Positions 1 to 64,000 of a stretch of 64,000 nucleotides of DNA are shown here, piece after piece. Location: NCBI GenBank assembly GCA_963971425.1, contig OZ020520.1, positions 26,626,724 through 26,690,723 of the forward strand, read 5' to 3'. Position 1 is the stretch's first letter. Every line of letters starts with the position of its first letter. Below the pieces are notes generated by a model. That model was not told where the DNA came from. It did no database searches and saw nothing but the letters and a program-made list of their open reading frames with translations. Origin of the DNA: Bryoerythrophyllum caledonicum (taxonomy: Eukaryota > Streptophyta > Bryopsida > Pottiales > Pottiaceae). A program made the translations under genes and the position numbers.

Positions 1-1806
1 AAAGTAAGTTATTTTTTGGAAATTGTGCGATAAAGTAAAAGTTCTGAAATATTTTTAGTTGGAAAATATTAATATTAGTAAAAATGATGGACCTATGACC
101 GTGGAGTAGGATGCATGAATCTTGCAAAGAAACTGTTGATTTTGGTAGTACATGTATGTTACGGTAGAGAAAAGTTGCATTTTTCAAATAGAAAGGCCTA
201 TCACCGTGGTGGTTAGTGTTTTCAATGATGACATGATATAATCTTTTGAGGTTGTAAATATAAAGGAAATGGAAAGTTAGAGAAGGTCAGTTAGAGAGAG
301 TTTGAGAGAGGGACAATGGGTGTTGGTTTAGGGCTAGGAAAAGAGGTAGTTGCAATGGGAGAATTATAAAGTACAGGAGAGGAGAGAGGTTAGGGAGTGT
401 CAAAAGAGGGACATAGAAAGCTAGGGAGAGTTAGAGAGGCTTATGGAAAAGGACAATTGGAGACAAATAAGTAAGGGTTTGGGGAGAGGGTCAATTGGAA
501 GGAGAGAGAGGGAGAGGAACATCAAAATCAAGGGAGAGGTAAAGCGTGCAATAGGGGGATGTTGAATTAGGGGGTCCAGAGAGAGTTAGAAAGAGTGAAG
601 AAAAATCAAGAGGACGATTAGTAGGAGGAAAAGTTAGGGAAAGGAACAACTGGAGGAAAATGCAATTGGGACAAGGAGAATAAGAGAGTAAGAGAGAGCA
701 ATCGAGAAAGCTGGGCACAATTGGACGGAGATTGAGGCGGCACAAAGAGAGTAGAAGAGATAAAAGAAACAAGGAAGAGTTTGGAAGATGGATAGTTGAA
801 TTGGCAGAGTTAATATTGACCGTTCTCTTATAATTTCAAAGCAAGTGAGAATCTCTATTCCTACTCGCCATCCCTCCCCTCAATCTCCGAGAAAATAGAA
901 CAAGAGGTCGGCAAGAACATGTTCATGTATGAACTACGTGGGTGGCCATTTTATTCTTACTGGCTTTTCATTATAGTTGAAAGGAACAAGACATTGATAG
1001 AATACAATTCATGATTACTCTGCATTATAGTATTTAAGGAGCATAATCCGTAAAACTTGTTTAATCTCATTTGAACTGAAACTATGAGTGTGCATGAAGG
1101 CATCTACCTTTGCACCTAATCCATAGACTACGTTGAATATGTATTAGAGGTGCTTTCAATACGTCTATGTACCACGCTTGCAGTGCCACTTATCTGACAT
1201 CTCCTTAAAGGAATGGCAGTCGCAGCTAGGAAACTAATCAATTGTCAACAAATATTTAGAAACATTGGAAATGCTTCTAGACTTGAAGGTCACAATGCAA
1301 TCCAGAGTTGAAGGCGGAACCATCATAATTCTACAGATCTTCCCACTCATTGATAGGGCAGAGGCACAACTGTTATGATATTTTGTAGTTGGAGCTGAAG
1401 GATTTTTTCAAACATGTTCTTCATGTACCTCTTAGTGGGACATTTTGTAGAATTGGAGGGAGGAGGATAATCACTCAAGTATATGGATATATCTTCTCCA
1501 AACACCTTTGATAAACGTGTCAAGCAGATTTGATGTTTTGCAACCTAGTTGTAGTTGTATGTGACTTTGGTGGAAGATCTTTGGCTTCTACAAGCACATA
1601 TTTGGAATGAGATTACAAATCTAATGTTGTGAAGTCAACAATTGTAGAATCAATTCGACGTGCCTTGAGCCAAGCACGTGAGATGCAGGTCTTGTCAGGG
1701 CGATGTCAGTCAATTTCTGAATGAGGTGGGAGATCTATTATTTATTTTAGAGAGGCATTGAAAACTTCTTCACATTCCAGGTGAGGTTCATGTGTGCAAT
1801 AGTCGC
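1..1806. other. Intergenic, no gene recognised; purine-rich tract
   Basis: I see no coding region. From about 240 to 790 the + strand is strongly purine-rich (repeated GAGAGAGG and GGAGAGAG words), so the opposite strand shows long pyrimidine-rich open frames that I regard as composition artefacts. The remainder is ordinary AT-rich DNA. The last 11 bases (1807-1817) are the left target-site duplication of the adjacent MULE-like element. Confidence 0.6.
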
Positions 1807-1817
1807 CAGCACCGGGC
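1807..1817. repeat. Left target-site duplication of the 14.1 kb MULE
   Basis: CAGCACCGGGC here matches CAGCATCGGGC at 15920-15930 with one mismatch. An 11 bp length is within the 9-11 bp range usual for MULE insertions. The two copies lie immediately outside terminal sequences that are inverted repeats of each other. Confidence 0.75.
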
Positions 1818-1867
1818 GGGGAATGCTATTTTGTGAGCAGTGAGCGGTGAGCGGTGAGCAGTGAGCA
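1818..1867 (+). repeat. Left terminal inverted repeat of MULE copy 1
   Basis: The sequence holds GCTATTTTGTGAGCAG and then GTGAGCGGTGAGCGGTGAGC-type tandem units. The reverse complement of 15868-15919 has the same core. A motif close to TATGGCCGTGGAT follows at about 1952 and recurs inside the other ends of this family. Confidence 0.75.
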
Positions 1868-2718
1868 GAAATAATGGGGTTTAGAGAAAAAAAAAGTGAG
1901 TTTTAAAACAAGTTTGTGTGCTGAAGACATTTTTTTAGCACACAAGAGGGTGTATGGCCGTGGATCATTTGATGCTATATTGAGTATGATGGTTAAAAAT
2001 AAAAGGATGACTTGCTGTAGTTTCATAAAATACCCTATGTTCGTGGATGAAAGGCTTCGCATTCTCATTATTAGAGTAATCCACAATTTGGTGTGTTCGC
2101 ATAATGTATAGTATACTTGAATGTTGATTTAAAGGGTTGGAATTTTGGATCTAGAGTTTAGGGTTTACGAAATGAAGATTGTATCAATATTTTCTAGTTT
2201 TACTAAGCCCTACAAAAACTACGTCTTCATGATTATCTATGCATATTTCTAATGAGATTTTCCAACCCTTTTTAGTATTGAAAAATTCATGTATCCATTT
2301 GCTCATTATATAACAAAATCGTGGATTTTACATCAAATGTATTTTTGTATGTATGGTTTACGGTACAAACAATATAGTGTATGTCGTTCAGTGTACATTT
2401 TATAATCCGACCTTGCCTTGAATATGCTACTAAATTCAGATGCATTACTCAATGACAGACTAGTTGACTAATCTATCTGACAGTTTCATATGCAGTTCCA
2501 AATTGCCATAAGTTTAAAGTTGTGATTGATGTGGTACATTATTTTGTGTCTAGATAGATTAGAAGATGGTAGCAAAATAAGAGGCATGTTTCAATTTAAA
2601 CTCGAATGGATACAATTAGAATGTTTAGGGTTTAGAGTATTCAGTTTGGATTGGCTTTAGTTGGAATGGCAAATAAGATCTTACTGAAGGAGAAATTGAC
2701 AATGACTACAAAGAACAA
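1868..2718. other. Subterminal MULE DNA, no gene recognised
   Basis: AT-rich DNA between the left terminal repeat and the 3' end of the ParB/methyltransferase-like gene. Short open frames on both strands have no exon signals or recognisable domains. It contains the family subterminal motif (about 1952 and a second degenerate copy near 2030). Confidence 0.5.
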
Positions 2719-5700
2719 CTACTCCGTGTCATCTGAACTACCCTCGCTTCCATTACCAACCTCTGCCTCTACCTCCACATAACGGAATACATCTTTGTGA
2801 TACCTCTCTCGCCGACGTGTTGGTGGAGGAGATTTCATAGTTGATTGTATCTCCGCAGTTCTCTTTGTCCAGATAGGTAAAGAGAAGGTAGAATCTGGAG
2901 ATGACAATAGCGGCAGAGCTCTGCAAAGAAACAGAGTAACAATGAGGTGCAAAGTTGATATTGATAACGTACAACGATTTTGAAATGAAACCAAAAAATC
3001 TTGAACTTGGGTTGAACTTACGTACAAGAAGGACTACGACTGCTTTTTTGCTTCTTCTGTGCTGGTTTCCCTTGAGTACGTCGCAAGTTCTTCCTCCTCT
3101 CCACTACCAATTCCGTGGCTGACTTTGGAATTAGCGGTGCGAGCAATGACTGGAAAATCTTTGAGTCTTCTTCGAAGGCCAAGACATGGAGGCCCATTGA
3201 TTGACACACCCGAATAGTTGGACCTAGGTAGTACATATCAATAGAGAAGAAAAATTAGAAGTGAATAATAAAAATAAATTAGTTTATGGCATACATAAAG
3301 GAATGCTTACCTGTAGAGGCATTCCAATCTAAGACAATATCCCCACTTCTTGTGAGGGATTCAAGAATGGTCTTCATGAGATCAACCGCTTTCTCACGAG
3401 CTCCTCGCCATGGTGAGTCCCCGTGCATGAGCTGTGAAGCAACGTTCACCGGATTGAACAAGATGTCGAGCTCAACAAGTGGAGAGCGAACTGAGAATTT
3501 CGAGACGATGGGAGTGTCACGAACAAATAGCTGAACACAAAATCTTGTCCCCTGCGAAAGAAACAATATATATAATTATGGATTAGATACACCAAAAAGA
3601 AGCTTAAGACTAAAGCTAATAATTATCAAAAAATGCTATAGAGTACTTACTGTCGCAGAGGGATCTCGAGGCAAAGCTAAAGGCAGCTCGTTCAATGCCC
3701 ACCAATCGATGAGTAGCTTGAAGTCGTATGTAGAAGCACATTCATCAATTTCAAGTTGTAGATCTCTATCATTTGGATGAAGCAGAAGCAAAGCAGCGTT
3801 GTCATAAAGATAAGTGTCAGCAAACTCAAAAATAGTATCAATATAATTATCTGGCCTCGAATTCCACGAAGGAATGGCATCAACAGATTGAGAGATCCGA
3901 GGTACCGGTAAATTTTCTGGAATGTCAGCCACAATTAGATCCAATCCAGTGTGTTTGCAACTATCATTGGAAACTTCCCACGTTCTACCTGCACCAACCT
4001 GCAAGCAAGAAATCCAATGGGTGTAAACAAATGCAGTTCAGTGTAATGGAGGGAATGCGATAAACAAATAAGAATAACAAAGACTAACCTTTGAAATGAA
4101 CTGATGTAGTTGCTCCCATAGTTGGGGTGGGCCTCTTGCCTTCGAGAGAGGCTGCATGATAGAGAAGAGTGATATATTTTTGATGAAACACTCTGATGAG
4201 ACAACTGGCAACGGAGCAACGGAAGACTCAGAAAACTGAAATTGTCGTTGCTTGCGCTGTTGGACTTCCATCCTTGTAACTTCAACTAGGCTGGAACCAG
4301 CGGCTTGAGAGGATGCCACAATTGGAGGAGAATTCCATGCCAAGACCTCGTTTCTAGTCATACCTGTTGGATCAGGCATCAAGGAAAGATTTAAGGTGTC
4401 TCTCTCAGCAAGGGCAGCTACAACTGCTGCTTCAATCTCAGCCTTCTTCGCAGCCTCCGCATCTCTGATGAGCTTTTCCTTGTCAGCTTTCGAAAGCCGC
4501 TTCTTCTTACCGGAGGTCTCCTCTTGAGCTAACACCGGTGGGGATGAAGACTGCTCTACAATTTCGAACTCCGGCTCCCCTAGTGGAGATGAAACATGCA
4601 GTATTGAAACCTCTGTAAGACCTTGAAATAGCTCCTTCTCCGCATCCGGAACAAAATTCGCGGAGCATTCCAAGTACCATCCACCACCATGTAAAACTTG
4701 AGTGGAATACCTCTTCTTCTGAACCTCTGTGAAGATGGACAAGTCTGATGAAGGCTGAATCCAAGTTGAAAGAAATGAAGGACATAGTGGTTGCTGAAGC
4801 ACGTTCTTTGGTATCAGCTCCCTTACAATGTACCTGTAGAAATAAATTTTGAGTAAATTAAGCCACTCAAAGTCGAAATATATTTGAACTAAAATAAAAG
4901 AGTATAGAATACAAGAGACAAACCTGTATAGAAGCCGTTTAATGGCGAGGTCAGCTCCAGGCAACTCATCGAACTTTGTATTCTTCTGAAATGGTGGTTT
5001 CAAACCTGGATGCACAATAACCATGAATGCCTTCTCCCATAATATCATGCGCCATTTTTCCACATACTCGGAGGGCTTTTCAATACCAGACGAAGCGTCC
5101 CAGTTCACTGAAATCGTGCCCGTTGCACAAATTTTGTCAAAATGGGCGATGAATTTGTCCTCCAACTGGTATCAGAAATTACAAAAGTTAGACCTCCTAC
5201 TTATTACTCAAGATAAAAAGACTTCAAGTGACATGAAAATGAACTCAAGGTGTACCTGAGCCCAAAATGTTGCACGATTGAGAAAGGAATCAAGTGCGCC
5301 ATCTTTAAACTGCGTAGCTGGAAAGCGGAAAGCTGACCGAACCATTGAAGGAGAGTTCCAGAAATGCAACCACCTAGCTTTGAAACGAGGCTCCACCGCG
5401 GCGGTTGCCACCTTTTGTAACTTCTCGATGGTCATTTCTGTCTTCTTGAAATGACTGAAATGGAAATTGATCTGCAGAAAATCAAAAATTCAAAATCAAA
5501 TAACTGTAGAACGAAGTAAACGATTGTTAAGTTTACGAAATTAAAGAATAGAGAACACACAACAATACAACACACAATAGCATAGAAACTCTACCTCATT
5601 AATGAAGTCCTTGCCGTTCTTGGGATTGGCGACTGCAAGGTATTTCTGAAAGTCTTTGCTCTTGATTGACTTGACGATGTTTGCTGCAGCATCGCTCATG

Positions 5701-8700
5701 ACCCTCCACACTCCTTTTGCACTTCTATCCTCCGACGTGGTCTTCTTCTCATAATCAATTGCCGCCTCATCAGATGCGCGAGCAATATCTTGCTGCAATC
5801 ATAACAAAATTAGTTTGATTAAGAAAAAAAACTAAAAATTGGTTTCAATGCTCGTAAAAATAAATGTGTATGAAGTGCCATCAATACCCGGTATAAGAAC
5901 GATATAAAAACATCAACCGTTAACGGAAACCATGCTGCACGGGACTGCCGCACTTTCAAGCACGTCTTGAATTCCTCCGACGTCAAAAGATCCTTGAAAT
6001 CTTCCAACCTGAGCCCACCATAATACCGAATGCGTTGAAGTTTTGCTGGAAGGCTGGTCTTCACAAAATCATTATGGGTTGACCTGTAAAATCATACGTA
6101 TTGGATTAGTTCTTTAAAGACTCCAATTTCATACAAGATGTCAAATTATGCATGGCTAAAAGGATAAATGTTAGAGAATGTACCAATTCACGTCGTGCAT
6201 GTAGTTGAGTAGCACCGATATCCGTCCGGTCGGGTTCAGTACAATGCATTGAACAACATAATGCCAATGAGGGTCGTCGCAATACTGTTCTGAAATAAAA
6301 CGCCACCACGCGTTGAACCTGTGATTTCCGTCCCAGACAAAAAACATTTTGCCACTAAATGCAGCAAACTCTGGATTAGACTTCAACATCTCCTCAAACT
6401 TCTCATTTGCTGCAGTCCAATGTGCATCCCACGTTGACATGATCTGAGAGGTAACATCGCGAGTTAGCTCTCGGTCATCATAGATAGAGATGTAGAATGC
6501 ACGATCTCCATCAATGTAGCCTCCCTCAAAGCGTTTCTGCAAAGCACAGACGTCAATTTCTTGAATTGGCCGCACTCGAGGTAGGGCAATCATCCTACAA
6601 AGAGGCACGTGAAATAGAGCCTTCGTAACGCGCATGTTCTCTAGGACTGTCACAAAATTGGACTTCTGATGAAGTCGTCTAGCTCTTTCGCCCTCAGGCG
6701 AACTTATCAATCCATCCGGGCACTTTGGTGACGAATCCTCAGAGTCGGTCGTTGGAACGTTCTACAATACATGAATCATATTAGTTAGGAGATATATAAC
6801 AATGGGAGATAATATGCATGCATGGGAATCTAAACGAAGCAAACCTGAATATCCGGGCTGTCAACTGGATCCTTGCCGTCTGGAGTGAATTCTTGATCTT
6901 CCTAACTCAAGCAAATACTATAGAATTTAGAAAAAATGTTTCTTCAAGTTAGAAATCTCTATTTCAAATTAAAGCAACTTCATGAACAAAAAGCCATTGT
7001 AAATTTCACTGAAATTGAGTAGGTTTAAAGTCTTCGAAGGAATACCTCGGCATTTGGTGCTGAAGGAAATGGTGGTGAACTTTCCACCATGTCGTCCCTT
7101 GTGTTTATCTACAAAAGGAAATATAAGTAAATGAAAATAAATAGAAGCGTTCCTGACTAAACTCAAGCAAGTGCACAAGCTCTTAAACGCTGCGGTGGGA
7201 GGCCTCGCATACGAGGCCTGAAGATAATTGAAGAATCCGGTACTACAAGTTGTCGAGTATCTAAGAGAAATTTTCAACGAATCCGGTCGAACAAGCTGTT
7301 CTGGCTTAAATGGGCAAAAACGTATGAACAAGAATGTATGAAGAAGAGTAAACAAGTATGAACGTGCTGCAATCGCGAAGAAATATGAGCAAAACCAATG
7401 TATGATCACGACTCAAACGAGGTCAACGAAGTATGATCATGACTCAAACGAGGTCAACGGTGGCTCGTCATGAGCGAGACCATGGAATAGGTGATGAGAA
7501 TATGAAGCACTTAAATGCTGCCGAGGGAGGCCTCGCATACGAGGCCTGGTGTATTTTCTGCAACCCGGTCCTACAGAGCCAAGAGAAGATCAAAATCAAG
7601 ACTGACCTACCCGGAACCCAGTCCTACACTGCCGACAGATGATCAGAATCGGAACTGACCCACGAGGCCTCGTATACGAGGCCTTCCTAAACCGACACAA
7701 ATTTGGTCCTTCACAGGAACACTTTCGTCATCAAGATCGGGACTACTGCACTCACAATAAACATGAGCACATTGTTCTTTAAGCAGCCAAGGCAACCCTC
7801 GTATACGAGGCCTGCAGGTAATGACAAGAATCATATGTTGAGATTGAACATTTACTCGAAAACTGACAAAGAAGCAGAGGGCGGACATGTACGACATACA
7901 CTGCCACGCATGTAATGCGAGGCCTGCAGGATTTCACAAGTATGAACGTCCTACATGACTCATGAACGAGAGAGTCGAGACTGTTTCACTACAAATAATG
8001 AGTTGCGGATGGACTAATAAAGCTGCCGAGGGAGGAAGTGTAGGATTTAGACTGCTGTGACGAATATGGAAACGAACTTTATTCGTATCCATGCACACGG
8101 TCCAAATGGCTAACGAGGGAGGCCTCGCATGCGAGGCCTGCAGGATGTTCCACGGCTCAGGTACCTCATGACTGCAGACTGTCAGAATCGAAACTGCCTC
8201 ACTGGAAAAAACAAGTTCCAATCGAACTAATCAAGATGCTGATGGAGGAAATCTCGGACCTACACCGCTGTGAAGTGTTACTGTTCAGCGTCGCATTTAA
8301 GTCAACGACGATCTAAATGCAGTAATCGTCACCAGGTTATTCACCGCTGTGGTAGGCCTCGCATACGAGGCTTACAGTTGTATTTTATTTTTGGTCCTAC
8401 ATTCTTGCTAGCCGTCCCACTAAAGTCATCATGGACCGTGAAATAGAATGCACATGAACTAGAATGCAAATGCTATAGAATGCACATGACCTACAATAGT
8501 CGACTGCAATAGTCGAATGCATGACCTACAATATGCATTAGAATGCACATGAACTAGAATGCATGAACTATAATGCAACGAACTGAACTGGAATGCATTA
8601 ACTAGAATCCAACGAACTGAACTAGAATGCATGAACTAGAATGCATCAACTAGAATGCATCAACTAGAGTGCATCAACTAGAATAGCCACATTCGGCCCT

Positions 8701-10815
8701 ACAAGTCAATCACGAGCATATCTATAACGAGCAGGTCCTCACTGAAACTTAACAGGAATTGACCTACGACATGACCACATTTTTCGCATGAACTGCAAAT
8801 CAAACTCTGCGCTATCAACTGATCTACATGCTAAAGGGAACAAAGGAGTGAGGCCTCGTAAGCGAGGATTGTATTTACAAGTCGAAAACGGTCCTAAGTT
8901 GATGCAATGTCGACGACGAACTTCTCGAATTTCTAAAATCGACTTATCAAATATATGATCCAGCAGTGCTATCCTACCTGTCTAGACTCACGTACATGCT
9001 AATGACAGCTGGCGAAGAAGGCCTCGTGAACGAGGTCTTCCAATGACTTCAACTCTTGGTTCTCTCGCAAGGAAAACGTTGAACTGATTTTTCCGTTTAA
9101 AAACTGATTTTTCTCACACCTGAAAAACTTGGACTTCCATCCTTGTAACTAAATCCGAAGACACACTGAAGTCGACAAGTCACTTTGGTTCACTCACACT
9201 AAAGTCAAGAAGTCACAAACACCAAAAGAGGCGATGCTCACACGGCTGCTACAGAAAAACCGGATGATATGAAGACAAGTTTATTTGCGGTCCAAATGAC
9301 CTTCAGTAAATCTTCAGTAAACTCTCTTTGAAATCACTGGTACTAAAGTACGTAAATCTTCTGGAACCCCTCTTCGTAAACTTTACAGAAAACCCTAATC
9401 AAAAACAGATTTGTACTTTCAAAGACATTTCAACAAAGAAGCCTCGCTGTGAACACTCACATTAAGCGAAATCGGGAGAACACTGAAAACGCAATCGACA
9501 CGACATCCCCACCCCAAACCCAAAATCCATTACAATCCTACTTGAATCATATCAACATACCTCAGTGCTTGTTATTGGTGAGCTCGTTCCCGCCATCCCC
9601 TTGCTCCCAGGTTCAGATCCCTGCCACACCCACAGAATACGTTAGTCAGTGCACAAAAAATTCAATGAAACCTTTGTGTCCTAACAAATGCTATGTCGCT
9701 GAGAGTTCAGGTGGCGCAGGTCTATGTGCAAGCAGTGAGCAAATGAGGATCTTGCTCGGATCGTTTTAGGGTAATGGTACTCGACGATCAACTGTTGGAT
9801 GATTAAGTCATCCACTGATTTTCATCCGAACTGTTCTTGCAAGTTGATGACCGCTGAACATTGGAACAAAATTATACTATAGCATGATGCATTTGATTCA
9901 TGATAGACAACCAAACCCTTTGGCATCGTGTTCACAATCTTTAAGTCCTACGGAGCCGATTCTCACGAAAGATTGTGTCCGAACAATGCATCAGTAATTT
10001 ATAACGTTGCAACTTGTTCAAGCAAAAATCTTAAGGATGATATTTAATACTTATATATAATGGTACTTGGGAACTTGAAACAGTATGCTTTTCAAATATT
10101 TCTTTCACAAATACCACATGCTTCATTATGACAACCGATTTTGAACTTGTGACACACTAACTTGGTGGCAATTAGTTAAAATAATAAATGCTATCTTCAT
10201 TACCCAACTTCAGGTGATTGGTGAAATGATAATAGGGCAATGTTCTATGAGCAACAAATGAGAATTGTAACTGTATCTGTATGAAACAAGATGACAAATG
10301 CTTACCTCTCTTCTTGATGGGGTTGATTGTGGAGATGTTGTTTTCCGCGGTATGTTGTTACAATGTCCTCCACTTTCTCCAGCAACTTCTGCCTGACAAA
10401 CCCATATCAAAAATGTTCTAATTAACAAAGTTAAATAATTTGGGCTTCACAAAGTGTATACTAAGTTGGCATGATATATAATTGATGCAATACTGAGAGC
10501 CAACTTTTGCGCACACATGCAATAGGACCTTCATGTAAATCTCAGCAACAAAGCACTTACCATCATCGGAGACGATGACTCGCCTTCATTGTCTTCAATG
10601 TTCGGAAGTTTGCAATCACTATCACGCTCGGAAGAGTTAAATGACAACACCTTCGCTGTTTCAGATATGTCTACCTGAGCAATACATGCCTTGGGCTTTT
10701 CCATCCTAGATCTCTGCAGCTGCTTACGACTCGAAAAGAGAATACCTCTCCTCCTTCGTCTCTTCTTCCTCTCACTCACTTGAACAAGGCAGTCGTTGCT
10801 ACAAATCCTAGACAT
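2719..10815 (-). CDS. ParB/DGNHR-like and N6/N4-methyltransferase-like protein, 15 exons
   Basis: Minus-strand exons: 10815-10561, 10392-10306, 9620-9561, 7108-7046, 6901-6845, 6761-6184, 6083-5888, 5792-5595, 5471-5256, 5165-4924, 4833-4089, 3998-3651, 3551-3311, 3223-3022, 2920-2719. Every junction is GT-AG, phases agree throughout, and the sum is 3,690 nt (1,229 residues, no internal stop). Residues 16-23 are a run of K/R, a likely nuclear signal. Residues 318-322 are DGNHR, the signature of ParB/DGQHR-type nuclease-fold domains. A charged, probably coiled-coil stretch lies at about 760-800. Near the C-terminus, DIPE (924-927) sits where N6/N4 methyltransferases have DPPY, and SGDIVLDWNASTG (1084-1096) resembles the AdoMet-binding GDLVLDPFxGSGT motif, so the fold looks like a methyltransferase with an altered active site. 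ParB-methylase fusions are known in bacteria and phages. It is divergent from the MULE transposase. The role is unknown; I infer DNA binding or self-recognition. The C-terminus is acidic. Confidence 0.75.
7402..7459. repeat. Tandem duplication of about 29 bp
   Basis: ATGATCACGACTCAAACGAG and its following bases occur twice in direct succession with one or two changes. The duplication is intronic, at the edge of the palindrome array. Confidence 0.7.
8440..8680. repeat. Minisatellite of GAATGCATGAACTA units
   Basis: Degenerate tandem units of 13-18 bp built on GAATGCATGAACTA or GAATGCACATGAACTA, inside the large intron and between palindrome copies. No coding content. Confidence 0.75.
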
Positions 10816-11470
10816 TTGAGAATTGCCAAAGCTCCTAGCCTACGACTTAACTAAATCGGAAATGATTCATTTGAAGATGTTGCTCATTAAAATCAACCGA
10901 AATCCAATGTCGACACCACAATTCATTAATTTAATCCCCATAGCAACTATATTGCAATAAGTATTTCTAGAAATTGCTAATCGTAGCTACCTATCTGTCA
11001 TCCGATGGAATTTACCTCATTTTTTGCTTCGCATTCACTTATATAATGAATAACATAACCTCTATGAGCTATTTAAACCTATATTAGATCCGCAACAACT
11101 ACTAAGTACACAATGATTTCAAATGTGGAGCGCAGTATATTAACCTCCTCTACTTAATTATAACATAAGTGCGTTTTTGAATTTACTATTGTTCGCCTTC
11201 TCCTCATAGCATTGCACTAAAAATTCATCACTTAGTTCTATTTCATGTCCACAAGGCCACCATTTTGAAATCTGTCAGTTTCCGTGAACTATTCGTTGTA
11301 CATCTTGCTTAAACCGGATCTAGACTTGCCTTCGTTATCAAATATCGTGCCCATGCTTTTCATCCAAAATCGGTCAGTCCGAAATCCCTGGTTGTTTTAG
11401 AATATATATCAAATTACATCTCTTACTCTAAATCTCTCATTCCATTGTATTGCTTCTACAGTTCTTCGTA
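10816..11470. promoter_or_regulatory. Bidirectional intergenic region of the MULE copy 1
   Basis: This 655 bp spacer separates the start codons of two divergent genes, so it should hold both promoters. It is AT-rich; TATATATC-like sequence occurs at about 11402, some 70 bp before the transposase ATG. MULE copy 4 has a comparable 610 bp spacer (62712-63321). I see no palindrome copies in it. Confidence 0.5.
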
Positions 11471-14400
11471 ATGGCCTCTGCTGATTTAGGTAGTGTAGGT
11501 ACCGTTGTGATTCATGGTCAGGGTGAAGAAATCCCAATTACGTTTCGTGTAGCGTATGATGGTCATTGCTCAGTTACAGCGAGTAGACTTTCTTCCAGGT
11601 TTCAGTTGTTGGAGGATTCAGTTTATGTTGATGAAGAAGTACGTGATCCAGAGTCTGGTGTTATCACTCATACCATAGGTCAAGATGCCATCAATTCCAA
11701 CGAAGGAAAATCCTGGCTACTCAAGCCTGGAACTTTTAGAGTGTACGGTGTTAGACGAACTACTGACAGTTTATCCACCCAAATTTTGGGATCTCGAGTT
11801 TCTATAACTAGTGATCAGCAAACAAGCGTCCCTCGCAAAGTCAAAGTTGAGCCAGGTTGTGAAATTATTCACATTTTGAGTGATGACTCGGATACGGACA
11901 CCCCAATTCTCGCTGATAAAGAGAAACCAGATAGTTATCCATCTCTTGTACGTTTAGATTCACATGTTCGTCAATCCTCTCATGACAGTCGACCCGTTCG
12001 TGTGAAACCTCCTCTTCCACCATCAACATCACCTTCGCCATCTATAGTAGAATGTATACGGAAACTTGGTGCCAGAAAGGGGTCAAAGTCTATATTGTCT
12101 AGAGTTGATTTTTCAGAAGTCCCAATTTCTACTGTGGATTGCTTGCCTCCAAGCTTTGATGGAGATTTCATTTTTGTTTTGCCTCCAGCTTCACTATTGT
12201 CTTCGCAGTCACAAGCCAAGCTACTGCAGGGCATGGACAAGCGTCATGATGGTCATGCGTGGACTCGTACAGTCACAACGCACATTATGAATGACTTCGG
12301 TCTCTCTTTTAGAATGTCCTCATGCCTAGGTCACTTGAAGTGCGTCAATGACCAATGTAACTACCTTGATAGAGTTCATAGACCTACTCCAACCAATGAG
12401 ACAGAGTGGGATGGAGCATCGTATTTAACATTTGTCCCTGATTCAAAACCTCCGAAAGGCTCAACTGTTGTTTGCAAAGTGTATCAGACTCCTCCTTCAT
12501 GTTTAAACGTCTGCTCTGCCAAAATCTACTATGTCTTAAGTCCACCTCCGATGTCTCGTGCTTGTGTTCATATTGGTACTCACTTACATCCGGTAAAGAT
12601 TGGTGTTGACAGAGAGGCTGAGGAACAATTGACGACCCTCCTCAGCGAGCAAGTTGAGAAAACTCCGTCCGCTACAACATCTACTATAGTGTTGGAGGCC
12701 GGGAAGGAATTTGTTGCGGAATTGTTGCTGAATCCAGAAGGTGCCTCTGAACGGAGTCTGTCAAAAGAGGAATTGGTGCATGTTCTTGAGAGAAGCAAGA
12801 ACTTAACATCTCCAAATCTGCGAAACAAGGTCTCATCCTTCCGTTATCTCAGACGCTACGGAGTCATGGACAGCATAACAAAGCTTAGAGGATCGAGCAA
12901 ATGGGCGTATTTGCAAAACAACATGTTTCCTGGACAAGGAGAAGCGTCTGACAAGGTATTTGTTTTTAAAATGTTTGAAGTTGGACCCGGCAGTGGTGTC
13001 GATCTTGTCATGCGGATGTAAACTGGCGGTGATTTACACAATGCTTGGATGATGTTTGACCATGTCAAGCGTGTGAAGGGCTGGACCACAATGGCTTGTC
13101 ATGTCTATGATGCTTCTTATTGTCGTGTCATGACAATAGCAGTTTGTGACATGCAATCTGAGGACGTTCATGCCCAAGTTGTATTTTGGAAAAACTTGAA
13201 TGCCGTTGTAGGGCGACATGGCATTTCCGAGCCCAATTTCCAGGGATTTATGGCGGACAGTGCCCAAGCTAATTGGAATGCGGTGAGGATCACTTACGGT
13301 TTTGGCGATGCAAAGATTCGAATGGACGACCGGGAACGTACATGTTTATTCCAGTGGACACAATCTCTTGAAAAGCACACAAAGGCGGATATTCGACCCG
13401 ATCTCCAAGAGCAGCATCGTCGTCTATGTAAGCAATACAAGAATGCAAATTCTCTAAAAGACGCGCAGTCTAAATACCTTGCCATCAGATCTTGGTGGTT
13501 ATCATCAGGCGCTACAACCGAGGAAGGCCTTGTTCGTCTGGACCTATGGCTTGCTTTTTGGCACTTTCGATACCGCCAATGGGGTGGATTTATGGAGCTT
13601 GTAAGTGTATATTTATATTCTATGCATAATTCTATCTTACTTCCAGATTAATTTATCTTCTTGCATATGATTTGATGTAATCCATTACTTATAATTTGAT
13701 ATGTCATCTATTCTCTAATAGCTTGATACATGTGGCAGAATCTCAGTGAAGAACTCGTGGAAATGCCCTCTTGTAACCTTGCAGAGACAGTGCACAACAA
13801 ATGGCTCCAACAGTCGGGAAAGAGGGGAAATGATTTATATGTAGCGACAGTGGACGACTACGTTAGAGCATTCACGCAAGTGCTTGCATACTATCAGTTC
13901 TCCAAAGGCGACAGAGCAGGCACGGGCCCAAGTAGAGACGATCTTCGTGTGCGCCTTGCCCAACGCAATGTCAAGACTACAGGAGATCCAAAGAAACTCC
14001 ATGCGGCCTTAGAGGTAATGCCAGGTGCTTCAAAATTTTGTACGAGAGAGCCCCATTTTGAAGGTGAAGAGGTCTTCATGTCCTTGAAACGAAGGACAAA
14101 CATCCCCATTGGATCAGAGTATGACTCTCATCGCCCAGACAAGATCAGCATGTCTCGGCCGGCAAAGAAAGTACGTTGCGATGGAGGCAGTTCTGTTGGT
14201 CATACACGTGACTGTGAGTCCCATTCTGTAGCAGAGATTCCCCGAGTTGAAGAGACGATGACGGCCACACCAATTCCGCAACATGCGAAGGTGGTCCTTG
14301 AGACGACTTGTAATGAGAAGGAGTGGCACATAGCGCGGCTTCCAAGGACTTCAGCAAAAGCTTGCTTTGCACAACAAGCTATAACAAAGAAAAAATGTGT

Positions 14401-15181
14401 TGCCAAGATTGTCCAATACAACAAATCTACAGCTGCTCCTACTTACACGGGAATGATGACCCATTACAAGAAGAACAAGGTTGAGCAGATGCAGTTTTTC
14501 TTTTGCAACGACGATATTGAACGTTGTGTGAAGGGCACAAGGCGCAAGTGGGTTGTGGCTAAACCACATGTGCCCGAAGTTTGGCCTGTCAAGCTTGGTA
14601 CGAACCTTACTCAACAAGAAGTCTATGCTCTAGAGCATGCCGGATTTCAATTGGCAGAACGCCCTATACTAGCACCACATGAATTGTTTGGTGATTTTAC
14701 CGAACTTATCAATTTTGAGGAGTACCCAGCACCAGTTTCCCCTAACGATTACCCAAAGCGCAGGTTCGGGAAGAACATTCGGCGCAACTCGAAGGCCCCA
14801 TCTTTGAAACACTCCAACAGCTATGCATCCGCCCTTTCAGTTAACGGTAAAGTTCAAAAGGTCACCATGCTTCCTTCTCCAGGGTTGGGTTCAATTATTA
14901 CATTTGAATCTATCCAAGGATCCAAGGCATCGTCATATCTAATCACTATTGGACAATTTCCGAGCTGCGATTGTCCGTTTTTCAAAGATATGGAAATCAA
15001 GTCCCTAGGGAAGCGTGGGCAATGGGTAAATTGCAAACATATGTACCATATTTTTACTCAAATATGTCATCTTCTTCCTGAGGTAGATCAATTTATCCAC
15101 GCACCGAGTTTTAGCTACAATGAAATCAAGCGCGTGTTGGAAGTTCTTCTACCCAAGTGCCCCCCTATTGTAACGGTTTGA
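11471..15181 (+). pseudogene. MULE-type transposase with SWIM zinc finger (copy 1)
   Basis: Exon 1 is 11471-13600 and exon 2 is 13739-15181 (donor GTAAGT, acceptor GGCAG), 1,191 codons in one frame. One in-frame TAA at 13019-13021 replaces a codon that is CAA in copy 4, so this copy is one substitution from open. The start MAS is shared with copy 4, which supports the ATG at 11471. The N-terminal third is variable and acidic. The core has FDHVKR (first catalytic Asp region), MADSAQANW (second Asp region) and RTCLFQW, where MULE transposases carry a C-x2-H-like motif. The C-terminus has CDCPFFKD then CKHMYHIF, a SWIM-type C-x-C...C-x-H zinc finger. It acts on the element ends. The clade looks unlike classic MuDR, and I assign it to MULE by motif order only. 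Confidence 0.8.
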
Positions 15182-15867
15182 CATTTGGATATACTGTATC
15201 TTTCATTTCATATTCAATTGAAACACTAGTGTGACTAAAAGGGCCACTAGTACATATTGCGATACGTACTTCGTCTACAGTTTCATCTTACCATGGTTAC
15301 TTCTTCTACAAGTTCATCTTACCATTGTATGGACTTCGTAAACGGATTATCTAGGATGCTAGGCCTTTTGGGTACACTATAATTTTCTACTATGGCTCTT
15401 TGATTAAAATACTTGACTCCAGAAATAGCCCATAAATCTTAATATGAGGCTCACCCTAAACCCTAATAAAATCCTTTGTGAATTACTATTCCTTGCATTT
15501 CAGTTCAAAGTGAAATTAATGAGTATGAAAGTGAAGAAGATAACACTATGAAACAATTCTTGTCAAGATATCAGGATGTTAGGGATAGTCTTTACTGATT
15601 GAATAAATGTATAATAAGAACATTTTCAATTCAAAACGTTGCTAATAAAAGATTTTCAAATCATCCCTAAATCCTCCTCTCCTTCTGAATGTAAAAATAC
15701 AGTTACAACAAATTCCATATCCACGGTTATAGGGTAATACGTTTTCCACATTAAAAAATCAGACAAGTTTGCAAATAGTACACATTTATTTATATTTTTA
15801 GCCATTTAAAAAAAATCATACCAATATGATTAAGTTCTCAAGAAATTTCTACCTAAATCCAATATTT
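15182..15867. other. 3' subterminal MULE DNA, no gene recognised
   Basis: AT-rich, non-coding. It carries TATCCACGGTTATAGGGTAA at about 15719, the same subterminal motif (inverted) that follows the left end and occurs at other ends of the family. The distance from transposase stop to element end (738 bp) is close to that in copy 4 (668 bp). Confidence 0.55.
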
Positions 15868-15919
15868 ATCTGCTCACTGCTCACCGCTCATCGCTTTCTG
15901 CTCACAAAATAGCTTCGCT
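15868..15919 (-). repeat. Right terminal inverted repeat of MULE copy 1
   Basis: CTGCTCACTGCTCACCGCTC with further GCTCAC-like units and CACAAAATAGCTTCGCT is the inverse of the left end. The duplication CAGCATCGGGC follows at 15920-15930. Confidence 0.75.
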
Positions 15920-15949
15920 CAGCATCGGGCATGTTGGAGAGGGTGGCAT

Positions 15950-17540
15950 AAGGGATTTTTGCATTTTCAAAGCATGGAGTGGTGCGACGGGTAGTATGTA
16001 GACAAATTCTTCCTTCCCAGAACTAGTACCCGACTTTTTACCTTTTAGAAATTGGTAGAAGGCAACAACTTGTATAAATGCTCAAACCTTGTCATTGATG
16101 GCCACAACATACAAATTATCGTTCCTTTTCTTTGACTGTTGCAACTAATTGTTAATGGTTGACTCCGCCAAAATACATGACGACATCTCGGCCACTTCAT
16201 ATTTAAATAGATCTTGCAAAGAAATACTTATGGTGAAGTTGGCACTAGATAGGACAAAGTTGACTAATAAATGTACTAGGATATGAAGGACTACCTATAG
16301 CAACAAAGAATAATGCAATTAGATACAAATGGTAGCTCTCAAGAGAGAGTGCCATTCATGAACTTCATAGCACTGACAGGGGATCCGATTACCATACAAG
16401 ATACGTACAACATTCAAATTGGCTTATGCATTGTTATCCATCAATCCTTTGAAATTTGGATTTGGAATACTATGCCTACTCAAAATTGCATTCAGATTCT
16501 TTAAGAACACATGTTGGGCTGCCACACCTTTGGACGACATATCGCAAATACCAATAGTTATGACGGGGCTGGAAGTGAAATTGTACACATGGTAGGCCAT
16601 AGTGGTCCAGGACTTGACGTATTAGACATGGTCAGATATTTTCTAAGCGTCCAAGTCACCCCCAAGTTGCATCTACTTTACCTTTTAATTGTTTTTATTT
16701 CTACATGGCTTTATTCAATCAACCCCACTTTGAGAACCCACCTCATCTATCCTAAAAGAGAAAACCTTATCAAACTTTGTTCCTTCTTCCAGAAAATGGT
16801 TCTTTTGGATGAAGGCCCACTTATTGGAACCTCTCATGTTGGTGATACTATCTATTATTCCAAAATATTGCAAATATCAAAAAGTAGTTACCTTGTTGCG
16901 AATATTAGAGGAAGACATATGTTTAAACATGTCCAAGACGGGGACAAGTTCCTCAAATTCAAGCGTCTTCTAGGGAACACGTTCCAAGTATAACAGTAAT
17001 TCACTGAGGTACTCCTTGCTTGCTTCAAGGACAATAGCTAACCTTGTCGCAAATAGAGTCATCTCTACTTGTTTGTCAATTATGGTATGGAGCTTAGTTG
17101 ATGAGTCTCTATAATTTTCTTTCTTTACAACTTGACCATAGATATAGTGATGCACGCAAGCACATGTTTAGTGGTTGTTTCCATGTACGTAAGAGATCGT
17201 TGTGGGGCAACTTCCAATACTTGTCGGTTGAATTTGACAGAATGAAATGACAATAGTAGAATGAGGAGGAGAGTGACAATTAGGAACGAAGAAAGACGTC
17301 GCGGTACCCTTCCATTCAATATCATTATAAGTGGCATGCAAAGAGGACGCTGTAGATAGTCGCAAGAATTATAGATAGTAGGCACACCGCATGTGCTCCA
17401 AATAAGCCAACGTTATAAAAAGAAAGGTAAAACTCATATTCGATGTGCGTCGTAATTGTTTGAGTCCATGCGTAGCCGTCATCTTTCTTATCCATTCCGT
17501 GCAGCTGCCCAACCTTACTTGACGGCGGATACTTCTCTAA
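15950..17540 (-). mobile_element. MULE transposase fragment, inverted (copy 2)
   Basis: The minus strand encodes heavily decayed pieces collinear with the transposases of copies 1 and 4. Sequence near 16140-16190 matches the start of exon 2 (HNHWLQQS region). 16380-16470 matches the segment around the second catalytic Asp. Around 17000-17070 IVLEASKEYLSELLL matches IVLEAGKEFVAELLL. At about 17460-17510 MDKKDDGYAWT matches MDKRHDGHAWT. Many stops and frameshifts, no terminal repeats found. It abuts the right duplication of copy 1, so copy 1 may have landed at the edge of this older relic. Confidence 0.75.
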
Positions 17541-18639
17541 TGGTGGAAGGAAGTTCCATAAGAGGTCTCCGATATTGGCGTCTTTTTAGAAAGAATTACC
17601 AGAAGATATCTCTGACATCGGCATTCTTCTTGAGGACCCTTCTTAAATATAGAAAAGGAACTTTCAAAGGGGATGCCAACATCAACATCCCTCTAGAGGA
17701 TGCCTCCAATGTTTAAAAAGGGAACCTACAAAGAGATGCCGACATCAACACCACCTAGGAGGCCCCTTTGGGGACGATCTACAAAGGTACCGCGTTTTTG
17801 ATGTCATAGTGTGCCAAAGTTGGAAAAAACAGTATTTATTTCTTTTAAGGGTATACAAATGAGGAAAATTATTGAATTTGAAGGAATGATTGACATTACT
17901 AATGTATCCTAGGATCCAAGGGCATTTTGCCATTTGTAATCAATGTTTGGTTTTATTCACTAAAATCACTAAGAAATAGGGAATTCCATAAAAAATTTGA
18001 AATAATTTTTTTTCACTTTTGTTGATTGAAAGATTAAATTAACAAGGTTATACAAGTAGGCCTAATTTTTTAATTAGTTCGTTGTTGAAATAACCGTCAA
18101 CTCAAAATTAGGAATTTTTAGTGTCACAATGTCTCTCCTTTCTAGTTCAGCATTCCTAAAAGATTCTTTATAGAAGGGATTATATAACAAAAAAATGAGT
18201 CCTACATGTAAAATCAAGTTAACTTCAACCACCAACCAACCAAAATGTTAAAAACTTTTTTTTCCAATTTTTATTGAACTCTCCATTTTTGAGCAAAGGT
18301 GAGTAACCTTAGCACACCGTGACCCTTCCTATTTTTAAAAACCAAACTTCTAAAAGAGGTTTGTACATCGGCACCTCTCTAGAAGATCCTCCAATGTTTA
18401 AATATGGAACTTCCAAAGGAGGTGCCGACATCAACATACTTCTAGGGGGTCCTTTTAATGTTTAAAAAAGGAACGTCCAAAAGGGCGTCGACACCGGCAC
18501 CCTTTTAGAGGGCCCCTCCAATGTTTATTAAGGGAACCTCCAAAAGAGATGCCGACATCGGCACCCCTCTAAAGGGCTCCTTGAATGTATAAAAAGGGAT
18601 CTCCAAAACGGGTTCCAACATTGGCATTCCCTGTAACTT

Positions 18640-18840
18640 AATTCCACGACCTAGGAAAACATAAGGTAATTCCAAAACCGTATTACATTTCACCATCCGC
18701 CACTCTAAAGATGAGTTATCAACGGATGAAGTTTCAAATCTCATTACTTCATCCGCATATAAATCATCCGTGCAACGTCCAATGATAAAGTGTAATACAA
18801 TTTCAGAATTCTCTTGAAATTTCCAAGAGCGTGGTTGCAT
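18640..18840. repeat. Central inverted repeat of the foldback structure
   Basis: AATTCCAAAACCGTATTACA near 18670 pairs imperfectly with TGTAATACAATTTCAGAATT near 18795, so the hinge of the large palindrome can also fold. A 111-residue minus-strand open frame across it (18505-18840) has no recognisable domain and I do not call it a gene. Confidence 0.55.
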
Positions 18841-19227
18841 ACTTCAGGGGGTGCCGATGTGGGCTCTCCTTTTAATGGATCCCTTAATAAACATTAGAGA
18901 GGCCCTATAAAGGGCGGCCGATGTTGGCGCCCCTTTTAGAGGTTACCTTAATAAACATCAGAGGGGCCCTCTAAAGGGGTGCCAATGTTTGCGCCCCTTT
19001 TGGGAGTTCTTTTAGTAAACATTAGAAGGGCCCTCTAAAGCGGTGCAAATGTCAGCCCCTCTTTTAGAGATTTCCGTTAGAAATATTAGAGGGGCCCTAC
19101 AATGGGCGGCCAATATCAGCACTTCTTTAGGAGGTTACCTTTAGAAACATTAGAGGGGCCCTGTAAAGTGCGGCCAATATCTGCGCCTCTTTTGGAGGTT
19201 CCCTTAATTTACATTAGAGGGGCTCTA

Positions 19228-19584
19228 AAAAATTAAAAAAATTCCACTCTCCGAAGGAGACCGGCGTGAATATAATGTTTGTTCATTCTCTTCACTAAAC
19301 GTATGGCCACGGGACATAGGCTAGCGCAATAGAACTACTCCCCCCTCTCGAGGGTAAACACTTTTCTACACTAAGTGCTTCGCTACACTAATTGCCTTAG
19401 AGACAACCGACATGTCATCTCCTCCAAGGGCTTTGTGGGTCCCCACACAACAAGGCCTTGGGATCCCCCACCATAATTGGGTGGACTATGGTGGTAGGCA
19501 CTACGCCGGCAATAAGACTTGAACTCACAACCACCTCACCGGTGTGCCATGACTCAAACCACTACACCAAGGCCGTGGTGCCTT
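19228..19584 (-). mobile_element. tRNA-derived SINE, 357 bp, with perfect 11 bp target duplication
   Basis: Read on the minus strand, the head begins GGCACCACGGCCTTGG and contains an A-box-like TGGTGTAGTGGTTTGAGT and a B-box-like GAGTTCAAGTC at pol III spacing. The distal end is T/A-rich. GAGGGGCTCTA flanks both sides (19217-19227 and 19585-19595) and belongs to the foldback repeat unit, so the SINE inserted into the finished array. Confidence 0.85.
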
Positions 19585-20055
19585 GAGGGGCTCTACAAAG
19601 AGACGCCGATATCGGCACCTCTTTTGGAGGTTCCCTTGGTAAACATTAGAGGGGCCCTCTAAAAGCGTGTCGATGCAACGACTCTTTTGGAGGTTCCCGC
19701 AATAAACATTGGAAGGGCCTTCTAAAAAGGTGCCAATGTCAACACCTCTTCTGGAGGTACATGTTCTAAACATTGGAGGGGTCCTCAGAAAAAGTGTCAA
19801 TGTCGCCAGCCATTTTAAGGTTCTTTTTTGGGGGGGGACCCTATGGAGAGGTGTTGTTGTTGGCACCGTCTTTAGAGGTTTGCTTTTTTGAGATAGGAAA
19901 GGCCTTGCAATGGGATTTTCATGTCGGAAGCTCATTTGGAGGTTGTTTTTTTTGAACATTGAGGTTGCCCTTAGAAAGGGTGCGGATGTTGGCACCTTCT
20001 TCTAAATTCTTTAAAGAATAATAAGAGGGCCCTTTAGAGAGGTATCAATGTCTTC

Positions 20056-22029
20056 ATGGGATGTTGAAGTAGCAAACTTGCAAGCGGCCGCACTATCTCC
20101 AAGCTCAGCTTCACTTGTTAGCCGTTTTGATTATTGTGTGTATAGATACGTTGACAACCAGGCCGACGTAGAGTTATATATTCTTCTCTCTACATTTGGT
20201 TGTTCCGCGCAGTGGGGGTTTGCAATTTTGAACTTTATCTAATGCTCTCACTTCTCTAATTTTATCTTCTGCTATTTTTAGTGATTAAGATTATCATTCT
20301 GCAATCCGCGGACCGCTTCAAATAATACTTGTCATGCTTCTTAATCTTTTTAGCATTTGGAATTGCAAATTAAATAGCTATAAGCCTTTTTGACATGTAC
20401 CTTTGCATATATTAGTCCTTGATGTATTTGCTTATCAAAATTGAAGTGTCCATTCTTTCCGTCCATAATGATGATTGTGGACAAACCGTGGTGTTCAACA
20501 TACAACTTGTGTGCACGCGTTTTGTTGGCGTTAAAAGTCATGGCCATACTCCGACGCCAGATTCTTTAATGTCAAATGATTGTTGATGCCGGTAATTTTT
20601 GTGGTCTCTAGTGACCTTGCTCCATACTTAATGCATGCATTAAAAAGCTTATCAAAATGATCATCCACAACTTCTTTAGACTCCGCTGACAATTTCTAGC
20701 AACTACTATGGTCCATTAAAGAATATCCCTCCAAGAATATACAACAGCATGAGGAACAACTCCATACCGTCTATGGAGATGTCTGGCAAGTCCAACACCG
20801 AAGTGATTCCTTTCCGCATCTTCTGCTTAAACATGGCTTCACAGACCTGCTAATACATTGAGAGAATTCACTTGTGTGCCTTTACCAAGCCTCTATTGCA
20901 TTAAATGTCACGTCTATTTTGTCCCCAACTTCCAGCTCCATTAGGACCTTGTAATGTTGCCAAAATAGAAGTTCTAAGCTATTTTAGCTCCCCACGTCAA
21001 TTGGCAATTGTTCTCTGTTGAGTGTTAATTGCAATTGTATGTACTTTTTTGCGCAAGCCATAGAAGATAAAATGACAATGTTTTTGGAGAGGATTCTAGA
21101 GGGGATCATTGTATCCTTCCTAGATAATTGGTTGATAAACCCTCACCAACTGAACTACGCCTCTCAGCGCCGCTTCTGCTAGTAATTATCTAAATATAAT
21201 CCTTCATATATTTTCATTCCCTCCTCACTGATGTGGTGAGGCATTGTTTGCACAAGAAATTTAGACGTGCATGTTCCAATTCATAACGGCAGTGGTGGAT
21301 CTTATGGTCGCAAATAAAATTCTTTAACCAATCCTAACACCCGCCTTTCTTTAAACTACTTTGTCTACTCTATCCGCAACATGTTTGCAATCCTACACTT
21401 TTCACCCTCAACATTACTACGTGCGCGGACCTAGTCCATTTGGTATATTTTTTCAAATTTTTTGCTCATTTCAAGCAATCTATGTTTAGAGGTTCCAAGT
21501 TTTTAAGACCACAGTCTTCACTTACTAAAATAGATTAAGCATTCCCTACTATCCACTTCTTCATTCAAGCTTTAATTTCTCTTCAAACAATTCAATGTGA
21601 ATAATATTTGTACTTATTACATGACATGATCATCCCATATACAATCACTTAATAGTTGTGTATTTACTTTTCACATGTGAAGGAACCATTTATTCAAGAT
21701 TTGTTTATTCTTTATGCCACCTCTAACTTTTGACTTCTTCAAGTATAACTAAGCAATGTGAGATGCCGACATGTAGTACAAAAAACCAGTACTTACTACA
21801 TATATTTGTTTAATACAAGAATACAGTCCACAATAGATTCCAATTTACTCTACAACAATTGAAGATCCCATGATAACTAATTTCTTTTAAGGAGCTCCTA
21901 CCATCTACGACTATAGGGTATCTAATATCATATAACCAAAAAATAATTTCTATTTTCAAATTAACCGCCCTCTGCTGCAAACTAGGTCTATAAGATTTCC
22001 AACATTAAATCAAAATCCATGGCTGTAGG
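20056..22029. other. Intergenic, degraded sequence, no gene recognised
   Basis: A minus-strand open frame at 20350-20547 and neighbouring frames between 20450 and 20700 have coding-like flavour but many stops and no domain that I recognise; an old transposon relic is possible. The rest to about 22030 is AT-rich without features. Confidence 0.4.
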
Positions 22030-22178
22030 GCCCTACTAGTCTATTTAAGCTTTAACTTTAACTTATCTTTTTCTTTGATTCCATCTTTAACTTTAACTTT
22101 TACAAAAAATGCACAACTTTTTATACTCTGCGCTCACAACCCTACGCTCACCGCTCTGTGCATGCAAAATAGCTTTGT
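22030..22178 (-). repeat. MULE-family right end fragment
   Basis: It contains CCATGGCTGTAGGGCCCTAC, then AT-rich DNA and GCTCACCGCTCTGTGCATGCAAAATAGCTT-type terminus ending near 22178. It is the same order as the other right ends of this family, but decayed. Confidence 0.6.
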
Positions 22179-22309
22179 CCTCCACGGCCATAGGGTTCCT
22201 ACAACCCTCACCAAACTCACTCATCACCCCCTTCTTAAAATGTACCTCCCTAGGTACTTTGGTATACAAACAAATAAATCAGATAATACTAGGAACCCAC
22301 GGCTATAGG

Positions 22310-22474
22310 CCCTCAACCGTCACCTTTTGCTTTAATTTTCACTTTCTCATTTATATTATTTCCAACTTTATCAAGAACTTTTCCCAAAAATTGCCCAACT
22401 TTTTTGCTCTAGGCTCACCGCCCACCGCTATCCGCTCACCGCTCACCGCTCTGGGCACGCAAAATAGCTTCATC
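22310..22474 (-). repeat. Second MULE-family right end, tandem with the first
   Basis: CCACGGCTATAGGCCCTCAA at about 22289-22310 leads to several GCTCACCGC units and GCACGCAAAATAGCTTCATC near 22474. Same orientation and internal order as the preceding fragment, about 290 bp on, so the two look like a tandem duplication or two successive insertions. It abuts transposase coding sequence directly. Confidence 0.6.
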
Positions 22475-22483
22475 CGGTGTCGA

Positions 22484-23355
22484 GCTCTGGAAGATTGGAT
22501 GGCTTTTTAACATTTTTGCTATTGGCAATGGGGCGGTGCTATGTAGCTTGTGATTACTCTTCTCCACTTTGATATGTGTAATCTCGAGTGTTCATTCAAA
22601 GAGAAGGAGAGTAGATCATATTGATGGCAGTTGTTGTTTGTATTTAGGATCTCACACTTGACAAAAGATCCGACATGCCATCGTACAACCTCGTGGAAAT
22701 TGTCCACAACCATTGGCTACAACAATCCAGAAATACTATGGCGTGTTTGTACACAACAACTATGCACGACCTCATGTGTGATTTCATTCGGATCACTTTG
22801 TATCGTACATGGTTAAAAGGTGGCACATCTAGAAAAGGTCTTGACCAAGGTACGCTTTGTCTGCTCTCTTCTCAATGCTCAAGTGACCCCAAATTCATAG
22901 ATGGGGCAATCAGAAACTTCCCTAAGGCTAAGGATCTACTAACCAGGATGGGCGGATTGGAAGGTGCTGAAATTATTGGGTCCACGAAGCACAAGCTTGA
23001 CATGCCACCCGGGTCTGACCACGATTCCTACATATCGGATACAGTGAACTACCCTATCTCCCGTGATGGCCAAAGGGTGACTCCAGCACGTATTGAAGAA
23101 GCCCTCACCGAACAAGACTCGGGAGTCCATCAAACAACATCAACTTTGGAATCGGATTGTGATCCATTGAAGTGGCACATTGCCCGCCTCTCTAAAAGTC
23201 TATTTAAAAATGCCAATCCTTGCAAGCTCACATTGGTGAGCAATGCAACAATAAGATTTTTTCACATTTATAAAAAATGAACTGCCATTTTTTCCCTATT
23301 TTCTGAATTTTTTCTACTTGCTGCTTGTTGCTCGCTGCTCACAAGATAGCGTTGC
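22484..23355 (+). mobile_element. MULE copy 3: truncated and internally deleted
   Basis: It begins inside exon 1 of the transposase (GCTCTGGAAGATTGGATGGC, the LEDWMA region), crosses a recognisable intron (acceptor near 22648) and continues into exon 2 (open frame 22675-23280, close to copy 4). It then breaks off before the SWIM finger and joins directly to a right terminal repeat ending GCTCACAAGATAGCGTTGC at 23355. It has stop codons in exon 1. No left end is present; a foreign right end lies at its 5' side. It is non-autonomous. Confidence 0.75.
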
Positions 23356-26300
23356 TTTAAATTTTGTAGGTGGGTGGTATCAAATCTAGTGTGTGTGATA
23401 ATCAATCTGTTATGTGAGGTGCCAGATCTCACGTATGTGGTATTTAAGCTAGTAACTTCTATGCAAAAATAAAGGCATGTGATAAGGATTTGAAAGATGA
23501 AAATAACGGAATTGAAATGAAGGTATGAGATGAGGTTGAGAGGATGTGTATCTAACGTGGTGTGGTAGTTGTGAGATGCTTGTGAACTTTCTTCCTCTTG
23601 ATCTGTTGTGTGAGTGCTTCTAAGTCAAGGTTACAGTAGGGAGTTCGAGTGAGCTTGGGCGTTTTTAACTCTCCAATGGTTAGATCTATACATTTGCATT
23701 TGGAAGATGGAGGTTTGAAAGTCAAATCGAACCTCCAACACATAGACCCTAGCTCATGCAATTGTATCTAAGTTAGTACTAACTTTTGCAACCCCACCCT
23801 CTTTTGCAAGTAATTGATTTATACTCCCTTTTGCTCCTTTCTACACTCTATTTCCCAAGCTCACTACAACCCACAGATCTGAAGTTGTTAGTGGAAGGTG
23901 CAAACAAGGCTAGCCACACTTGTTGCTCTTATACATCAAATCTGTAGCTAACTCCGTTGCAATTCCTCACCGAAAAAAATGGAGCACCCTAGCACTTCAT
24001 CGTGAGTTCTCGTGCGGATAGGCTACTTTAGTAGTCATTTTTCAACACTATACACATTGAAGATTTCAAATAGAGAAATAATTCTTAGATCTAACATCAA
24101 ACAAAAGATAGAATCATTGTGCCTTATTCTATCAATAAAAAATATTTGTGAAAAAATGTAAAATTCTTAATTTTTATGCATTTTAAAGTAAAAAATGAGG
24201 GTTGTCAAGAACTTTCTTGCATTGCTACCCACCTTTAAAAAGTGCAAGGCTTTGTGCAAGGCTTGGTCAACACTCTGACCCCGTCAATGAGGTTCAAGAG
24301 AAAATTGACAATTGTTGAGAGAAGTTGGTTTGAACCTACTTACATAGGTATAGTGATGAGCAACTGGAGTGGTTCCAACTTAGTATGACGCCGTCTACTC
24401 TGACTTTCACCAGCATCAATGATATCCAACCCCACGCCTAGACAATGGTGCCATTTCTTTCTTTGTATCTAGAGGGATATCAACGGGATGTAGTAATGAC
24501 ATAAACTGGAGGTCTGTACAAAGTTAGCAATCCTATTGTCATTATGGTGGAGTTCATTTAATATGCCAAGTAGAAACTTAAAATGTTTGATCTTTTGAAA
24601 TGGCCACCTGCATTTTCAAAGAGTGAGATACATATCAACCATTCGGACGCATTCCAATGTATTTCAAGGTGGTATACATACTAAGGGCCGCTTTACACTA
24701 TAGTACAGAAGGCCACCAGTCAAGAATTCAAGGGGAATTCCAAAATATGACTGGCCCAAGAGTGAATAAAGCCAGTCATGTTCCAAGATTTCTCTTGAAT
24801 TCTTAACCCCTAAAGGCCCAAGGCATGTTTCCCTCAAGAAACATCCCAAAACTGCCACTATTCAAAAGTGGCAAGACAATCTAGTTTTCAAAAATCAATT
24901 TGGACTTTTTACCAAAAGATCTTTAAGAAGACTTCTATATGAACTTACCCTATTCTTTTGGCTGCAATCCAGTGCACAAATATGAAGATTATAGCGTTCC
25001 AAGTCAAGAAAAATGTTCATATTCTTCCATGGGTTGAGTGCAACAGAATTTGACTTCACTTGGTGTCAAATTTTTGCACTATACAAGGTCTAAGTCCTTT
25101 AGCATTGTCTTAAGCATGGTGTTAGTTCTTTATTCACCAATTTTTAGATGTAGAAAAGGGGTGTAGCATATTTAAAACTAGTATATAAGGAGTGGAGGTT
25201 TAAGTATTGCCAGTTCACTTTTTTTTTTGTGAACTCATATGTTTGAAATTGATAATCCAAATGGTCAACAAGAAGTTTTTCACCACATATTGTTGTCAAA
25301 ATATGAAGATCTCGAGGTTTTATGGAGAAAAGAAGAATTTTTTTTAACCTCGCTTAGCAATGTCTGAAAATGTTTGAGTTGGGTGAATATATCTTTTTAC
25401 ACCAACGACAACAATCTTTTTTAACATCTTTAAAGAAGGTTATATTCTCAATTTCAGTAGAAACTTCAATTTCAGTAGAAACTTCTAGCAAAATTTTTGG
25501 AATTTGCCCAGAGTCTCCAATTTAACTTTGAAGGCTAATAACTTCACATTATGAATCCAAAAAAACACTAAAAAAAATCTCCACAAAGCTCTTACGATGG
25601 ACAATTTGGTAAGTAATTTCAAAAAAGAATATTTTTTTCGAATTTTAGGACCTTGCCCAAAATGAATAATGTCCACTTAGGATTAAATGGGTCTTTAGAG
25701 GTTAAACAATGGCCTTCAACATTAAAGTAGCCCTTAGTAATATTTTCTTGTTCTTATAGTTTTAAACCTTGTCAGTTCATTGCTACGGTCATTTCAGAAG
25801 GTGGGCCTCATTTTATCTAATTGTTTCATCTTGGGGGTCAAGATTTATTTTTGAATTGTTTTTGCCAAATTTGGAGTCTATAGCCCCAAACTACCCTTGA
25901 AAGCCCAACCTTGATAAATACAAAGTCCAAATTGAACATAACAATAATAGAGGGCAAATTTTTGTCCAAACCCCGTCCCCTTAATGACCGTAGCAGAAAA
26001 TTAGGGAACACCAATAATTTTCACCATGTAAACTTCAACACAATAACTTCAACATCTTGTAATGGCAATTTGAACAAGAAATTTGAAGGGTAACAACTTG
26101 TCAAATACTATCTCCGACACCAGTACAATCTTACATTCGAATTTGTGAACCAAATATCAATGCGCAAAAGGAGTTCACGAAACGAAGCTTCTTACTATGT
26201 CACCCAAAGGTAGCCTAGCCTGGAGACAAATGTGAACGTATGGCTTTAAGGTGGGAAATAAAACACATGGATGACTTGGCTTCCAGGCTTGACTTGATTT

Positions 26301-27418
26301 GATTTGCACAAGATGACTTGGTTTGGGAAAGGGTGGGTGAACCACAGGTCAACTTTTGTTGGATAAACGTACTATGGGAAATTGTTATCACACTATTCAT
26401 GCATTTCATTTGCACCAGGAAATGGAGCATGAAACAAAAAAAAATGCTTCATTCTGGTCCATAAAAAAATCTCACCTGCCTTTCTCTTCTCTTTCTTCTA
26501 CGGGAAGGACTTTCAGGAGAATTCTACTGTTTCATCGAAACGCGTTGTGAAGGAATATCTTAGGATGATAAGGTAATGGTCAAACAGCAAATGTAATGAA
26601 AAAATACAACAGATATTGACGAGGACTTTCTGTTGAACATAAGACTCACTGTTTTACCGATTATTATCAGATGTCAGACTCGTTCTTGGCACAATATAAT
26701 CGGACAGAAATCCAAGGAAGGCCGGAGGGTAGTACCATCATGTAAGGTGTTCCGAGTCGATGAGGCGTTTTGTGGACAAATCCCCCCCGTTCATATGCTC
26801 ATCACAACTACTGTACCACCAACTGCGCAAAATACTCAACTTGAAATAAGTTCAGTTACCTCTGATCCAGACGAAAACGCCCGACTGTTCAGATTGGGGG
26901 AACTTCGGGAACCTACGCTTCTTCTTAATGCACATGTTAGGATTGCATCATAACAGAAACTTGTGACTCGGGACAGTTGCTAGTTGGTAGACAAGAAATA
27001 CAGAGCGATGCGTTAATCATGAAGACTTGTTCATGACTTTTAGGATTCATTATTTCTAAGATTCGGCAATTCTTATTCCTTTCTTGAAACTAGTCAAGGA
27101 TAAGCTAGCTATTAAACCAGAACCAACACCTGCTCATCACACCATCACAGTTTCAGCATTTCAATGCAGACGCGTTTCTTAATCGGCATACTATCTCTTC
27201 GAGTTCCTTGAGCAATATCATACTAGGTGATCCAGCGTTCTAGACAGTAGGCGGCTGGATAGTGCAGAACATTCACTGGATCGAACCTGAGCGTACCTAC
27301 CGCATTTCAGATTGAATGGTGCTTCCCACGATGATATTCGGAGTGGATTCGGTGCTTTAGAGAAGCGTATTCAATAGCAATTCGATGCAGTAGTCTACTC
27401 CTATCATTTCAAGCAGTA
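23356..27418. other. Intergenic, AT-rich, no gene recognised
   Basis: About 4 kb upstream of the subtilase. Short open frames (for example 23552-23761, 24664-24858, 26633-26953) have no recognisable domains or supporting splice pattern. It contains one hairpin (listed separately) and a small direct duplication of AATTTCAGTAGAAACTTC at about 25451-25485. Confidence 0.55.
24715..24810. repeat. Imperfect hairpin, arms about 36 bp
   Basis: CAAGAATTCAAGGGGAATTC...ATGACTGGC at 24721-24755 pairs with GCCAGTCATGTTCC...CTTGAATTCTTAA at 24769-24806, with a loop of about 13 bases. It is likely a small MITE remnant; a precursor of a small RNA is possible but unsupported. Confidence 0.6.
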
Positions 27419-27432
27419 AGAGATTATATAGA
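27419..27432 (+). promoter_or_regulatory. Candidate TATA box of the subtilase gene
   Basis: AGATTATATAGATA lies about 150 bp upstream of the chosen ATG. Position and sequence are compatible with a plant core promoter, but there is no direct evidence of use. Confidence 0.4.
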
Positions 27433-27577
27433 TATTCTAGATCTTGCATGCTAGATATTTGGCAAAGTAGAAAGAAACAACACTCAGTTTGGCTCATCTT
27501 GTGTGCGTGCTGACAGAGATACATGTTGTTCAGATATTCTAGTACCTCCTTCGGTGAGCTGCGACTTACTTGACAAG

Positions 27578-29569
27578 ATGGTGTCCTCTTCCAAGTTCCT
27601 GCTTTTACCGGGATGCCTGGCTCTTTTGGCTTTGTTGAGCCTGTCCCTGATTTCCAGTCCGGCGAGTGGTGCGCCCCTGGGAAGTAAGGTGTACATCATC
27701 TCCGTGAAGAATGCTACGCACATGGACGTCATGGACAAACGGGCATGGTACACGGAGCTCATGGACGGCGCCAAGCAGATCCTGGCACACGACCACCCCG
27801 ACGATGGTGAGGATTGCCTCCACCACGTCTACCACCACGCCTTCAACGGATTTGCGGCGCGTCTCACAGACGAGCAAGCAGCCTACATGAGGACGCTCCC
27901 GTGCGTGTTGAGTGTGTCCCCGGACAGAATCCACGAGAGCCACACCACCCGCAGCCCAGATTTTGTGAGGCTGACGGGACCAGATAGCCGCCTCTGGCGG
28001 GCCACCAACTTTGGAGCGGATGTGATCATCGGCGTTTTCGACAGCGGAATCTGGCCCCAGAGCTTGAGCTTCGACGACACGGGGCTGGGTCCTATTCCAG
28101 CGAAATGGAAGGGTATATGCCAAACAGGACCAGGCTTCACTGCTGCCAGTTGCAACAGAAAGATCGTTGGCGCAAGGTTTTATCCCGGCGTCAACAACGT
28201 TAAGAAGGGCGAGTTCCTATCACCAAGAGATGTCAATGGGCATGGATCGCATACAGCTTCCATTGCTGCAGGGCGACCGGTCGCAAATGCCAAGAGCTAT
28301 AATGGAGGTGCCAGAGGAACGGCCCGAGGTTTGGCACCCAGTGCCAGAATCGCGGTCTACAAGGTGTTGTGGAATGATCCGCGCGACAACAGGGCGTACG
28401 GCACGACCTCCAACTTTATACAAGCATACGAGGATGCTATAAAAGATGGCGTTGACGTAATCTCTTACTCAATTGGTTCACCCATAAACCAGACCACCGG
28501 CGTCCAAGGTATCTTTGGCCAGGGCCAAGGTCATGTCATTGCGGCTTACAATGCTGTCAAGCGAGGTATCTTTGTTTCTGTCTCCGGAGGGAACAGCGGT
28601 CCTGACACAGGATCCATCGGCAATGTGGCACCGTGGTACACTACCGTCGCAGCTACCACGCAGGACCGGGAGGTGTTTTCGAACGGTACTACTCTGTTCG
28701 GCACGGTCGCAGCGCCGCAGGTGGCTGATTTCTCTTCGCGAGGGCCCGTCCTCAGCGCTCGCGGGCAATGGCTGAAGCCTGACATAGCCGCACCTGGCGT
28801 CCAGATCCTCGCAGCTGGTAAGGTTGCTTCAGACCCATTTGTCTTCAAGTCGGGCACATCCATGGCTTGCCCCCACATAAGCGGCTACGCCGCATTGCTA
28901 CGCTCCTTCCATCGAGACTGGAGCCCCGCCGCCATCAAATCCGCCTTGATGACCACGGCCACAATATTCAACAACGTCGGCAATTACATCTCCACCCAAG
29001 AAGCACCGACGTTAAGGGCAACGCCGTGGGCGTTAGGCGCTGGATTCGCTCTGCCCGAGAGAGCGAAGTACCCGGGACTCGTCTACGACATGAGCAGCAC
29101 CGACTACTTGCTGTTCATGTGTGGATTGGGCTACAGCACCACCACCATCCAGATCATCGATCCGGTCGCCAGGATAAACTGCCCCGTGAATCCGCCCGCT
29201 CGAATCCAAGACGCCAATCTGCCCAGTTTCGTGGCCAACTTCAGAAACGCCGGGTCGGCCCTCTCGCCACGGTCCATGAGCTTTGCCAGAAAACTGACGA
29301 ACGTCGAGAGCGGTGGGATCGCGCGTACTTACACCGCCAGCGTGACTCAGGCACCGGCGGGATTCGAGATCAGAATCACGCCGCGCACTCTCACATTCAG
29401 CAGGGCCGGGGTCATCCGGCCCTTCACCTTGACAGTGGTGCCACTTCTCTCTTCGTACCCGGAAGGGCATCAGAGCTACGGGAGGGTGAGATGGTACGAT
29501 GGAGTGCACGCTGTGTGGAGCCGGGTCGTCGTCATGGTGGGTGATTTTGGTCCGCCTAGTAAAGACTGA
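27578..29569 (+). CDS. Secreted subtilisin-like serine protease (subtilase, S8A)
   Basis: Intronless, 663 residues from the ATG at 27578. An upstream in-frame ATG at 27503 would add 25 residues before the signal sequence, so I prefer the second. A hydrophobic leader (about 6-31) predicts secretion. A propeptide (I9-like) spans about 37-120. The catalytic triad is visible: GVFDSG (Asp155), GHGSH (His222) and GTSMA (Ser428), with the oxyanion Asn in GGNSGP (Asn339). FSSRGP and KPDIAAPGVQI precede the Ser as in plant subtilases, and a fibronectin-III-like C-terminus follows. Only 89 residues separate Asn339 and Ser428, so the protease-associated domain usual in plant subtilases is absent. The gene is much more GC-rich than its surroundings. 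It probably processes extracellular proteins; the substrate is unknown. Confidence 0.92.
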   Translation: MVSSSKFLLLPGCLALLALLSLSLISSPASGAPLGSKVYIISVKNATHMDVMDKRAWYTELMDGAKQILAHDHPDDGEDCLHHVYHHAFNGFAARLTDEQAAYMRTLPCVLSVSPDRIHESHTTRSPDFVRLTGPDSRLWRATNFGADVIIGVFDSGIWPQSLSFDDTGLGPIPAKWKGICQTGPGFTAASCNRKIVGARFYPGVNNVKKGEFLSPRDVNGHGSHTASIAAGRPVANAKSYNGGARGTARGLAPSARIAVYKVLWNDPRDNRAYGTTSNFIQAYEDAIKDGVDVISYSIGSPINQTTGVQGIFGQGQGHVIAAYNAVKRGIFVSVSGGNSGPDTGSIGNVAPWYTTVAATTQDREVFSNGTTLFGTVAAPQVADFSSRGPVLSARGQWLKPDIAAPGVQILAAGKVASDPFVFKSGTSMACPHISGYAALLRSFHRDWSPAAIKSALMTTATIFNNVGNYISTQEAPTLRATPWALGAGFALPERAKYPGLVYDMSSTDYLLFMCGLGYSTTTIQIIDPVARINCPVNPPARIQDANLPSFVANFRNAGSALSPRSMSFARKLTNVESGGIARTYTASVTQAPAGFEIRITPRTLTFSRAGVIRPFTLTVVPLLSSYPEGHQSYGRVRWYDGVHAVWSRVVVMVGDFGPPSKD

Positions 29570-29724
29570 GAATGTTTCGACTCCTGAACCGGTCACCAGC
29601 GATTGCAAAAGAGTTGCATTCGTATCAATCGCTGTGTTTCTAGGTGGAAAATAGACCAAGTTACATTCTCGTCCCAGCATCCGAGCTCATCATCTTGGAA
29701 ATGTGAAGTGTTGCGATGGATTTT

Positions 29725-29742
29725 CAATCAATAAACATGAAG
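29725..29742 (+). terminator. Candidate polyadenylation signal of the subtilase
   Basis: ATCAATAAACATG contains AATAAA about 160 bp after the stop codon, a usual distance for a plant 3' UTR. Confidence 0.45.
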
Positions 29743-29982
29743 ACCGTTTCTATTATGAATGCAGGGTGACCTTATTTTGCACTCCGAGTACTGGATCCTG
29801 TTTTTGTAATGATTTCAAGAGTCACGGTTGAATCAGGGCAATCGGTTTCTCTTCGGTCCATATTTCACAAAATTTGCCAAGGATATATGCTGTAGACAGC
29901 AACTAGATTAAAGGGTTCAAGAATCACGGTAAAACTGAGAATCTGATGAGTTTCTACACTGCTATTCGTTTATTGTATACAT

Positions 29983-31417
29983 CTACACTAAACATGGCTT
30001 TTAGTATAATGGTAGGAATAGTGTAGTTTCCCTAGTACACTATTTGTGAACAAGTTGGCAATTAGTGTTAGCCGCCATTGTCATGAATATTATCCCTCAA
30101 TTGTCCACCTACCCTAGTACCCTTAGTATTTGCCCCCAATCAACCACCTACCCTAGCACATGAATTTGTTAAACAAGTTGATAAATAGTGTTTGCCCCAA
30201 TCAACCACCTACTGGCCGCCATGTATTGATTCTCCCCGTCTCATCCTCATCCTCATGTCCTAATCCTCCCATTCCCAACTATTCCCATTCATATCTCTAG
30301 CATTCCTTGAAACTTTTCATGAACATCTAATGAATATTTAATGTTTATTTATATATTTAAAAAATATTTAAAGTACATTTGTATATTTAATGTATATTTG
30401 TATATTAAAAGAATACCTATTGTATATTTATATATATAATATATTTGTATATTTAAAGAATATTTAGTATATATGTGTATATTCAAATAATATTCAATGT
30501 ATATTTTTATATTCAAATAATATATTTGAATATTTAAATATTATTTAGTATATATTTGAATATTTAAATAATATATTTGAATATTTAAATAATATTTAGT
30601 ATATATTTGAATATTTAAATAATATTTAATGTATATTTGTATATTTCAATAATATTTAATGTATATTTGTATATTTCAATAATATTTAATGTATATTTGT
30701 ATCTTTAAATCATAATTAATGAATATTTCAAGAATTTTTAATGAGTTTAAAATGTATATTTATGAGAGTTTTATGTATATTTTTATATTGAATGAATATT
30801 TTAAAAATATTTAAGGAACATTCAATAAATTTAAAGTGTATATGTAATGTGTATTTATATATTTAATGAATTAATAATGAATGTTTAATATATATTTAGT
30901 GTATATTGAAGGATTATCAAATGAATATTTGATGAATATTAGTTGTATATTTATTGTGTATTTATTGTATATTTATAATTATTTCCTTTTCCAATATTCC
31001 TTTCTTTTCTCACTTTCCTTCTAAATTGAAGTTCCTACTTTTCCAATCTTGTCCTTGTAGTTTCATTTTCCCTCTGTATGTATATTTTTCTTTGTCTAGT
31101 TTTTGGGATTTTCCTTTTGCTCCATATCTACGTTCTATTTTTTCCAATATTTGTTTTGCAAATTCTTGTTTTTCTTCATGCACTTAAAATCTTCTTTACT
31201 TTTGATGCTCAAAATGTACACATAATCATTTTCTGGTTTCATACACTAAATGTCCACCACTAAAAAACCATATATTCCACTATTTACTCAAATTGACATT
31301 TAGTGTAGTAGTTGACATTTAGTGTATAGTTTTGTCACTACACTAATTATAAACTTTACAATTAGTGTATGGGTTTGTATTTAGTGTCCACTACACTAAA
31401 AGCCATCTTCAGTGTAG
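29983..31417. mobile_element. Non-autonomous DNA element with CTACACTRAARATGGC ends (copy 1)
   Basis: CTACACTAAACATGGCTTTT at 29983 is matched by its inverse, AAAAGCCATCTTCAGTGTAG, ending at 31417. Inside each end, further ACTAAATG/CATTTAGTGTAG blocks form subterminal repeats. The core (about 30330-30960) is extremely AT-rich, made of degenerate ATATTTGAATATTTAAATAA units. No transposase is present and I see no clear target duplication. A diverged second copy is at about 43143-44282 inside the 21 kb element. Confidence 0.75.
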
Positions 31418-31553
31418 CTAGATTGCAATTAGAGGATTCAAATTACACCACACAATCATGGTGATTAGTTGAAACATATTGGTTACGGACAACATCTAGC
31501 TTACTCATGGACCAGGTTTATTTGAGAGTGACCATTCCTGGATAATTTTGCAG

Positions 31554-31682
31554 GCCATCACGTATGGGATCCTCCGGAGCTCACCGCACCGAGCCGTTAC
31601 AGTGAACAGAAACAAGGACTCGTACGGCGTGGACAACTCCATCACCTTGACAGTGCCCCCGACGATTGTGACCGAAGACCGA
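31554..31682 (+). pseudogene. 2-oxoglutarate/Fe(II) dioxygenase last exon, 5' half
   Basis: After a good acceptor (ATAATTTTGCAG) the frame reads AITYGILRSSPHRAVTVNR and continues to TVPPTIVTEDR. G-x-L-x-S-x-x-HRAV-x-x-NR is the conserved strand of plant DOXC-type dioxygenases that carries the second iron-binding His. The exon is cut at 31682 by a MITE and resumes at 53730 (PLKYRPFSVSEHR...), a fit to the family's usual C-terminus. The usual R-x-S motif seems altered (NKDSYG). I find no upstream exons nearby, so the gene was probably already partial, or its other exons lie outside the window. It would act on small-molecule substrates (flavonoid or hormone type); the exact enzyme cannot be told. 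Confidence 0.7.
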
Positions 31683-31764
31683 CACAGGGGGCTCCAAGAG
31701 CCATTACCACATGGTAAAATGGTTGATTTTACCACGTTGATTTCAGATATATTACACTATACGG
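31683..31764. mobile_element. MITE copy 1, left piece (split by the 21 kb element)
   Basis: CACAGGGGGCTCCAAGAGCC starts the element and the piece ends in TATACGG. It is the near-exact inverse of 54855-54934. The rest of this MITE lies at 53115-53729. With the 21,350 bp insert and one ACGG copy removed, the MITE has the same length as the intact copy at 54243-54933 (691 bp, counting from ACA in both). CGA occurs on both sides of the MITE (31680-31682 and 53730-53732), a possible 3 bp duplication. CAC-start ends and a 3 bp duplication are CACTA-like, but this is tentative. Confidence 0.8.
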
Positions 31765-31929
31765 TGTCGTGTAAGGAAACGGTTTAATATGTAAATACAG
31801 TGTGAAATGGATTGAGAGTAGTGTTCAGAGCAAATAGAAATAAAACTAAGAAAAATAAAAGTATAGACAAAAGGGAAGGGGGGAGATCAGAGGAATGAAG
31901 GGGGAAGAGAAAGGGCCGTGGTTTTAACC

Positions 31930-32130
31930 ACAAAACTTGGAGTCTCTGCATCTTCTCACATGCTTAGGGGGGTAAGTGGCGCCAACTGGTAGTTTCCTGC
32001 CTAGTTTTCACTAGCAGTGCCAAGCCACGTGGCCATTCGCATGCTCATACGGGTCCAAAGGGTTTCGAACCCGGACCAGTGCTATGGCGCTTGAAGCACT
32101 TTACCAGTTGGACTTCCGCGGCTTGGCGAT
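31930..32130 (-). mobile_element. tRNA-headed SINE-like sequence
   Basis: On the minus strand CCGCGGAAGTCCAACTGGTA leads into an A-box-like AACTGGTAAAGTGCTTC, and GGGTTCGAAACCC follows at about 32064-32076 as a near-perfect B box. The body extends leftwards to about 31930. I do not see a convincing target duplication. It lies inside the left flank of the 21 kb element. Confidence 0.6.
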
Positions 32131-32476
32131 TATCAGAGCATGCTGAAGGGATTTATATCCCTATCTATTGTTTTATATTTATATAACACCATATTCGTTA
32201 TAATGGGAGATTTCCATGATTTTGAAGATATATGATCTTTAAAGTATCAATATATATAGACAATTGTAGGTGCAAAGCATATCAACAATGCACCAAGAAT
32301 ACTATATACCATTACATGGATGGACCAAATTAGCCGAATGTCCCAAAAAATGGTAACGCTAAAAGAAGCATGTACCATTATTCCAAGCTTTATTTAAAAC
32401 TTCATGAAAAAAAATCACAAACAACACTCATTCACCCCGAGGCAAAACACAATCATCCTATCACTAATCAAATGGT

Positions 32477-33360
32477 CTACGGAGTTCCACCATAAGCTTC
32501 TACACGCGTCTTCAAAAAAGCCCTCTGACGTTGCCTTGTCCATGTTGCGCCATTCTCTTGCATTAATGGACTCTCTAGAAGACGCTGCAAACCCCGCCTA
32601 CGCACCTCGTCACTGTTTGATTTAGGCAGTGAGTGCCGGCGGGTGGGGGAAGGAGAGCATTTGCCTCTAGTAGCATCCCCAGACAAAGTTCGAGGACGGA
32701 GACATTTACCGAATGGTCCCTGCACAATAGGCGCCACACACAATCCAAAGAAATACACTTTAGGTCGAATACTGCTACACAACCCAGATGAAAATTTAAT
32801 CATTGAAATCCATCCTAGCGCACATTAGGTCGGATGGAGCTAAAATGCAGAAGGAAAGATCCACAGAGCACATTTAACCCCCAACAAAAAAAAACAAGCT
32901 TAAATGAACCAAAACTACATTAGTGCAATGTAGCTCAACAACAAACCAAAATTGTCTAGGCCAAAACATCGCAATAGTGCAATAAATTGGAGGTCATCAT
33001 AACACGCACCGCAAGCGAGCGTTGGGAAGTACCATCCCTTAAACCGTCGTAGAGAATACGCTTTGCTGGAGTACAATTATCCGGATTTAAAGGCGGGGAC
33101 CCAGGAACTAAACGAGGCCACTGCGGCGAAGGCGAGTTGTTCCTATCATGAATTGGCTCCCGCGCAATAGGGCTTTCAACAACTCCGTCGTCCACTGCCA
33201 TGGTCGAATAATCCATGGTTGATTGTGCGGTTGCAGCAGAGTGCAACAAAAGCCCTTTACTCCGAAGAGAAAGGACGAACTCCTCTGGCCCTAGCAAGGA
33301 ATCCACGGACGCCCGACAGTCACAGTCCTGTAGAAATTTCAACCACAGCGACACTGACAT
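32477..33360 (-). CDS. Hypothetical open frames near the left end of the 21 kb element
   Basis: Two minus-strand open frames (33360-32956, 134 codons; 32803-32477, 108 codons) follow the FCP1-like exon in the same orientation. The first contains AKRILYDGLRDG and a Pro/Ser-rich stretch; neither has a domain that I recognise, and the exon structure is not resolved. They could be 3' exons or a small separate gene of the element, or chance frames in moderately GC-rich DNA. Confidence 0.25.
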
Positions 33361-33596
33361 ACCTTAGAACAATAGATGAAAATTCCAATCATTCAGAATA
33401 GCACGACATTCCATCAGCAGTAGATATCCAATTCCCACAACAAACAAAGCGGTGAAACATCCCAGTTTCATTTATAAAAAAATATATAGACAGAAAATGG
33501 TCCAACAAAATTTACAACATCGAGCTGCAGTCAATCGATACAGTTTAGCTCTATGCGACCTAAAGTGTAAAAGGAATCTAAGCGTTCCCAACGGCA

Positions 33597-36500
33597 TTAA
33601 GAGCGGAGATTTCGAAACGCTTGGATTGCGTTCCAGATACTCGCAGACTGACCACACGTCTTCTGATCATTATAAAACATCTCCCGGCCAGAGGGATGTT
33701 CGGCCCGGTACTGCGCTAGACCACCCGGAAACCGATGAAGGTCAGAGAGATATGGCAGCAATTCCTCCAACAATACAGAGTCGTCTCTCGCGCCAACATG
33801 TTTGTGCGACCATGATGGAAGAAGAAGGACGTTCTCCGGCAAATTGAGCATGTGCTTAATCGGGCTGTCGTCAATGACAAGCGTATTTGCCGGAGTATAC
33901 TCACGACCCAACCTATTGAAGAGATGGCTTGATAAGGTCTTCAAGAAGATGTCCTTCTGAGTGCCAGATTCCTTCATGTAGAATGTTCTGCTACCGACTC
34001 TACGCTCGGGAACCCTATCGCAACTCTCCTGACCAAAGATCCTGAGAGGGTACGAAGAACTATGCTGAAAAAGATAATTACATATCTGACGCGTTGTAGA
34101 TTCCATCATCGAACTCCAGATCGTGATGGTGGCAATCTTAGACAACTTCGTAAGAAATTCAGCACAACCAGGGCGCACTCGAACTAGTTTAGGGCCTACT
34201 TCGGCCGGCAGCGAAGCCGAGTGAATGGACGGGATAGAGCCTCTGGATCCTCTGGCCTGCCACGACGGCTCACACGTGCATAGAATCCCATTGAGGTCCA
34301 GCACAATGTTCAACCACCTGCCCTCGAATCTGAATGGACTCTAGGTATTTCTTCTAGATTATTGGCATCACTAATTGATGCCTCGCCGACCTGGTTCGCA
34401 AATGCCAGGAGAACGACCAATATTACTACAGATTCATTAACAACGACAATTCAACAATACGTAGAACGAAAGAGATAAATGGGGGAGGAGTGATGGGGGA
34501 ATGAGTGGAGTTCGAAAAGAGTTAGAAGAATACCTCGAGAACTTCATCGTCCTGCAACATTTCGTCTCGGGCACCCATCGATCCCAACGAACCCTGCATG
34601 CTGTCAAGGGGCCCGGAGTGCCCGACATCCATTTGGGGGCACGGTTCTGGGACAAGAAGAGGTGGCTCAGAATCATGATTGATCTCGTCTACGAGCACGG
34701 CAAAAACTTGGACGACCTCTTCTATAACTGGGACTGCATTTTGGACGACCTCTTCTATGACTGGTTGAGCAATCGCGTCATCACCGAAACTTAGATCTGG
34801 AAAAATTCAACAACTTCACAGCTATCAACGGATGGGCACAGAGGACACGGATACAAGTCACAGTGGTTAGATGTCAAGCAGTTTAGCTCGACTCGAGCTG
34901 AAGTGCTCGCCGTGCATTGTAATATTAACAAAAAAAATACTGGAGTACAAAATTGGACATTTACAAAATGTTCTGCCTCTATACACTCGCAACTACGTTA
35001 CACTAACCTGACGATGACATGGGGACATCAGCGATAGATTCGTCCCGATCGGGCGACTTCGGAGGGGAAGAGGGGCGGGCCGACGCGGAAGGGAGAACAG
35101 GAAGCAATTGAGCCCCACTGGAGACGGGGGAGGTAACCGACGGATATGGAAGCTGCAAATCGCGAGACGGACTCGCAGACCCGCCGTCCGGCGATGCGGG
35201 AGGCTGGGAAATTGCAGCAATAACTACGGGCGGTGATGTGGCGGAAGTAGGCAAATTAGCCGACATGAATCTCTGCATCATGAGCATCATCTCGGCATGC
35301 CTCTGATCTTGGTCTCTCTTCATTTCATTGTCACGCCTCCGCTGCAGATCCCTGAGCTCCTCGTCGCGCTCCGCAAGTCGCTGCTCCATCAACCTCATCC
35401 GGGTGGCCTCCTCTTCGAGCTTCTTCTCAAGGGAGATCAACCTGCTGTCATCCTGAGCGCTGCTTGCGATAGCCAAAGGAGAGCGCGTGCTCGCGCTAGC
35501 AACCTTCCTCTTCTTGGCCGCGGGACGAGCGGTTGAAGCGCCCAAGGTGGGAACTGAATGAGGCCTGTCGGAAATCTCCAACGAATCCAACTCCGGGAAG
35601 TCCAGTCGTTGTCGCGATGAAGCGATTGTGTCCCCTGCTTCAGATTGAGATGCACTCTGAAACTCAGGCGGAGTAGCGTCAACGAAGTCGTCCTGGGACT
35701 CATTATCCGGAGTGACGGTGCTCGAGATCGGACACGCAACCACAGCGCTCGGCTCCGCATCTTCCTCCTCATCGCCGAGGTCAATAATGGCTTTCCCCTT
35801 TCCCTTCCCAACGGCATCTCCAAGCTCGGGGAAGATCTCCGAGTTGACGTGATACGCAGAAATATCGAAATCGGCCCGATCCAACGTCAAGCCGACCTCA
35901 AAGGCGTCGTCGAGATCCTGCTCATCAGTGTCGTGAGAAATGCAGAACGCTTCCAGGTCCAGCATCTGCACACCAATGGATTGAACAAGATACAATTTAG
36001 GTCGAGTCGAGCTAAACTCACTACAAACAATTGCTGGTACAAAAACTTGGCTATTATAACTTCAAATGATACGAACGAAGTTAATGACATCCATAAAATC
36101 ATACAAGAAAAAGCCGACACTTTAGGTCGAGTCGAGCTAAAGTTTCACCAAACAGCTTAGGCATGACCACATTGAAACTATGCACGAGTCAGAAAGGGAA
36201 TAAACAGTTTAGCTCGACTCGAGCTAAACTGCAGGGATGCTTACCACACTTGCTGTCAGTAATTTCGTCCCGCCAAACAGCTGGACAACAGAATCCCCCC
36301 TCTTGCAGAACAGCTCCAGGAGCTTGACGAAGAACTCCATCCTCATTTCGTTCATGTTCATGGAGTACGCCAACTCGTTGTACTTGCGCAGCTTCGTGTA
36401 CAACACATGCTCTGGAGCTGCGTAGATCTTCTTTACGGCTGGGATCACCGTAAGCTCCTTCTTGAAGAGAAAGAGGAGCCGAACCGGGTCTAGAGCGTTG

Positions 36501-39500
36501 TTGGTCTTCGGCGCGAATCCTCCGAGGCGCTCGTTCTCGAAGGGAAGATACTTCGACTGCAGCACATCGTATGCATGGCACAACGACGGGCCCTCAGCAA
36601 ACGCTGTCACTTGAAGGTGTGACTGCTTGTTGCCGCAAATGAAGAGCTAGGCTGGAAGATCGGTGAGGGGAGGCTGCCCTTTCGATGCGAACATCGTCAT
36701 GAACTCGTCAAAGAAGGGCCTCTCCAACGACGATGACGACGTCCCAGAGAACCCAGGGATGTTCCGGAAGTCGATGATGCCGAGCTTCACATTGCAGCCC
36801 AGGTTGCGCCATGAATCCGAAGGCCACGTCCCGAGCGAATTCGTTGCCGCCTTGTAAGAACGGAAGTGCAGGGCTCCCACTGGTGAAACGAACCGCGACC
36901 GCACATCGATGAAGACTCTGAAGAACTCCTTCACGTACGGAGAGAGATCTTCACATTTGCAGTTGCGAAACTGCGTCTGCCTCGAGTTGGCGTAGTACGA
37001 ATCCGGTGGACCCCAATCCAAGAGGGCACGCTTTGAGGCCTTGCTGATGTTGTAGTTCTTCTTGAACGTCCGCCAGTTTGAACGTCTGTACGCTCCAGTG
37101 CTGTTGAAGAAGGCCAGCTCCGGCCTGATCAGTTGAAGCTCCATCCGAGCGACCTCCTTCCTCTTCCTCCGATCCACCCAGTCCCGGGCTGTATAGCAAT
37201 CCTCCAGCGCAGAATTTGGCAGCTTGATGACCACCTTAGGGTAGGGCAATTTCCGAGATGGCCCTGATCGATTGAGAATGTGCTTGCACATTTTCGCGTG
37301 ATCGGCTTCGGTCATATTGGCGAGAAACTTGAAGAACTCGCGCGTCAGAACCCCTTCCTTCTCAGAAACCCAAGACTTCGCGTCCTTGAACTTTGCCAAG
37401 GGCGTCGAAGTTGAATCGACGTTGATGAGGTCGCCATGCGCCGCAGAAGAGATGACATCGGACCATAGCTCGAAGGTCTCATCTGTCGCGGTGATTATCT
37501 TCACCTCGTTCGTAATTGAAAGCTCCTTCGCCTTCCCGGCTTTCTTGAGCGCAGCCTGGCTCTTCGCAACGTCGATCATTGCGAAGCGCTCACGAACCGC
37601 GTTGAGAAATGGCTGGGCAGAACGTAAAAGGGTCGTTTAAGTATACAATAAAGCAAGAATATTATCATGTCTAGTAGGGTCCAAACACTGCAAGTTAGCT
37701 CGAGTCGAGCTAACTTGCAACGCAAAAGCAGACAATGAAAGCGATTTCAATCAATATACATGACTATACAGATACATCGCAAACTTGCACTTTAGCTCGA
37801 GTCGAGCTAAAGTGCATGACCTTGGTTAAGATATATTACCTCAAACCTCTTGTCATTGGCCATTTCAACTGCAGTTCTCCGACCTGACTTGTGAGACCCG
37901 CAAACGCCTGTGGCAGAGTGCTTCGGCATTGGTCTCCCAGCTTGGATCCACAAAGCACGGGAGCCGAGGATATTTGTTGCCCACGTCGGCTTGAACTGGA
38001 CCAAATGATTCACGCAATTATAATACGTGGAAATCTTCCTCAGCTTCTCCGGATCTTGCGTCCAGACAATGTAACATTGCCATGTTCGAAAGTGCCTTCT
38101 CATCACCTCCGGAACGTTGCCGTAAATCATCTCCTTTGAGGCAGCAACGCTGTGCTGGCCGTTGATGATGTAGAAGTCGCAGTCGCTGAGCTCCTCCACA
38201 GTCATCGGCATAGTGTCGAGCTTCGGCATGACGCAGAGAGTCTGCTTCTGCGTCTTGTCTGGCATTTGGAGGTAGTAATGCTTCAACTCCTCCATGCCCC
38301 GAGGCTCGAACGCACGGATCGTCCACTCCGGCGGTGTATTATGCAACCTCATCACGTCAAGCTCGATCTTCATCTCTCTGTCGCCTTTGAAAAAACAGCT
38401 CTTACACTCCGTCCAGAATTTCTGGTAAATCTGTTGGACGTTGTTGTAGTCGATTGTCTCTCCGTATCCGAGCGCCTTGGGGAGCTCCGAGAGTGCAGAG
38501 GCCATCGAATTGGCTTGCTCCTCCTCCGATACGAGCTTCGACTTCTTTCTTGAAGAGGTCTCCGGCTTCTTGGCAGCTGAGCGCTTCTTGACGGGGGAAG
38601 CAGACAGCGTGTTGCGCAGAGTGCTTCGACTTGTTCTTGCACCTGGAGTTCTAACCGGTACCGACGCCTGACTCATGTCCTGGCTACCGGTCACGGCCCC
38701 CGAAACCGTTGAAAGTTCTATCGGCCGTCTTGCCGCAATATTCTTCGCCTTATCTAGAGCGGCAAAGGTATTCATTCTAGAGAGAATGACGCGCAGTTTA
38801 TTAGCTATAGCCTTTGCTTTCAGTGGCTGTCCGCTACTAGTCTCCCATTTCTTAAGGGAGATCTCATGCTCGACCTGAGTCACTATTTCCTCAAATTTGG
38901 ATGACCTAAGTGAATCGACCAAATCCAAGATACAGAAGGGAGATGAACTATTGTTTACTATAATAGTAAAGAAATACGGATCTAAGGACTCAGAGGTCGT
39001 CTCACACGACAATTTAACGTGATCGTTATCTTCGTGGACTACATCAGTAACTTTGGTCTTGAAGTCGATGTGCTGGGGATCGACGATAGCACCAGCGAAG
39101 GTCTGACCAAACACTAAATGATCCGTATAGGTCGCCCACAGAAGCGTCCACTTCAGTGTCATCGATGGGTCCTTGAGCTCCCAGCAGTCCAAGTGGTTGT
39201 TGTCGTCTCCATCGTCATCGTCAAGGTCGACAGGCTTTGGCTGGAAGAAGTGCTGCAGCTGCGACACCATCCTGTCCCTCTCAGATCTGCACAAACACAA
39301 AATAGAGCAAAGATATTAGATTGCTCTAATGATCAACCGATTAGGACGGCGAGGTCACACATTAGCTCGACTCGAGCTAAAGTGTACCGTTATTCAAGTA
39401 TGTGAGTAATACTCTGCAAGAAAATCTAGTCAATTTGACCGTTCGCTTAGACGCTTACAATCAACTCATGCCTGCTTCTCGTTCAACTCTCAGAACTGTG

Positions 39501-40742
39501 AAAGAGCTTCAGGTCACACTCAAATCACTCACGAACCTCACTCTTTGAGGTTCTCAAGTGGTTGAAGTGGGACTGAAGCTCTTGCACGATTTATGAGAGG
39601 TGAACGAAAAGTAGACGTGAGTTGAGTTAGGAGACTGCAATTACACCAATGTATCAATGTTGTATTCAAGTTTTAGCTGCATCTTTAGCTCGACTCGAGC
39701 TAAAGTGCTCATGCATGGAATGCATAGCTGAACAATTCTGACACTTACAATATTCATTCAAACGACTTTCCTATACATTTTAATTCAAATCATGGCTACT
39801 TCTCGTTTAACTCTCAGAACTGTGAAAGAGCTTCAGTTCACCCTTAAATCACTCACGAACCTCACTCTTTGAGGTTCTCAAGTGGTTGAAGCGTGACTGA
39901 AGTTCTTGCACGCATTTGAGAATTTTACGAGAAGTGGACATGAGTTGGGTCGTCGGTATCATTGGATTACTATACATTTGGAATGTTTAAAGTCCGAATA
40001 GTGTTGTGTTCGGGTTGTTGTATATGTTCATTCTCTCACACTTTAGCTCAATTCGAGGTAAAGTGTGTAGGCTTTACAGAGAGGCCATGTTTTATTTTAA
40101 ACCCAGTGTTTTAGAGTTGATATTAAGATTTTATTTCGAGTAGTCTCTTTTAGCGCAACCGAAGACGTACGAAGTCGTACATTTTATCTCGAGTCGAGAT
40201 ATTATGTGACCTCGATAGTGTATTATCGTCCACAATTTAGCTCGAGTCGAGCTAAATTGGGACTTTTCTGTGCACATTTGGCACACTTACGCTCTTGTTG
40301 CGCCAAAGTGCAACTTTGTGTTTGCTTCATTGATCAAACTTTACCTCGAGTCGAGTTAAAGTGTGGCCAAATGTTCACAGAAAAGGTCCACTTTAGCTCG
40401 ACTTGAGCTAAAGTGTGGCCAAAGATGCACAGAAAAGGTCCACTTTAGCTCGACTCGAGCTAAAGTGTGGCCTTATGTGCACAGAAAAGGCCCACTTTAG
40501 CTCGAGTCGAGCAAATGTGTGGATATTAGTGCACAGTAGGGGCACACTTTAGCTCGACTCGAGCTAAAGTGTGGACAATAGTGCAAATATGGATTTCCCA
40601 CATTAGCTCGACTCGAGCTAAACTGTGTTCAATGAATAGCGTATTTATCGCAGATTGTACAGATTCGTCATTCGTTATATGATACTGAAGGCGTAGGGTT
40701 TAGGGCTCCTGGGTGAGAGTATGGATTTTACCTTTCAGCCAT
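33597..40742 (-). CDS. ParB/methyltransferase-like protein with probable C-terminal FCP1-like phosphatase
   Basis: Proposed minus-strand exons: 40742-40732 (MAE+AG), 39286-37840, 37612-36245, 35965-35008, 34796-34534, 34340-33597; all GT-AG, phases agree, 1,597 codons. One in-frame TAG (36645-36647) lies within the third exon, so this copy may be dead or read through. Residues 379-383 are NGQHS, equivalent to DGNHR of the MULE-borne paralogue, and the following WQC...N-x-VN pattern is shared. DWGPPDSY (685-692) and GDSVVQLFGGTK (925-936) resemble methyltransferase motifs IV and I. A coiled-coil, Ser/Pro-rich region and an acidic exon (VIEEVVQ twice) follow. The last exon has LDLNGILC, TIWSS and VIDDSP, the HAD/FCP1-type phosphatase motifs, with Asn in place of the second Asp. 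The FCP1 exon could instead be a separate gene. Palindromes lie in its introns, not in exons. Confidence 0.6.
34880..37815. repeat. TTAGCTCGACTCGAGCTAA palindromes in introns of the ParB-like gene
   Basis: Six copies: about 34884 (intron 34797-35007), 35997, 36122 and 36208 (intron 35966-36244), 37694 and 37790 (intron 37613-37839). The arms extend beyond the core and change in matching pairs: CAGT/ACTG at 36208, CAAGT/ACTTG at 37694, GCACTT/AAGTGC at 37790. None falls in an exon. Confidence 0.85.
39462..39624. repeat. Long hairpin A, arms about 75 bp
   Basis: CAACTCATGCCTGCTTCTCG...GAACCTCACT pairs with its inverse through GAGGTTC...GTGAGTTG. A second, diverged copy of the same hairpin lies at 39782-39947. 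Both are in the first intron of the ParB-like gene, between palindromes. Self-pairing RNA or a transposase-binding structure are options; the sequence alone does not decide. Confidence 0.75.
39782..39947. repeat. Long hairpin B, tandem copy of hairpin A
   Basis: Same sequence order as 39462-39624 at about 85-90% by eye (for example both contain TTTGAGGTTCTCAAGTGGTT), offset by about 320 bp. Pairing of the arms is kept. Confidence 0.75.
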
Positions 40743-41252
40743 TGCTTATGAACCTTAATCCCAGACAAATTCTGCTGGAACTAGACTTCCTGCAACAACA
40801 ATTACAAACCCACACACAAAATCAATCAAAGTAGCACATGGAAACCAAAACATTGAAATCTTTCACATTGAAATCAACACTTTGAAATGGGCAAATTGAA
40901 ATTCAGCACTTTGAAATAAACACATTGAATTCAGCACATTGAAACAATGACATTGAAACCAGCACATTCAAACTAGCAGAAAGTAGCACATTTACACCAG
41001 TTCAAACCAACACATTTAAACTAGCACAGACCACCACAAATATCCACAAACCACCACAAAACCACCACATTCAAATCTCCACATTCAAATCACCACATTC
41101 AAACCAGCACATTGAAACCAATATACACTCTCATCTACGTGCTGGCACATACATCAAAAGCAATGCTACACATATATTATGTTTCAACACATCATATCAA
41201 AAGCAAAACTACACAAATATCAAAAGAAATGCAAGACTGAATGAGTGCACTT
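40743..41252 (-). promoter_or_regulatory. 5' UTR exons of the ParB-like gene with a minisatellite intron
   Basis: A strong donor (TAAAG/GTAAGTG) at 41252-41245 and an acceptor (TTGTTGTTGCAG) ending at 40790 suggest a 5' UTR intron. That intron (40855-41110) is a degenerate minisatellite of CACATTGAAACCAG and CACATTCAAAC units. The 5' UTR exon 40789-40743 leads directly to the ATG at 40742. Confidence 0.5.
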
Positions 41253-41334
41253 ACCTTTAGAACTGAGAAATCCGACTGGAAAAGCTGGAAGTCTTGTTAC
41301 TTGATCACGTCAATCCTCCACGCACGGCCGTTTC

Positions 41335-41582
41335 AGACTCTACGTGCTCACAGAAACTCACAGAAACTCACACACACTCACAGAAACTCACACACGCTCA
41401 TAGAAACTCACACACACTCACAGAAATTCACACACACTCACACAAACTCACACACGCTCACAGAAACTCACACACTCGCAGAAACTCACACAAACTCCTA
41501 CAAACTCTCACAAACTCACACAAACTCACACAAACTCTCACAAACTCACACAAACTCTCACAAACTCACACAATCTCACGCA
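41335..41582. repeat. Minisatellite of CTCACAGAAACTCACACA units
   Basis: Tandem 16-24 bp units (CTCACAGAAACTCACACACA and CTCACACAAACT variants), directly upstream of the putative first exon of the ParB-like gene. Open frames across it (THSQKLTH-type) are repeat translations. Confidence 0.85.
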
Positions 41583-42597
41583 AACAGCCCTAAACTCTGG
41601 CGCTGCAGTGTACACGAAGTCAGACAACAACAAATCGCACGTCCTACAAACCCTATGCGCATGAAACCCTAGACTCCAATAAATTGCACACGGAAGCCTA
41701 TACGCAGCGCTACAGTGTACACAAACATAACAATCCTTGTAGATAACGAAACTAACACAAACCAACGCATCAACTCACAAAACTCAGAAAACAACAACGC
41801 CTGGAAGTATACGGAAAACCTGGACTGCAACGAAAAGAATAGAAAAATGGCTCGCGCCACGACTTCGTGGGGAAGTTTCTGGGCCACCTATAGCCGTGAG
41901 GGTCGAAACCCTGTGGCCGTTTGGTGGTCCCGAGATACCCTCGGGATACCCTTTGCGATATTGGGGTATAACTCCCGGGTATTATGCCGGATGCTCCACA
42001 AATCCTAAACCTTTGTTACTGATACCCGGACTTTTAAGAAGCCAATTTAATTTTACCAGAATAAGTTCAAGATATTATGCGCCTGTAGTATTTGTGTACT
42101 CGTAAATTTCCAACACAATTTTTCGGAGCCACTAACACTACAATTTTGGATATTTTGGGGCAACGAACAGGTAGCAAAAGGAAAGTTATTATTTCCAATC
42201 TCTTTCGTATGATCTCAATTAAAACTTCTAAATTGACATTTTCTCAATAATACACAAATTTAAATTGGACGAAAGTGAACGTTTATAGTATTTAGTGTTT
42301 AGTTTTCTTTCATGGTTTTAGTGGATCAGCTGGCTTTCACTTCACTCGATTTCAATTTTTGCATTACACAAGGAGTAAATTCATTACCATCGATATATAT
42401 AAGTTCCTCCTACACCAATTATTAGGTCAAGCACACTTAAGAGAGTTTTAAAGCTACGATTTTAAGATTCTATTACTTTGAATTCAAGTTTTGCTTTTTT
42501 ATGAGTTTGATATTATTTTCTATGACAATCGAATAGACAATAAGTATGTTAAGACCACATCTTGCAATTGTATAATTATAAAATAAATGCCAGTGGA
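41583..42597. other. Interior of the 21 kb element, no gene recognised
   Basis: Mixed-composition DNA, with no exon signals that I can link to either flanking gene. Confidence 0.45.
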
Positions 42598-42694
42598 CAC
42601 TTTAGCTCTAATGGAGCTAAAGTGTGCGTATTAGCTTTATAGTTCCCTACATTTACTGATGGTGTACACTTTAGCTCTAATAGAGCTAAATTGT
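42598..42694. repeat. Two diverged palindrome copies
   Basis: CACTTTAGCTCTAATGGAGC...AAGTG at 42598 and a similar copy at 42667. The outer arms are kept while the CG-containing centre is replaced by TAATG/TAATA. The same centre loss is seen at about 44338 and 50442. Confidence 0.7.
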
Positions 42695-43142
42695 GAATTT
42701 TTTCTGTACTTTTCACTTCATTTTGCTTTTACTGTAACGGTACAAATACAGTTGTTAGAGCATCTCCCCCACTGACGGAGAATTTTCCACGCCAGCGGGA
42801 AGGTGCCCAAGTTTGAGATGAAGTGGGGGGGTCACCCTTTTCCCCCCGCACCATCCCCGAATTGGCCACTATGAGGGAACGCCAACGCCCAGCACTAACT
42901 CTATAGTAGGCTAATTTTTTTGGAGGTTTTTATTGATTTCTTTTAATTCCCTCGTGTAATTTCATGCTTGAACACATGCTCTCGGGGAATTTTGGTGTCC
43001 CCTGTACTTTTTGTTAATTTACTATTTAGAGGAACCGGCGCCGCCACTGCAGTGGGCCGGTACACCGGCCTAGGCCTCACGGAGTCGGCTTTACCATGTT
43101 TATTCTTGCATACCGGTCACTCGGTCCCGGTGGAGATTATCT
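42695..43142. other. GC-richer spacer, no gene recognised
   Basis: From about 42760 the sequence (GAGCATCTCCCCCACTGACG and onward) looks like the end of a small non-autonomous element, but I cannot find a matching end. Nothing else is recognised. Confidence 0.35.
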
Positions 43143-44282
43143 TTTTCTAGTACACTATTTGTCAACAAGTTGGCAACTAGTTTTAGCCACCATTGTCCTG
43201 AATATTATCCCTCATTCGTTCACCTACTACAGTTCATTTCGTAATAGCCCTCTATCAAAACTCTTCCCTAGCACACAATTTTGATACTTGATAAATAGTA
43301 TAAGCTCAAAGTCTTTAGCCTACCGGTCGCCATGCATTCATTCTTCGTCTCATCTTCAACCTCAATTTCTTATCCTCTTATCCACAACTATTCTCATTCC
43401 CATCTCTTGCATTTTCTTTACATTATTTAATATTATCTAATGAATATTTAATGTGTAATCAAATATTTAGCCAATAACTAATGACTTTGTAATGATTTTT
43501 TAGAGGATAATTCATGTATATTGGTATATCTGTAACTTTTATGCACAATTAAAGAATATTGGAATTTTATTTATTGAATGTTGGAAGTTTTAAAAGTATA
43601 TTTATGATAGTTTATTAATATTTATATATTTAATGATTATTTAAAGAGTATTTAATGCACTGTTAATGAATAGTTAATGAATAGTGCATAAATTTCTAAT
43701 GTAAAATTAATGTGTATTTGAATATTTAATGAGTATTTAATTAATATTTACTGAATATGTAATGCACATTGAATGCGTATTATGTGATGGATATCTAATG
43801 AGTATTTTACTTGTATTCCTATATTTATTGTATGTTTAAGTTTTTTCCTTTTCCAATATTCCATTCTTTTCTCATTTTCGTTTCCAGAAGAATGTTCTTA
43901 TATTTCCAGTCTTCTACTTGTAGTTTCATTTTCCCTCCATATTTTACATTCTACTTTGTCCAAATTTTTATATTTTCCTTTTGCTCCATACCTACGTCCG
44001 CTTATTTCCAAGCTCTTTCTTGCAAATTCTTCCTTTTCTACATGCACTCAACCCTTCTTTACTATGATGCTCAAGATGTAATCAAATCATGATTAAGGTT
44101 CCCTACAGTAATTGTCGACAAGTAAAAACTTTATGTTCTACTATTTACTAGGATTGACATTTAGTGTAGTAGTTGGCATTTAGTGTAATATAGTTTTGTC
44201 ACTACACTTATTGTAAATTTTACAATTACTGTGTGCATTCCTATTTAGTTTCCACTTCTCTAGAAGCCATCTTCTGTATACT
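43143..44282. mobile_element. CTACACT-family non-autonomous element (copy 2)
   Basis: CTAGTACACTATTTGTCAAC near 43148 and the block from about 44090 to 44280 (GACATTTAGTGTAGTAGTTG) match the left and right portions of the element at 29983-31417. The AT-rich core is also kept. The outermost left end is lost and the right end decayed, so this copy is older. Confidence 0.65.
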
Positions 44283-44335
44283 GGAGCTACATAGTGCATT
44301 TTTGCTTTCTAATCCACTCCATTTAGTGATGGTGC

Positions 44336-44430
44336 ACAATTTAGCTCTAGGAGAGCTAATCTGTGCATGTTATCTTTTTAGTTCACTGCACCTAGTGATG
44401 AGGCACACGTTAGCACGAGTGGAGCTAAAG
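44336..44430. repeat. Two decayed palindrome copies
   Basis: CACAATTTAGCTCTAGGAGAGC at 44336 and CACACGTTAGCACGAGTGGAGC at 44403. Dyad symmetry is weaker than in the intronic copies. Confidence 0.55.
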
Positions 44431-45894
44431 TGTGTGCGCACACTCCTTTTAGTTCACTGCATGTAGTGATGGTGCACACCTCTGCTAAAAACCGATCTGA
44501 TGTATGTGCAATGTGTATTTCCACTTCTACAAACAATCATTTTGAACTCCGTACTTCTCCTTATGGATAAGTATTTCACAAGTGGAATAGTTATCTTTTG
44601 AATTTTAAAAGGATTTTCATAATATGTGGATCTAAATCTCCAATAGTAATATTAAAAAACAAAACAATATGACGATCCCCTAGTTCTTAGTGGATATGAA
44701 GTCTAAGTATTCTTGGTACCCTAAATCAATAATATGTGACAATGTGAAAAATAGATGAATGAATATGTAATCTTATTTTTCACTAGAAAAATAACATATT
44801 TTTTCACAATATCATTTGTTCTAATATTACTTCTATGTATTGAAAATACCACATTCCATACTGTGTCATAGCAAAAGGTTTTTTAGGTTGCTCAATGTGC
44901 CGGCAATCGAGAAGTTTCTCTTTTGGCTCGCATGACTTTTAATGAAGACGTTCATTGAGAAAATAAATTACTTATAAATATGCCTCTCATTGAGAAAATA
45001 CATTACTTATAAATATGCCTCATTACTTTTATCATCCTTCTACAAGATTTTGAGAATTTTAAATATAATTTGCGACCACTAGAACGTGCTCAAAAACTAA
45101 TTATTCCATTTTTGCATGTATAAATAAATTCAAAATTACTTACATTACGAACATTAAATTATGCCTGATGCACTAAGTGATACACTTTGTATTAGTTATA
45201 TTTTATATTTTGATTATCCTTTTTTTGTCATGAGGAGGTCTCTCCGTTTCTTATTTAAATCTTTTAATAGTGTTCCACTCTCTATGTTTTACAAATGACA
45301 AAGTCTTCAATTTCACGTCAAAACATGAAATAAATTGTATATGGTCAAGAATTCTTCCATCTTTTATGTCATGCTTAGATTGCCACACCCTAAAGTCATG
45401 AAAATACAATGTGAACTCAAATATAAGATATTTCAATCCAAAATTAATATTAGTTTGCGCATATTTCAAGTCTTTGAGTACCTCTAAGTGGAAAGTAACC
45501 AATTTCAATTGCAAATCCAGACCATGGGGACATTGGAATTCTTGCCAAAGAATGCACATTCTAAATTGATGACGAAATAGTTACATGACGAACATTTTTA
45601 AAACCCCAAAGAAATGATGTCCAAAGCATGTTTGAATACATTTGTTTTGGCTAAAAATACACGTGCACATATAATATGTTTTTTTGTTTTTTAAAATGCT
45701 ACTCGTGTGTTAAGGTCTTTGATTTAAACATAATAGATAAGTCCTATTTGGATTGTAATAAAAACTATTTCTAATCATCTCAATATCTTCTCTACATTTC
45801 CCTATACCTTAGTTGAATTGTCAATATCATGAATCTTCAAAGTATTATTATATTGAAATGAATTGACAGCAAAAGATATCACCTAAATCAAGGA
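44431..45894. other. AT-rich interior of the 21 kb element, no gene recognised
   Basis: A minus-strand open frame of 102 codons (45251-45559) has no recognisable domain. A short direct duplication (CATTGAGAAAATACATTACT type) lies at about 44955-45020. Confidence 0.45.
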
Positions 45895-46075
45895 TTCTAA
45901 ACCGTGAACCCTAAACCTGAACCTAAATTCCAAACCCTAAACCCGAAACTCCAAACCCTAAACCCGAAACTACAAACCCTAAACCCGAAACTCCAAACCC
46001 TAAACCCGAAACTACAAACCCTAAACCCTAACCCTAAACCCAAAACCTAAACCTATCCAAAACCCTGAGCGTTAC
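45895..46075. promoter_or_regulatory. Telobox / interstitial telomere-type array upstream of the DUF7869 gene
   Basis: Roughly ten CCCTAAA units, mostly as AAACCCTAAACCCGAAACT, lie about 180-360 bp before the proposed first exon at 46258. The units are imperfect and interspersed with CCGAAACTCCAA, so this is not a chromosome end. Teloboxes are known plant promoter elements (ribosomal and cell-cycle genes, Polycomb-linked factors). Confidence 0.6.
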
Positions 46076-46257
46076 CCTAAAACCGTGTATATAACTCGCA
46101 TGTGCGAGTATATTCGAGGTATTGACCTTTCCTTATTTTAGTCAACCGGGAAATAGTTGATTCAGTTTCCCGCTAAGATTTCGAATTTGCACTTTTTAGG
46201 GGCTGTGAAAAAGTCCCCCCCCCGCCAATTCTGAAGTTTCATCCCGCCAATTCTGAA

Positions 46258-49200
46258 ATGGTCGTGTGTCCGTCAGTGACCTCGCCGATACTCGAAAACT
46301 TTCTTCATTTGTTTCCTTCTCACTTTGGTTGTTGTGCAAGGTTGTTGTGGAGAGGCTTGGAGGTAGTACGACTGTCGGAGCTTGAAGAGGGCTACACCTA
46401 TAGGTTGCGCACGGTTGAGCAGGTAAGGCAACAACGTACCGGTTGTCTTCTTCATAAGGTACACAATGTATACTTCTTGGATTCTCCGTGCATAGTCTCT
46501 AGCAATTAGGATGTGACAGTGTGTAGGGTTATTGCGCTGGTTCCTGCTGCTACTGTGATTTTGAAGCATCAGTGAGAGTTTCTTGACGACTAACGGAAAG
46601 ATTTGGGTTGTAGTATACAAAGAGTCAGATTCATAGGCGGAAGAGTTTTCCCATACGAATCCCGACAAAGGCGCCGAGAATAACGGAAGGACAGTTTAGC
46701 TCGACTCGAGCTAATCTGTCTTACGTTCAATATCATTATTGTCAGTTTAGCTCGAGTCGAGCTAAACTGTCCTTCGATCGAAGGTAAGACAGTTTAGCTC
46801 GAGTCGAGCTAAACTGTCGATTCAATATTGTAGGACAGTGCAGCTCGTATGTAGCTAAACTGTCCTACTATAATGTTTCGACAGTTTAGCTCGACTCGAG
46901 CTAAACTGTCTTACCTTCTTTCGAAGGACAGTTTATCTCGACTCGAGCTAAATTGATCTACCCTATTTTCTATGCCTTTTTATCTCGACTCGGGATAAAA
47001 TTAGATTTCGTCTTATAGTCATTAAATCAGGTCGGATCGGGCCAAATTGTCACTGTCGAGGGTGAGATTATTTCATATTCGGATATAAACTAATCGCATG
47101 AAATTTTCCACTTGTCATATAATACCGCATCAGTTTACCTCGAGTCGAGCTAAATTTGCCTGTTCTTCAATGTCAATTCACTTGTATCAAATGTATTTTC
47201 AAGCGCCAGACTTTACCTCTTCATATGCTTCTTCATTGATGTCTATTCCTACAAGATATTCACCTATTATTATTTGGCAGGGTTATTTAATGTTTACCTC
47301 ATTGGAATGCAGAATGTCGTCTTCGGAGGGCGACGATGTTCATGTTGACGCTCCCGTGAACCCTGACCTTCCTGAGTTTGATGTTATTCCTCGCCGTCTC
47401 TGGGTCGGGATGACTGTTTCGCTTCACTATGGTTCGGGTGTTCGCGTTGCGGAGGGGTTAGTTCGCAATGTCCGGTCCAGTGCAATTCTAGGTTCCTCTG
47501 GTCCTCTTGGGGATTCGAATGTTGTAGTACAGGTGTCCAGTACTTTTGTTCTGGAGGAAGCTCCTGATGAGTGGAGGTACTCGTTTAAGTCCTGGCCTAT
47601 TCAACAAGTTTTCTTAAACGGTGTGAGTCTCTTCCATCATTGCCTTAGGGACGTTTACAATGTCTGGTTGGTTGAGCGTAACAGACCTCTAGGTGGGAGC
47701 TCCCGTTCTTACGACAATTCCTCAAGGAATACTCGTCCGACAGTGTCCAGGAATGCTGAATTTCTCATGACCCCTCTTTCCATTAACGCAGTTGCGAGCA
47801 ATAGTTGTTGCAGTGAGAACTGTGTACAACACTATCCTAGAGATAAAATAAAAGTCCTTCGGATGCGCTTGTACTGTGAGACCATTGTGCAGTTTAGAAA
47901 TCATGTCAAACTCGACGTTCATAGACAGTTTCATAGAAACTCTTCGGGTAGGAAGGTTGTGACCCTAGAGGGTGTGGACGTTTGTGCCCATGCTTGGATG
48001 AAAATCATGGGTGTAAGTTCGAGTACTTTCTATCGGAATGCGAAGGACGCTGCCGCTGGTCATGCGGCTCAACACCATGGGAATACCGGTTTGCGTAAGC
48101 CTAGAGGTCATACGGTTGTGGCTACTGCCGCTCTTGGAGCCATTCTCGATAGACATGTGGACCACATGCCTCACAAGTCCCGTGTTCTCCCATCTGGTGA
48201 GAAGGCTGTGGCAAAGGTCCTTCCTGCAAGTTTTAAGTGGAAGGATCAGATACCGCTTCTTGATGATCATCTCGCTGAATGTGGATTGCCGCCAATCTCA
48301 ACCTCAAGCTTGAGTAAGATTCGGCGAGTGAGCTTTCCTGAGTACTATGCCAAGAGAGGTGGGGACAACTTCGCCCGTTGTTCTACATGTGACAAATACC
48401 AGGATCAGAAGAAACTTACTCAACCTGGAACACAAGCATCGCTGCTATGGCAAAAGAAGATGCAGGTTCACATCGATTCTGCGTTCTCACATCGGGACTT
48501 GTACTATCTGAACCGATTTCGATCAAAGTCGTCGCCCCAGGAGGTTCTTACCATCATGCATGATAAGATGGATCACTCAAAGACCGCGTCCCCGGTTTTT
48601 TCACATAAAACAAAGCACTTAGATGGGCTTATGAAGTTGCCTCTTGCAATCACAGGCATGCTTGCCCATGGTCATGTGGACGAGCGTTACGCCCATTACG
48701 GCCTTGATTTATACTCCCATGATGCCAATTACACGGTTGGGTCGTTCGCAAAACTATTGCGTGACTTGGAGGCGCCTCCGAAGTCATCGTCCCGGCAACT
48801 CTTTCCTGAATCTTGCTCTCATCCATTGTATGCGGCCGTGTTACGGGGTGCAGAGATGTGTTTGGATCCATTAGGGCAGATTCCTGATATCCCAGTTCCT
48901 GGGAGGCCTTTGCCACCAATATTGAACGTGCAAATGGACAATGCTATTGGTGATAACAAAAATAGATTTGTTTTCTGTTTTTGGTCTCTTCTTGTTGCAA
49001 AACGCATCTTCCGCGAGGTATATGTTAACTTTATGCTAGTTGGTCATACACATGATGATATAGATGCATTATTTGGACGTTGGAGTATGACACTGAGGAA
49101 GGAGAGTTTTCCAACCATTCCTTTGCTCATGAAGTCATTCATGAAAAATGAGAGTGTTCCCACAATCCCGCATCTCATTCAAGAGGTTCCTGACTTTAGG

Positions 49201-50145
49201 AAGTTCATTGGGGATATGATTGCGGACGGTGATGAAGCTTTGCAGGGTCATACGAAGGCTCATCAGTTCAAGTTTTATGTGGACTCAAGTGGTTGTCCGG
49301 TAATGAAGTATAAAATCCTTTGCCATGATGAGGATTGGCTTCCTAAGGGAGGAGAAGGTAGTGGCATCAAATTGTGGAAGGAGGATTGTGAAGGGAGGTC
49401 TTTATGGCCTCGCGGAGAACCTGATGCATTGAAGCCTTCTACGATGCGGCATCTCCATGAGGTGGTGAAGGGACTTTCAGGATTCATCGATCACTGGGAG
49501 CAATCATCGCGGGAGTCTGTTGAAGCCCGTTCGCATTTTGAGCCGCTATCGTATTATTGGCGCGATGTTGAAGATGCTCTGATACTTCCAATGGATACAC
49601 CGATATCATTGGAAGACGACTTTTGGCCAACGACGCGAATTGCCCATGCCATTGAAGATGAGTTCTCAGCGGAAGGTGAGGTTCGTGAGGAGTACCGTGA
49701 AGATGAGCATTTTGTTGGCCAGAGACGCGATCGTCCACCTCTTTCTTTTAGAGTTGGGCGTGATCTTTTTGCTGGCTATTTTGTTGCATTGCGGCCTTGT
49801 GATGGGGACGAGCGCCCATTTTGGATTGCTCAAGCGATTTCAGATCCTAATTCTAATCCGGATATGCCAAACACCGTGCGTATCCAATTCTACCGCCCTA
49901 TATCGCGCGATCGGGATGTTGTGAAGTTCTACAAAGATTGGGATACTGATAGCAACCTTCGTTGGACAATTGAAAAGGGGATAGCCATAACGTGGGAGAG
50001 TACCGATTCAATCTTGACAGCATGGAAACCTAGGTCTTCAAAGAGGGATGGAGGTCATGTGCAAGATTCAACTACAAAAATTCCGAAGGGGCAAGTAGCG
50101 ATTATCAAGGCCTCTTTAGAAGCACTTGCCAGGTCCGAGTCGTAG
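46258..50145 (+). CDS. DUF7869-like protein, candidate RNase H-fold transposase
   Basis: Exon 1 46258-46422 (55 codons), intron 46423-47280 (GTAAGG...GGCAG), exon 2 47281-50145, in phase; 1,009 residues. If exon 1 is untranslated, the ATG at 47314 gives 943 residues. Numbered from that ATG: CCSENC (165-170) and CSTC (356-359) are possible zinc ligands; MHDKMD (415-420), VQMDNAIGDNKNR (540-552) and VGHTHDDIDALF (576-587) are the conserved acidic blocks of the family I know as DUF7869, which resemble a D...D...D/E triad. No stop interrupts it. It is divergent from the ParB-like gene and shares its palindromes: eight in intron 1 and four downstream. I infer that it mobilises the 21 kb element; this is unproven. 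Confidence 0.7.
46691..47157. repeat. Palindrome cluster in intron 1 of the DUF7869 gene
   Basis: Eight copies at about 46692, 46744, 46794, 46839, 46882, 46930, 46977 and 47130. In the first five the arms are CAGT/ACTG, matching each other on both sides, unlike the CACTT/AAGTG arms of the 40 kb cluster. The copy at 46839 has lost its centre. Confidence 0.85.
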
Positions 50146-50440
50146 TGGACTTAGATCAATGGACTTTCCTTTTCCAAGATTTTGGATTCTGATGCGTAAT
50201 ACTTCATGTAGTATGGTTAGATCCATTGGTGCTGAGATTATAGACATTTGTATGACTATTATATGTGATGCCAATGATTGCTATGAAATATTCTCTCCAT
50301 TATTTTTGCGTTTCGGTGATATTTTGCAGTATGTTTTATTTTCTTTTTAAAATAACAATATGAGAAATTGCTTCTAATCTTGAAACCAATAATACCAGTA
50401 ATTGTCTTCATGGTGAATGATAGAAAGTAGATATTGAGTC
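50146..50440. other. 3' flank of the DUF7869 gene, nothing recognised
   Basis: AT-rich DNA, probably 3' UTR. No clear polyadenylation signal is chosen. Confidence 0.4.
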
Positions 50441-50800
50441 GCACTTTAGCTCTAGTGGAGCTAAAGTGTGAGCAAATCTTCTTATTTAGTTCATTGTACT
50501 TAGTAATGGTGCGCACTTTAGGTCAAGTGGAGCTAAAGTGTGTGGAATTGCCTTTTTGAGTTCATTGCACCTCTAAGTGATGGGGACACTTTAGTTCGAA
50601 GAGAGGTAGTGTGTATGCAATTTTTTTCCCACTTCTGAGCACCATCATTTGAAACTCGTTATATATTTTTAGCCAATGTGTATTCCACAAGGAGAATTGA
50701 AATTCTTTTAAATAAAAAAAGGCTCATCAAAATGTGTTTAGCTAATTCTCTTACAAGTGGATATTTGTCCGTCATTTAGCTCACTTTTAGCTAAATTGGA
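50441..50800. repeat. Four diverged palindromes downstream of the DUF7869 gene
   Basis: Copies at about 50441, 50515, 50586 and 50772, with TAGTG or CAAGTG-type centres in place of GACTC. Symmetry declines to the right. Confidence 0.65.
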
Positions 50801-51129
50801 GCATGGTGTTAATCCGGGTTAATAGGATCGAGTGTGAATATTTAGCTATTCATATTCAATGAACACATGTGGTATAAAAGAAGTGTCGACTAATGTGTTC
50901 TTCTTTTCAATATTATAGTTAGATTCGTAATGCAATGTTATCCGTAGTACTTATTTTACTAGGGGTTTTTGTAGAAAACATGACCTCCCAATTTAATGGA
51001 AACTCATATCCTTCCATATTGTAGAAATTAGATGTGCACTTTAGCTCTTATGATCTACATGTGTTAATTTAGGAGTTGCTAAATCTCCCAATATAACGAA
51101 TATGGTGTTATATTTTATATTTTATTTGA

Positions 51130-51728
51130 GTGGATTTGATTGGAGAAAAGAGATCACATCTTTGGGAAAGCTTCAAGGTGACGCCTTCTACAAAGTATTT
51201 GTGTTATAAGAAGAAGGTTCATTTAGAGCTTCATCAGTTTTATGTAGTTGTTTTGAATTTTTTTTGGACATGTCAAATTGAAGAGTTTTTTCTGAGTCTC
51301 AGGATGAAGAGCTTCAACCAGAGCTTGAGCTAGATTTTTCTTTATCTCAACTGCCGGTTTGTACTCTTCTGCCGCTTAGTCCTGCACCACTGCATGAGCG
51401 TCCACAAGAAGAAGTTGGGCCTTCTCGGCCGCCAAAGCAACCTTGTGTGGAGCAGCGGTGGCACGGCAATCTTCAACAAGATGCTCATGCCCTGGTGATT
51501 CTATTGTAGGTTGGGTGTGTTGAACCTGGTACTCGAGATATGACGTTTGGAGGGATTTTTGAAGGCCTAAATGACAATCAATACTCTTGTTGTCTTAGGC
51601 CTGTCAAAGGGAGTCGCGGTCATCAACGTTGGCTTGAAGGTCCAGTTAATCCTTTGACCAAGGCTGCTCGTGTTGACTATGTTGCTCTTATCCTTCAACG
51701 CATCCTCAAGTTCTTGCAGATGGAGTGA
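51130..51728 (+). pseudogene. Unidentified decayed coding sequence
   Basis: A frame with a Pro/Gln-rich stretch (about 51345-51510) and an open frame 51540-51728 containing RPVKGSRGHQRWLEGPVNP look like one former gene with frame breaks. I do not recognise the family. It could be a further gene of the 21 kb element or a captured fragment. Confidence 0.3.
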
Positions 51729-53100
51729 CATTCCTCTTGAAATTCTTTTCAAACTCTTTTAGACATATATTTGATTTTATTTGTTTAGTTTTTAATGTTT
51801 CCAAACTTCACCTTGCATGTTAGAAGTTTGGTAGATGAAAGGTAGAAATAGTTTACCATTTGGTAGACTTTTGATGCCTTATGGCTAAGATAAGGGATAG
51901 ATAAGGCTGAAGTAAGCTTAAGGGAGTTAGCCAATGACTAGTTGAGGCCCTTGAGGCGTAGGTATGGGCTGGTGTTGACTTTGGGAGGAGGCAAAGGGGT
52001 CGGGTTCCCCTCTCTCCTCCACCAGAGTTTAGTTTTCGGTGCACAGTTTTTGGAGAGCAAGAGCTCAGTGTGTACTACGAGTTTTACTATGAGATTTTGG
52101 GAGCTTGTACATCTTGTCGTTGTGGTTTCATAATGATATAGCACGCTCTATTTGAGCTTTGTGTGTAATTTCTATGAGTGTTTGAGTGGGACAGTGTCTG
52201 CTGTAAAGAAATTTAGAAGACCGAGACTTCAAAAGCTTGTAGAAACTTGTTTATAGTGTTTTTGTTTATGAAATTTGAGCAAGTCAAGTGTTATTGTGTT
52301 AGTTTTCTATTGAAATTTGTAACTTTTTATTTAGATTGTTTGAGACAAAGTTATGGCTTTGAAAGTGAGAGGGTGTTGAGCTGCCGACTAAATTCAAGAG
52401 TGGAAGTAGGCACCAACTTCAACTGAGCATAGAAAACGTTTGGTATAGATTCTGAAGACGAATTTTGTAGAGAGCTTAGGTGGTGTTATCAACTTTCTAG
52501 AAAGTTATCACTCGACTTTGGCAAAGCTTGTATGAAGTCAGAGTGCTCTGTGAAGCAAAGGGAGGTGCAGCTGATGCTGGATTTGGGAGTACGACCTTTG
52601 ACGAGCTATGGACTCTTGACAGTACCTTGTAGAGCTTTAATATTTCTTTCCCTCTGTTAAGCACTTTGATAGATTTTCAAAATGCTAATGCACTCCTGAT
52701 TTGAAGTGTTTATGCTAATTGGGTGGTTATTTGAAGTTTGGCTATTATTTTAGAGGGAGATTCGGGATTTTGAAGGTATGTACAAAACTTATACGGTTCT
52801 GTATACGGTAGATCGTATTTATACTTTGTACATGTATGTATAAAATTATTATACTTGAATGTATAAATCATGTATTCGTATAGTATGCTCCACTGTATTT
52901 ATACATGACAAATACAAGTATTAAAGTACTCTACATATACGGATAGGAATACTCTATGTATACGTACAAAAAGGGTATAGGTACATGTATGTATACATGA
53001 TGTGTTCAAGGAATAATACTTCTTATATTATCCTTGTCTTTCATGTCTTATGCCAAAACTAACTGCAGCAAGAAATCCAATATTTTCCCAAGGCAAAGAC
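51729..53100. other. Right flank of the 21 kb element, no gene recognised
   Basis: No coding exon is visible. At about 52770-53010 short GTATA / TACATGTATGTATA words recur densely and could be subterminal repeats of the element. The terminal repeat (ending ACCCGACA at 53114) closes the segment. Confidence 0.45.
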
Positions 53101-53114
53101 TTCTCTACCCGACA

Positions 53115-53729
53115 ACGGGTAATCTCACTTGATGTGGTAAAAAGGCGACTTTACCACATGGAAAATTACCACATGGTAATTTGACATGGTAAAACGCAGT
53201 GTTTTTACACATGGTAAATTGCGGGGTTTTCTCACATGGTAAATTGTGGGGTTTTCTCACATGGTAAATTGCAGGGTTCTCTCACATGGTAATTCCTCCT
53301 TTTGAATAATATTTGTCATTAACCAAGTCTTCAAATTCATAATTAGACCAAAATCACATTAACATGCATTTTATATTTGAACACGAAAGACCTACAAGGT
53401 AGGGCATCCAACTCCAACTCCGAAATAGCATGTCAAGAGTAATTGGAAAGTCGAAAGTAAATGGAACATATCTCCGCACCATAATATACTTGTCCTTTCA
53501 CTTGCCCAGGACAAACCTTATAGGATATACAAGAAACCATGGTTTACAATCAAAGTATTAAAAGTGCAGCTTTTACCATATGCTTCAAATGGTAAAACCT
53601 TCTGAAAGTAGTAAAAACAATGTTTTTGACTCAAGGAATGAAATTTACCGCATTGGCAGTGAATAGACCTATTAGAGTAGCAGCTTTTATCATGTCCTTC
53701 AAGTGGTAACACCTCCCGGGACCCTTGTG
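53115..53729. mobile_element. MITE copy 1, right piece
   Basis: It begins with the second ACGG, continues GGTAATCTCACTTGATGTGG and ends CCCGGGACCCTTGTG. It is nearly identical, inverted, to 54243-54854. Repeated CACATGGTAAATTG units (about 53160-53290) are its internal motif. It completes the element whose other end is 31683-31764. Confidence 0.8.
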
Positions 53730-53816
53730 CGACCGCTCAAGTACCGCCCCTTCAGCGTCTCGGAGCACCGCAAGTGCAGAATGAGGCGCCTTTGCACTCC
53801 GCTCGGCACTTGCTGA
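53730..53816 (+). pseudogene. 2-oxoglutarate/Fe(II) dioxygenase last exon, 3' half
   Basis: After the MITE end the frame reads PLKYRPFSVSEHRKCRMRR and stops at TGA 53814-53816. PL-x-Y-x-PF-x-x-x-E-x-R is the typical C-terminal sequence of plant dioxygenases. With the MITE and one CGA removed it follows TVPPTIVTEDR in frame, which supports a single exon split by insertion. Confidence 0.7.
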
Positions 53817-54242
53817 TCAACCCAGAATCCACCTAGAACTCAATTCAAGTTCACCCCAGGCCGCAGCATTTACATCTCATGTGGTCTTGTTTAAACTTTT
53901 TGGAGCGTAAGTACTACAACACCGTCGTGATGCTAACAGGAGGATGTTCGTGCGCATCCAATCGTTGCATGTCCACAGTATGGATTTGAATCAAGGGGTG
54001 CATGGCTCTACTTTGACGCTATAAGCTGATAGCGTCGATTTGTGATTGGATTGAATCGCCTGCTCTGGTACTGGTAATTAGGAGCATGGGTCCTCGGTTG
54101 AGGATTTGAATTGGAAGCGTTGATTCAAGCGTTCACCTGACCACATTTGCGACTGCGGTTTCCAGGTTTTCCTATGAAAGTATCATGCTGGCCACCTCGA
54201 GAGTTCATTTGAAGTCATTTATCTATGGCATTGTTGTTACTG
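53817..54242. other. Dioxygenase 3' flank between two inverted MITEs
   Basis: GC-richer unique sequence, probably old 3' UTR or downstream host DNA. It forms the loop between the two nearly identical inverted MITE copies. Confidence 0.45.
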
Positions 54243-54933
54243 ACAAGGGTCCCGGGAGGTGTTACCACTTGAAGGACATGATAAAAGCTGCTCTTCTAAT
54301 AGGTCTATTCACTGCCAATGTGGTAAATTTCATTCCTTGAGTCAAAAACATTGTTTTTACTACTTTCAGAAGGTTTTACCATTTGAAGCATATGGTAAAA
54401 GCTGCACTTTTAATACTTTGATTGTAAACCATGGTTTCTTGTATATCCTATAAGGTTTGTCCTGGGCAAGTGAAAGGACAAGTATATTATGGTGCGGAGA
54501 TATGTTCCATTTACTTTCAACTTTCCAATTACTCTTGACATGCTATTTCGGAGTTGGAGTTGGATGCCCTACCTTGTAGGTCTTTCGTGTTCAAATATAA
54601 AATGCATGTTAATGTGATTTTGGTCTAATTATGAATTTGAAGACTTGGTTAATGACAAATATTATTCAAAAGGAGGAATTACCATGTGAGAAAACCCTGC
54701 AATTTACCATGTGAGAAAACCCCACAATTTACCATGTGAGAAAACCCCGCAATTTACCATGTGTAAAAACACTGCGTTTTACCATGTCAAATTACCATGT
54801 GGTAATTTTCCATGTGGTAAAGTCGCCTTTTTACCACATCAAGTGAGATTACCCATATAGTGTAATATATCTGAAATCAACGTGGTAAAATCAACCATTT
54901 TACCTTGTGGTAATGGCTCCTGGAGCCCCTTGT
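54243..54933. mobile_element. MITE copy 2, 691 bp, inverted relative to copy 1
   Basis: It begins ACAAGGGTCCCGGGAGG and ends in GGAGCCCCTTGT, imperfect terminal inverted repeats of about 25 bp extending into GTTACCAC/GTGGTAA. It has the same length as the reconstituted copy 1. It has no coding capacity. Confidence 0.8.
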
Positions 54934-55244
54934 GTACTTGTTAGACGCACGTATTAATACTGTGTATAGTTAGTACAATAGTTAAACAAAGAGGTGAGAC
55001 TCTTGATAGAAGAGTCATGACTCTGTGAACAAGGGTCATATATATATGTATGTCAATCGTAATTCAACCGATCCTAAATCAATATAGTGAAATATATTAG
55101 CAGGACATTCTCATTTGAAAATCACAAACTCTTCTTAGAATCCATATATGGCCCCATAATAATGTAGATTATTCAAAAATTTAAAATCAAAAAAGGGTTA
55201 CACTAAAGCACAAGATTAGAGGTAGGAAAAAAAGTTGAAACACA
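54934..55244. other. Intergenic, nothing recognised
   Basis: AT-rich DNA between MITE copy 2 and a MULE-family end. Confidence 0.4.
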
Positions 55245-55409
55245 AGTGTCCACAGTTATAGGACAACTTAAGTTAGTATTCTTTTTAGAATTCGTCTCCA
55301 AAATCAGTAGTTGTGCCAAAATTTCACATTTAAAAAAATCAACTTCCATTTTTCCCCAATTTTCTGAATTTCTTTTGCTCGCCACTCACTACTCACAAGA
55401 TAGTGTTGC
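55245..55409 (-). repeat. Isolated MULE-family right end
   Basis: CACAGTTATAGGACAACTTA, then AT-rich DNA and TTGCTCGCCACTCACTACTC followed by ACAAGATAGTGTTGC ending at 55409. Order and core match the ends of copies 3 and 4. Its element body is not recognised to the left, so it is a remnant. Confidence 0.65.
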
Positions 55410-55659
55410 TCAAAAATCATATAATTATTATATTAGAGTAGCATCATCTTGTAGTGATATGAACCTCAAAAATTATATAATATTCATATTTAATGTAGAA
55501 GATTCTTTTATAGCTAGAGTTTGATATTGCATGTGTATTGATAATTTGATATATAAATATATATATAAAATAATAAAGGTTTGTTTACAAATATAATGAT
55601 TGCATATTTCACACCTAGGAATGAATACGTTGTATGTCATAATGTATGTTTTACCCTTG
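55410..55659. other. AT-rich spacer, nothing recognised
   Basis: Short AT-rich stretch between the MULE end and the mariner-like element. Confidence 0.4.
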
Positions 55660-55661
55660 TA

Positions 55662-58338
55662 CAGTAGGGTCCAAGGCAGAATGGCGTTTTTGGTTTCCCA
55701 GTGGAAAAAAATTCAAGTCTGCCCACTTTGAAAGCCTTTAGAGAGATCAAAAATTGGTATTTTACCTTGAAATTTTTACCATGAACCTGAAATCAAGTTG
55801 TTAGAATGCCTACCGAACTTCAAAGCCAAATAATTCACCAAAAAGAAGTTATTCAAAATCTACCAATATAGGTAGCTGTGGAAAAAGTTTCACTCCTACC
55901 AACTTCGACAGCCTCCCAAGAATTGAAAACAAATGTCCTTACTTTGATTTTTTTTTGGTAGAAACAAATTTGTGTTAGTAATATATGGTAAAAATCTCAA
56001 GTCTAAAAGATTAGTAAAAAAAAAGATATTTCCAATCTACCAACATGTGTTATTTTGCGGTATGCTTGTGGAAATCATTTTCACTACAACCAACTTTGAC
56101 ACCCTCCCAATGGCTAAAAAATGGCCCATTTGCCATGAAATTCTTGTCACAAGATAAGCTACATGTTAATGACAAGTGTGACAAAATTCAAGCTGAAAAA
56201 GCTTACACAAAAAAAATAACTCACAATCTACCGACATGTGTAATTGTGAAAAGCAATTTAAGAGCTTGTTGGGAATGTTCATGCTTAGAAGCATGGATAA
56301 TTAGCTTATGGTATGAAATTGTCCACATAATACAGTACCTAAATAGAAATGCTTCTCAAAAAATAAAAAACATCCAAATTTAACTGTGCGCACTTGTCAC
56401 ATCGCAATGAATACACTTGCTAAGAATTTGAATACCACATACGCATGAAGGAGCCTTTGTTCTCTACATCAATGCTTGTTTTGAGAGTTGAATATCACAA
56501 GTGACTTGTAGAATGTGTGATGATTTGAGAGGGCTTATTTGAAAGCAAAGGTATGCACATGGTGATGTGGGAGTAAGAGTATGCACACGAGGGTTCATTT
56601 GAGAGGAAAGGTCTACACATACTGGTTTGGGAGTGAAGGTATGCACAAGCTAATTTGGGAACACATTTTGCACATCAAGGTTGATTTGGGAGGGGAACTT
56701 GTATGGACGTGTGGTTAGGTAGTTCAAATTTTAGATCAAATTCTCAGATTTAAAGTTGTGATTGATGGCTATTCCAGATGAAATTCGTGCACGTATTGTG
56801 GGTTTGAGTGAGGGAGGGAAGAAAGGAGTTGAAATTGCAGCTATTGTTGGAGTCCCTGTTAGAACAGTTCAGAGATTGGTGAAGCAATTTCGAGAAAATG
56901 GAACCTACAAAAGCAAAATGTGTGCCAAAAAATATGGATAAAAACTTAGTGATAGAGATGTCCATTGTATAAAACGTGTTATACAAGCTGATCGTCGCAT
57001 CACGCTCTCTGACGTTACTAATATGTGTCCTACTGAAGTATGTAGAAATACTATTCGAAAGGCTTTACATGATAGTAGCATTCACAGTCGAATTGCAGTC
57101 AAAAAACCTTTTTTGACACCTCGCCACATGTCTCAACGATTGGCTTTTGCTCAAAAGTATTGTCGATGGAGTGCAGAAGAGTGGGAGCAAGTTGTTTGGA
57201 CAGATGAGTCCACTTTTGAAGTTGGAAAAAACTCTAGACAAATTCATGTTTGGAGAACTGTGTATGAGCGCTATGCTTCAAGTTGTATAGTTCCAACTTT
57301 CAAGAGTGGGAGGACTTCTTTGATGATTTAAGGTGCATTATCTGGAGGGCAGAAGTCACAACTTGTTTTTATGCCTAAAGATCGGCGCTCTGCAAAGGAT
57401 TTTGTTGAAGTGGTTTACAATGGGGAGTTGCTTCATTCTATGGAAAAAGTACCACAAGGATTACTCATGGAAGATGGTGCTCGTGTCCATAGAAGAAAAA
57501 TATGTGAAGAATGGAGGCAAGCACACCGTCTAAAGAAGCTTAATTGGCCCGCTAACTCTCCTGATCTCAATCCAATTGAGAATCTTTGGAAGATTTTGAA
57601 AGATGCAGTTCAACATGGTTCAATATGCCCTAAAAATACAAGTGACTTAAGAGTAGTTATTGCAAGAGAGTGGAAGATTATTAGTGGTCAAAAGCTCCTT
57701 CTGCTATGTCATTCTATGCCTACTAGGTTACAAGCAGTGATAGAGGCAAGTGGAGGACATACACGTTGGTAGATTGTGAGTTATTTTTTTTGTGTAAGCT
57801 TTTTCAGCTTGAATTTTGTCACACTTGTCATTAACATGTAGCTTATCTTGTGACAAGAATTTCATGGCAAATGGGCCATTTTTTAGCCATTGGGAGGGTG
57901 TCAAAGTTGGTTGTAGTGAAAATGATTTCCACAAGCATACCGCAAAATAACACATGTTGGTAGATTGGAAATATCTTTTTTTTTACTAATCTTTTAGACT
58001 TGAGATTTTTACCATATATTACTAACACAAATTTGTTTCTACCAAAAAAAAATCAAAGTAAGGACATTTGTTTTCAATTCTTGGGAGGCTGTCGAAGTTG
58101 GTAGGAGTGAAACTTTTTCCACAGCTACCTATATTGGTAGATTTTGAATAACTTCTTTTTGGTGAATTATTTGGCTTTGAAGTTCGGTAGGCATTCTAAC
58201 AACTTGATTTCAGGTTCATGGTAAAAATTTCAAGGTAAAATACCAATTTTTGATCTCTCTAAAGGCTTTCAAAGTGGGCAGACTTGAATTTTTTTCCATT
58301 GGGAAACCAAAAACGCCATTCTGCCTTGGACCCTACTG
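55662..58338. mobile_element. Tc1/mariner-type transposon, 2,677 bp, long inverted repeats
   Basis: Ends CAGTAGGGTCCAAGG... are flanked by TA on both sides (55660-55661 and 58339-58340), the Tc1/mariner target. The terminal inverted repeats are about 573 bp (55662-56234 and 57765-58338) and nearly identical, pointing to recent activity. Each repeat contains three related blocks at about 185 bp spacing, built on ACCAACTTTGACACCCTCCC. A transposase frame with two stops lies between. Confidence 0.9.
56765..57772 (+). pseudogene. Tc1/mariner transposase with two in-frame stops
   Basis: One frame of 336 codons from ATG 56765 to TAG 57770-57772. The N-terminal half has a paired HTH (VGLSEGGKKGVEIAAIVGV then TVQRLVKQF) for binding the inverted repeats. 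The catalytic core has WTDESTFE (first Asp), LMEDGARVH (second Asp) and WPANSPDLNPIENLW, with the third acidic residue (Glu) at DD34E-like spacing. TAA codons at about 56939 and 57329 interrupt it, so this copy cannot make the full protein, although its long inverted repeats look fresh and it may have been moved in trans. The stop codon lies at the inner edge of the right inverted repeat. Confidence 0.9.
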
Positions 58339-58487
58339 TACATCTAAATTCTTTCTCATAGTGTTCATATTTAAAGTACATTTTGGAAACAAAATTTAAT
58401 GAAAACCTCTTATTAGCAAATACAAAATTATCCTACACGTTTGTCAGTTTTGTACATAATGAACCCCTTAAAGACCAATGCATTTCA

Positions 58488-58665
58488 GCGACGCTATCTT
58501 GTGAGCGGTGAGCGGTGAGCAGTGAGCAGAAAATAGTTTGAGAACACCAAAAAATCGCTCTTTTTTAGAAAAAAAAGGGGATTTCCCGGGAAATTAGTGG
58601 TACAACTGTGAAGTTTTGCCTTAAATGATGCAAAATTTTCTAAATTAAGAAAGTACCCTATAGCC
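58488..58665 (+). repeat. Left terminal region of MULE copy 4
   Basis: Terminal GCGACGCTATCTTGTGAGC, then GGTGAGC units, then ACCCTATAGCCGTGGAT at about 58653. The last motif is the family subterminal box also seen at 1952, 15719, 22289 and 55245. Confidence 0.75.
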
Positions 58666-58889
58666 GTGGATACATTGACAATTGAATGTTGTTTTGCATG
58701 TTTTACGCATGTCAAGGAATTATAATCTTTGAGTTTTATTTTTCCGAGGATTACATTTGTGCTTTTATTTAGGATGGCAATTTATAAAACAGAAGCTTCT
58801 GATGAAGTGCTAGAGTATTAGATGTGGAGTAAGATAATTTATTTCTTGAAGCAATAACATAAGAGGTTTCTATAGAAATACCAATGGTC

Positions 58890-59055
58890 AGTAGAAACCT
58901 TAAACTACCGGGTGATGGTAAGAGTTATCCGACTTCTCCAATTGGAAAGGTTTAGGGTTCAAACCACCGTGATCGAAAGGTCCTTCTATCTAGGGGAGCT
59001 GTCGGAAGTTGCTAACAAAACACTTCCGTTGTAAGTTAGGAAAAAAAACTAAAAT
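58890..59055 (+). mobile_element. SINE-like sequence with tRNA B box
   Basis: TGGTAAGAGTTATCCGAC resembles an A box and GGGTTCAAACCACC (about 58956) is a good B box. The segment ends in an A-rich run (GGAAAAAAAACTAAAA). No clear duplication is seen. Confidence 0.5.
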
Positions 59056-59155
59056 AATTAACTAATACGTATAGTCATGTAGTTGGAATATGGACACCAC
59101 ATCAGCTATCTAGACCTCGTCTAGAGTATTAAAAGTTCAGCCGCGACGCACATCA

Positions 59156-62100
59156 TCATGCGAGTTCTGCAATATTAGCAAGCTCTAGTATGTGTATAAC
59201 TTCATTGAAGTTGTAGCTTGGAGCATGCATGAACAAGTCCTTTTTGTAGTCCAATTTACACAAGTAATGTAAGATGTAGTACACATGCTTACAATATTTC
59301 CATTGCCCCTTCTTTCCCAACGCCTCTGTTGACATCTTCAAGAAATCATGGCACGTACATGCAGGGTAGTCCGTGATGGTCACGCAATACGACTTCTTCT
59401 TCTCCGTTTCAAGAGTGATAACGCATCCAAATCCTGGATAAGGTATTGCAGTGATATTTGAAACGTAGCACTGATTTATGAGAGCAACGCTTGATCACTT
59501 GTTTCTATGCTGAACGGAAGGCTCGTCATTGGTCCAGCAAATCTTTAAGCCGTTCCGGAAGGTATGATAAGAATCAAGATTCTTTGGAATAGGGAAGTGG
59601 GAACATGGAAGAGGCATGTTCAAAGACACTTGAAATTGTCTTTGAGGCGATAGTGATCCACGTTGCTCCAACTGAAAACCTGCTTCCTCTAGCGATAAAA
59701 CCTCTTGCATTGTCAAATTAGTGCCGGGCTTCACCAGCCACATCATTGGAATCACTGGCCAATCAACCACATTATATTTCTTTGATCCCTTCACACACCA
59801 ACCAAGATCATCAGTGCAAAACCAAAATTCAACGGTGATACTTCGTGGGGATCTGAATTTCTTTCTCCTACCAATATACATTGGGGCTGGAGTTCCATGG
59901 ATCCCACGCCCTACTTTAGCGCCACACTTCTCAGTAGTCCCGGCCTACAATGCCTGGCATTGTCTTTTAGAGTTCTTTGGAAGGTGGGTGATGTGCCACT
60001 TTGACGGATCACACTCTAATTCTAACACTGATGTTGTGTGTCGAACTCCGGAATCTTGCTCACTTAAAGCCTCCTCGATCCGCGCACAAGTCACCCTTGT
60101 GCCATCCCGTGGGATAGAGTAGTTAACTGTATCAGACCTATGAGAGTGGTTACTGGATCTAGGTGGCATGTCAAGCTTACGCTTAGTAGATCCAAAGATC
60201 TCAGCTCCTTTAAGTCCGCCGGTTCCTGTCAACAAGTCTTCCGCCCCTGGAAAACTCTTGACAACTTTTGCTATGAGTCTAGGATCACCAGAACGTTGTA
60301 CAGAACGCAATCAAAGCGTACCTTTGTCTGGTCCTTTACCTGATGTGCCTCCCTTTAACCATGCTCGATAAGTAGTGATTTGCATAAAAGCGCGGATGAG
60401 GTCATCCACAGTAGCCGCGTATAAACAGGTCATCGTGTTCCCGGATTGTTGGAGCCAATGATTGTGGACAGTCTCCGCAAGGTTGCAGGATAGCATGTCA
60501 GCTCTTTCGTCAAGCGTGAGGTCCTATAAAAGAAAACCGAAATGCAATTTAGGAGATTAATAAGAGATATGCTAATTAATAAGATAATCCAAAAGGTGAA
60601 AAAAAGGACTTACAAGCTGCATAGCGCCATCCCACTGTCTATAACAAAAGTGCCAAAACGCCATCCAGTCTTCAAGGGCACGACGCCCGCTGTCAGTAGT
60701 GGCCCCGGTTGAAATCCACCACCCTCTAATCACGTTATATTGAGCTTCAGCCTCTTCCTGTGATTTTGCATTCTTCCATATCTTGCACAATGCGATGTGT
60801 TGATCTTGGAAGGCAAGAAGAATATTCTTCAAGGTGGCTCGATGAAGGCACTTGTCCAATGAAATAAACAAGTCCGCTCTCTATTTTCCATTGAGACGTC
60901 TTTGTCGCCATTGCCATACACCCTCCATACAACATGCCAATTTGCGCCTGCACTATCAACTATGAATCCTTTAAAGTTCGTGTCTTCAACTCCGTGCTTC
61001 TTCATTGTATCATTCAGGTTCTCCCAGAAAAGTTGTTGTGCTTCGGCATCCTCCGATTGCATATCACACATGGCTATTGTCATAACACTACAATATTTGT
61101 TGTCGTACACGTGACATGCCATTGTTGTCCAGTCTTTGACCCGCTTGACATGATCAAACATCAACCAACAATCTTGGAGGTCTCCACCAGGTTGCATCCG
61201 TCTCACAAGGTCAACACCACTCCCAGGCCGGTCGACAGACATTTTAAAAACAAATACCTTCCCTTTAGATTGGCCGGGGAACTTGTTTTCGTGGACGAAA
61301 ACAAACTTTGACGACTCTTTCAAATCCATGATGTTGTCCATAACTCCCTTCTCTCCACTGTAGAAGCGTTTGCATGACGATACCAGATTCCGGATGTTTG
61401 GAGATGATAGTGTCTCAAACTGGTCAAGGACAGCATCCATAGATGCTCTTTCAAGGTTTGATGATCCGGATCCGGGACGGATCAAGTAATCGGAGAGGTA
61501 ACTCTTACTTGCAACCATGATGATTGCGGAATTTGTAGCATTCGTTATGCACTGTACATCCTTTGCGATGCAATCATGCATCAAGTCCATCGCAGTTTGG
61601 TCAACACCCATTGAGATTGGATGATGGTGATGTCCAAGATGAATGGCTAATCGAGTGCGCTCCGAGTTGGGAGAGGTCACATAATAAATACGTGCATCAC
61701 AAAGCGCCAAACAAATAGGAGGGATCTGGCATACTTTACAAGTTAAAGTAGATTTACCCGATGGTGCGCCATTCACAGGGAACGGGGAGATGGCAAGTCC
61801 GGCCCACTCAGTTTGATTCGTGTAGCTCTCGTTCCTGCATCTATAGTCACAACCAACGTTGGGGCATTGAAGATGTCCAGTACATGTTGATTTTCGATAA
61901 GTGAGTCCCAAGTCGTTCATGATGTTGGTCGTCATTGTGCTGCACCACATATGACCATCGTACTATTTGTTCATTCCGTCGAGACCCCCCCGAATTGAGT
62001 TGGGATACCTTCTGGAAGAGGAGGTAGTTCAAATATCATGTCTCCATTGTACTGTGGAGGTAGATACTTCACACGAGAAATCTCAAAACTATCAAAATCA

Positions 62101-62711
62101 GCGCGTCACAACTCAGGACGAGACCCCTTCCTAGAACAAGTCTGGCGGACGTATGGAATGATACTTCTGAGACCCTTGGACATAGGATGGATAGGAGGCT
62201 TCCCAGAAGAAACAGAAGGGGACATCTGGGATCTACTTCCAATTGGAATTAACACAAGCTGATGATCCGTGTCTTGTGACTTGGAGGGAAACGATGACTC
62301 TCCTAAGTTTACATTAGAGTCATTGTCATCATCAGTGTCACTAAGGAATTGTATGCCTGGGTTAGATTGTCTGCTTAAACCGGGCAAGAGTACTGTATCA
62401 CGTGATTGAGACGAACGAGTCGTGACAGGACACGAGGCATGCATAGACATTTGAGCATCTGACACACCATACACCTTGAATGAACCACGACTTAGATTCC
62501 ACGCAAATCCATTATCATTGCGGAATTTCACATGGTAAATGGAATGTTGAAGTCTATCCGAACTATCAAATATCTCCTGTTTGACATGAACTGTTCCAAT
62601 CCTTAGACCAAAGCGATTACAAAGCACTGCCTCAGGGACATTAACAGTTCCATCATCACCTAGGGACATGAAAAGCGGAACCCCGCCGTAGTGAGACGTG
62701 AAGGACGCCAT
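59156..62711 (-). pseudogene. MULE-type transposase with SWIM finger (copy 4, decayed)
   Basis: Collinear with copy 1 over its whole length: start MASF at 62711, a degenerate join near 61980-62110, MWCSTMTTNIMND, FDHVKRVKDWTT, FIVDSAGANW, RTCLFHW, then exon 2 from about 60526 (acceptor TTTTATAG) through CTCHDFLK and CKHVYYIL to TGA at 59156-59158. The intron donor AGCTT/GTAAGT is identical to that of copy 1. Several stops and at least three frameshifts make it non-functional. It keeps the Gln codon (CAA) where copy 1 has its stop, and copy 1 is open where this copy is broken, so both derive from an intact parent. Confidence 0.85.
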
Positions 62712-63321
62712 AAACTCAAACTATTAGCAACAACAAAGTTAGATCGACTATGAAAGATGAGAGGTGTAGAATTGAAAGGAATTAAATACTTTGTCCAATT
62801 GACGAAATGGAGAGCACAATTTTACTTTACTTTAACGGAATAATACATTCTTAGTCTGTCAAAACGACATGTCTACAATCTGACACGTCATGTTTGAACA
62901 AGACAAAGTAGAAACCAATCTAGAGGTCATATTTAGAGTCATCAATAATCATTGTGATATTACTAGCTGTATCCCCTAGGACACCAAGTTAGTGTTAAAG
63001 ATAAATCCAGTTAAGTGTATTGCATGTGGCTGCTGAAGCAATTAATAGAGATGCTATAGCCACAATTAACTTTGAGATTGAAATTCAAATTAAGACTGAC
63101 AACGATTGATAAATTAGTTAGAGATCACCGGGCTATCCCGTTGGCAAGTGCTTGGAATAGTAAAATAGGTCCAAGTAGGGGTAGTATGGGTTCAACCATG
63201 TCTTGCCATATCATACAACCATAATCTTGTAAACATGATCATTGTGACGAAACCAGGACAACTTGCTGAGGATGACAAGCAAGGGTGCCCGTAAGAGAAG
63301 AACAACACACACTCAAATCCT
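62712..63321. promoter_or_regulatory. Bidirectional spacer of MULE copy 4
   Basis: 610 bp between divergent start codons, comparable to 655 bp in copy 1. It includes a SINE-like or tRNA-like stretch at about 63125-63240 (TTGGCAAGTGCTTGG and GGGTTCAACC). Confidence 0.45.
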
Positions 63322-63818
63322 ATGCCCAAGAGATCCTCGGCGCAGCGACAACAGCAGAAGGCCTTGGTTACTCAGGAGAATTGTGAGGATCTGTCATCAA
63401 AGGAGCTAGTGCGATTCAGGGTATTGTCAAGTATACTGCAAGCAGAAGAGGCGCCTCACTCTATTGACGGAGTAAGTGTTTCTTATTCACATGATCAGTT
63501 GATTTTCATTAATGTAATACAATAGTGGGCATACTTTTATTCGTAATGTGTAGTAGACCAGCTATTTTATGCAATATGCCTACAAGTGGCCGTTGAAGAT
63601 CACTTGAGGTGAAAAAGTATTTTCAAGCGTTTTGTTCAACCATTGCATCTCTGTGAAGAATGATCCTCGGACTCTAGGTTAGATACTTGAGATGAGTTCC
63701 ATTAGTCGATTTGAATAGTATGTCATCGCTCGCACTTGCAAGCGGCAGGAGGTGAGAACGGAGAAGGGAGTGGACAGACACGCGACTACGAGGAGCTCTC
63801 GACAAAAGCTAGACAGGT
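63322..63818 (+). CDS. 5' exons of the divergent partner gene in MULE copy 4 (partial)
   Basis: Exon 1 (63322-63471) encodes 50 residues starting MPKRSSAQRQQQKAL and ends in phase 0 at a GTAAGT donor, as exon 1 of the ParB/methyltransferase-like gene in copy 1 does (GTAAGT, phase 0). A second exon is possible at about 63747-63818 (donor GTGAAT). The protein sequence is not obviously similar to that of copy 1, but position, orientation, basic N-terminus and exon phase agree. The domain-bearing exons would lie beyond 64000. Confidence 0.45.
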
Positions 63819-64000
63819 GAATTCGCGACATACTTACCAGATTCTGGCCACTACAAAAACGCGAATGTGTAGTTTGAATCTCCTCTTGTAGTTCTATACA
63901 GATTTTTGTAAGACTTTACTCTAGTCCTTAGCAGGTAACCCTACACCAATGTTGTAAACACAACGTGGCCGAATCCTAATTCGGTGACCCGTAGTACTTT

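Follow-up and report, generated by a model that had tools for sequence, protein, structure and literature searches.

The 64,000-nucleotide stretch of Bryoerythrophyllum caledonicum DNA analysed here (the window) contains, at 1818–15919, a large MULE-type transposon in which two divergently oriented genes are enclosed by paired ends and a flanking duplication. One gene encodes the transposase, and the other a protein with a ParB-like motif and a methyltransferase-like C-terminus. This architecture recurs in at least five diverged lineages in the one genome, where the two genes diverge in parallel and the second is under purifying selection. Our preferred reading, which we think somewhat probable, is of a two-gene MULE lineage with an obligate ParB-like/methyltransferase-fold accessory protein that acts mostly as a binder and not as an active methylase.

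Organization of the element

The features of this element (copy A) are as follows.

1807–1817, no strand: left target-site duplication CAGCACCGGGC, with one mismatch to 15920–15930
1818–1878, + strand: left terminal inverted repeat (TIR), which includes a tandem array of 7-bp GTGAGC(A/G) units
2719–10815, − strand: second gene, 15 exons and 1229 codons, with ParB-like motif domain and methyltransferase-fold domain (spliced model)
3022–3998, − strand: exons 12–14 of the second gene, methyltransferase-fold region with motif IV D-I-P-E and motif I DWNASTG (PF01555 and profile-profile comparison)
6184–6761, − strand: exon 6 of the second gene, ParB-like region (PLCR...FVWDGNHR...LLN.M.D.N), from the VWDGNH motif
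7109–9560, − strand: intron 3 of the second gene, 2452 bp, in which palindromic GAGGCCTCGYATACGAGGCC units recur (spliced model and motif positions)
10816–11470, no strand: divergent promoter region, 655 bp between the two start codons (gene models)
11471–15181, + strand: MULE-type transposase, two exons
15860–15919, − strand: right TIR
15920–15930, no strand: right target-site duplication CAGCATCGGGC

The paired ends and 11 bp duplication described in the earlier note are borne out. The sequence GCTATTTTGTGAGC occurs exactly at both ends, at 1825 (+) and 15913 (−), and six matches with up to two mismatches are present in the window against 0.65 expected, a number reached in none of 100 shuffles. 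Aligned from GCTATT inward, the ends are identical at 14/14, 18/20, 37/40 and 48/60 bases. The two copies of the duplication agree at 10 of 11 positions, and one in 400 random right ends performed equally well. Across the genome the TIR pattern gives 638 + 638 matches and a control pattern 0 and 1; neither end could be placed for lineage N, nor the left one for the M copy. Duplications of 10–11 bp with at most one mismatch flank 11 of 13 TIR-bounded elements (0–3 of 400 controls being equally good), no convincing duplication being seen at the other two, B2 and I; the MULE/MuDR criterion for duplication length is 8–11 bp.

The copy A transposase starts with an ATG at 11471, has an intron at 13601–13738 and ends at a stop at 15179–15181. 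The gene is thus present as had been claimed, but it is not intact because an in-frame TAA at 13019–13021, which had gone unmentioned, breaks the reading frame. The protein is predicted to combine an RNase H-like core with a ubiquitin-like N-terminus and a zinc domain of GCM-like type. The scores of its closest structural matches, to the IS256 family transposase ISCth4 and to a GCM-type zinc domain, are modest; a C-terminal CxC..CxH motif was spotted by eye. Pfam searches with four transposase pieces returned no family at E ≤ 1, MULE and SWIM profiles included. The MULE-like label is backed by the duplication lengths and this predicted fold, which support assignment of the gene product as a putative IS256/MuDR-type transposase.

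The second gene runs from 10815 to 2719 and, as had been proposed, is an intact 15-exon gene: there are no internal stops and all 14 introns are GT-AG. A separate aligner fed the same protein recovered the exons again, which is a check of self-consistency only.

The two genes are coupled in all lineages examined

Both genes are present in all 11 TIR-bounded spans of 12–16.6 kb that were read whole, span F holding fragments of both only. These spans are copy A, B2 (on C8), and all nine TIR pairs lying 12–16.6 kb apart among the approximately 100 TIR matches listed of 1276. The two genes were also found in lineages M and N. Five TIR pairs 191–224 bp apart, too short for either gene, were seen by eye.

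Among the matches listed, a divergent partner exon lies within 20 kb of at least 55 of the 83 scored transposase loci, and on the other side of the transposase at one of the 83; random placement gave a mean of 0.4 and a maximum of 3 in 200 trials. Conversely, a transposase lies near at least 54 of the 150 scored second-gene exon 6 loci among the matches listed, only 83 transposase loci having been scored, and pairing against the full-length second-gene list is 18/38. The shares without a partner among the matches listed (28/83 transposase loci and 96/150 exon 6 loci) are upper bounds; ends were located at some loci. The earlier note had proposed that the element stably includes the second gene, a view to be doubted if copies regularly lacked it or if the ParB-like gene lay mostly outside such elements, and had called for a genome search for both genes between the ends. 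Both genes were found at each of the two unpaired transposase loci inspected and at each of the two unpaired exon 6 loci inspected, and together with the whole spans this supports the second gene being a fixed part of the element lineage, across five or more diverged lineages within the same genome.

Divergence of the transposase and of the second gene is strongly correlated (Mantel r 0.939, 0/5000 permutations, 11 elements), with overall identity of 27–29% between the main lineages. The second gene is under purifying selection, with a dN/dS between A and E of 0.18 over 1214 codons (0.09 for the ParB-like part and 0.20 for the methyltransferase-like part). Three closer pairs give 0.43–0.65, two of these including a copy with stops and one (D vs J) being without, and one very close pair (dS 0.004) gives 0.98. 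In copies D and J both genes are free of stops across the part that was modelled. The pairing of transposase and second gene is old and maintained by selection.

Two other accounts of the arrangement were rejected on the combination of genome-wide pairing, co-divergence and the selection test. That a MULE merely inserted next to an unrelated repeated gene has nothing to commend it beyond the single window copy, and is hardly credible given at least 55 of 83 loci paired, where random placement yields three at most, and a single case on the other side. Chance uptake of a host gene by some copies, as in Pack-MULEs, has precedent in that MULEs are described as capturing genes (PMC6446971, from the part of that text available), but it is very improbable here, as the second gene occurs in every lineage examined, has 27–29% identity between the main ones, tracks the transposase in its divergence, and is under purifying selection.

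The ParB-like region

A DGxHR/GxxR signature following a beta strand is the hallmark of the ParB/Srx N-terminal domain (PF02195). VWDGNH is present in all eight aligned second-gene proteins, from four lineages, and is followed by Arg in six, this residue being missing in C and D; the Asp of the DGNH motif is missing in B2. The ParB-like regions of the eight aligned members have no ParB family match in Pfam, NCBIfam or PDB; one of the eight matches a ParB family in PHROG at E 0.6, and a PF02195 profile search of the host genome gave no match. With hhalign against 10 ParB proteins, the whole region gave a probability of 0.8%, and the region without its insert a probability of 1.6% and a score of 18.6, against a control maximum of 18.4 (n=100). 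Assignment of the exon 6 region as putatively ParB-like rests on the motif and the published parallels, and ParB profiles are not significant in any library.

The methyltransferase-like region

Homology of the C-terminus to permuted N6/N4 DNA methyltransferases is, by contrast with the ParB-like part, firmly supported at the level of profile comparison, and the earlier designation as methyltransferase-like is secure. The copy A protein matches PF01555 at E 3e-5 (24.5 bits, under the curated cut-off of 26.7), and eight genome places of lineage N exceed the cut-off. Profile-profile comparison of this region by hhalign gives a probability of 97%, E 3.5e-11 and a score of 78.6, whereas none of 60 column shuffles exceeded 20.3. 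Motif IV precedes motif I, as in the permuted enzymes, and the homology spans motifs X and I. The predicted structure of the region has a mean pLDDT of 42, too low for use.

In N6/N4 amino-methyltransferases the catalytic motif is (D/N/S)PP(Y/F/W) and the SAM-binding motif is FxGxG. Of the four lineages read at the DPPY position, three have D[IV]PE and the fourth, lineage N, has DQPF, such that the catalytic aromatic residue is replaced by Glu in all 10 copies read from the other three: (A, E, I), (C, B2, D, H, J, K) and (M), with F and G left out of this reading. The same replacement is seen in 8/8 environmental relatives (D-x-P-E in seven and D-V-H-E in P0097). The FxGxG position is xASTG in the copies read that far, except for K (xTSIG) and the N copy in L036 (NASIG), and its first Gly is Ser in every one. 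The D[IV]PE copies depart from the catalytic consensus, and all copies read that far depart from the SAM-binding consensus. Most second-gene proteins seem to have lost a residue needed for DNA methylation. Some lineage N members may still be active methyltransferases, because DQPF keeps the aromatic residue and the lineage has a GIEED loop.

Possible roles of the second protein

In the preferred reading, that of an accessory binder, the second gene would be read divergently from a 0.6–0.7 kb promoter region common to both genes, and its product would carry a ParB-like domain and a permuted N6/N4 methyltransferase fold with a long region between them. This putative DNA-binding factor, presumably derived from a ParB-methylase of bacteria or phages, may bind the element's own ends, most likely at the tandem GTGAGC(A/G) arrays of the inverted repeats, and could there help to assemble the transposition complex, prevent silencing of the element in the manner of VANC, or both. 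Most members would now be binders and not working methylases, because of the D[IV]PE and xASTG replacements. We offer more tentatively, as a possibility falling well short of an even chance, a fuller history in which an entire MULE clade acquired a ParB-methylase of bacterial type as its lasting second gene, and this protein then turned, in the majority of lineages, from writer to reader, a dead methyltransferase joined to a ParB clamp on the 7-bp end arrays that protects or mobilises the element.

The second protein could instead be an active N6-adenine or N4-cytosine methyltransferase modifying the element that encodes it. This agrees with the clear homology over motifs X and I and with DQPF and GIEED in lineage N, and active self-modification is what the authors of the Ectocarpus study, in the part of the text available, propose for the same kind of protein in a Sola1 transposon (PMC12477816). 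We regard it as unlikely, since Glu stands in place of the catalytic aromatic in the other three lineages and the environmental relatives, and Ser in place of the first Gly of FxGxG. The altered motifs speak against self-methylation, the simplest published guess.

A ParB-type nicking nuclease or NTP-driven clamp acting in strand transfer or end synapsis, comparable to mudrB in integration, is in our view a little less likely again. The conserved VWDGNH, with its Arg in most members, is in keeping with such a role, as is the DNA nicking reported for a bacterial ParB-methylase (PMC5512222), but the ParB fold here is putative and motif-based, and the Arg is missing in C and D. The bacterial protein Bce_0392 is shorter than the second-gene protein. 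Compared by description only, Bce_0392 is alike in fusing a ParB domain to an adenine methylase, and differs in being bacterial and in reportedly nicking DNA (PMC5512222, in the part available).

Relationship to known transposon proteins

The closest published parallel is Sola1-1_Ec32 of Ectocarpus, described in 2025, which has a ParB and N4/N6 methyltransferase accessory gene opposite the Sola1 transposase; the accessible text also cites green- and red-algal ParB-methyltransferase cases (Iyer 2011; Petroll 2025) (PMC12477816). Both systems have a protein of ~1100–1230 aa with ParB-like (here by motif only) and amino-methyltransferase domains, encoded within a large DNA transposon and antisense to its transposase. 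They differ in that the host here is a MULE and there Sola1, with further algal transposons by citation, and in that catalytic motifs are altered here while active modification is suggested there; here the gene is seen to be conserved through many lineages within a single genome. Among MULEs, accessory proteins include mudrB, with a role in integration, and vanC, in anti-silencing, as well as mutB and vanB (PMC6446971). By description, these resemble the present gene as second genes of MULEs with accessory roles, but none has a ParB- or methyltransferase-like description in the part of that text available.

According to the earlier note, no MULE lineage carrying a protein like this was known to its author. 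This holds for MULEs in the literature checked, but such proteins have been published for other superfamilies. What is new is the MULE host, the obligate coupling, which extends over five lineages or more, and the altered catalytic motifs, ParB-methyltransferase transposon proteins as such having already been published. If our reading is correct, these accessory proteins have joined at least one further transposon superfamily and been kept there until identity fell below 30%, and they would therefore amount to a genuine category of transposon helper in eukaryotes rather than an oddity. The paired genes, together with the arrays at the ends, would then provide a directly testable system for silencing evasion or end assembly by a transposon.

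Copy 4 and the adjoining element

A further related element lies at the right of the window.

58493–64000, no strand assigned: copy 4, with its transposase on the − strand and five stops in the model

The expectation that copy 4 would continue past 64000 with second-gene exons was not upheld, as copy 4 is truncated: a second element of the family starts at ~64890 and cuts off its second gene, and the ParB/methyltransferase exons past 64000 belong to this neighbour, which is in the opposite orientation. The proposed first exon of copy 4 at a GTAAGT donor is consistent with an ORF at 63322 that reaches GTAAGT at 63472, its likeness to other first exons being judged by eye only. The element at ~64890 retains its two ends and the two genes, each gene containing stops.

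Element A and its relatives

The window's own element (element A, coordinates 1818-15919) had been described in an earlier note as having paired ends and an 11 bp duplication that enclose a transposase gene and a divergent 15-exon gene, and this structure is borne out. Exact copies of GCTATTTTGTGAGC are present at both ends, the left and right ends are identical at 37 of 40 bases, and the flanking 11 bp duplication has one mismatch. The second gene (gene 2), which has ParB-like and methyltransferase (MTase)-like regions, is intact, but the transposase gene is interrupted.

Transposase gene of element A: + strand, one in-frame TAA
Gene 2 of element A: divergent from the transposase gene, 15 exons, 1229 codons, stop-free

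Within gene 2, the 2.45 kb intron 3 contains repeated palindromic GAGGCCTCGYATACGAGGCC units at window coordinates 7199-8860, where a pattern search with two half-patterns gives 5 and 7 matches.

A 14-base end pattern has 638 matches per strand in the whole genome (a eukaryotic assembly, 437 Mb in 894 contigs; the window is G000:C8:26626724-26690723), and the reversed control pattern has 0 and 1. Among the ~100 matches listed (all on C1) there are nine inverted end pairs 12-16.6 kb apart, and all nine, when fetched, contain both genes in divergent orientation (in F as fragments only). Element B2, which adjoins copy 4, the related element at the right end of the window, also has both ends and both genes. 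Further copies with both genes between the ends, as sought by the earlier note, are present, and 11 of 11 spans read whole (the nine C1 pairs, B2 and A) hold both genes. In two copies the ends are 6.7-6.8 kb apart; these have lost internal sequence but keep remnants of both genes. The same ends also occur 191-224 bp apart on G000:C1 (e.g. 5081748-5081950; five pairs among the ~100 matches listed), and these are MITE-like and too small to hold either gene.

Pairing of the two genes

Searches with transposase exon 1 and with the ParB-like exon 6 of gene 2 gave at least 83 and at least 150 scored loci, respectively. Among those listed, 55 of the 83 transposase loci have an opposite-strand exon 6 located 4.3-13.5 kb away on the 5' side, and one of 83 has any exon 6 within 20 kb on the 3' side; random placement gave a mean of 0.4 and a maximum of 3 paired loci in 200 trials. 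In a shorter pairing list 18 of 38 are paired. There are 28 transposase loci without a listed exon 6 and 96 of the 150 exon 6 loci without a listed transposase, and two of each were fetched; all four hold both genes, divergently placed. Together with the 55 pairings, this supports the proposal that gene 2 is a stable part of the element.

Gene 2 models were built by spliced alignment, and we count at least five lineages: A/E/I (~80% identical to A), C/B2/D/G/H/J/K (27-29%), M (45% over the ParB exon block, from a single copy), N (27% overall, with 32-41% in the ParB exon and a single locus fully read; eight genome places above the PF01555 cut-off), and two more loci, L054 and L056 (37-43% in the ParB exon). 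Lineage M is a young family, and a very recent burst is suggested because seven transposase places on several contigs (e.g. G000:C1:33134717-33136219) share one score (E 9.5e-184) and a stop-free 730 aa frame. Beside the lineage N element, at L037 410-3712, are ORFs that by eye resemble protein kinases.

Transposase and gene 2 protein identities are correlated across 11 elements (r 0.939; 0 of 5000 permutations), and in D and J both genes are stop-free over the modelled stretch. The dN/dS of gene 2 (NG86) is 0.18 for A vs E (1214 codons, dS 0.63), 0.18 for A vs I, 0.22 for E vs I, and 0.20 for C vs K. Three closer pairs give 0.43-0.65, of which C-B2 and D-H each include a stop-bearing copy and D-J (0.43) does not; H vs J gives 0.98 at a dS of 0.004 and is uninformative. 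Split by region, the A vs E ratios are 0.09 (ParB-like part), 0.10 (middle), 0.20 (MTase-like part), 0.33 (tail), and 0.45 (N-terminus). Exons modelled near the N-terminus are uncertain, and the dN/dS values may be inflated by them. This is a two-gene transposon, co-evolving and under selection, with both genes present at every place looked at.

The gene 2 product

PF01555 matches residues 1067-1120 of gene 2 of A at 24.5 bits, under the 26.7 cut-off; the match is common to three of three aligned members, and lineage N exceeds the cut-off (30.8 bits). When eight gene 2 copies were compared profile to profile with five methylases (four from phages, one from a plasmid), the probability was 97% (E 3.5e-11, score 78.6), and 60 column-shuffled controls scored 20.3 or less. 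In the global alignment the methylase DPPY (catalytic motif IV) is aligned with D[IV]PE of gene 2, the form present in A, E, I, C, B2, D, H, J, K, and M; lineage N has DQPF. The SAM-binding motif I is xASTG, except for xTSIG in K and NASIG in a second N copy. Judged by these motifs, methylase chemistry was probably lost in most lineages, which would count against the simplest published hypothesis.

All eight aligned members share the ParB-like order PLCR, strand, ~45-residue insert, VWDGNH(R), and LxxMxDxN, and none matches a ParB family in Pfam, NCBIfam, or PDB; a PHROG ParB family matches one of the eight (E 0.6). Using hhalign, DGNHR of gene 2 is set on DGFHR of ParB with a probability of 0.8-1.6%, at the shuffled-control level (scores of 17.7 and 18.6 vs control maxima of 18.8 and 18.4). 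The product is probably a DNA-binding accessory factor whose site of action would be the ends of the element, which carry GTGAGC(A/G) units in tandem; it could have a role there either as part of the transposition complex or in countering silencing.

Relatives and prior descriptions

Eight environmental proteins in a protein database are 43-66% identical to the MTase exon of copy D gene 2, and in all eight Glu replaces the motif IV aromatic residue (D-x-P-E in seven, D-V-H-E in P0097). The gene 2 family is thus not confined to this host. A pattern search of IMG/VR gave no gene-2-type protein.

The earlier note knew of no described MULE lineage with such a protein, and a literature search, with most subscription journals outside it, found no paper combining ParB, Mutator-like, transposon, and methyltransferase. 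The same kind of protein is known from Sola1, however: PMC12477816 describes a 21.5 kb Ectocarpus element with a 1104 aa ParB-like and N4/N6 methyltransferase protein opposite its transposase. A MULE survey (PMC6446971) mentions mudrB, mutB, vanB/vanC, and further second ORFs. In its passages on them none is ParB- or methyltransferase-like, and neither 'ParB' nor 'methyltransferase' occurs in the main text. Nicking by a bacterial ParB-methylase is described in PMC5512222.

Other repeats in the window

Self-comparison identified two inverted repeats, at 53117-54854 (612 bp arms, 99.2% identical) and 55658-58342 (582 bp arms, 99.5%), which are possibly young foldback- or TIR-type elements. A dispersed repeat of ~610 bp is present at 30806-31410 and 43669-44274 (77.6% identical), with tandem structure within it around 30320-30985.
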